A DNA stretch of 35,705 nt. Origin: Pirellulales bacterium. Lineage in GTDB: Bacteria > Planctomycetota > Planctomycetia > Pirellulales > JAEUIK01. The stretch is taken from the NCBI GenBank assembly GCA_019745975.1, contig JAIESQ010000128.1:1-35705 (forward strand), given 5' to 3'. Below are positions 1-35,705 of this stretch, piece after piece (within the stretch, counting starts at the first letter, position 1; the number at the start of each line of letters is the position of its first letter). The notes beneath the pieces are model-generated. The model saw nothing but the letters and a program-made list of their open reading frames with translations, made no database searches and was not told where the DNA came from. The position numbers were made by a program, and so were the translations under genes.

Positions 1-48
1 CGAAAAATCATCCAACTGACCGAAAGCCTCTTAGCTCTGGCTGCTTGA
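1..48 (+). CDS. C-terminal tail of an upstream gene (partial)
   Basis: Frame 1 is open from the window edge and ends at TGA 46-48. It encodes 15 residues ending LLALAA, with a leucine-rich amphipathic look typical of a protein C-terminus. Nothing in so short a piece identifies a family. Bases 49-309 after it hold no convincing gene: a TTG-started 64-codon frame at 45-239 has no recognisable motif and no clear ribosome binding site. Confidence 0.35.
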   Translation, partial: RKIIQLTESLLALAA

Positions 49-309
49 TACAGCAACGGTTCTCAGAAAGCGCAGTCTTCTGGGATACCAAGCGCCCGGT
101 CACGATCGAGCTCCTCAATCGCCTAAACCTCTACGCCTTGGCGGACGACCTTGGGGTAGCCGACGAATTCGCTGCCTGCTTCGGCCAACAAACCAGCCCA
201 ACATCACCTCAAGATCAATTGCTGATGTCGTTCGATTAGCGTGTTACGCAACATGCTCCCTGCCCCCGCAACGATGTTCTGGTCAGCAGATCGCTTAAGG
301 GAACAATGA

Positions 310-714
310 ATGTCTGTCCGCCGTTGGCTGCAAAATGGCGCGGAAGCTATCGTGCTGGCTCTGCTGATCCTTTACGTCGGCTCTTATCTCGTCCTCTCGC
401 GTCGCGCCTTTGCGGTCGCCGACGCAACGAACGCCGAAGGCTTCTGTTTCGTGGATCCCAGCAGCGACGCGGCCTGCCGCATGCACGAGCTTTGTTCGCT
501 CGTCTACTATCCCCTGCTTCGCCTGGATCAATGGCTCGGCACCGGGCGTCCCGCGGCATTCTGCCCGCTTCGTGGGTTGTCAATGATCACCGGTCACACG
601 CGCCTGGCGACATCGACTCGTCCATCCATTCCTTCACGAAGTCGAATGCATAATCGACAAAACCGCACGGACGGGAATTGGTCGCTAGATACGCTTGCAC
701 TTGCTACGCCATGA
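310..714 (+). CDS. small membrane-anchored hypothetical protein
   Basis: The frame has 134 codons, with ATG at 310 and a purine-rich AAGGGA about eight bases upstream. Residues 10-29 form one strongly hydrophobic segment after a basic N-terminus, giving an N-in/C-out anchor or uncleaved signal. It is followed by a short domain with a CFVDP motif, several cysteines, and LLRLDQWLGTGRPAA near residues 69-83. This resembles short one-helix proteins I recall from Planctomycetes, usually of about 90-100 residues. The last 40 residues look low-complexity and unlike a domain, so the C-terminus may be an extension or follow a frameshift near position 560. Function unknown. The gene stands alone, 95 bases before the FG-GAP gene. 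Confidence 0.55.
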   Translation: MSVRRWLQNGAEAIVLALLILYVGSYLVLSRRAFAVADATNAEGFCFVDPSSDAACRMHELCSLVYYPLLRLDQWLGTGRPAAFCPLRGLSMITGHTRLATSTRPSIPSRSRMHNRQNRTDGNWSLDTLALATP

Positions 715-809
715 TCGGCTATAACTTCAGCTAGGGAGCAACCGCCGTCCAGGCGGCCGCCTCAAATCCCGCTGTCAAGAACCATCCATCGGATCAGGAG
801 GCTCGCGCC

Positions 810-2000
810 ATGAGACCACTTGTGCTCGTGACACTGTTGCAATTCTCGGCGATCACCGCCTGGGCGGCCGAGTTCGCAGCTCCCGTGCGCTTAGAAGCCG
901 GCGGCGCCGCCATTCGCGTCGACAGCCCTGGCTACGCTGCGCCATGCTGGGCCGACATCGACGGCGATGGCAAGAAGGACCTGCTGGTCGGACAGTTCGA
1001 CGGCGGCAAGATCCGCGTCTACAAGAATCTCGGCGACCGCCAACTCGCGGCCGGCGAGTGGCTCATGGCCGACGGCAAGGTAGCCGAAGTCCCAGGCGTG
1101 TGGTGATGCACGAGCTCGTGTCCACAGTTTGTGGACCTCGACGCAGACGGTTGCAAGGACATTCTCTCGGGATCGTACTCGCGCCACGGCCAGCCGATGG
1201 CAGGCTTGTTCCAGGTCCTGTGGGGTAAGCCCGACGGCACCTTCCGCGCGGCCGAAGAGCTCAAAGGCACCGACGGCCAACCGCTGGTCATTCCGCTGGG
1301 TCCCGGCGAGGACGCCTGGATCGACTGCATTTGCACCCGGCCCACGGCGATCGACTGGGATGCCGACGGACATCTCGACCTGGTCGTCGGCAACTTCACC
1401 GGCACCTTCTATCTCTTCAAGGGAGAAGGAAAAGGTCGCTTCCTGCCGAAGGGGGAATTGATCGAGACCGATGACGGCCCGCTCAAGATCAGTGGCCATC
1501 ACAGCGATCCGTTCGTCGTCGATTGGGACAACGATGGCGACCTCGACGTGCTCAGTGGATCGAGCGAAGGGGGCGTGCAATGGGCTGAGAACGTGGCGGG
1601 TCGCGGCGCCGCGCCGAAGCTCAAGCCATTTCAATCGCTGATCGAGAAGGCGGAGACTCGTGAATACGGTCGAGTCCTCGCCGAAGCCGATCTCACGGGC
1701 CCCGTTATGTCTACCCGCATTTGGGTCGACGACCTTAACGGCGACGGCAAGCTCGACATCCTGGTCGGCGACCTGGTGACGCTGGTCGCGCCTGCCAAAG
1801 GGTTGAGCGAAGCGGAGCTCAAGGAGAAGTACGCCGCGTGGCAGAAGGAATGGGATGCCGCGGTGGCCAAGCTCAATGCCGCGACCGACGCGGCTGCGAA
1901 ACAGGCGGCTAACCAACGCGTTCAGGATCTGTGGCCGGAGCGAAACAAGTTCTTGCAGGAGGAGATGACCGGCTTCGTCTGGCTCTATTTGCAGAAGTGA
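810..2000 (+). CDS. secreted FG-GAP/VCBS-repeat protein with an in-frame TGA (candidate selenoprotein)
   Basis: The start ATG 810 follows a perfect AGGAGG at 796-801. Residues 1-19 are a signal peptide ending AWAA. The body carries five calcium-binding FG-GAP-type loops: DIDGDGKKD, DLDADGCKD, DWDADGHLD, DWDNDGDLD and DLNGDGKLD. These are typical of beta-propeller surface proteins. One TGA at 1104-1106 (residue 99) splits the frame; reading resumes in the same frame and continues for 298 codons to TGA 1998-2000. The TGA is followed directly by a Cys codon, giving W-x-C-T-S-S-C, and by a hairpin described separately. Both halves keep repeat spacing and codon use, which argues against old decay. 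Read through, the protein is 396 residues. If TGA is a true stop, the product is a 98-residue fragment and the gene is a pseudogene. The C-terminal 80 residues form a Lys/Glu/Ala-rich helical stretch. The ligand or substrate is unknown. Confidence 0.75.
1104..1140 (+). promoter_or_regulatory. candidate bacterial SECIS element after in-frame TGA
   Basis: The UGA at 1104-1106 is followed after 13 bases by a perfect 7-bp stem, GUCCACA (1120-1126) with UGUGGAC (1130-1136). It closes a three-base loop GUU. An outer 4-bp stem CGAG (1111-1114) with CUCG (1137-1140) can extend it around a 5-base bulge. The UGA-to-loop distance is 20 bases and the first loop base is G. From memory, both match the loose bacterial SECIS consensus (about 16-37 bases from UGA to loop, G among the first two loop bases). 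A competing hairpin, CACG/CGUG at 1109-1120, exists. Role inferred, not shown. Confidence 0.45.
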
Positions 2001-2034
2001 TCGCGGCTGCGTGATTGCCTACAACCCTGCCCGA

Positions 2035-2219
2035 TCACGTCTTTCGCCAGGCGAGCGTATTCACGTCCAGCTCATACAATTCTCCATTGGGCACAAACCT
2101 GACTTGCTCGCCCGCGCGTTGGCCAGCATAGTTGCCTGTCGCTCCGCCAGGCTGCCGTGCTCGACCACTTGTAGAAAGCGGGCAACTTCGTCGCTGATCG
2201 TTCGCTGCGGCCGCGCCAT
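2035..2219 (-). pseudogene. possible frameshifted small gene, unknown function
   Basis: Downstream of the nitrilase-like gene on the same strand, ATG at 2219 opens a frame beginning MARPQRTISDEVARFLQVVE, which reads like a real helical N-terminus. That frame soon becomes unconvincing. A neighbouring frame ending at TGA 2035-2037 gives a protein-like tail containing QVRFVPNGELYELDVNTLAW. The two parts are not in one frame (185 bases in total), suggesting a small broken gene of about 60 codons or a sequencing error. No family was recognised. Confidence 0.25.
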
Positions 2220-2246
2220 TTCAACTGCCGGTAACGCCGGAATCTG

Positions 2247-3119
2247 CTAATAGCACGTGCGATCCCGGCTTCGCGGGTCGTCGGCGACGTCGCCGCTGTG
2301 CAAGCGCCCTTCGAGCGCCCGGTCGCGCCACGTGCCCGGCGCATCCCAAATGCTGGCATCGCGCCGCACTTCACTCACCAGCACGCCTGGCTCGTGCCAA
2401 CCAAGACGGCCAGTGACGAGCCCGTCGGGTTGGACGAAGAAGCTCGGCCAGAGCGAGTACTCCGCGGTGCTGTTCGTGGCGCTGATCCAGAAATAGTTCT
2501 GCGCCGCGGCGGCCATCATCACGGCTGGCACGACATCCTTCCACAAGTTGCCGTGCTCGAAAGTTTCGCGATCCTTGCGGGCATTGTGATACGAGTGCAA
2601 CAGCAGTTCGACGCCGCGCCGCTTGAGGTCGCGGAACAGCTCAGGAAAGCGATAGTCGTAGCAAATCAACAATCCGCAGCGAACGCCGTCGACCTCGAAT
2701 ACCGTGGCTTGATCGCCGGGCGTGTAATGGCACAGGTCGAGCGTGGGCTCCGGCCCCGCGACGCCGGTGCAGAAACGTTTGTCGTAGCGATCGACGATGC
2801 GTCCTTCGTCGGAGACGACGTACAGCGAGTTGTGGGGTTTGGCCGCGCCCGAAAGGCGATGGGCCGAGCCGACGACAACCCAGATGCAATGTCGCGCGGC
2901 AGCCGCGGCGATGGCTTCCATCCCAGCGCGCAAAGCGGGCCAATCGAATTGGTCGGAGCCAGGAAGATCGACGCCGGCATAGCCAGAGAGCGCCGATTCG
3001 GGGAAATGGGCGAGCCGCGCGCCGCGGGCAGCCGCTTCGGCGATCTGGCCGAGAATCGTGTCACGATTGCGGGCCACGTCGCCTGCGACCGCGAATTGGC
3101 ACGTGGCTACCTTGAGCAT
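2247..3119 (-). CDS. carbon-nitrogen hydrolase (nitrilase superfamily amidase)
   Basis: The protein has 290 residues, the usual size for the superfamily. The catalytic triad is visible at family spacing: Glu41 in HFPESALSG, Lys114 in DRYDKRF, and Cys153 in GLLICYDYRFPE. The family hydrolyses C-N bonds of amides or carbamoyl groups in the cytoplasm through a thioester at the cysteine. The specific substrate cannot be told. Residues around 175-215 (HSYHNARKDR and a Trp/Tyr-rich stretch) differ from omega-amidase and N-carbamoylputrescine amidase patterns as I recall them. No signal peptide. It is divergent from the molybdenum hydroxylase genes with a 214-base intergenic region between them, so any functional link is only positional. 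The C-terminal 25 residues are charged and probably unstructured. Confidence 0.9.
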   Translation of the reverse strand: MLKVATCQFAVAGDVARNRDTILGQIAEAAARGARLAHFPESALSGYAGVDLPGSDQFDWPALRAGMEAIAAAAARHCIWVVVGSAHRLSGAAKPHNSLYVVSDEGRIVDRYDKRFCTGVAGPEPTLDLCHYTPGDQATVFEVDGVRCGLLICYDYRFPELFRDLKRRGVELLLHSYHNARKDRETFEHGNLWKDVVPAVMMAAAAQNYFWISATNSTAEYSLWPSFFVQPDGLVTGRLGWHEPGVLVSEVRRDASIWDAPGTWRDRALEGRLHSGDVADDPRSRDRTCY

Positions 3120-3160
3120 GCGGACATTCCGCCTTCACAAACGACAATTTCGCGTTTTGG

Positions 3161-3188
3161 TTGAATCCGCAAATCGACCCGATACAAT
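3161..3188 (+). promoter_or_regulatory. candidate sigma-70 promoter for the molybdenum hydroxylase operon
   Basis: TTGAAT (3161-3166) and TACAAT (3183-3188) are separated by 16 bases, close to the TTGACA-17-TATAAT consensus. The site lies about 145 bases upstream of the Fe-S subunit start, leaving a long leader in which no structure was recognised. Prediction from sequence only. Confidence 0.4.
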
Positions 3189-3333
3189 CCACGGCATTCG
3201 ACGACCCGCGGGGTGTGGCATCCGCGGCGCCAAGGCATGGCGTCCACGTGTCGGCCCTGCGGCGGTCAAGCTCAAATCTAACATCCGTCGCGGCCCAGCC
3301 GCCAATTGCTTGCCTCGGGAGGTCCGCAGAACC

Positions 3334-3966
3334 ATGAAGGACTCACCGTACACGAATACCTCGCGCGGCGGTTTCAACCGCCGCGAGTTTCTGCGTGGCT
3401 CGGGCGCGGCTGCCGCGGCGACCGCGCTTGCCAACGGCGCCACGGCCGTCGCCGAAGCTGCCGAGAGCAGCGACACGATTCCGCTCTACGGCCCCGGCCT
3501 GACCAAGATCACGCTTAACGTCAATGGCCAGGATCGCCAGGTGCAGGTTGAGCCGCGGATGTCGCTTTTGGAGGTGCTCCGCAATCAGTTGCAACTGACT
3601 GGAGCTAAGCCGGTGAGCGTCGATGGCTCGAGCGGCGCCAGTTCGGTCTGGATCGACGACAAGCTCGCCAGCGCCAACACCGTGCTGGCCCTGACGTGCG
3701 TGGGGCGCAAAGTCCGCACGGTCGAATCGCTCGGCGGCCACAAGCTCGACGCCGTGCCGACCGCATTCCTGCACGAAGACGGCATGCAGTGCGGCTTCTG
3801 CACGCCCGGCTTTGTGGTAGCGGTGCGGGCGTTCTTGGACAAATATCCCAACGCCACCGAGGCGGAAATTCGCCAGGGGCTCAACGGCAATTTGTGCCGC
3901 TGTGGCACCTACGCCAACGTGATTCAAGCGTGTCTCGAAGTCGTGAAGGGAGGCGTCCGTGGCTGA
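3334..3966 (+). CDS. molybdenum hydroxylase small (Fe-S) subunit, lacking the N-terminal [2Fe-2S] ligands
   Basis: ATG 3334 is chosen because GGGAGG lies 11 bases upstream and the next residues form a Tat-type signal: NRREFLRG near residues 12-19, then an Ala-rich segment. The protein has 210 residues. A ferredoxin-like domain starts near residue 50 (ITLNVNGQDRQVQVEP). The family ligand pattern C-x2-G-x-C-G-x-C...C is present in shape but reads S95-V-D-G-S-S100-G-A-S103, with N115 at the fourth site, so no plant-type [2Fe-2S] cluster can bind normally. The C-terminal helical domain keeps its cluster: C153-GF-C156 and C188-R-C190. Such subunits carry electrons from the molybdenum centre to FAD. 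The stop overlaps the start of the next gene by 8 bases. A Tat signal on this subunit suggests periplasmic export, possibly of the whole complex, as for YagTSR-type enzymes. Confidence 0.92.
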   Translation: MKDSPYTNTSRGGFNRREFLRGSGAAAAATALANGATAVAEAAESSDTIPLYGPGLTKITLNVNGQDRQVQVEPRMSLLEVLRNQLQLTGAKPVSVDGSSGASSVWIDDKLASANTVLALTCVGRKVRTVESLGGHKLDAVPTAFLHEDGMQCGFCTPGFVVAVRAFLDKYPNATEAEIRQGLNGNLCRCGTYANVIQACLEVVKGGVRG

Positions 3967-6178
3967 GTATAGCTGGCCCAAACAAGGCACCGCGGCGCTC
4001 CTGGGGAGCGAACAAGACCGCATCGACGGCGTCGACAAAGCGACCGGCGCCGCCAAGTACAGCTACGACGTCGTGCTCGACCGCATGCTCATCGCCAAGG
4101 CGCTCGGCTGTCCGCACGCGCACTGCAAAGTCAAATCGATCGATGTCTCGGCCGCAAAAAAGGTGCCGGGGGTGGTGAGCATTCACCTGTTTATCGATCC
4201 TAAGGACGAGAAGAAGTCGGAAATCAAGTGGCAAGGCGACCCGATCGCATGCGTGGCCGCGGAGACCGAAGGCGCGGCAGCCGAAGGAGTCGCCGCCATC
4301 GAGGTCGCTTACGAAGTGCTCGAGCACTTTGTGAACGAGGAGTTTCTCGCCGCCGCCGAACGGGCCGGGCGCGTCGGCAAGGCGGGCGTTAATGTCGAAC
4401 TCGAGAACGAGCCGAGCGAAAATGAAGACGAAGACGCCTTCGTCGAGAAAGAGCTCAAGCGGCTCTACGACGAGTCGGCCGCTGTGGTCGAAGGCTACTA
4501 CGGCATTCATGCCATCACGCACATGTGCCTGGAGCCGCACGGCTCAACTTGCGCCTGGCAAGGTGACAAACTTACGGCGCATTTGTCGACGCAAAGCGTC
4601 TCGGGCACGGCCGGGCAGTTCGCCAGCCCGCTGAGTATGACCGCCGACGACGTGACGGTGCATTGCGATTTCATCGGCGGTGGCTTCGGCAGCAAGTTCC
4701 AGGCCGACGAATGGGGCGTGGCTTGCGCCAAGATCGCCAAGGAAACGGGCCGACCCGTCAAGCTGATGCTCGATCGCGACCTGGAATTGAAGGTCGCCGG
4801 CTGCCGGCCGTCGGGCTTCGTCAAGGTGAAAGTCGGCGCCGACAAGGACGGCGTCGTCAAAGTCTGGGATTCTACGCAATGGGGTACCGGCGGCGACCGT
4901 GGCGCGGCCGTCGACGAGAAGCAGATTCCCTACGTCTTCAATCCTCCGAATCGCCGCCGCTCGGCCGTGCGCGTCAGCACGAACACCGGGCCGACACGCG
5001 CCTGGCGCGCGCCGAACCATCCGCAGGCGTGCGCCATCTCGCAAACGGCGTACGACGACGTCGCGGCCAAATTGGGAATCGACAGCTACGACGTCTTCCT
5101 CCGCAACTTGCCCAGCGTTGCCAACAAAAAAGCGGATGTGTATGCCGCCGAAATGGAGATCGCCGCCAAGCTGATGGATTGGAAAGCCAAGTGGCACCCG
5201 CATGGCAAGGGTCCCGCCGAGGGCTCGATCGTCAGCGGCTTGGGGATGGCGATCCACACCTGGGGTGGTGGCGCGGTCGCCGGAAGCTGCACCGTGAAGG
5301 TCCATCCCGACGGCGGCGTCGAGACGTTCGCCGGCAGCCAGGACCTGGGGACCGGCACGCGCACCGTCATGGCGATGGTTGTGGCCGAAACCTTTGGTCT
5401 GCCCTTGTCGGCCGTCAAGGTGAACATCGGCAGCTCGAAATACCCGCAGGCCAATCCGTCGGGCGGCAGCATCACGGTCGGCAGCGTGAGCGAAACGCAT
5501 CGCCGCGCCAGCCAGGACGCACTGGCCAAGATCACCGCCTTGGTCGGCGAAAAGCTGGGCGTCGACGGCGCCGCGCTCGTGGCGCGCGATGGCCGCATCT
5601 ACGTCGACGGCAGCCCCGACAAGGGGGTCACCTGGGCCCAGGCGTGCAGCTTGTTGGGCATGAACGCCCTCGAAGTGCGCGGCGAATATGCCCCCAGCAG
5701 CAAGCGCTCGCCGCTGTCGAGCTCGGGCGTGGGGGGCGTGCAGATGGCCGAAGTGGCCGTCGATCGCGCCACCGGCGTGGTGAAGATGAAAAAGTTCGTC
5801 GCGGTGCAAGACATGGGGTTGGTCATCAACCGCCAGACCGCCAAGAGCCAGATGTACGGTGGCGTGATCATGGGCATCGCCTACGCGTTGTTCGAAGAGC
5901 GGATCATGGACCCGGCGACCGGCGGATTCGTGAATTCGCAGATCGCCGACTACCGCTTGCCGCGCTTGGGGGACATCGGCGAAATCGTCCTGGAAATCTA
6001 CGAACCGGAGAGTGAGTACAGCCGCGGCGTCGTTGGGCTCGGCGAGCCGCCGGTCATCAGCCCCGGCGCAGCGATTTCGAACGCCGTGGCCAACGCCTTG
6101 GGGGTGCGCGTGCCGGTGCTGCCGATCACACCGATGCGCGTGTTCGACGCGCTCGAGCGAGTGCCAAAAATGGCCTGA
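3959..6178 (+). CDS. molybdenum hydroxylase large subunit (xanthine dehydrogenase / aldehyde oxidase family, YagR-like)
   Basis: The protein has 739 residues, the typical length of a separate molybdopterin subunit. The N-terminal aldehyde oxidase a/b-hammerhead domain occupies roughly residues 15-125. The cofactor-binding domain follows, with GGGFGSK at residues 240-246, RAWRAPNHPQ near 340, GSQDLGTGTRT near 460, and the C-terminal GLGEPPVISPG motif holding the expected catalytic Glu696. The family hydroxylates aldehydes, purines or N-heterocycles at a Mo-pyranopterin centre. The substrate is not deducible. It lacks a signal peptide, so export would depend on the Tat signal of the Fe-S subunit. 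An acidic stretch (ENEDEDAF) near residues 155-165 is a mild oddity. It overlaps the Fe-S gene and precedes the FAD gene by 68 bases, so the three are probably co-transcribed. Confidence 0.95.
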   Translation: MAEYSWPKQGTAALLGSEQDRIDGVDKATGAAKYSYDVVLDRMLIAKALGCPHAHCKVKSIDVSAAKKVPGVVSIHLFIDPKDEKKSEIKWQGDPIACVAAETEGAAAEGVAAIEVAYEVLEHFVNEEFLAAAERAGRVGKAGVNVELENEPSENEDEDAFVEKELKRLYDESAAVVEGYYGIHAITHMCLEPHGSTCAWQGDKLTAHLSTQSVSGTAGQFASPLSMTADDVTVHCDFIGGGFGSKFQADEWGVACAKIAKETGRPVKLMLDRDLELKVAGCRPSGFVKVKVGADKDGVVKVWDSTQWGTGGDRGAAVDEKQIPYVFNPPNRRRSAVRVSTNTGPTRAWRAPNHPQACAISQTAYDDVAAKLGIDSYDVFLRNLPSVANKKADVYAAEMEIAAKLMDWKAKWHPHGKGPAEGSIVSGLGMAIHTWGGGAVAGSCTVKVHPDGGVETFAGSQDLGTGTRTVMAMVVAETFGLPLSAVKVNIGSSKYPQANPSGGSITVGSVSETHRRASQDALAKITALVGEKLGVDGAALVARDGRIYVDGSPDKGVTWAQACSLLGMNALEVRGEYAPSSKRSPLSSSGVGGVQMAEVAVDRATGVVKMKKFVAVQDMGLVINRQTAKSQMYGGVIMGIAYALFEERIMDPATGGFVNSQIADYRLPRLGDIGEIVLEIYEPESEYSRGVVGLGEPPVISPGAAISNAVANALGVRVPVLPITPMRVFDALERVPKMA

Positions 6179-6246
6179 GCGCAGCCGATCCAATTAGCCC
6201 TGAATACCAATCCAATACCAGCCCTTGTGGTTCAAGGACCGACACG

Positions 6247-7236
6247 ATGAAAGCGTTTTCGTTTGCAGCGCCTCGTTTCGAGTCAGAAGTGCTCGAGCTG
6301 CTGGGCGAGACCTGGGGCCAGTCTGAGATTCTCGCTGGTGGCACCGACCTGGTCGGCCTGATGCGGCAAATGATCGTCGCGCCCGAACGCGTGGTGTACC
6401 TGGGGAACGTCGCCGAGTATCGCGGCATCGAGGCCGATTCGGCCGGTGTGCGGATCGGCGCCATGTCGACGCTCGATGACCTGGCCGACAGCGCGGCGCT
6501 GGCTCCCTACGCGGCGGTCACCCAGGCGATCCGTGGCATCAACAGCATGCAGCTCCAGGCACAAGGCACGCTCGGCGGCGAACTTTGCCAGCGACCGCGT
6601 TGCTGGTTCTTCCGCAATGGCCACGGGCTGTTGGCCGATCGCGGCCGGCTGGTTGCCGAGGGAGACAACCGCTACCACGCCATTCTGGGCAACGACGGAC
6701 CGGCGAAGTTCGTCCATCCGTCGCGAGTCGCACCGGCGCTCGTCGCGCTGGGGGCGCAAGTGCGCCTCGCCGGCCCGACCGCGGAAGACGAGACGATTTT
6801 GCCGATCGAGTATTTCTTCCGTATTCCTCGCGACGAGAGCGAACGCGAAACGATGCTCCTGCCCAGCCAGGTGCTGACGCACTTGATGCTGCCGGCGGTC
6901 GATGGCGTGGCGAGCGCCACATACGAAGTGCGGCAGGGAGCAGGCCCCGACTACCCGCTCGCGGCGGCGGCCGCGGCGTTGCGGTTCGACGGACCGTACG
7001 TGCGCGAAGCGCGAATTGTGCTCGGCCACGCCGCGCCGATGCCCTGGCGCTCTGCCGCCGCGGAACGCGCGATGATTGGCCTGCCGGTCACACCCGAAAC
7101 GGTCAAGGCCGCCGGCGAAGCGGCCGTGGCCGCCGCGACCCCATTGGCGAGCAATCGCTACAAGGTGCAATTGGCCCGCGTCAGCGTCGAGCGGGCCCTG
7201 CTGATGGCCGCCGGCCTGGAGACGGGCGGGTTTTAG
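6247..7236 (+). CDS. molybdenum hydroxylase FAD-binding (medium) subunit
   Basis: The protein has 329 residues. An FAD-binding PCMH-type domain is shown by AGGTDLVGLMRQ near residue 34 and GAMSTLDDL near residue 75. GTLGGELCQRPRCWFFRNG near residues 101-119 is the flavin pyrophosphate loop in its YagS-like version. The C-terminal CO dehydrogenase flavoprotein domain follows to the end. In the normal enzyme FAD accepts electrons from the plant-type [2Fe-2S] cluster, which the partner subunit here appears to lack. Two cysteines (CQRPRC) in the flavin loop recall the YagS loop, which binds a [4Fe-4S] cluster, but the downstream cysteines of that motif are not seen. It is the third gene of the hydroxylase operon. 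Confidence 0.93.
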   Translation: MKAFSFAAPRFESEVLELLGETWGQSEILAGGTDLVGLMRQMIVAPERVVYLGNVAEYRGIEADSAGVRIGAMSTLDDLADSAALAPYAAVTQAIRGINSMQLQAQGTLGGELCQRPRCWFFRNGHGLLADRGRLVAEGDNRYHAILGNDGPAKFVHPSRVAPALVALGAQVRLAGPTAEDETILPIEYFFRIPRDESERETMLLPSQVLTHLMLPAVDGVASATYEVRQGAGPDYPLAAAAAALRFDGPYVREARIVLGHAAPMPWRSAAAERAMIGLPVTPETVKAAGEAAVAAATPLASNRYKVQLARVSVERALLMAAGLETGGF

Positions 7237-7281
7237 ATCTACGCTTCGATCCTCAGGCCAACCAACTTCGAGGACACAGCC

Positions 7282-7515
7282 ATGCCGTTTCGTCGCAGTA
7301 GCGAAGAAGAGCAGGTCGCCGGTCCGGCCTGCATGCACTTGCGCTCCAAGGGGATGTACATGACCGGCAAGATGACCCCCTCGCACGAAGTCGACGGTGT
7401 CGGCGACGGCTACTGCTGGTGCAATCGCACGCAGAAGCAGCAAGGTCCCGACAGCCAGTGGGTCGATCGCGTCAATTGCGTCGAGGGGCGCGAGTGTTTC
7501 GAGACGATCTTTTGA
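7282..7515 (+). CDS. small cysteine-containing hypothetical protein
   Basis: The protein has 77 residues, with ATG 7282 preceded by GAGGA. There is no signal peptide. Five cysteines occur, including C-W-C near residues 45-47 and two near the C-terminus (NCVEGRECFE). The spacing could suit a small metal site, but I do not recognise a named family. Codon use and the strong ribosome binding site support a real gene. It follows the FAD subunit by 45 bases and is followed by a hairpin, so it is probably the last gene of the hydroxylase operon. A maturation or accessory role would be a guess from position. Confidence 0.65.
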   Translation: MPFRRSSEEEQVAGPACMHLRSKGMYMTGKMTPSHEVDGVGDGYCWCNRTQKQQGPDSQWVDRVNCVEGRECFETIF

Positions 7516-7554
7516 TCCGCGGCTGGTCGCAAGGGGAGCATTGCAAATTGGCAG

Positions 7555-7582
7555 GCCCAGGGGCTGCGACCCCTGGGCTTAT
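7555..7582 (+). terminator. stem-loop, probable terminator after the hydroxylase operon
   Basis: GCCCAGGGG (7555-7563) pairs perfectly with CCCCTGGGC (7570-7578) around a six-base loop, followed by TTATT. The stem is strong but the U-tract is weak, so termination efficiency is uncertain. It sits 40 bases after the small protein gene and before the SGNH hydrolase. Confidence 0.5.
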
Positions 7583-7639
7583 TCGTTGAAGTGCCGAATG
7601 TCTGCAATGGAAAGCCATCCATACAAGGGAAACACCACG

Positions 7640-8380
7640 ATGAGCTCACGTCGATTCCGTTTCTCGGTTCGTTGCTTTTATGTCGCCGTCGCGCTCACCG
7701 CTTTCGCGACGTCGTTCGGGCAAGCCGAAGAGCCGCCGCGGCACTCGGCCGTCACACCAGCCCCGCGCCCGGGCGACTGGATGAAGCTGCACGAGAGCTT
7801 TAACGAGCGCGCCAAGCAAGGCGACGTTGAACTGGTCTTTCTGGGCGACTCAATCACACAAGGCTGGGCCGACAACGACACCTGGAAGAAATACTACGTC
7901 CGGCGTCACGCGGCGAATTTTGGTATCGGCGGCGACCGCACGCAGCACGTGCTGTGGCGCATCGAGCATGGCAATTTCGACGGCATCAAGCCCAAGCTCG
8001 TCGTGCTGATGATCGGCACCAACAACTCGAACGGTTCCGACAACACCGCCGAGGAAATCGCCGACGGCATCAAGGCGATCGTCGGCCAACTTCGCGAAAA
8101 ACTGCCCGACACCAAGGTGCTCCTCTTGGCGATTTTCCCACGCGGCGAGCAACCCAATCCGCAGCGCGAGAAGAACGCCAAGGCCAGCGAATTGGCCTCG
8201 AAGCTGGCCGACGGCAAGCACGTCTTCTATCTCGATATCGGCCCGAAGTTCCTGGCGGCCGACGGCTCGCTCTCCGCGGACATCATGCCCGATCACCTGC
8301 ACCTCAGCTCGCGCGGTTACGAGATTTGGGCGGAGGCGATCGAGCCGCAGGTGAAGAAGTTGCTGGGCGAGAACGAATAG
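7640..8380 (+). CDS. secreted SGNH/GDSL-type hydrolase
   Basis: ATG 7640 is chosen because AAGGGA precedes it and a signal peptide follows at once (basic SSRRFRFSVRC, then a hydrophobic stretch, cleavage near residue 27). The same frame is open further upstream but there overlaps the previous gene and the hairpin. The mature protein has the SGNH blocks: VFLGDSITQG (nucleophile Ser), GIGGDRTQHVLWR, IGTNNS (block III Asn), and DHLHLS near the end (catalytic Asp-x-x-His). It resembles the platelet-activating-factor acetylhydrolase-like lipase/esterase group common in Planctomycetes, which deacylates lipids or removes acetyl groups from polysaccharides. It is convergent with hicA, 10 bases away. 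Confidence 0.92.
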   Translation: MSSRRFRFSVRCFYVAVALTAFATSFGQAEEPPRHSAVTPAPRPGDWMKLHESFNERAKQGDVELVFLGDSITQGWADNDTWKKYYVRRHAANFGIGGDRTQHVLWRIEHGNFDGIKPKLVVLMIGTNNSNGSDNTAEEIADGIKAIVGQLREKLPDTKVLLLAIFPRGEQPNPQREKNAKASELASKLADGKHVFYLDIGPKFLAADGSLSADIMPDHLHLSSRGYEIWAEAIEPQVKKLLGENE

Positions 8381-8390
8381 CGACAGGATT

Positions 8391-8597
8391 CTAGAGGTCG
8401 CTGTCAATGAGTCCGGCGTCTTTCATGATTGCTTGCTGCGTGCCAGGTTTCAGATCCTTGTTTGCATGCACAGGAACGATGATTGTCTTCGGGGTGCCCG
8501 GTTTCTGATACGCGTGATGACTTCCCTTGACGCGTTTGCAAATCCATCCATAGCGCTCGAGGATCCGGCACATCCGTTTGCCAGAAACCGGCTTCAT
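8391..8597 (-). CDS. hicA: HicA-type toxin (YcfA-like mRNA interferase)
   Basis: The protein has 68 residues, the normal HicA size. The double-stranded-RNA-binding-like fold is recognised from KPVSGKRMCRILERYGW, the catalytic-His motif KGSHHAY near residues 24-30, and the IIVPVHANKDLKPGT stretch. HicA toxins cleave mRNA; the partner HicB neutralises them. The ATG overlaps the TGA of hicB by four bases (ATGA), giving translational coupling with antitoxin first. Confidence 0.93.
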   Translation of the reverse strand: MKPVSGKRMCRILERYGWICKRVKGSHHAYQKPGTPKTIIVPVHANKDLKPGTQQAIMKDAGLIDSDL

Positions 8598-8809
8598 AGC
8601 TCAATTTCCTGCAGTTCGGCGCCAGGCTCCGCGGCTTGTGCCTCGCTTGCCGCGCGGTCGGCAGTGACTTCCATCCACAGACCCGCCGCTTCGCGGATGT
8701 TCGCCAAGGCTTCCTCCAAGGTGTCGCCTTGCGAATAACAGCCAGGCAGCGCAGGTACGCTCACCGAGAATCCGTCCGCTTCAGGACGTACGAGCACTTT
8801 CAAGCGCAT
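8594..8809 (-). CDS. hicB: HicB-type antitoxin
   Basis: The protein has 71 residues from ATG 8809, chosen over the upstream in-frame TTG 8836 because CAGGAG lies six bases before it. The HicB partial RNase-H-like fold shows as LKVLVRPEADGFSVSVPALPGC, then SQGDTLEEALANIREA. No DNA-binding extension (HTH or ribbon-helix-helix) follows, only an acidic Glu/Ala tail, so autoregulation by this HicB alone is not obvious. It lies 23 bases after the nucleotidyltransferase gene, with which it may be co-transcribed. Confidence 0.9.
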   Translation of the reverse strand: MRLKVLVRPEADGFSVSVPALPGCYSQGDTLEEALANIREAAGLWMEVTADRAASEAQAAEPGAELQEIEL

Positions 8810-8832
8810 GGGTCGCTCCTGCAAATCAACAT

Positions 8833-9432
8833 TCAATCGTCGGGATGATCGAGCAGCTCCTGCAAGCGGGCGCCGAGCTCCCCAGGCAGCCGCGGTACCC
8901 AGCTCGCGTCGACAAGGCCCACTTCAATCAGATCGAGTACGTGTACCTGATCCTTGCGGCGGAACGACGTGAGTTTCATCCGCAGCAGGGCTGGCAGGTC
9001 GAGCACCCGGAACGTGGAGGTGGGTTTCACTTCATCAACGTCCGGCGCCAATTGCGTGCAGTCAGCACGAACGCGCTCATTGGCGAACAAGATATGCACG
9101 GCATCGCGAGCTTTGGCCTCGGGCCCGTCGAGAAACATGTCGATGCCCGACGAATGCCGATAGACGAAACCGGCTGCGGCCAAGGCCAACTTCGAGCGCT
9201 CGAAATCGCCGCGACGAATCAGCAGGTCAACGTCCTGCGTATTGCGAACGGCCGCCTCGTCGACCTCGCTAACCCAAGCGGCCACGGCATTGCCGCCAGC
9301 GACGGCATACGGGATACCCGCCGATTCCAGTGCTTGCGCGGCGCGGCGCAGGCGGTCGCGAACCTTCTCCACGGCGGTCACCATCCGTTCCCAGGCAGCC
9401 GATGAAACGACATGTGTATTCAAACGGAACAC
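8833..9432 (-). CDS. nucleotidyltransferase-fold protein (AbiEii/MNT-like)
   Basis: From GTG 9432 the protein has 199 residues. An in-frame TTG at 9480 would add 16 residues but begins two bases from the mature tRNA end, so I prefer the shorter form. The motif YAVAGGNAVAAW near residues 36-47 followed by TQDVDLLI matches the polymerase-beta-like GG...DxD core (metal-binding DVD). Later KLTSFRRKDQVHVLDLI resembles the region in AbiEii-type proteins that carries a conserved Lys and Asp. Family members are toxins, antitoxins or tRNA/nucleotide modifiers. No specific substrate can be assigned. It is placed between tRNA-Met and hicBA on one strand. Confidence 0.85.
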   Translation of the reverse strand: MFRLNTHVVSSAAWERMVTAVEKVRDRLRRAAQALESAGIPYAVAGGNAVAAWVSEVDEAAVRNTQDVDLLIRRGDFERSKLALAAAGFVYRHSSGIDMFLDGPEAKARDAVHILFANERVRADCTQLAPDVDEVKPTSTFRVLDLPALLRMKLTSFRRKDQVHVLDLIEVGLVDASWVPRLPGELGARLQELLDHPDD

Positions 9433-9481
9433 TCCCGAGTCAGTCGTCCGGCGAATTCGTCGGGGAATAGAAAGAACCAAC

Positions 9482-9554
9482 TACGCCCGGATGGATTCGA
9501 ACCAACAACCTGACAGGTTATGAGCCTGCTGCTCTACCGTTGAGCTACGGGCGC
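9482..9554 (-). tRNA. tRNA-Met (anticodon CAU), elongator-like
   Basis: Read on the minus strand, the 73 bases fold as a cloverleaf. The acceptor stem is GCGCCCG/CGGGCGU with a G1-U72 wobble. The D stem is GCUC/GAGC. The anticodon stem is GCAGG/CCUGU with loop CUCAUAA. The variable loop has six bases. The T arm has loop UUCGAAU and one U-U mismatch in the stem. The discriminator is A and no CCA is encoded. The initiator hallmarks (unpaired 1-72, three G-C pairs next to the anticodon loop) are absent, so it is elongator Met. A lysidine-modified Ile tRNA is the alternative. Confidence 0.93.
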
Positions 9555-9666
9555 GTAAGTCTTGGCGATCGCGAAGCAAGAGGTACTGCGGTCGCCGCGA
9601 ACCTTACTATAACGCGCGACCGCGAGGCTGTCGGCCGTCGCACGATCGATCCCGCGGCAAAGGCGA

Positions 9667-9861
9667 CTACGATTCGTCGAGCTCGCCGTGCCCGTCGCCA
9701 CGCGATTCCTCGCCGTCGTTCGACGACGCCACGTGCGGAACCGAGTGTTTTTCGCCCAGCCAGCGCCCCAAATCAATCTGCTGGCAGCGTGCGCTACAAA
9801 ACGGCGGCGCGGGCGTAGCCTTGATATCAACCGGCCCGCCGCACATCGGGCAGCGCGGCAA
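9667..9861 (-). CDS. yacG: YacG-family zinc-binding protein (DNA gyrase inhibitor type)
   Basis: Start TTG 9861 gives 64 residues, the usual YacG length, and follows AGGAG with seven bases of spacing. The frame is open further upstream but that part is Arg/Ala repetitive. The zinc site is C4-P-M-C7 ... C22-S-A-R-C26, followed by the family hallmark QIDLGRWL. E. coli YacG binds GyrB and inhibits gyrase; whether this protein does so is inferred from family only. The tail is acidic and His/Gly-rich. It follows the FmdB-like gene by about 90 bases on the same strand. Confidence 0.88.
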   Translation of the reverse strand: MPRCPMCGGPVDIKATPAPPFCSARCQQIDLGRWLGEKHSVPHVASSNDGEESRGDGHGELDES

Positions 9862-9952
9862 TTTCGTTCTCCTGCCCGACGAATCCACGCCTGGCGCCTC
9901 CGCGACTTGCTGGCCAACCGCCGAGTACGTAAGTGGCTCGGCGGCAAGGATT

Positions 9953-10282
9953 CTAATCGCCCTTCGACGAACCCTTCTTGCCGCCCGAACTCTTCTCGCC
10001 GCCAGCGCTCTTCTCGCTCTTCGAGGTTTTTTCACCGCCACTGCCGCCCTTGTCGCTACTGGCCGGCTTGTCCGCCTCGGCCCGCTTCTTGTACGAGTCG
10101 CTACGATAGTCGGTGGTGTAAAAACCCGAGCCCTTGAAGACGATCGCGGCGCCGGGCCCGATCAGGCGCCGCAGCTTCTTCTTCTTGCACTCGGGGCACT
10201 TTTTCTCGGGATCGGCCGTGATCGACTGGAACAACTCGAACTTGTGTCCGCAGGCGTCACATTCGTAGTCGTAGGTGGGCAT
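9953..10282 (-). CDS. FmdB-family zinc ribbon protein
   Basis: The protein has 109 residues. It begins MPTYDYECDACGHKFE and continues with KKCPECKKKKLRRLIG, giving a CxxC...CxxC zinc ribbon in the first 40 residues. An aromatic segment (GSGFYTTDYRSDSY) follows. The last 45 residues are a Lys/Ser/Gly-rich low-complexity tail, probably disordered and perhaps nucleic-acid binding. FmdB-type proteins are named from a formamidase-operon regulator, but their general function is unsettled. It lies 61 bases after grpE, so it may belong to the chaperone transcription unit. Confidence 0.9.
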   Translation of the reverse strand: MPTYDYECDACGHKFELFQSITADPEKKCPECKKKKLRRLIGPGAAIVFKGSGFYTTDYRSDSYKKRAEADKPASSDKGGSGGEKTSKSEKSAGGEKSSGGKKGSSKGD

Positions 10283-10343
10283 ACGCGGCCAGGCTCCTCA
10301 ATGTTCCGATGCACGTTCCAGCGAGATTGCGCGACCTACTGGC

Positions 10344-10880
10344 TTACTCGGGCGCCTTAGAAACGATCGCGTGCGACGGTCGAATCACGCGGTCGTGCAA
10401 CTGGTAACCATCCTGCGCGACGAGCAGCACCGTGCCCGGCGGCACATCGGCGCTGGGCTGCTGTGCGATCGCCTGGTGCAAATGCGGATCGAACGGCTTG
10501 TTCAGCGCCTCGATACGCTTGCAGCCATGCCGGGCCAAAACGTCATCGAGCTGCCGGGCGACCATTTTGAAGCCTTCGAGCAAGCCGGCCCCTTCGGGAC
10601 TTTTCTCGGCGGCCGCGATCGCCCGCTGCACGTTATCGATCACGCTCAGCAGTTCGACCAGCAGCGGCTGGGCCGCGAAGCGGCGCTCGTCCTCGATCTC
10701 GCGCTGCACGCGCTTGCGATAGTTGTCCAGTTCGGCGCGGGCGCGCAGGGCGCGATCGTTGGCTTCGGCAACCTGAACCTGCAAGTCGATGTCGTCTGAT
10801 GGTTCGTTGGTCGCTGGTGCCGCGTCGCCTGGCGCTGCGTCGCTAGCTGCTGTGCGATCGTGCGCTTCGGATGAGGTCAC
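10344..10880 (-). CDS. grpE: GrpE nucleotide exchange factor
   Basis: The protein has 178 residues from GTG 10880, three bases after the dnaJ stop. An acidic disordered N-terminus is followed by a long coiled coil (ALRARAELDNYRKRVQRE...) and the C-terminal beta domain with the family signature around NPFDP-like NKPFDPHLHQAI, then VLLVAQDGYQLHDRVIRPSHAIVSK. GrpE drives ADP release from DnaK. No dnaK is in this window, so its partner is encoded elsewhere. Confidence 0.95.
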   Translation of the reverse strand: MTSSEAHDRTAASDAAPGDAAPATNEPSDDIDLQVQVAEANDRALRARAELDNYRKRVQREIEDERRFAAQPLLVELLSVIDNVQRAIAAAEKSPEGAGLLEGFKMVARQLDDVLARHGCKRIEALNKPFDPHLHQAIAQQPSADVPPGTVLLVAQDGYQLHDRVIRPSHAIVSKAPE

Positions 10881-10883
10881 GTG

Positions 10884-12032
10884 TCAATCCTCCGTCGTTT
10901 CGGCTTCATCAGCGGCGCTGAAATAGTCGCGTAGCCGCTCCAGAAAGCTCTTGCGATGCGGCGATACGTTGGCGTGCTCCTCGTCGGCCAGCTCGCGCAA
11001 CAGCTCCTCCTGACGCGGGGTGACGCGCTTGGGCACTTCCAACTGCACTTGTACCAGCAGGTCGCCCACGCCGCGATGATGGGGATCGGGCATGCCCCGG
11101 CCGCGGAGCTTGAATACTTCGCCCGGCTGCGTCCCCGGCGGGATAGTCAACTCCTCACGACCGTCGAGCGTGGGCACTTCGATCTGCGCACCCAGCGCGG
11201 CTTGCGGATAGCTCAGCGGCACCCGCACGATCAAGTGCTGCCCTTCGCGTTGGAATAGCGAATGTTCGCGGACGCCGATGATGCAGTAGCAATCGCCGCG
11301 CGGCCCGCCGGTGGGGCTGGGTTCCCCCTCGCCATCGAGCCGCAGCCGCGTGTCGTTGTCGACCCCCGCCGGAATCCGCACTTCGCGGCGCACCCGCTGC
11401 AAGCGGTAGCCGACTCCTTCGCACTCTGGGCACGGATGTTTGATCACGCTGCCGGCGCCCTGGCAGGCGGGGCAAGTCGTCTGCATGCGGAAGACGCCGC
11501 TCGCCTGCACTACTTGCCCGCGGCCGCCGCAATACCGGCACGTCTCGGGTTTGTGCCCCTTGGCGGCGCCGGTGGCCTTGCATGCCTCGCACTTTTCGTG
11601 GCGCTCGAACTCGATGGTCTTGGTCGCGCCCCGCGCGGCTTCCAGCAGCTCGAGCATGATGTGGCAACGCACGTCGCCGCCACGGCGCTGGCGGCTGCCG
11701 CGGCGCCCGCCGCCGAACAGATCGCCGAACATGCTGTCGCCGAAGATATCGCCAAAGGCGGCGAAGATGTCGTTGACATCGCCAAAGTGCGGACCAGCGC
11801 CGCCATCGATCCCCGCCTGCCCGTAGCGATCGTAGCGGGAGCGCTTCTCCGAGTCGTGCAGGACTTCGAATGCCTCGGCTGCCTCTTTGAAGCGAATCAC
11901 GGCCTCTTCATCGCCGGGATTGCGGTCGGGATGGTACTGGAGGGCGAGCCGGCGGTAGGCCTCGGCGATGACCTTCTGATCGGCCGAACGCTCGACGCCC
12001 AAGACTTCATAGTAATCGCGTTTGGACGCCAT
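10884..12032 (-). CDS. dnaJ: DnaJ co-chaperone
   Basis: The protein has 382 residues from the ATG at 12032, which gives the family N-terminus MASKRDYYEVLGV. An in-frame ATG three codons upstream at 12041 is possible, and neither has a clear ribosome binding site. Domains in order: J domain with the catalytic HPD (YHPDRNPGD, residues 31-39); Gly/Phe-rich linker to about residue 110 (FGDIFGDSMFGDLFGGG); four zinc-finger repeats CEACKATG, CRYCGGRG, CPACQGAG and CPECEGVG near residues 147-206; and two C-terminal substrate-binding domains. It is a type I DnaJ that loads clients onto DnaK and stimulates its ATPase. It is immediately upstream of grpE. Confidence 0.96.
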   Translation of the reverse strand: MASKRDYYEVLGVERSADQKVIAEAYRRLALQYHPDRNPGDEEAVIRFKEAAEAFEVLHDSEKRSRYDRYGQAGIDGGAGPHFGDVNDIFAAFGDIFGDSMFGDLFGGGRRGSRQRRGGDVRCHIMLELLEAARGATKTIEFERHEKCEACKATGAAKGHKPETCRYCGGRGQVVQASGVFRMQTTCPACQGAGSVIKHPCPECEGVGYRLQRVRREVRIPAGVDNDTRLRLDGEGEPSPTGGPRGDCYCIIGVREHSLFQREGQHLIVRVPLSYPQAALGAQIEVPTLDGREELTIPPGTQPGEVFKLRGRGMPDPHHRGVGDLLVQVQLEVPKRVTPRQEELLRELADEEHANVSPHRKSFLERLRDYFSAADEAETTED

Positions 12033-12205
12033 AGTGGGCATGGAAAGAGCCGAACTCTCAAATGGTTCGCCCAGGAATTATAGGTCTGTCAGCGCGTGGC
12101 GTTGAGGGGAGTTTTTCCAGCGGCGAGCGAGCGAGTCCGTTTACCGTGGGGTGAATTGTGCTTGTTCGTCGACGGTGCTGTCCTCACGTGGACCGATTGG
12201 CGCCG

Positions 12206-12245
12206 AAAAACGGGGCCATCCTCCAGTCGGCTGAAAGATGACCCC
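12206..12245 (-). terminator. Rho-independent terminator after groEL copy 1
   Basis: On the minus strand GGGGTCATC pairs with GATGGCCCC (nine pairs, one U-G) around a 16-base loop that can itself form CAG/CTG pairs. It is followed by GTTTTT. It lies 50 bases past the groEL stop and separates the chaperonin genes from dnaJ-grpE. No gene is visible in the remainder of 12042-12292. Confidence 0.7.
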
Positions 12246-12292
12246 GCAAGTTCAAACTGCCGCCCCCTGCCAGGGCCGCCAACAGCCGCCAG

Positions 12293-13909
12293 CTAGCGGA
12301 CGCTCCCCTCGATCTTCTTGCCTTTGGCCTCTTTGTCGATGTTCGTGACCAGGGCTTCGGTGGTAAGCATCAAGCCGGCGATGCTGGCCGCGTTGGCCAG
12401 GGCACTGCGCACGACCTTCAAGGGATCGATGATGCCCGCCTTGAGCATGTCGACGTACTCACCCTTGTAAGCGTCGTAGCCGACATTGCCCGACTTCTGG
12501 CTCACCTCGTCAGCGACGACCGAGCCGTCGATGCCGCAGTTGTCGGCGATCTGTCGCAACGGCCAGTCCAGGCAGCCCAGCACGATGTCGGCGCCGATCC
12601 GCTCGTCGCCACGGCACGAGCTGCGGGCTTTTTCGACCGCCTCGTGGCAGCGCAACAGGGCCACGCCACCGCCAGGCAGAATCCCCTCTTCGACCGCTGC
12701 CCGCGTGGCGTGCAGGGCGTCTTCGACGCGCGCCTTCTTCTGCTTCATGTCGGCTTCGCTATTGGCGCCGACCGAAATGATCGCCACGCCACCGGTGAGC
12801 TTGGCCAACCGCTCCTGGAACTTCTCGCGGTCGTACTCGCTCTCCGTGGCTTCGATCTGATTGCGAATCTGTTGAATCCGCGCCTGGATGTCGCTCTGCT
12901 TGCCGGCGCCTTGGATAATCGTGGTGTCGTTCTTGTCGACCTTGACCTGCTTGGCGCGCCCCAGGTGCGAGAGCGTCAGGTTCTCGAGCTGGATGCCCAG
13001 GTCTTCGCTGATCAGCGTGCCGCCGGTGAGCACGGCGATATCGCCGAGCATGGCCTTGCGGCGATCGCCGAAACCAGGCGCCTTGACCGCGCAGATATTC
13101 AGCACGCCGCGCAGCTTGTTAACCACCAGCGTGGTGAGGGCCTCGCCTTCGATGTCTTCGGCGATGATCAACAGCGGCCGGCCCGTCTGGCTCACCTGCT
13201 CGAGAATCGGGATCAAGTCGCGCAGGCCGCTGATCTTCTTCTCGTGAATCAGCAGGAAGCAATCCTCGAGCACGCACTCCATCGTGGCCGGGTGATTGAT
13301 GAAGTAGGGGGAAATGTAGCCCTTGTCGAACTGCATCCCCTCGACCAGCTCGAGCGTGGTATCGGTTGCTTTACCTTCCTCGACCGTGATCACGCCGTCT
13401 TTGCCGACGCGCTCGACGGCATCGGCCAACAGGTCGCCGATCGTGCGGTCGTTGTTGGCACTGATCGCGCCGATCTGGGCGATCTCTTCCTTGCTGGTGA
13501 CCGGCTTGGCCATGCCGCGCAAGTGCTCGATCGCCGCGTCGACCGCCTTGTCAATCCCCCGGCGAACCGCCATCGGATTGCTGCCGGCGGCGATCAGGCG
13601 CGCCCCTTCCTTGAAGATCGCGCGGGCCAGCACGGTGGCCGTCGTGGTGCCGTCGCCAGCGACGTCCGACGTCTTCGAGGCGACTTCGTTCACCAGCTTG
13701 GCCCCCATGTTCTCGAAGGGGTCTTCAAGCTCGACTTCCTTGCTGACGGTGACGCCGTCCTTGGTAACGGTCGGGCCGCCGAACGACTTGTCGATGATCA
13801 CATTGTGCCCCGTTGGGCCCATCGTGATCGCCACGGCGTTGGCCAACTTGTCCACTCCCCGCAGCATCTTGGCGCGGGCCTGATCTTCGAACAGCAATTG
13901 CTTGGGCAC
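12293..13909 (-). CDS. groEL: chaperonin GroEL, copy without Gly-Gly-Met tail
   Basis: The protein has 538 residues from GTG 13909, chosen because AAGGAG lies nine bases upstream and the product starts [17 protein letters not shown], matching GroEL N-termini. Landmarks are [33 protein letters not shown] (ATPase core), [35 protein letters not shown], and [13 protein letters not shown]. It ends [16 protein letters not shown] without the Gly-Gly-Met repeat tail that lines the central cavity in housekeeping GroEL. It is therefore a divergent second copy, perhaps with special clients or regulation. It lies downstream of groES by 131 bases that contain a dispersed GC-rich repeat. Confidence 0.96.
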
Positions 13910-13940
13910 GGCGTTGCGCTCCTTGGTTGGTTTTTCTGCA

Positions 13941-13983
13941 TTCCCCCCGCTCCCTTGGCGGGAGAGGGGTTGGGGGTGAGGGG
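13941..13983. repeat. dispersed GC-rich intergenic repeat
   Basis: The segment contains GGGAGAGGGGTTGGGGGTGA, a sequence I recognise as a common intergenic repeat in many high-GC genomes, preceded by CCGCTCCCTTGGCGGGAG, a small inverted repeat. It sits in the groES-groEL gap on the untranslated leader of the second groEL. Its role is unknown; it could form a structured leader. Confidence 0.5.
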
Positions 13984-14039
13984 GCAAGCGTCCGGGACGA
14001 TTTGGGTCACCTTGGCCGCTTGCACCCCAGTGTTTATGA

Positions 14040-14342
14040 CTAGCTGAGGACCTTGGCCAGGATGTCGCTCTCGCGAAGGATCTTCACGTCGCGCCCGTCG
14101 ACTTCGATATCGGTGCCGGCGTACTTGCCGAAAATCACCTCATCTCCGATCGCCACCGATAGCTCGCCGCGATCGCCGCTGTCGAGCACCTTGCCCGGCC
14201 CGACCGACAACACGGTGCCGCGCTGGGGGCGCTCCTTGGCGGTGTCCGGCAGCACGATGCCGCCGGCGGTCATCTCTTCGGCCTCGAGCGGTTCGACGAC
14301 AACGCGATCATCGAGCGGACGCAGCTTCAAGTCTTTGGCCAT
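14040..14342 (-). CDS. groES: co-chaperonin GroES
   Basis: The protein has 100 residues. It shows the Cpn10 beta-barrel pattern: [37 protein letters not shown] (mobile loop around residues 20-33), then VGPGKVLD, and [30 protein letters not shown]. It caps GroEL rings. It sits between two groEL genes, 78 bases after the upstream one. Confidence 0.97.
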
Positions 14343-14420
14343 GATTCGTATTCCTGTTGGATTGTTTGTTTCGGGTAAGTGATCGATTGCCAGGCGGTCG
14401 GGTAATTTGGCTGGCGCGGC

Positions 14421-16115
14421 TTACATCATGCCGCCCATGCCACCCATTCCGCCCATGCCCATGCCGCCCATGCCACCCATTCCGCCCATGCCGTGGTCGT
14501 CGTGGTGATGGCCGCCGCCGGCGTCCTCTTCTTCCTTGGGGATTTCCGTGACCAGCGCCTCGGTCGTCAGCAGCAGGCCGGCAACACTCGCGGCGTTCTG
14601 CAGGGCGACGCGCACGACCTTGGCCGGGTCGATGATGCCAGCCTGCACCAGATCGGTGTACTGATCCTTATCAGCGTCGTATCCCTCGGTCTTCCCCTTG
14701 AGGTGACGCACGCGATTGACCACCACGGCCCCGTCATGCCCGGCGTTCTCGGCAATGTATCGCAGCGGCATGTCGAGTACGTGACGAAGGATGCTGACGC
14801 CGAACTTCTCGTCGCCGACCGGCTCGACCTTTTCGAGGGCCTTTTCGCAACGGATGAGCGCCACACCACCGCCAGGGACGACCCCCTCTTCGAGCGCCGC
14901 TTGGGTGGCGGCCTTGGCGTCTTCGATGAGCGCCTTGCGCTCCTTCATTTCGGTTTCAGTCGCGGCCCCGACCGAAATCTGGGCCACGCCGCCGGCAAGC
15001 TTTGCCAGTCGCTCTTGCAGCTTCTCGCGGTCGTATTCGCTGTCGGTGACCTCGATCTCCTGGCGGATCTGCTCGGCGCGGCCGTCGATATCAACCTTCT
15101 TGCCCGCGCCGCCAACGACCGTGGTGTTCTCGGCGCTTACGACAATCCGCTTCGCCGAGCCCAAGTCGGACAACTTGACCGACTCGAGCTGGATGCCCAG
15201 GTCCTTGAAAACCGCCGTGCCGGAGGTGAGCACGGCAAGGTCTCCCAGCATCGCCTTGCGGCGATCGCCGTAGCCCGGCGCCTTGACCGCGCAGACGCTG
15301 AGGATGCCGCGCATCTTGTTGACTACCAGCGTGGCCAGTGCCTCGCCTTCGACATCCTCGGCGATGATCAGCAGCGGCTTTTTCGCCCGGCTGACCGCTT
15401 CCAACAGCGGCACCAGGTGCTTGGCGTTGGAGATCTTTTCCTCGTAGATGAGGATCAGGCAGTTCTCGAGCTCGACCGTTTGATCGTCCTGATCGGTGAC
15501 GAAGTGCGGCGACAAGTAGCCGCGATCGAACTGCATCCCCTCGACCACTTCAACCGTGGTCTCGGTTTGGCGGCCTTCTTCAACCGTGATCACGCCATCT
15601 TTGCCGACCTTGAAGAAGGCGTCGGCCAGCACGGCGCCAATCGTGGGATCGTTATTGCCCGCGATCGTGGCGACTTGGGTGATTTCGCGCTTGTTCTTGT
15701 CGTTGATCTTGGTGGCCAGCTTGCCGATCGCTTCGACAACCGCGTCGACCCCCTTGAGGATGCCGCGCTGCAAGGCCATGGGGTCGGCCCCGGCGGCGAT
15801 CATCCGCAACCCTTCGCGGTAGATGGCGTCGGCCAGCACAGTCGCAGTCGTGGTGCCGTCGCCGGCGACGTCGTTCGTCTTGCTGGCGGCTTCCTTGACC
15901 AACTGGGCGCCCAGGTTCTCGTTCGGATCTTCCAGGTCGATGTCTTCGGCGACCGTCACGCCGTCTTTGGTGACCTTGGGGGAGCCCCAACCCTTGTCGA
16001 GCACCGCGTTGCGGCCACGGGGACCGAGCGTGCTGCGGACCGCGCGAGCCAGCTTGGCGACGCCAGCCGCCAACGGCCGCCGCGCCTCGTCGTCGAAGAC
16101 AATCTGCTTAGCCAC
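14421..16115 (-). CDS. groEL: chaperonin GroEL, housekeeping-type copy with Gly-Gly-Met tail
   Basis: The protein has 564 residues from GTG 16115, preceded by AGGAG and giving [18 protein letters not shown]. The frame is open 28 codons further upstream but without GroEL similarity. It has all family landmarks, including [49 protein letters not shown], and [15 protein letters not shown]. The C-terminus is acidic, then His-rich ([10 protein letters not shown]), and then a run of GGM repeats. It is the first gene of the chaperonin group. No CIRCE inverted repeat (TTAGCACTC-N9-GAGTGCTAA) was found upstream. Confidence 0.97.
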
Positions 16116-16480
16116 GTGGAGTTCTCCTATCGATGAAACGTGAGCGAGGTGGGTTGAGCGGTTTTGGCCTGTCGCGCCGCGGGCCGACCGGTATGTCACA
16201 TCAGGGCAGGTTCGTCCGCTGAACGTCTTTGCGTCGGCCAGCCGAACTGCGAAGGCCGCCAGGCGCGCCGCGCCTCATTTGGCAGCCGCGAAGCATAACG
16301 TGCGGGTCTTAGAAGCAAGGCCTGTGCCAGGGGAGCACGTTCGCGCGCAACGTGCCACCGGGTGGGAATTTGCGCTGGAAACAGGCTCCCGCGTCGTATT
16401 GTACGCCGAGAAAAGTCGGCCGCCGCGGCGTGTCATTTTGGCAGGCCGCTGGCGAGGCCCCGTCGTTCGGCCGGAGAACT
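16116..16480. other. intergenic region upstream of groEL, no gene seen
   Basis: These 365 bases, together with the repeat that follows, separate groEL from the M42 peptidase gene on the same strand. They must hold the chaperonin promoter, but I could not recognise a sigma-70, sigma-32 or CIRCE signal. A 68-codon plus-strand frame at 16279-16485 has no ribosome binding site or recognisable motif and I do not call it. Confidence 0.5.
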
Positions 16481-16565
16481 GTTAGCCGCAGGACTTGTCC
16501 CGCGCGCTAGCTGTCTCGGTGCCAACTCGAACGAGCTAGCGCGCGGAGTAAACTCCGCGGCTAAC
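16481..16565. repeat. palindromic dispersed repeat, family 1 copy A
   Basis: The 85-base element starts GTTAGCCGC and ends GCGGCTAAC. Inside it, CGCGCGCTAGC and GCTAGCGCGCGG form a second nested inverted pair. A closely related 95-base copy lies at 17796-17890. The two flank the M42 peptidase gene. This is REP/BIME-like structure with no coding capacity. Confidence 0.8.
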
Positions 16566-16587
16566 GAGATCCAAACAATGGATTGCG

Positions 16588-17649
16588 CTACGGCGTAAAG
16601 ACGCTCCCCGAGTTGATCTCGCCCGCGAAATACGCAATCAAGTCTGCCGCCTGATCGATGTCGTCCAGCGAGATCATCTCGACTGGGCTGTGCATGTAAC
16701 GATTGGGAATGCTGATCAGTCCCGTCGCCACGCCCGCCCGGGCGATCTGCATGGCGTTGGCGTCGGTGCCGGTCGGGCGGCTGACCGCGCCTAGCTGGTA
16801 AGGGATTTCGTGAGCGCCGGCGGCCGCGATTAGCCGCTCGACCACCTTGTGATTCATGTTCGGCCCGCGATAGATCACCGGCCCCTTGCCCAGCGACACG
16901 TCTCCCTCCTGCTTCTTGTCGATCGTCGGGCAATCGGTGGCGTGCGTCACGTCGATGGCGATGCCGACCTGCGGGTCGATGCCGAAGGTGCTGGTCTGAG
17001 CGCCGCGCAGGCCGATTTCTTCCTGCACGGTCGACACAGCGTACAGGGCACAGTTCAGCTTGCGCCCCGACGCCCGGCGCAGCGCTTCCATCGCCACCCA
17101 CAAGCCGGTCTTGTTGTCCATCGCCGGAGCGAAGGCCAGGCTGTCGTTGTGCATCCGCTTGATGCCCAGATCGAAAGTGATCGGATCGCCGACGCGCACC
17201 AGCTCGGCCGCTTCGGCCTTGTCGCGGACGCCGATATCGACCCACAGATCCTTCATCTTGACAACCTGCTTGCGCTCTTCCTCGGTGAGCAGGTGGATCG
17301 GCTTGCGCGAGATGATGCCGACGATCGGTCCCTTGTCGGTCCAGACGACCATCTGCTGCCCGACGAGAATTTGCGGGTCCCAGCCGCCGATTGGCTGCAC
17401 GTACAAAAAACCCTGGTCGTCGATGTGCTGCACCAGCAGGCCGATCTGGTCGCAATGGCCGGCCAGCATCACGCGCGGCGCGCCGCCGGGGTTTTTGCAG
17501 GCGATGACGTTGCCGTGCAGATCGGTGGTGACTTCGTCGGCGAATCCGGCGGCGTACTCGCGCACCAGGTCTTGCACTGGCTTCTCATAGCCCGACGGGC
17601 TGGGAGTTTCGAGGATGCGTTGCAAGAACTCGAGCGAAGCAGAGTCCAT
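16588..17649 (-). CDS. M42-family metallo-aminopeptidase
   Basis: The protein has 353 residues, standard length. The dinuclear metal site of clan MH is visible: the His of MLAGHCDQIGLL, the bridging Asp of APAMDNKTG, the catalytic Glu pair in STVQEEIGLRG, the Asp of AIDVTHATD, and the late His of NRYMHSPVE. Members form large tetrahedral cytoplasmic complexes (TET) that trim peptides; some are annotated endoglucanases. GTDANAM marks the region contributing to the substrate pocket. No signal peptide. The specific residue preference cannot be inferred. It is divergent from hom. Confidence 0.94.
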   Translation of the reverse strand: MDSASLEFLQRILETPSPSGYEKPVQDLVREYAAGFADEVTTDLHGNVIACKNPGGAPRVMLAGHCDQIGLLVQHIDDQGFLYVQPIGGWDPQILVGQQMVVWTDKGPIVGIISRKPIHLLTEEERKQVVKMKDLWVDIGVRDKAEAAELVRVGDPITFDLGIKRMHNDSLAFAPAMDNKTGLWVAMEALRRASGRKLNCALYAVSTVQEEIGLRGAQTSTFGIDPQVGIAIDVTHATDCPTIDKKQEGDVSLGKGPVIYRGPNMNHKVVERLIAAAGAHEIPYQLGAVSRPTGTDANAMQIARAGVATGLISIPNRYMHSPVEMISLDDIDQAADLIAYFAGEINSGSVFTP

Positions 17650-17795
17650 GGGTGAAGTCTCAGTTCCTGTTGCGCGATAGAAAGGGTGCCGGCCATCAAG
17701 CTACCGCTAAACAACATTGGCCGACAAGCGGCATTGCTTGCTCGCTAGCCGCTAGAATGTAATTCCGCCGCTGTGCTAAGCTTGCAGATGCCCCT

Positions 17796-17890
17796 GTTAG
17801 CCGCGGGATTGATCCCGCGCGCTAGCGCGTTCGATACGGCAGCGCGCGAGCTAGCGCGCGGGCTGAGCTTGTCGAAGCCCCGCGGCTAAC
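17796..17890. repeat. palindromic dispersed repeat, family 1 copy B
   Basis: The 95-base element has perfect outer arms GTTAGCCGCGG / CCGCGGCTAAC (11 bp) and perfect inner arms CCCGCGCGCTAGC / GCTAGCGCGCGGG (13 bp). It resembles copy A at 16481-16565 in both arms but differs in loop and spacer. It ends 32 bases before the hom start, so it occupies the hom leader and could form a strong RNA hairpin there. Confidence 0.8.
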
Positions 17891-17922
17891 GGATTTCCGG
17901 CACCGCCCGCAAGACACATTCC

Positions 17923-19221
17923 ATGCAAAAAACCAAGGTCGCCATCGTCGGCATGGGCACCGTCGGCAGCGGCGTCGCGCGCCTGTTGCTCGACTACGGC
18001 GATCGCACGGCCCGGCACGCCGGCCGCACCCTCTGGCTCGAACAAGTCGTCGTCCGCGACACCAGCAAAGTGCGCGACGTCGAGCTCCCCAAAGGCATCT
18101 TGTCCGACGATCTGACGCGCATCACAAGCGACCCCGAAATCAAAGTGGTCGCCCACCTGGTCGGCGGGCTCGAGCCGGCCCGCACGATCATGATCAAGCT
18201 CCTGGAAAGCGGCAAAGACGTGGTGACCGCCAACAAGGCGCTGCTAGCAGAGCACGGGCCGGAGCTGTTCGATCTGGCGCGCGAGCTGGGGCGTTCGATC
18301 TCGTTCGAGGCCTCGGTCGCCGGCGGCATTCCGATCATCGCCAACATCAGCCAGTGCCTGACCGCCAATCAGGTGACCGCGCTCGACGCCATCCTCAACG
18401 GCACGAGCAACTTCATCCTCACGCAAATGGAGGAACGCGGCTGGTCGTATGCCGAAGCCGTGGCCGAAGCGCAAAAGCTCGGCTACGCCGAAGCCGACCC
18501 GACACTCGATGTCGACGGCAGCGACGCCGCGCAAAAGCTGGCGATTCTCGCCCACCTGGCCTTCGGCGCGCGCGTGCATTGGAGCGAGATTCCGCGGCAG
18601 GGAATCGACCGCCTCGAATCGGCCGACATGAACTATGCCCGCGAGCTGGGCTACCGCGTGAAGCTCTTGGCCGTGGCGCAGCTCGTGGCCGACGGCCTGG
18701 AGCTGCACGTGTCGCCCACTCTCGTGCGCATCGGCACGCCGCTGGCCGAAGTGCGCAGGGCGTACAACGCGATCAGTGTGGTAGGCGACGCGGTGGGGCG
18801 CGTCTTCTTCCACGGCCAGGGGGCCGGTCAGATGCCGACTGCCTCGGCCGTGGTCGCCGACATGATCGACACGGTGGTGGGGCGCGCCGCACTTACGTTC
18901 CGCATCTTGCGGCTCTGGTCGCAGGAGCACGCCCGCGTGGCGCCGCGCGATCACGCCCGGGTGCCGGGGCGGTTCTATTTGCGGTTCGATGTCGAAGACC
19001 GCCCCGGCGTGATGGCCGACATCACCGGCGTCTTGGGCCGGCACGGCATTTCGATCGCGTCGGTCATCCAGCACGAGGCCACCGAGCCCGACAAGCCGGT
19101 CGTGCCGCTGGTGATCATGACGCACCAGACGACGGAAGGGGCCTCGCGCGATGCCGTGGCCGAAATCGACCGCCTCGCCTGTGTGCGCTCGGGGAGCGTG
19201 CGGATGCGCGTCAGAGATTGA
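17923..19221 (+). CDS. hom: homoserine dehydrogenase
   Basis: The protein has 432 residues, typical of the single-function bacterial form. The N-terminal NAD(P)-binding motif is VAIVGMGTVGSGVARLL. The catalytic domain contains KDVVTANKALLAEHG, the NGTSNFILTQMEE motif, and YAEADPTLDVDGSDAAQKLAIL (substrate Glu/Asp and catalytic Lys region). A C-terminal ACT domain (FYLRFDVEDRPGVMADITGVL) suggests threonine feedback. The enzyme reduces aspartate semialdehyde to homoserine. It is first in a plus-strand group with the candidate homoserine kinase and aspartokinase. Confidence 0.97.
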   Translation: MQKTKVAIVGMGTVGSGVARLLLDYGDRTARHAGRTLWLEQVVVRDTSKVRDVELPKGILSDDLTRITSDPEIKVVAHLVGGLEPARTIMIKLLESGKDVVTANKALLAEHGPELFDLARELGRSISFEASVAGGIPIIANISQCLTANQVTALDAILNGTSNFILTQMEERGWSYAEAVAEAQKLGYAEADPTLDVDGSDAAQKLAILAHLAFGARVHWSEIPRQGIDRLESADMNYARELGYRVKLLAVAQLVADGLELHVSPTLVRIGTPLAEVRRAYNAISVVGDAVGRVFFHGQGAGQMPTASAVVADMIDTVVGRAALTFRILRLWSQEHARVAPRDHARVPGRFYLRFDVEDRPGVMADITGVLGRHGISIASVIQHEATEPDKPVVPLVIMTHQTTEGASRDAVAEIDRLACVRSGSVRMRVRD

Positions 19222-19258
19222 ACGCGGACGATTCAACAGGAATTCAGATTCGGCGTTG

Positions 19259-19329
19259 GGTGCCACTGCTGGCTTGCCCAGCAGTGCAGTGTTCGCTAGG
19301 GCACTGCTAGACGCTTCTGGCAGCGGCAC
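19259..19329. repeat. palindromic dispersed repeat, family 2 copy A
   Basis: The 71-base element begins GGTGCCACTGCTGGCTTGCC and contains internal CTGCTGG/CCAGCAG and GGCACTGC/GCAGTG pairs. The reverse complement of 26192-26262, also 71 bases, matches it over most of its length. It lies between hom and the next gene, downstream of the hom stop, and could act as a terminator-like structure, but there is no U-tract. Confidence 0.75.
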
Positions 19330-19393
19330 GTAAGTCCCGCTTGGAAACGTGCTCTAGTTCAATCGCGCATCGCGTACGATAGAATCTGTCTCC

Positions 19394-20596
19394 ATGAAAT
19401 ACGCCATCATCATTCCCGACGGCTGCGCCGACGAGCCGCAGGCATCGCTCGAAGGGCGCACTCCGCTGCAAGCCGCACGGCTCCCGGCGATGGACGCCAT
19501 CGCCCGCGCGGGCGTCGTCGGCCGGGCGAATCACGTGCCGGCGCATCTGCCGGCCGGCTCCGATGTCGCCAATCTCAGCCTGTTGGGCTACGACCCTAAC
19601 GAATACTTCACCGGCCGGGCGCCACTGGAGGCCGCCGCGCAAGGGATTGAACTCGGGCCGCACGATTGGGCGATCCGCTGCAACACCGTGACGGTCGAAG
19701 ATCAGACGATGCGCTCGTTCACGGCCGGCCAGATCAGTTCTCCCGAGGCCGCCCAATTGCTGGCCGCGTGCCAAGAAGAGCTCGGCGGCGCCCAACTCGA
19801 ATTTCGCCCCGGCGTCAGCTACCGCAACCTGTTGATCTATCGGGGGAGCGCCGAGAAGCCCGCCCCGTTCAGCCGCGACACGCGGACCACGCCGCCGCAC
19901 GACCTGACCGACAAGTCGGTGCTCGACGACTATCCCCGCGGCCCAGGCAGCGATCTGCTCAATCGGCTGATGCACTCCAGCATCGAGCTGTTCGCCCAAC
20001 ATGCGGTGAACGTCGAGCGTCGCCGCCGCGGCGACGTGCCCGCCACGAACATCTGGCTCTGGGGGCTGGGCAAAGCGCCGGCGCTCCCCCCCTTTGCCGA
20101 AGTCTACGGCCGCAGCGGAGCAATGCTCACCGCCGTCGACTTGCTCCGTGGCCTGGCGGTGCTGCTGGGCTGGGAGAACATCGAAGTCCCAGGCTCGACC
20201 GGATACCTCGACACCGACTATGTCGCCACGGGCCGCTACGCGGTCGACGCGCTGGCGGCTCACGACATCGTCTGCGTACACGTCGAGGCGACCGACGAAG
20301 CCTCGCACGAAGGCAACTGCGCCGAGAAGATTCGCGCCCTGGAGGAAATCGACAAACACATCGTCGCCCCCCTACACGCGGCGCTGGCCGCCCGCGGCGA
20401 CTACCGCATCCTCGTGTCGCCCGACCATCCGACGCCACTGCGCACCAAGACGCACAGCCACGGATTCGTGCCGTTGGCCATTTGCGGCGCTGGCGTGAAG
20501 CCCGACGCGGCCACCACGTACGACGAAGTCAGCGCCGGCCAGTCGCAGCTTGCCTTTGCCGACGGCTTCAAGGTCATGCGGTACTTTCTCGACTGA
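19394..20596 (+). CDS. ApgM-family phosphotransferase, probable homoserine kinase (alternative form)
   Basis: The protein has 400 residues of the alkaline-phosphatase-like, archaeal-type cofactor-independent phosphoglycerate mutase family. Motifs are IIPDGCADEP (first metal Asp), AGSDVANLSLLGYDP (nucleophile Ser region), VHVEATDEASHEGN, and VSPDHPTPLRTKTHSHGFVP (metal ligands). A subfamily of these proteins is annotated as proposed homoserine kinase because it sits beside threonine genes where classical thrB is missing. Here it lies between hom and lysC, supporting that role over glycolytic mutase activity. The intergenic gap from hom is 172 bases and includes a repeat. Start ATG 19394 matches family N-termini. 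Confidence 0.88.
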   Translation: MKYAIIIPDGCADEPQASLEGRTPLQAARLPAMDAIARAGVVGRANHVPAHLPAGSDVANLSLLGYDPNEYFTGRAPLEAAAQGIELGPHDWAIRCNTVTVEDQTMRSFTAGQISSPEAAQLLAACQEELGGAQLEFRPGVSYRNLLIYRGSAEKPAPFSRDTRTTPPHDLTDKSVLDDYPRGPGSDLLNRLMHSSIELFAQHAVNVERRRRGDVPATNIWLWGLGKAPALPPFAEVYGRSGAMLTAVDLLRGLAVLLGWENIEVPGSTGYLDTDYVATGRYAVDALAAHDIVCVHVEATDEASHEGNCAEKIRALEEIDKHIVAPLHAALAARGDYRILVSPDHPTPLRTKTHSHGFVPLAICGAGVKPDAATTYDEVSAGQSQLAFADGFKVMRYFLD

Positions 20597-20673
20597 CATG
20601 TTGGAGATAGCGCTCGGCTGCCGCTTTTCGAGCGGCGCGATCGCGGGCACGTGTTGTGAAATGGTGACCCGAC

Positions 20674-22638
20674 GTGAGCAAGCGACCTTCGAAGCCGCGA
20701 TCTGGTCAAGAGCCTCGATCTGCCAATCGTGATCCTGGCGCGGCTGACGTCTGGCGGTGGACCGCTCCCCTGCTGCTTGTGGTGGCGGTTGCGCTCGTCT
20801 TCGGGCAGACGTATCGCCACGAGCTGATGGACTGGGACGACACGGCGCACATCGTTCACAATCCAAACGTCAATCCGCCGAGTTGGGCGGGTCTGCTGAA
20901 CACCTGGCGTCGCCCCTTCTTCCATCTGTACGTGCCCGTCACGTACACGTTCTTTTCTGGCGAGGCCTGGCTGGCGCAACCGAACACAGCCAGTCAAATC
21001 GACCGGCCGGCGCCCGCGCTCGACGCGCGTGTATTTCATCTTGGCAATATTGTCTTGCACACGGCCAATGTGCTGTTGGTTTATGTATTGCTGCTTCGGC
21101 TCGTGGGCCATCGCGGTGGAGCATGTTTCGGCGCGCTCTTGTTCGCGCTGCATCCCGTGCAGGTCGAGAGTGTCGCCTGGGTCTCCGAAACGCGCGGGTT
21201 GCTGGCTGCCTGCTTCTCTTTGCTGGCGGCGCTGGCTTACTTTCGGGCAGTGGGTGAAGAATCTCTCGCGAGCACGAAATCCTGGGTGCGACCTGCCATG
21301 TGGTACGTCGTCGCCTCGATTGCGTTCGCGCTCGCCTTGCTGAGCAAGCCCTCGGCCGTGGCGCTGCCGCCGATATTGTTGCTCGTGCAAGGACTGCTCG
21401 TAGTGCGGCCCGAACAATCCGCAACGCGGCGCTGGGCGAAGGCCGCGCTGTGGCTGCTCCCGTGGTTCGGCCTGGCTGTCGTCTTGGCCTTGGTCAATAA
21501 GTCGCAGCAGTCGAGCGAGGTCATCCGCTTTGTTCCGGCGCCTGCCGAGCGATTGCTGATTGCCGGCGATGCGCTGACCTTTTACCTGCTGAAACTCTTC
21601 TTCCCCTGGCCGCTGGCCGCCGCCTACGGGCACAGTGCCCCCCAGGTGCTGGCCGATCCGTTGCTCTGGCCCAAGGCCCTGGCGCCGCTGGCGCTGGCCG
21701 TGGCGCTGGCTGTGGCGCTGGCTGTGGCGCTGGTCTGGCTGCGTCCGCGCGCGATTTGGCTCTCGGGCGCGGGCGTGTTCTTGGCGGCACTCGCGCCGGT
21801 CCTGGGGCTGGTGCCGTTTGGGTACGAAGACATTTCGACCGTGGCCGACCGCTACCTGTATCTCGCGCTGCTTGGACCGGCGCTCGTGGTCGCCTATTTC
21901 GCTTCGGTCAGATGGTCGACCGCGACGATCGCGCTTGGCGGCAGCGTCGTCGCTCTGTTGGCGCTGGTCAGCGCCTGGCAAGCGTCGTACTGGATCGACC
22001 AGGAAACTCTGTTCGCGCAATGCCTGTGGGCGAGCCCGCGGAGCTACATTGCGCATGAAAAAGTTGGCCTGGCCTACTTGAATCGCCGCGAGGCCGCAGC
22101 CGCGATCGAGTATTTTCAGAGTGCCTGCGACATCGATCCAACCTACGCCATCGCGTACAACAACCTGGGGACCGCGTATCGCGAGTTGCAGCGCTTCGAA
22201 GATGCGGCAGCGCAATACCAACGAGCACTCGACCGCGATCCCGCATACAACGTCGCCCGATACAACCTGGGGAATGTTTACCTGAGCAATTTGGACCGCC
22301 TGGGCGAGGCACGCGACTGCTTCGAGGCCGTGATCCGCGCGAACCCGCGATACGCCGCCGCACATCTCAACTTGGGGGTCGTCCTCGTGCGTCAGGGCGA
22401 TGCAGCGGCGGCGCTGCCGGAGCTCGAGGAGGCCTTGCGACTGGCGCCTAACGATGCAGAAACGCTCTTCAGCCTCGGATATGCGCTGTGGCAACTCGGT
22501 CGCCGCGAGGAGGCACTGCGGCGCTTTAGCGAAGCCGTCGAACGCAACCCGCGAGAGCCGCGATATCGCCAGGTTTTGGACCGACTGCGCGGCGCGACGA
22601 CGACGCCGAATGACTCAAGAAACACGATACCGCCGTAA
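20674..22638 (+). CDS. polytopic membrane protein with C-terminal TPR repeats
   Basis: From GTG 20674 the protein has 654 residues. A basic cytoplasmic N-terminus is followed by about ten to eleven hydrophobic segments between residues 30 and 440. A luminal-type loop contains MDWDDTAHIVHNPNVNPPSW, and ALHPVQVESVAWVSE resembles GT-C glycosyltransferase/TMTC-like proteins. Residues about 460-640 contain four TPR units (AIAYNNLGTAYRELQRFEDA, VARYNLGNVYLSN, AAHLNLGVVLVRQGDAA, AETLFSLGYALWQLGRREEA). Protein glycosylation is possible but unproven. A 12-base tandem DNA repeat encodes the Ala-Val-Ala-Leu run near residue 345. It sits between the homoserine kinase candidate and lysC without an obvious link to amino acid synthesis. 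Confidence 0.88.
   Translation: MSKRPSKPRSGQEPRSANRDPGAADVWRWTAPLLLVVAVALVFGQTYRHELMDWDDTAHIVHNPNVNPPSWAGLLNTWRRPFFHLYVPVTYTFFSGEAWLAQPNTASQIDRPAPALDARVFHLGNIVLHTANVLLVYVLLLRLVGHRGGACFGALLFALHPVQVESVAWVSETRGLLAACFSLLAALAYFRAVGEESLASTKSWVRPAMWYVVASIAFALALLSKPSAVALPPILLLVQGLLVVRPEQSATRRWAKAALWLLPWFGLAVVLALVNKSQQSSEVIRFVPAPAERLLIAGDALTFYLLKLFFPWPLAAAYGHSAPQVLADPLLWPKALAPLALAVALAVALAVALVWLRPRAIWLSGAGVFLAALAPVLGLVPFGYEDISTVADRYLYLALLGPALVVAYFASVRWSTATIALGGSVVALLALVSAWQASYWIDQETLFAQCLWASPRSYIAHEKVGLAYLNRREAAAAIEYFQSACDIDPTYAIAYNNLGTAYRELQRFEDAAAQYQRALDRDPAYNVARYNLGNVYLSNLDRLGEARDCFEAVIRANPRYAAAHLNLGVVLVRQGDAAAALPELEEALRLAPNDAETLFSLGYALWQLGRREEALRRFSEAVERNPREPRYRQVLDRLRGATTTPNDSRNTIPP
21688..21735 (+). 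repeat. 12-base tandem repeat inside the TPR membrane protein gene
   Basis: About four units related to GTGGCGCTGGCT, two of them identical, encode an alternating Ala/Val/Leu transmembrane segment. Copy-number change would keep the frame and lengthen or shorten the helix by four residues. Confidence 0.6.
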
Positions 22639-22830
22639 GCTACGCTTGGCCAGGTGGTGTGCTCCACCGCCGCCACGAGTGAGCAGCGCGGCGCGGCGCT
22701 CCCTTAGCGCGGGGCGGCCGACTCCGCTATTCTAGCGGGCAACGTTTTTGGCAGGCCACCGGCAGGCAAGTGATCGCGGCCTTCGATTAATCCAAGTTAT
22801 CCAACGAGTTTCTAGCTGTAAGGCGCTTTG

Positions 22831-24603
22831 ATGTCCCTGGTCGTTCAGAAATTCGGTGGCACGAGCGTGGCCGACAGCCAGAAAATCCTGGCCGCGGCGC
22901 GCAAGGCAATTCGCACCCAGCAGGCCGGCAACCAGGTGCTGATGGTCGTTAGCGCCATGGGCAAGAACACCGACGTGCTCGTGGACCTGGCCGCCGAGAT
23001 CACCGACCGCCCCCCCGCCCGCGAAATGGACATGCTGCTCTCGACCGGCGAGCAGGTGAGCGTTGCGCTGATGGCCATGGCCATCCAGTCGCTGGGGGCC
23101 AAAGCCATCAGCCTTACGGGCGGGCAGATCGGCATTCGCACCGACAGCACGCATACCAAGGCGCGGATCAAGAGCATCTCAACCGAGCGGATGCGGAGCT
23201 TGCTCGACGAAGGTTACATCGTTATCGCGGCCGGCTTCCAGGGAATCGACGAAGACTTGAACATCACCACGCTCGGCCGCGGCGGCAGCGACACCACGGC
23301 CGTGGCCTTGGCCGCGGTCTTGGACGCCGACACCTGCGAAATCTACACCGACGTCGATGGAGTTTACACAACCGATCCTCGCTTGCTGCCCGCCGCGCGC
23401 AAAATGCGGCAAGTCAGCTACGACGAAATGCTCGAGCTCTCGAGCCTGGGGGCCGGAGTGATGCACAGCCGCGCGATCGAGTTCGGCAAGAAATTCGCCG
23501 TGCCGATTCACGTGCGCAGCAGCTTCACCGACATTCCTGGCACGATGATCGTCGCCGATCCCGAGGCCCCCGATCTTTCGGTCAGCGGCGCCGCGCTGGT
23601 GAAGGACGAGGCGCTCGTTACCTTGAGCGGCGTGCCCGACACTCCCGGCACCAGCTTGACGCTCTTCTCGAAGATCGCGTCGCGCGCCGTGGCGGTCGAC
23701 ATGATCGTGCAAAACGTCGGCGCCGCGGGGCTGGCCGACATCAGCTTCACCGTGCCACGGGACGACTTGCGGGCCACGCGCGAGGCGGTCGAAGAGGCGC
23801 GCGTCGAACTGGGCGCCGCACGCTGCATCGAACGCGACGACGTCTCGAAAGTCTCGGTCGTCGGGCTCGGCATGGCGCGGCAGACCGGCGTGGCCGATCG
23901 CATGTTCCGCGCCTTGGCCGAAGCGGGCGTCAACATCCTGATGATCGCCACCAGCGAAATCAAGATCTCGGTCCTCGTCAATCGCGATCAGGGCGCCGAT
24001 GCGCTGCGGGCCGTACATCGCGCCTTCGTCTTGGAGCGCGAGCCAGCGCAGAAGGTCGCCAGCGCGACGTCGGCCAAACTGGCGCAAAGTGACGCCCTGG
24101 AGATCGTCGCCCACCTGCAAGGCATGGAAGACCTGACGATTACCGAGGTCGCGCTCGACGAATCGCAAGCCCGCGTCACCATTGCCGGCGTTCCGGATCG
24201 GCCCGGTATTGCCGCGCGCGTCTTCGAAGGGATCGCCGCGGGTGGACAATTCGTCGACATGATCGTGCAGAGCATCGGTCACGAGGAGCAGGCCAGCATG
24301 AGCTTCACCGTGCCACGCGGCGATCTCGACAAAGCCATGGCGCTGGTGACCGGCCTGGCCAAAGAACTTGGCTGCGGCGCGGTCAGCGGCAGCCCGCGCA
24401 TCGCCAAGCTGAGCGTCAGCGGCGTTGGCCTGCGCAGCCATACCGACGTGGCGATTCGCATGTTCCGCGCGCTAGCCGGCGCCGGGATCAACGTCGAGAT
24501 GATCAACACCAGCGAAGTGCGCGTGAACGTCGTCGTCGATGGGAAGCAAGGCCCGCCGGGGCTGAAAGCCCTGCAAGCGGCCTTCGCCGACGTCCTTGGG
24601 TAG
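22831..24603 (+). CDS. lysC: aspartokinase with four ACT domains
   Basis: The protein has 590 residues from ATG 22831; the preceding in-frame TTG is ignored because AAGG is better placed for the ATG. The kinase domain spans residues 1-245, with VQKFGGTSVADS at the N-terminus, LSTGEQVSVALMA, LGRGGSDTTAVALA and YTDVDGVYTTDPR. Usual aspartokinases stop near 410 residues with two ACT domains. Here the regulatory ACT pair is duplicated, shown by paired motifs SGVPDTPGTSLTLF / AGVPDRPGIAARVF and VADRMFRALAEAGVNILMI / VAIRMFRALAGAGINVEMI. A four-ACT form is known in cyanobacteria. It phosphorylates aspartate at the head of the Lys/Thr/Met pathway and is probably feedback-inhibited by Lys and/or Thr. 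Confidence 0.96.
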   Translation: MSLVVQKFGGTSVADSQKILAAARKAIRTQQAGNQVLMVVSAMGKNTDVLVDLAAEITDRPPAREMDMLLSTGEQVSVALMAMAIQSLGAKAISLTGGQIGIRTDSTHTKARIKSISTERMRSLLDEGYIVIAAGFQGIDEDLNITTLGRGGSDTTAVALAAVLDADTCEIYTDVDGVYTTDPRLLPAARKMRQVSYDEMLELSSLGAGVMHSRAIEFGKKFAVPIHVRSSFTDIPGTMIVADPEAPDLSVSGAALVKDEALVTLSGVPDTPGTSLTLFSKIASRAVAVDMIVQNVGAAGLADISFTVPRDDLRATREAVEEARVELGAARCIERDDVSKVSVVGLGMARQTGVADRMFRALAEAGVNILMIATSEIKISVLVNRDQGADALRAVHRAFVLEREPAQKVASATSAKLAQSDALEIVAHLQGMEDLTITEVALDESQARVTIAGVPDRPGIAARVFEGIAAGGQFVDMIVQSIGHEEQASMSFTVPRGDLDKAMALVTGLAKELGCGAVSGSPRIAKLSVSGVGLRSHTDVAIRMFRALAGAGINVEMINTSEVRVNVVVDGKQGPPGLKALQAAFADVLG

Positions 24604-24636
24604 CAACGTCGCCAGTTACCCGCCGCGCGATGCCGC

Positions 24637-25608
24637 TCACTTGCCGCCTGGCGAATCACCCCCCTTGCGGGCGAACACTTCCAGCGTCATTGCCAGCTTC
24701 AGCCAGTTGTTGAGCATCGGCCGCAGGTAGCGTTTCCAGCCGCCGGCTGTCGGCGCGCCGTCGCCGCTCGCACGGAGCGCGGCATTGGCGGCAGGTTGTG
24801 CAGCGGCGGGCTGTTCGTCGCTGGGCAGGCCTTGTGCCGAGCGCACCTCTGCGCTCAGGTAAGGTCGGCCAACCAGATTCTCCCACTTCAGTCCGCCGAA
24901 GCTGCTGGTGGCCAACACCGTGAAGCCGGCGCGTCGGCACAACTCCGCGAGCGTCCGCGGTGTGAAGTAATTGACGTGCGCCATCGGGGCGTTGAGCACG
25001 AAGTCGTCGCGGCCCGCCAGGATCGGCAAAGTGCGATAGTTCGGCACGTTGGCGTAGAACAACGCCCCGGGGCGCAGCACGCGGCGCGCGTCTACCAACA
25101 CCTCGCGCGGCCGCGGCAAATGCTCGAGAACTTGCGCCATCACGACGACGTCGAACGAGGCGCTATCCAGCCCGGCCTCGGCCAGCGTGGCGACCCGCAC
25201 GTCGGCCAGGCCGCGCTCGGCGGCGGCTTCCGCGACCCACGGCGCGGCATCGAGCCCGGTCACTTGCCAGCCGCGTGCTTGGGCCCGCGCCAGAAAGTAA
25301 CCGGCGCCGCAACCGATCTCGAGCATCCGACCGCGCGCGGGGGCGAACCGCTCGATGGCCGCGAGCATCGCGTCGTATTCGGCGATCCGCGCCGGTGTTG
25401 TCACGCGCGCGTAGTGCCGCTTGAGGGCCAGCGGGGCCTCGCGGCTGGCATACTGCTCGAGCAACCCCTCGGCGTCGAGCTGCGGATTCACGTAGACCAT
25501 GCCGCACGCGCGGCAGCGCACCAGCGCGTAGCCGTTCACCTTGCGTTCGGGGCGCGCGGTGGCTCCGTCGCAGAGCGGACACGCAACCTCGATCAGTTGA
25601 CTGCCCAT
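24637..25608 (-). CDS. class I SAM-dependent methyltransferase with N-terminal zinc ribbon
   Basis: The protein has 323 residues. An N-terminal CPLCDGA...CRACGMVY zinc knuckle (residues 10-38) is followed by a Rossmann methyltransferase with motif I MLEIGCGAGYFLARA near residue 95, the acidic LDAAP after strand 2, and VVVMAQVLEHLPRPREVL (motif IV). A DUF-like C-terminal part, NVPNYRTLPILAGRDDF...VNYFTPRTL, is common in sugar or polyketide-type Methyltransf_23 proteins. The last 50 residues are Ala/Pro-rich and then basic. The substrate is unknown. It is convergent with lysC (33 bases apart) and divergent from the H4MPT-linked gene. Confidence 0.9.
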   Translation of the reverse strand: MGSQLIEVACPLCDGATARPERKVNGYALVRCRACGMVYVNPQLDAEGLLEQYASREAPLALKRHYARVTTPARIAEYDAMLAAIERFAPARGRMLEIGCGAGYFLARAQARGWQVTGLDAAPWVAEAAAERGLADVRVATLAEAGLDSASFDVVVMAQVLEHLPRPREVLVDARRVLRPGALFYANVPNYRTLPILAGRDDFVLNAPMAHVNYFTPRTLAELCRRAGFTVLATSSFGGLKWENLVGRPYLSAEVRSAQGLPSDEQPAAAQPAANAALRASGDGAPTAGGWKRYLRPMLNNWLKLAMTLEVFARKGGDSPGGK

Positions 25609-25759
25609 AAGTTCGGTAGCTACGAGATTCCCAGTCTGGTCGCCAAGTGGTAACGGGGGGTCGGGCTTGATAGGTTACCGCCAGAAAATCGTAGCTCCCG
25701 CCCAGGGGCGCGTCGAATCGAGCGCCTTGGCGGGCGGGTAACTGGATCAAAGTGCACCG

Positions 25760-26910
<1,151 letters not shown>

Positions 26911-26914
<4 letters not shown>

Positions 26915-27561
26915 GCCAGCCGCCGCAAGCGCCGCCCGTTCGCGTGATCAAGGTGGGTGGCAGTCTGCTCGACGAGCCACGGCTGCCCGTGCTGTTACGA
27001 GACTGGCTCGCGCGACAACCAATCGCCGGCAATGTCGTCCTGGTTGGCGGCGGTTCTCTGGTCGACGCGATACGTCAACTCGACCAGATACACCAATTCG
27101 GTGAGGAACGATCACACTGGCTGGCAGTGCGGGCGATGCGTGTGACCGCTCGGCTCGTTCGCGAACTGTTGCCAAGCGCCGAGATCGTCGAACAGTTCGA
27201 ATCGCTCGTTGGGCGGCTCGACATGCGCGAGCCGCCGCGGCCGACGATCTTCGATGTCTGGCAGTTCCTGCGCGAAGTCGAGCCCTACGTAGCCGGCGAT
27301 CGACTGCCAAGAACTTGGCAAGCCACCAGCGACAGCATCGCCGCGCGGTTGGCTTGCGCGCTCGCCCGGCGCGGTCTGCCCCTCGCCGAGCTCGTGCTGC
27401 TCAAGTCGACGCTGCCGCCACGCGATGCAACCCTACCAGACTCCACGGCAGCCGGCATCGTTGATGCGTGTTTCTTGCAGCAGGCCGCCAGCATGCCGCG
27501 CGTGCGGCTCGTCAATCTGCGATCAGATTCGTTCGACGAGCAAATCTGGCCGGTGCGATAA
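26911..27561 (+). CDS. amino acid kinase-fold protein, MfnE-like
   Basis: From ATG 26911, overlapping the upstream stop as ATGA, the protein has 216 residues. The amino acid kinase fold shows as VRVIKVGGSLLD near residue 12, VVLVGGGSLVDAIRQLD near residue 45, and the nucleotide-site WQATSDSIAARLA near residue 138. Its small size and partner gene match the MfnE-type kinase, which phosphorylates a furan intermediate of methanofuran synthesis, rather than an aspartate or glutamate kinase. It is translationally coupled to the H4MPT-linked protein. It is convergent with the ATP-grasp gene, two bases apart. Confidence 0.85.
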
Positions 27562-27563
27562 AC

Positions 27564-28574
27564 TCACACGCGCCAGCGCGCGAAGGCATTCATAACCAGC
27601 CGCTCGCAGAAATCCGCATAGCTCGTGCCGGCCGCAGCCAGCGATCGCGCGAAGCCAGCCGTCGGCGCGATGTCGGGATTCGCGTTGACCTCCAGAATGA
27701 AGGGCGCGCCGCTCGCGTCGACGCGCAGATCGACGCGCGCATAGTCGCGGCAACCCACCAGTCGAAACGCGGCCAGCGAAACTTCACGCAGCCGCGCGGC
27801 TAACATCTCGTCGACATCGGCCGGGCAGGTCACCGGCGTGCCAGTCCAGGCGGCACTCTCGGGCGTCCACTTGGCGTCGTAAGTTACGATCCCCCAGCCC
27901 CCCGCGGCTGCCCGATCGAAGTTCACTTCGGCCAGCGGCAGCACGCGCGGTTCTGGCGACTCGCACACGCTGGTGTTGAATTCGCGGCCGGCGACGAAGC
28001 GTTCGACGAGCGCCGGGCCGTAACGTCGGTGAATGTCCGCGACGCGGGCCGTCAGCTCCGCTGCGGTTTGCACGACGCTCTCCGGACCGATCCCCAGGCT
28101 CGCGTCTTCGGCGGCCGGCTTGACGAATAGCGGCCCGGTGGCGAGCCGCGCGAGCATCGCCTTTGATGGCTGCCCGCCGATTTCAACGACCTCAAACTCC
28201 GGCGTCGGCAGACCGGCGCCGGCGAGCAGATACTTCGTACGCGCCTTGTCGCGCGCCACGGCCAAGGCCTCGGACGGCGAACCGGTATAAGGCAGCCCGA
28301 GCAGATCGAGTAAACCTGCAGCGTGTGGCTCGAGATCAGGGCGGCCGGCAAAGCCTTCGCAGAAGTTCACGACCACGTCGGGGCGCGCCGCGCCGCGGGC
28401 CAACCGCACCAACGGCTCGACATCGCGGGCCATGCCGAGTCGATCGACGACGTGCCCTCGCGAAGCCAGCGCCTCGGCAACCGCCTCGACCGACTCGAGC
28501 ACGCCGGCTTCTTGCGCGTAGTCGGCGTGCTCGGAATCGAGCAGCGGCGCGTTATAGAGGATCAGAATCTGCAT
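27564..28574 (-). CDS. ATP-grasp ligase related to D-alanine-D-alanine ligase
   Basis: The protein has 336 residues. The N-terminal part resembles Ddl (ILILYNAPLL, DVVVNFCEGF, LPYTGSPSEALAVARDKARTKYLL). The ATP-grasp core has GPLFVKPAAEDASLGIG (lysine and glycine loop), YGPALVERFVAGREF, and the metal site FILEVNANPDIAP. It differs from true Ddl by the missing N-terminal glycine-rich pattern, so a non-peptidoglycan carboxylate-amine substrate is likely. It abuts an H4MPT gene pair, and ATP-grasp enzymes do act in methanopterin synthesis, but it is on the opposite strand and is the last gene of the dxr operon, so this link is weak. The start shares one base with the HAD stop (TGATG). Confidence 0.88.
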   Translation of the reverse strand: MQILILYNAPLLDSEHADYAQEAGVLESVEAVAEALASRGHVVDRLGMARDVEPLVRLARGAARPDVVVNFCEGFAGRPDLEPHAAGLLDLLGLPYTGSPSEALAVARDKARTKYLLAGAGLPTPEFEVVEIGGQPSKAMLARLATGPLFVKPAAEDASLGIGPESVVQTAAELTARVADIHRRYGPALVERFVAGREFNTSVCESPEPRVLPLAEVNFDRAAAGGWGIVTYDAKWTPESAAWTGTPVTCPADVDEMLAARLREVSLAAFRLVGCRDYARVDLRVDASGAPFILEVNANPDIAPTAGFARSLAAAGTSYADFCERLVMNAFARWRV

Positions 28575-29281
28575 CAGACTTCGCCAGCGACTGCCAAAAC
28601 TTCCCGCAAGCTCGAAATCGCCGCCTCGTCATCAGCGACGCGTTCGCGCGATAAGTACACCGCCTGCCAGCCCGCTTGCCGCGCCGCGACCACGTCGTTC
28701 TCGTAGTCGTCGCCGATCATCAGAATCGACTCGGCGGGCAGATTCAACGCGGCGGCCACGTGCTGGAAGAACTCAAGCGCCGGTTTGCGCCAACCGACAA
28801 GCGAAGAAGCATAAACGTGCCGGCAAGCGGCCAGCGGCGCAATCGACGCGCAGATTTCCAGGAGCCGGCGATCGAAGTTCGAGGCCACGGCCAGCGCCAG
28901 CCCTTTCTCGCTCAGCTCGCGCCACGTGTCGACTACATCGTCGAACAGCCGCCAATTCGCGGCCTGGGCGAAGTGTTCCCACAACGCGCCGAATAACTCA
29001 TTCTGTCGATCGACCTCGGGAAACACCTCGGCGACGATCCGCTGCCAGCGGCGGCGTTCGCGGGCTTCGTCGGTGCGCAGGCCGCCGGAATCGCAATCGC
29101 GCGCTTCTTCGGCCCGCCAGGCGGCATGAAACCGCGCTCGCACGTCGACCGTATCGCGCGTGCTGCCCAATCGCCGCGCGGCCGATGTATACGCCGCGCC
29201 AACCGCTGGTTCGGGCCACAGCAACGTGCCGACGGCGTCGAACACGACCGCCCGCACGCGATGTTGTCCGGGCCGGCTCAC
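28574..29281 (-). CDS. HAD-superfamily hydrolase
   Basis: The protein has 235 residues. The HAD motifs are: I, VVFDAVGTLL near residue 12; II, AVASNFD; III, GWRKPALEFF (Lys); IV, ILMIGDDYENDVVAA. The nucleophile Asp is present, but the general acid normally two residues later is Val (D-A-V-G-T), as in the HDHD3-like subgroup, so classical phosphatase activity may be weak or different. A helical cap of about 100 residues lies between motifs I and II. The ATG overlaps the rseP stop by four bases, and its own stop overlaps the ATP-grasp start, so it is tightly coupled within the operon. Confidence 0.9.
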   Translation of the reverse strand: MSRPGQHRVRAVVFDAVGTLLWPEPAVGAAYTSAARRLGSTRDTVDVRARFHAAWRAEEARDCDSGGLRTDEARERRRWQRIVAEVFPEVDRQNELFGALWEHFAQAANWRLFDDVVDTWRELSEKGLALAVASNFDRRLLEICASIAPLAACRHVYASSLVGWRKPALEFFQHVAAALNLPAESILMIGDDYENDVVAARQAGWQAVYLSRERVADDEAAISSLREVLAVAGEV

Positions 29282-31344
29282 TTCAACAGGTCAGTTACGT
29301 CGCCGAACAGCGCGAAGGCCATCAAGCTCATCAGGAACAAGATGCCGGCGAACTGGAAGGCGACGAACACGCGCTCGCTGACCGGCTTGCGGCGGATCCC
29401 CTCGATGATCAAAAACAGCATGTGCCCGCCGTCGAGCATCGGGATCGGCAAGAAGTTGAGCACGGCCAGGTTGGCGCTGAGCATGACCAGAAAGATCAAC
29501 AGGCGTGCGAAACCGGCTTGGGCTTCGTAACCCGCTTGCATGGCGATCGTGATCGGCCCGCGAATCTGCGAAATGGGTACTTGATGTCCGAGCTTTTGCA
29601 GAAAGCGATACACCATCAAGACGCTGTCGACGGTTTCATCCCAGCCCAGGCTGAAGGCTTCTCCGACTGAATCCGCCTTGCGAATGCGCTCCAGCGGCGT
29701 CAGCCGAAAACCACGCATCGGGCAGTGCCAGTCGCTGGCGGCGACCGGTAGCAACGTGACTTCCGTGCCCGACTTGACCGTGATTTTGACCTGGGTTCCC
29801 GGCTCCAACGACTGCAGCTCGGCGAGGACGAACACCCAGTTGGCTTCGTTCTTTGTCAGGTTGAGCGGCTTCTTGACTTCGTCGAATTCACCTTCCTTGG
29901 CGGTTGAAATCTCCGGCGAAACAAAGGCCACTTGTGTCACGACATCGCCCGGCTGCAACTTCGACGCTGCCGCGGGGCCACCCGCAGTGATCGACGCGAC
30001 TTCATTTTCAACGGCGTACGCGATCCCCAGTTCGGGGACACTCAAAAGCGGCGTCGTCGTGAAGATCGACGGCCACTCGTAGCACGTCGTCTGCCGAGGC
30101 GTGACGACAACTTCACGCGTCTTGCCAGCTTCATCGCCAACCATCAGTCGCAGTTCCTGCTGGCCGCGGCGACGCACTTCAGCCGGCCAACGGTAGGGGT
30201 CGGCGATGGGTTGATTGTCAACGCTGATGATCCGATCACCAGGCTTGAGGCCCGCGGCGGCGGCCGGCGATTCTTGCTGGACGTCCGCAACCGTGCCCAT
30301 CTTCATGACGACGCCCAGATCGCGCATGGGATTGGGGGCGACTTCAAGCGTTATCGCCTCGCTGGTCGCGGCGTTCGGCGCGGGTTGCTCGCCCGCATGC
30401 TCCGCCTTCGGCTTCATCGCCACGGTTACGGCAACCGTCTCGTCGACGTGCCGAGCCAACTCGCGATTCAAATCGGCGTACGAGTGGATCGCGGCGTCGC
30501 CGATCGCGACAATCTGCTTACCCCCTAACAACTGTTCGTTGAATTTGCTGGCCGGCGAACCGGGAAGCGTCGGCTTCTTCGCACTCAAGTTGTTGCTTAA
30601 ACCGGGCGCGACTCCAATCCGTGCCAAGCCATCGGTCTTGCTAGGTACGACGTTCAAGGCGAGCTCGCGCGATGCACGGCCGTCGATTCCGGGCCGCCGA
30701 ATTTCGAGATTCAGCCCCTTCGTCAAATCACCCAAAGCCGCGGCACTGAACAGGTCGCGGTCCGACGGATCGCGCTTGCCGTCAATCGCCACAATCTCGT
30801 CGCCAACTTGCAGGCCCGCGTCCCACGCGGGCGAGCCCGGCTGCAGGCTCGAAATCACGGCCGGTGTGTAAGGCGCGCCGATCCCATAGGCCAACGCGGC
30901 CATTAAGAACGCGAAAATCAAATTCATCACCACGCCGGCCGAGATGATCGCCATCCGCTTTGGCACGCTTTGCGCCAGGTAGCTGCGCGGGTCGTAGACC
31001 GGCGCGTTGGGATCGCCCGACGCGAGCCCCTCCTTGGCGCGCTGCATCTCCTCGTACGCCTTGGTGGGGTTGTCCTCCTGTCCGAGCATCTTGACGTAGC
31101 CGCCCAGCGGCAGGATGCCAATGCCGTACTCCGTCTCGCCCCACACGAACTTGAAGAGCTTCAAGCCGTAGATGTCGAAGCCGAGATAGAACTTCTCGCA
31201 CTTCACGCCGCACATTTTGGCGACGGCGAAGTGCCCCAGCTCGTGAACGAAGATCACAAAGCCCAGCGCCCCGGCGACCTTCAGGATCGTCAACAGCATG
31301 CTGGGATCAAGCGCCGCCAACGGCAGCGACGACAGCGAGTGCAT
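29278..31344 (-). CDS. rseP: RseP-type site-2 (M50) intramembrane metalloprotease with multiple PDZ domains
   Basis: Start ATG 31344 overlaps the dxr stop (TAATG), which fixes the start despite an upstream in-frame TTG. The protein has 688 residues, longer than E. coli RseP (about 450). The zinc motif HELGH is at residues 34-38 in the first transmembrane helix. The second metal site NFLPIPMLDGGHMLF lies near the C-terminus with flanking helices. Three PDZ-like modules are seen: VISSLQPGSPAWDAGLQVGDEIV, VADVQQESPAAAAGLKPGDRII, and SITAGGPAAASKLQPGDVVT. RseP cleaves membrane-bound anti-sigma factors or signal peptide remnants. Coupling to dxr is a common bacterial arrangement. Confidence 0.95.
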   Translation of the reverse strand: MHSLSSLPLAALDPSMLLTILKVAGALGFVIFVHELGHFAVAKMCGVKCEKFYLGFDIYGLKLFKFVWGETEYGIGILPLGGYVKMLGQEDNPTKAYEEMQRAKEGLASGDPNAPVYDPRSYLAQSVPKRMAIISAGVVMNLIFAFLMAALAYGIGAPYTPAVISSLQPGSPAWDAGLQVGDEIVAIDGKRDPSDRDLFSAAALGDLTKGLNLEIRRPGIDGRASRELALNVVPSKTDGLARIGVAPGLSNNLSAKKPTLPGSPASKFNEQLLGGKQIVAIGDAAIHSYADLNRELARHVDETVAVTVAMKPKAEHAGEQPAPNAATSEAITLEVAPNPMRDLGVVMKMGTVADVQQESPAAAAGLKPGDRIISVDNQPIADPYRWPAEVRRRGQQELRLMVGDEAGKTREVVVTPRQTTCYEWPSIFTTTPLLSVPELGIAYAVENEVASITAGGPAAASKLQPGDVVTQVAFVSPEISTAKEGEFDEVKKPLNLTKNEANWVFVLAELQSLEPGTQVKITVKSGTEVTLLPVAASDWHCPMRGFRLTPLERIRKADSVGEAFSLGWDETVDSVLMVYRFLQKLGHQVPISQIRGPITIAMQAGYEAQAGFARLLIFLVMLSANLAVLNFLPIPMLDGGHMLFLIIEGIRRKPVSERVFVAFQFAGILFLMSLMAFALFGDVTDLLK

Positions 31345-32492
31345 TACGGGCAGAGACAACGCGAAACCTCCTGGCGGGCCCAACCGTCGAGCGCCAGCAG
31401 CCGATCGAGACCCGGCTGGGCCTCGAAATCGTGCTGCTCGAGCACACGTCGACAGGTGGGCACAATCTGTGTAAAGGGTAGCTCACCGGCCAAAAAGCCG
31501 GCCACGGCCGCTTCGTTCGCGGCATTCAGCACGGCCCCCGCGGTGCCGCCGCTTCGGGCTACTTCGAGCCCTAGCGCTAGCGCCGGAAACCGCTCGAAAT
31601 CGGGGGGCTCGAATTCCAATTGGCACGCCTGGCTCCAGTCGAACCGCGCCGCCGGCCCCGGCCACCGCGCCGGAAAATCGAGCGCGTATTGAATCGGCAG
31701 TTTCATGTCGGGCGGGCTCAACTGGGCAATCACCGAGCCATCCACGTATTCGACGAACGAATGCACGATCGACTGCGGATGCACGACCACTGCGATCTCG
31801 TCGGCGTCGAGCCCGAACAACCAGCGGGCTTCGATGATCTCCAGCGCCTTGTTCATCATCGTAGCCGAATCGATCGTGATCTTGGCCCCCATCTGCCAGG
31901 TGGGATGCTTGAGCGCTTGCGCGACTGTGACGGTTTCCAGCTCATCGGCCGACCAGTTTCGGAACGGCCCGCCGCTGGCCGTCAGTACGACGCGCCGCAC
32001 CTCCTCGCGCCGCCCGCACTGCAACGCCTGGAACAACGCACTATGTTCGCTGTCGACGGGCAATAATTGGGCCCCGTAGCGGCTGGCCAGGTGCATTACC
32101 AGCGGGCCGGCCACCACCAAGGTCTCTTTATTGGCCAAGGCGACGCGTTTGCCCGCCTCGAGCGCGGCCAGCGTGCTCCGTAGTCCTGCGCTGCCGACGA
32201 TCGCCGTCAGCACGACGTCGACCGACGGTTCGCGAGCAATTTGCTCCAAGGCCTCGGGCCCCGTCATCAGGCGGCAACCTGGCAGCCCCAAACCGCGGGC
32301 CGCGCCGGCCGCCTCCGGGTCGCTGATCGCCAGCCAGCGTGGGCGATACTGTCGCGCCTGCTCGCACAGGCGATCGACGTTGTTATGGGCCGAGAGCGCC
32401 ACGGCTTGCAGCCGCTGGGGGGCCGCCGCGATCACCTCCAGGGCGCTGCGACCAATGCTGCCGGTCGATCCCAGAACGGCGACGCGGGTCAC
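31344..32492 (-). CDS. dxr: 1-deoxy-D-xylulose 5-phosphate reductoisomerase
   Basis: From GTG 32492, preceded by GAGGA at eight bases, the protein has 382 residues and begins VTRVAVLGSTGSIGRSALEV, the NADPH site. The frame is open 34 codons further up without family similarity. Active-site motifs are ALANKETLVVAG, PVDSEHSALFQ, TASGGPF, MMNKALEIIEARWLF, VVHPQSIVHSFVEY and LNAANEAAVAGFL. The enzyme converts DXP to MEP, the committed step of the non-mevalonate isoprenoid pathway. It is first gene of the operon dxr-rseP-HAD-ATP-grasp. Confidence 0.97.
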   Translation of the reverse strand: MTRVAVLGSTGSIGRSALEVIAAAPQRLQAVALSAHNNVDRLCEQARQYRPRWLAISDPEAAGAARGLGLPGCRLMTGPEALEQIAREPSVDVVLTAIVGSAGLRSTLAALEAGKRVALANKETLVVAGPLVMHLASRYGAQLLPVDSEHSALFQALQCGRREEVRRVVLTASGGPFRNWSADELETVTVAQALKHPTWQMGAKITIDSATMMNKALEIIEARWLFGLDADEIAVVVHPQSIVHSFVEYVDGSVIAQLSPPDMKLPIQYALDFPARWPGPAARFDWSQACQLEFEPPDFERFPALALGLEVARSGGTAGAVLNAANEAAVAGFLAGELPFTQIVPTCRRVLEQHDFEAQPGLDRLLALDGWARQEVSRCLCP

Positions 32493-32618
32493 GGAACAAA
32501 TCCTCGGAAAGGCGTTGATAGGCCAAATGGCGGTCGCTTCGGCACGTGCGAGCCCACAAAACCGCCAGCGCGAATCGCCGTAACTCGGTGCCACCCAACA
32601 AACTGAGCCGATTTGCTG

Positions 32619-32647
32619 ATTCTAGGGCTCTCGACCAACCTCGACAA
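32619..32647 (-). promoter_or_regulatory. candidate sigma-70 promoter for the dxr operon
   Basis: On the minus strand TTGTCG (32642-32647) and TAGAAT (32619-32624) are spaced by 17 bases. The predicted leader to the dxr GTG would be about 120 bases. The -10 is good, the -35 is partial. Prediction only. Confidence 0.35.
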
Positions 32648-33100
32648 CCCGAGCCAAGCCCTGATGGGCGGGCCCAGCCGCCATCTTTGTACGCAGCCAG
32701 GTGTTAGCCAGTGCGCGTGTGGTTGGGGCTCGTCGGCAGCAAACTGTCCCGTTTTTCTTCGTTATTCTCATTGACACGGCGCACCCCCCCGCCTGATAGT
32801 GGGCGGGCGTTCGTTGTGTCGCTCGGGACACAACCCATCGACATGTGGGCATTCATTCTCCGGGGTTGCTATTGCAGCGCGTTGGAATCGCCCTCGGCAC
32901 GCGTCATCAAGCTCGTGCCGTGAAGCACTAGCCCGCGTCCACCCCGAATGCCCCTTGGCTGGCACGGCCGCGTTGCCAAAGCGGTCCGGTAGTTGCTTTC
33001 GCGGAAGCTTGGCAACGAATCGCACCTGCTCGTGCGATCGTTTTCCGCCGCCCGTACCGCCAGCGAACAGAACCATCACCCTCATTGAGTAATCGTTTCC
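32648..33100. other. intergenic region between dxr and the PEP-CTERM gene, no gene seen
   Basis: The region holds a perfect TTGACA at 32771-32776, 17 bases before a poor -10 (TGATAG), on the plus strand facing the PEP-CTERM gene. That would leave a leader of about 290 bases. Short frames on both strands here show no motif or ribosome binding site. Confidence 0.4.
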
Positions 33101-33928
33101 ATGCGTTGCTTCGTTTCATCGATCACGATCTGCGCTAGTGTGTGGCTGGCGGGATCCGCGAATTTGCTCCGCGCTGCGGATATCTTCTGGAACAATCCGT
33201 CTGGCGGCGTGTTCAGCGATCCGGCCAACTGGGTCGGCGGCAAAGCGCCGACCGCCGCCGATCGTGCCGCATTTACCTGGTCGAATACCACTCCCTTCAC
33301 GGTTCAGTTCACTGACGATCAAACGATCCAAGAGGTCTTTCTCCGTGGGCGAGTCACCCTTGACCTGGGAGCTACGCACACACAGGTCACGAGCGGCTTT
33401 CAGGTCGGTTACTTCGCAGACGAAAGTGCCACAGTCAAACTCTTGAATGGCCACATAACCGGAGACACCCGTTTCGCCTCCAGTTCAGAGCTCATCGTTG
33501 GTCAAGACGCACAGCTCGAAGGTCGAATGGTAATGGGGAGGAGCAACACCAACTCAAAGCTGAGCATTCTTGATGGTGGACGTTTCTTCAACGCAACCGA
33601 CGATCCAATATCTTCGATTTCGGTCGGGCAAGCGCCCACTTCGCGCGGCACCATCAATGTGCTTGGAGCCGGTTCGCAGCTGATTCACTGGGAGGCCATT
33701 TTCTATCGCGGCGATTTGAATATTCGCGACGGGGCCTACGCACAGCTTGAAACGTTGCGGTTGGCGAGGAGTCCCAACATTTTCGATCCACCGCCCGGCG
33801 GAGACATCGGCATTGAGGCGACCGTGCTGGTAACCGGCGCAAACTCCAAGCTCGCGGTGAATGTTCATCGGCATGAACGGCACGGGCGCTCTGGACATTC
33901 GCGCCGGTGCCACGGTGACAACTCCTAA
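33101..33928 (+). CDS. autotransporter-like PEP-CTERM protein, N-terminal part (frameshifted)
   Basis: The start ATG 33101 gives a signal peptide (MRCFVSSITICASVWLAGSANLLRAA). An opening module DIFWNNPSGGVFSDPANWVGG follows, typical of beta-solenoid surface proteins. Repeats of about 40-50 residues follow, for example VKLLNGHITGDTRF and INVLGAGSQLIHWEA. After ATVLVTGANSKLAV the frame leaves protein-like sequence and stops at 33926-33928. The plus-one frame beginning ATG 33861 continues the same repeat pattern immediately. One extra base at about 33860 explains this. No slippery site is evident, so either a sequencing error or a real inactivating mutation is likely. Confidence 0.75.
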   Translation: MRCFVSSITICASVWLAGSANLLRAADIFWNNPSGGVFSDPANWVGGKAPTAADRAAFTWSNTTPFTVQFTDDQTIQEVFLRGRVTLDLGATHTQVTSGFQVGYFADESATVKLLNGHITGDTRFASSSELIVGQDAQLEGRMVMGRSNTNSKLSILDGGRFFNATDDPISSISVGQAPTSRGTINVLGAGSQLIHWEAIFYRGDLNIRDGAYAQLETLRLARSPNIFDPPPGGDIGIEATVLVTGANSKLAVNVHRHERHGRSGHSRRCHGDNS

Positions 33929-35090
33929 ACTCTTTGTTGCCAGAGACGACACGGTGATTCGCGACCCCGCTTCGGTCGGACACGTCTCCCTATCGGACGC
34001 CGGCAGCTCGTTGCAGGCCGACGATGCCGTGATCGGCTCGTACGGAACCGGTAATCTTCAAGTTCAAAACGCCGCCCAGTTATCGTCCAATAAGGTGACA
34101 TTGGGAGACAGAACAACCGGCGTCGGCGAAGTCCTGATTGACGGCGCCGGCTCGACCTGGACCAACACGGGCGAATTCTATGTCGGCTACGGGGGCCAAG
34201 GTAAGCTCACGATTTCCAACGGCGGCCACGTCACCGGAGGCGGAGAGGCCATCAATCCCTCTTTCATTGGCAACTCGATCGGCGCGCAGGGCGAAGTGCT
34301 GCTCACCGACCTCGGCTCGCGCTGGGAAATCAACGATCCGCTTTACGTCGGTTTCTTTGGCGATGGCTTCCTGAAGGTCCAAAGCGGCGCCACGCTGGCC
34401 AGTTCCACGTCCGCCATCGCTTTCCTCAACGGCTCCTCCGGGCACGCCGAAGTGACCGGCGCCGGGTCTGCTTGGACCGTTTCCGATGCGCTCGCCGTCG
34501 GCGGACATCCCTTCATTGCGGGAGGTGCAGGCGAGCTTGAGATATCGGCGGGTGGTTCGGTCTCCGTCGCCACCACGGCCACGGTATGGCAAACCGGCGC
34601 CGTCCAGCTCGATGCCGGTACCCTGCAAGCCACCACGATCAATCTCTCTGGCGGATCGCTAGGCGGCGTCGGGAACATTATTGGCAATCTGACGAACGCG
34701 GGCGTGCTTGAGCCCGGCAACTCCCCCGGCACGCTCAAGGTGCAAGGCGACTACACGCAGCCGAGCGCCGGACTGCTGAACTTGGAGATCGGTCCCGCGG
34801 CCTTCGATCTGCTGCAAGTCTCCGGCAATGCCAAGCTCGGCGGCACGCTTCACTTGAGTCTGTTGCCGGGCGCGACGCCGTCGGCCGGCACGACTTATGA
34901 CCTGGTGACGGCCAGCAAGTTGACCGGAACCTTCAACGTGCTCGATCTGCCCGACTTGGGGGGCGATCGCTCGTGGCGCGTGACCTATGGAGCGGACCGG
35001 TTCTCGGTGTCCGTCGTGCCCGAGCCAGAGACGATACTGATGGCCGCGATCGGCCTGGCGATCGTGCTGGGCCTGCGCCGCTGGCGTTGA
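33861..35090 (+). CDS. autotransporter-like PEP-CTERM protein, C-terminal part with sorting signal
   Basis: The frame has 409 codons and continues the beta-solenoid repeats of the previous entry (GTGALDIRAGATV, GAGSTWTNTGEFYVGYGGQG, GAGSAWTVSDALAVGG). It then has the autotransporter-type closing region GGVGNIIGNLTNAGVLEPG and SPGTLKVQGDYTQ. The C-terminus is a classical PEP-CTERM signal: VPEPE, a hydrophobic helix (AAIGLAIVLGL) and basic RRWR. PEP-CTERM proteins are processed by exosortase and anchored or released at the cell surface. No exosortase gene is in the window. ATG 33861 has no ribosome binding site, so this is most likely the rest of the gene starting at 33101, about 660 residues in total. 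Confidence 0.8.
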   Translation: MFIGMNGTGALDIRAGATVTTPKLFVARDDTVIRDPASVGHVSLSDAGSSLQADDAVIGSYGTGNLQVQNAAQLSSNKVTLGDRTTGVGEVLIDGAGSTWTNTGEFYVGYGGQGKLTISNGGHVTGGGEAINPSFIGNSIGAQGEVLLTDLGSRWEINDPLYVGFFGDGFLKVQSGATLASSTSAIAFLNGSSGHAEVTGAGSAWTVSDALAVGGHPFIAGGAGELEISAGGSVSVATTATVWQTGAVQLDAGTLQATTINLSGGSLGGVGNIIGNLTNAGVLEPGNSPGTLKVQGDYTQPSAGLLNLEIGPAAFDLLQVSGNAKLGGTLHLSLLPGATPSAGTTYDLVTASKLTGTFNVLDLPDLGGDRSWRVTYGADRFSVSVVPEPETILMAAIGLAIVLGLRRWR

Positions 35091-35112
35091 CTCTCGCTGC
35101 GTGCTGAACCAA

Positions 35113-35184
35113 GGGGACGGGAGTCGTTTCCCTGCAAAGACCAAGCGCACGGGGCGACGCAGACCGGAAACGACTCCCGTCCCC
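35113..35184. repeat. 19-bp perfect inverted repeat after the PEP-CTERM gene
   Basis: GGGGACGGGAGTCGTTTCC (35113-35131) and GGAAACGACTCCCGTCCCC (35166-35184) are perfect inverted copies with 34 bases between them. There is no U-tract. It starts 22 bases after the PEP-CTERM stop, so it could end or protect that transcript. It looks like a dispersed palindromic element of a third type. Confidence 0.8.
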
Positions 35185-35572
35185 CTCCGCGCGGCATCGG
35201 CCAGGGCGCTTTCCCAACAATCGACGCCCGATCGAGTTACGCCTCTCGCGCGCGGCCATTTTTGACCCCTTGAAAAATGTTCATAACTGTGTACAGTAAT
35301 AGGTGCGAGACTGGAGTCCTGACACGTGGGGGGGGAAACCCGTCAGGCGCGCGCCAGCCTCGGGCACTGAAAACTGAACACCGAACACTGAAAACTAACC
35401 ACAACAGGATCAAACCTGGCGCGCCGGATTGCGCGCATCGAGAACACCGACCAGCCACGCATCTCCCCCAGGGGCTTCGCGATTCATCGGAATCGTTTGT
35501 TTGAGTCGGAGCGGAGAGCTGCGTCCGAGGTGCGCGCGTGTCGCAACCAGCAATCAAGAATCGTATTGAACC
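35185..35572. other. intergenic region, no gene seen
   Basis: Contains a short tandem of GAAAACTGAACAC-like units at about 35367-35400, a pattern seen in repetitive intergenic DNA. Frames on both strands are short and lack motifs. No RNA gene was recognised. Confidence 0.4.
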
Positions 35573-35624
35573 GCGGAGGTCGCAGAGTAACCGCAGAGGC
35601 GTTACTCTCTTCGCGATCCTCCGC
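35573..35624. repeat. imperfect inverted repeat near the right edge
   Basis: Left arm 35573-35591 (GCGGAGGTCGCAGAGTAAC) and right arm 35601-35624 are complementary apart from one inserted base and one four-base gap, with a nine-base loop. It may be another dispersed palindromic element. Nothing coding is supported between it and the window end; the ATG at 35682 opens only seven codons before TGA. Confidence 0.55.
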
Positions 35625-35705
35625 GAACTCCGGTGTGCCAGGCAAAGCTTGGTTGTTCTTGTCAGTTGAAAGGTACTGATCATGGCACTTGCTCGTTCAC
35701 CATGA

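Follow-up and report, generated by a model that had tools for sequence, protein, structure and literature searches.

The closest described systems are the bacterial selenoprotein families, of which 119, counted for prokaryotes, are named in Table 1 of PMC13188914 (2026). The gene considered here shares with them an in-frame UGA, a SECIS element 3' of it and homologues with cysteine (Cys), and likewise sel genes in the genome and a nearby Cys as a possible redox partner. The bacterial SECIS model, as given in the same source, allows a loop of 3-9 nt, a stem of 4-16 bp, a G in loop position 1 or 2, a spacing of 16-37 nt and an energy of at most -7.5 (PMC13188914). On the side of the protein, the product shares the conserved Asp-rich blade motifs of the FG-GAP repeat proteins (PF13517, PF01839), its match to PF13517 (FG-GAP_3) scoring 89.7 bits and thereby passing the curated cut-off of 26.9.

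The gene lies in a stretch of 35,705 nucleotides from a Pirellulales bacterium, which as a whole is called here the window. It runs on the plus strand from an ATG at 810 to an ordinary TGA terminator at 1998-2000 and encodes 396 residues if the single further in-frame TGA, at 1104-1106 (residue 99) and followed by TGC (Cys), is read as selenocysteine (Sec). An earlier note, made from the letters of the window, had described one TGA interrupting an otherwise intact 396-codon FG-GAP gene with an AGGAGG, which direct reading and the PF13517 match confirm, and had placed a Cys codon directly after the TGA, which agrees with the TGC at 1107-1109 and with Cys in 96 of 97 family members. The features of the gene are as follows.

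796-801, plus strand: Shine-Dalgarno AGGAGG, 8 nt 5' of the ATG, read directly from the sequence
810-2000, plus strand: putative selenoprotein CDS; PF13517 match, homologues open across the same span with the UGA read through
810-869, plus strand: signal-peptide-like N-terminus, residues 1-20, from the translation and family hydrophobicity
945-947, plus strand: codon of Cys46, blade 1; Cys in 15 of 48 aligned members
1104-1106, plus strand: putative Sec codon UGA, residue 99; 94 UGA and 3 Cys among 97 distinct members
1107-1109, plus strand: codon of Cys100, vicinal partner of Sec99; 96 of the 97 distinct members have Cys, locus L136 has Arg
1120-1136, plus strand: putative SECIS hairpin with a 7-bp stem and a GUU loop at 1127-1129; supported by its position across the family, the synonymous control and an exchange at the pair 1124/1132
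1332-1334, plus strand: codon of Cys175, in the entry loop of blade 3; 27 of 48 aligned members have Cys
1500-1502, plus strand: codon of His231, in the entry loop of blade 4; 26 of 48 aligned members have His

We consider it very probable that the gene encodes an exported FG-GAP propeller selenoprotein, in which Sec99 is inserted by way of SelB, tRNA-Sec and a SECIS element and the TGA at 1998 acts as the stop. The UGA at 1104-1106 would be decoded as Sec by SelB with tRNA-Sec, the SECIS hairpin 13 nt 3' of it would direct this decoding, and translation would end at the ordinary TGA at 1998. The product would be exported and would adopt an FG-GAP beta-propeller fold, probably of five blades, in which Sec99 and Cys100, adjacent and nearly invariant, would most likely act as a selenol/selenenylsulfide redox pair. 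The reading of the UGA as Sec, already put forward in the earlier note, is strongly supported by the UGA column, the family hairpin and the sel genes, all of which come from sequence comparison; decoding in the cell, export and chemistry are what we infer.

The product and its Sec99-Cys100 site

The first 20 residues of the window protein look like a signal peptide, and 85 of 96 members have a hydrophobic 12-mer ahead of the domain, as against 7 of 96 control segments inside it, which suggests export. An AlphaFold2 model calculated from a 48-row alignment (pLDDT 92.9, pTM 0.90) has the propeller fold, and its best matches are propeller proteins. Asp anchors at residues 49, 109, 182, 238 and 308, each conserved in 47 or 48 of the 48 members, probably mark five blades and hence a five-bladed protein. 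The best matches in VIA-align are GH62/GH43 enzymes (Z up to 19.7, 266 residues, rmsd 3.5), which are themselves five-bladed propellers, and Foldseek ranks PVL-type lectins and CRTAC1 highest, at low TM-scores (0.35-0.37). A toxin identity was rejected: the Pfam matches to TcdB_toxin_midN and to BBSome propellers, all below cut-off, and the Foldseek matches to Tc-toxin B chains probably reflect the shared FG-GAP-type repeat.

The earlier note had proposed a surface position for the Sec-Cys pair; by alignment of the repeats, Sec99 and Cys100 belong to the entry loop of blade 2, 10 and 9 residues ahead of its anchor. Cys175 (27/48) and His231 (26/48) each stand 7 residues ahead of the anchors of blades 3 and 4, respectively; Cys46, Cys175 and His231 are each missing from many of the 48 members. 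The blade-entry loops bearing Sec99-Cys100, Cys175 and His231 could therefore lie on one face of the propeller, and Sec99-Cys100 could form a redox or soft-metal centre there. The earlier note had also pointed to the second Cys of the motif W-U-C-T-S-S-C; this residue is present as C104 but is not conserved, being Cys in 3 of 48 aligned members, and C104 was accordingly rejected as the partner of Sec99.

Within the selenoprotein reading, a variant of appreciable though lesser likelihood than the redox pair is that Sec99-Cys100, in the entry loop of blade 2, serves metal (soft-metal) or metalloid binding, or forms a structural vicinal selenenylsulfide, and takes no part in redox catalysis. Vicinal C-U and U-C motifs do occur in metal-related families, namely MerB-like SaoL, MbdU and the CopZ type, in the table of PMC13188914, and Cys and His in equivalent loops of neighbouring blades would fit a metal site, whereas the extra ligands vary (Cys175 in 27 and His231 in 26 of 48) and no conserved neighbour gene pointing to a metal was found. 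With the redox pair still preferred, a broader proposal is quite possible, although we advance it tentatively: the family might represent selenoenzymes of a new, extracytoplasmic class, FG-GAP propellers of five blades whose entry loops together form a redox or soft-metal centre around the Sec-Cys pair. Sec would then be nearly obligatory in what would be the phylum Planctomycetota, with Cys taking its place only rarely.

Gene neighbourhoods were compared by clustering open reading frames (E 1e-12) from 34 sequences, the window and 33 loci, among them L091, which holds the sel genes rather than a family member. The largest cluster, of 33 loci, is the family itself, and the next three, of 27, 22 and 8 loci, are taken to be antisense or shadow frames of the family gene. 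In the remaining clusters, of at most 5 loci, four of them near-identical Verrucomicrobiota-type contigs, no conserved neighbour or operon partner was found, and the neighbourhood consequently yields no clue to function. Individual loci have features recognisable by eye. One UGA-form member (L157, genome G516) is flanked on both sides by sulfatase-like frames. On the minus strand of the window, at 12293-16199, two groEL-like genes (12293-13987 and 14421-16199) enclose a groES-like gene (14040-14342), and only the second groEL-like gene has a Gly-Met-rich tail. On the plus strand, 3058-7236 reads, again by eye, as a molybdenum-hydroxylase-type set.

3058-3966, plus strand: small subunit with a Tat-like leader
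3959-6178, plus strand: large subunit
6247-7236, plus strand: FAD-subunit-like

The UGA column and its association with selA

The query for the phylum-wide search was the window protein with Cys replacing Sec; stops were read through and counted, and TGA was not selected for. Family matches were found in 78 of the 294 sampled genomes of the phylum, and the tabulated ones that span residue 99 contain exactly one TGA each, except in genomes G181, G188 and G238. The profile was built from 40 rows picked for having U or C at the column and C directly after it, a rule that excluded just L059 and L061-L072; all 30 loci from the 294-genome search have U or C and then C. A scan of genome_contigs gave 23 loci, of which 10, from planctomycete- and Verrucomicrobiota-type records, have UGA at the column, and 13 (L059, L061-L072) are remote FG-GAP proteins with a gap (9) or another residue (4) there and were not counted. 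In the phylum to which the genome of L053 (Akkermansiaceae) belongs, 2 of 288 genomes matched, one being the query's own, with one TGA each. A tblastn search of plasmids returned 27 records, all below 60% identity, and the annotated ones among the 10 listed are generic FG-GAP or VCBS proteins. The closest relative of the window protein is L050, from a Planctomycetia bacterium, at 73%.

Altogether 133 loci were scanned; 130 had a match and 120 covered the column, the 10 that matched but fell short of it being remote loci. Collapsing 22 loci with an identical 75-nt stretch and removing, from 99 distinct places, L072 (a 65-residue match with Ser) and L093 (a cut copy of L029) left 97 distinct members. 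The earlier note had proposed aligning homologues to see whether the column is UGA or Cys: it is UGA in 94 of the 97 and Cys in 3, written TGC in L043 and L045 and TGT in L044. Cys is the only residue other than UGA at the column among the 97, Trp never occurring, and Sec, on this reading of the UGA, is the rule in the family. A Cys codon comes next in all of the 97 but one: the sole exception to the Sec-Cys pair, L136 (G158:C58:100-1800), has UGA followed by CGC (Arg) and a strong hairpin of -12.7 kcal/mol. An additional member outside the 97 reads L-D-A-G-U-C. L029 (G155) carries, on the minus strand at 1477-2694 and 2770-4041, two UGA-form paralogues in tandem, both of which have a UGA and a hairpin of their own.

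These counts bear on two accounts that dispense with Sec. That the gene is a pseudogene or a product of sequencing error, in which a single base of a Cys-Cys propeller gene has changed and turned a Cys codon into a stop, is extremely improbable: TGC or TGT becomes TGA in a single step and Cys-Cys homologues exist (L043, L044, L045), but sequencing error is untenable when 94 of the 97 distinct members, drawn from many assemblies, share the identical TGA, and we reject the one-base alternative; in addition the frame past the TGA runs to the C-terminus common to the family, the family hairpin exceeds its synonymous control and the UGA form is associated with selA. We give equally little credence to a regulatory stop, at which a short product would end and a second would begin from an internal start such as the GTG at 1131; an internal frame of 289 codons does exist at 1131-2000, but the Cys forms read straight through the column, nothing other than Cys replaces the UGA among the 97, and the second fragment alone would lack blade 1.

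On the reading of the UGA as Sec, the distribution of selA is in keeping with that of the UGA form. selA was found in 72 of 74 UGA-form genomes as against 121 of the 220 others (Fisher p 1e-13, without correction for kinship), selA being frequent throughout the sample (193 of 294 genomes). The two UGA-form genomes in which selA was not detected, G173 and G212, each have a completeness of 77%. Two Cys-form genomes are without selA and the third, G188, has it. The column was verified in fetched loci for 67 of the 74 UGA-form genomes; the status of G033, G035, G058, G112, G140, G199 and G254 comes from the count of one TGA alone, and G204, in which the match falls short of residue 99, was excluded from the UGA-form set. 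Likewise, all 9 genomes tested behind the UGA loci from genome_contigs have selA; these represent the 10 loci with L058 left out, and one of them, G302, is the same genome as G025. A tree of 90 rows forces at least two separate changes between Sec and Cys, with L043 and L045 as sisters of UGA members and L044 placed among UGA members; the Cys forms likely arose by change from Sec to Cys, on a tree rooted by midpoint only.

The hairpin and the decoding machinery

In the window the stem GUCCACA/UGUGGAC pairs 1120-1126 with 1130-1136 (7 bp) around the loop GUU at 1127-1129, with an energy of -8.4 kcal/mol and with 13 nt from the UGA to the stem and 20 nt to the loop; the stem length, the loop and both distances agree with the earlier note. 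This hairpin lies within every limit of the SECIS model in PMC13188914. Against shuffled sequences, the window segment has a z-score of -1.05, with 27 of 200 shuffles folding as well or better, and on that account the hairpin was rejected as evidence on its own; its significance, as judged by comparing sequences, becomes apparent only at the level of the family. The loop of the best allowed hairpin lies 19-20 nt past the UGA in 90 of the 94 UGA members; in the other 4 that hairpin is elsewhere. An energy of -5 kcal/mol or lower is reached by 82 of 94, compared with 18.5 (sd 3.3, maximum 26) in synonymous simulations, and one of -7.5 kcal/mol or lower by 46 of 94, compared with 5.4 (sd 2.1, maximum 11); 48 of 94 thus fall short of -7.5 kcal/mol by this contiguous-stem measure. 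In each of the 100 simulations the protein sequences were left unchanged and synonymous codons were sampled from within the respective gene, and this control is the main evidence for the hairpin.

Pairing was analysed in 88 distinct 45-nt segments, the sequence counts not being counts of independent events. The conserved core pairs 1121-1125 with 1131-1135; three stem pairs are intact in 88 of 88 segments and a fourth, 1121/1135, in 80, while the stem ends vary (1120/1136 paired in 52 of 88, 1126/1130 in 34 of 88). The pair 1124/1132 is A-U in 65 segments, G-C in 17, G-U in 3 and C-U in 3. Sixteen of the 17 G-C segments have the codons CCG (Pro) and GCG (Ala), as opposed to CCA and GTG (Val) in the A-U form, so that pairing is retained despite a change in the protein. 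In the RNAalifold consensus just 4 bp remain (-5.2 kcal/mol), and the covariation term is +0.40, a positive value being unfavourable by the sign convention of that program. By mutual information two non-stem positions rank first (0.64) and 1124/1132 second (0.57). In the three Cys forms 1123/1133 is C-C, the hairpin is absent at the place it occupies in UGA members, and the best one lies at another place.

The genome of the window (G000; 204 contigs, 99.94% complete, 1.11% contamination) was searched for selA, selB, selC and selD, as the earlier note had recommended, and all four were found in a single cluster on contig C111, in the order selD (386 bits), selB (349), selA (545) and selC (66.5) and on one strand.

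L091 (G000:C111:14000-27299), 7845-12593, minus strand: compact selD-selB-selA-tRNA-Sec cluster, from bit scores and ARAGORN

ARAGORN identifies the selC RNA as tRNA-SeC with the anticodon TCA. Two more RNA matches, at 48.9 and 48.3 bits, lie barely above the tRNA-Sec cut-off and are presumably other long-arm tRNAs. We take SelD of this genome to have Cys rather than Sec at its active-site position. Beside tRNA-Sec in L091 is a 1364-residue frame (3464-7558), the end of which is cupredoxin-like by eye.

Sec appears to be used elsewhere in the same genome. On the minus strand of L162 (G000:C180:62500-66500), at about 1141-2478, an FmdB frame (TIGR03129, 502 bits against a cut-off of 327.8) has an in-frame TGA within H-T-S-L-U-H-G-P; a frame reading like FmdA follows it. 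PMC13188914 gives UHxP as the motif of the known selenoprotein formylmethanofuran dehydrogenase subunit B, and PMC4807772 reports an fmdB selenoprotein in another planctomycete. Since the TGA falls within U-H-G-P of a family known for UHxP, this seems to be a second, independent Sec-using gene. A search of the genome for Sec formate dehydrogenase gave 10 matches, none above cut-off, and the TGA-containing match of this type is actually FmdB.

With this machinery in place, it is most implausible that the UGA is read as some other amino acid, through an altered code or general read-through and without Sec: the conserved C-terminal part does require read-through, but the gene's own terminator is TGA, the substitute at the column among the 97 is Cys and never Trp, the genome has all four sel genes, and the hairpin tracks the UGA and is missing at that place in the Cys forms.

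Comparison with known systems

Compared by name, none of the 119 prokaryotic families in Table 1 of PMC13188914 is an FG-GAP, VCBS or propeller family, in line, as far as these names go, with the remark of the earlier note that the class is not usually listed among selenoproteins. NCBIfam gave four matches at E up to 1, all under cut-off and none named selenoprotein, and none of the NCBIfam models cited in the table of PMC13188914 matched the window protein. No description of an FG-GAP selenoprotein family was found in the titles and opening abstract lines of open-access papers, although S9 Table of PMC4807772, which holds planctomycete candidates, might name it. The bacterial selenoproteome would in this way gain a family, in a fold class absent by name from the 2026 table; of the 294 genomes sampled from the phylum, 78 contain the family, and 74 of these are classed as UGA form. 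Annotation that takes the UGA as a stop would render these genes truncated or broken.

Unlike the listed selenoprotein families, the FG-GAP family has few Cys forms (3 of 97), and because they are rare, prediction based on Cys homologues may miss it; the limit of leaning on such homologues is stated in the deep-Sep paper (PMC12013277). CRTAC1, integrin alpha, ITFG2 and PVL lectin are among its best solved relatives by sequence or Foldseek, and the 13 remote FG-GAP proteins differ from it in having a gap or another residue at the Sec column. With the propeller glycosidases GH43/GH62 it shares the fold, at 6-16% identity among the 50 matches listed; Pfam at E up to 1 returned no glycoside hydrolase family and, only below cut-off, a lambda-carrageenase propeller domain, and the shared fold shows no function. 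One question is why an apparently exported protein retains a costly and easily oxidised selenol. Set beside the known systems, the mechanism of decoding is a familiar one, and what is new is the family, the fold class and the near-obligatory use of Sec.
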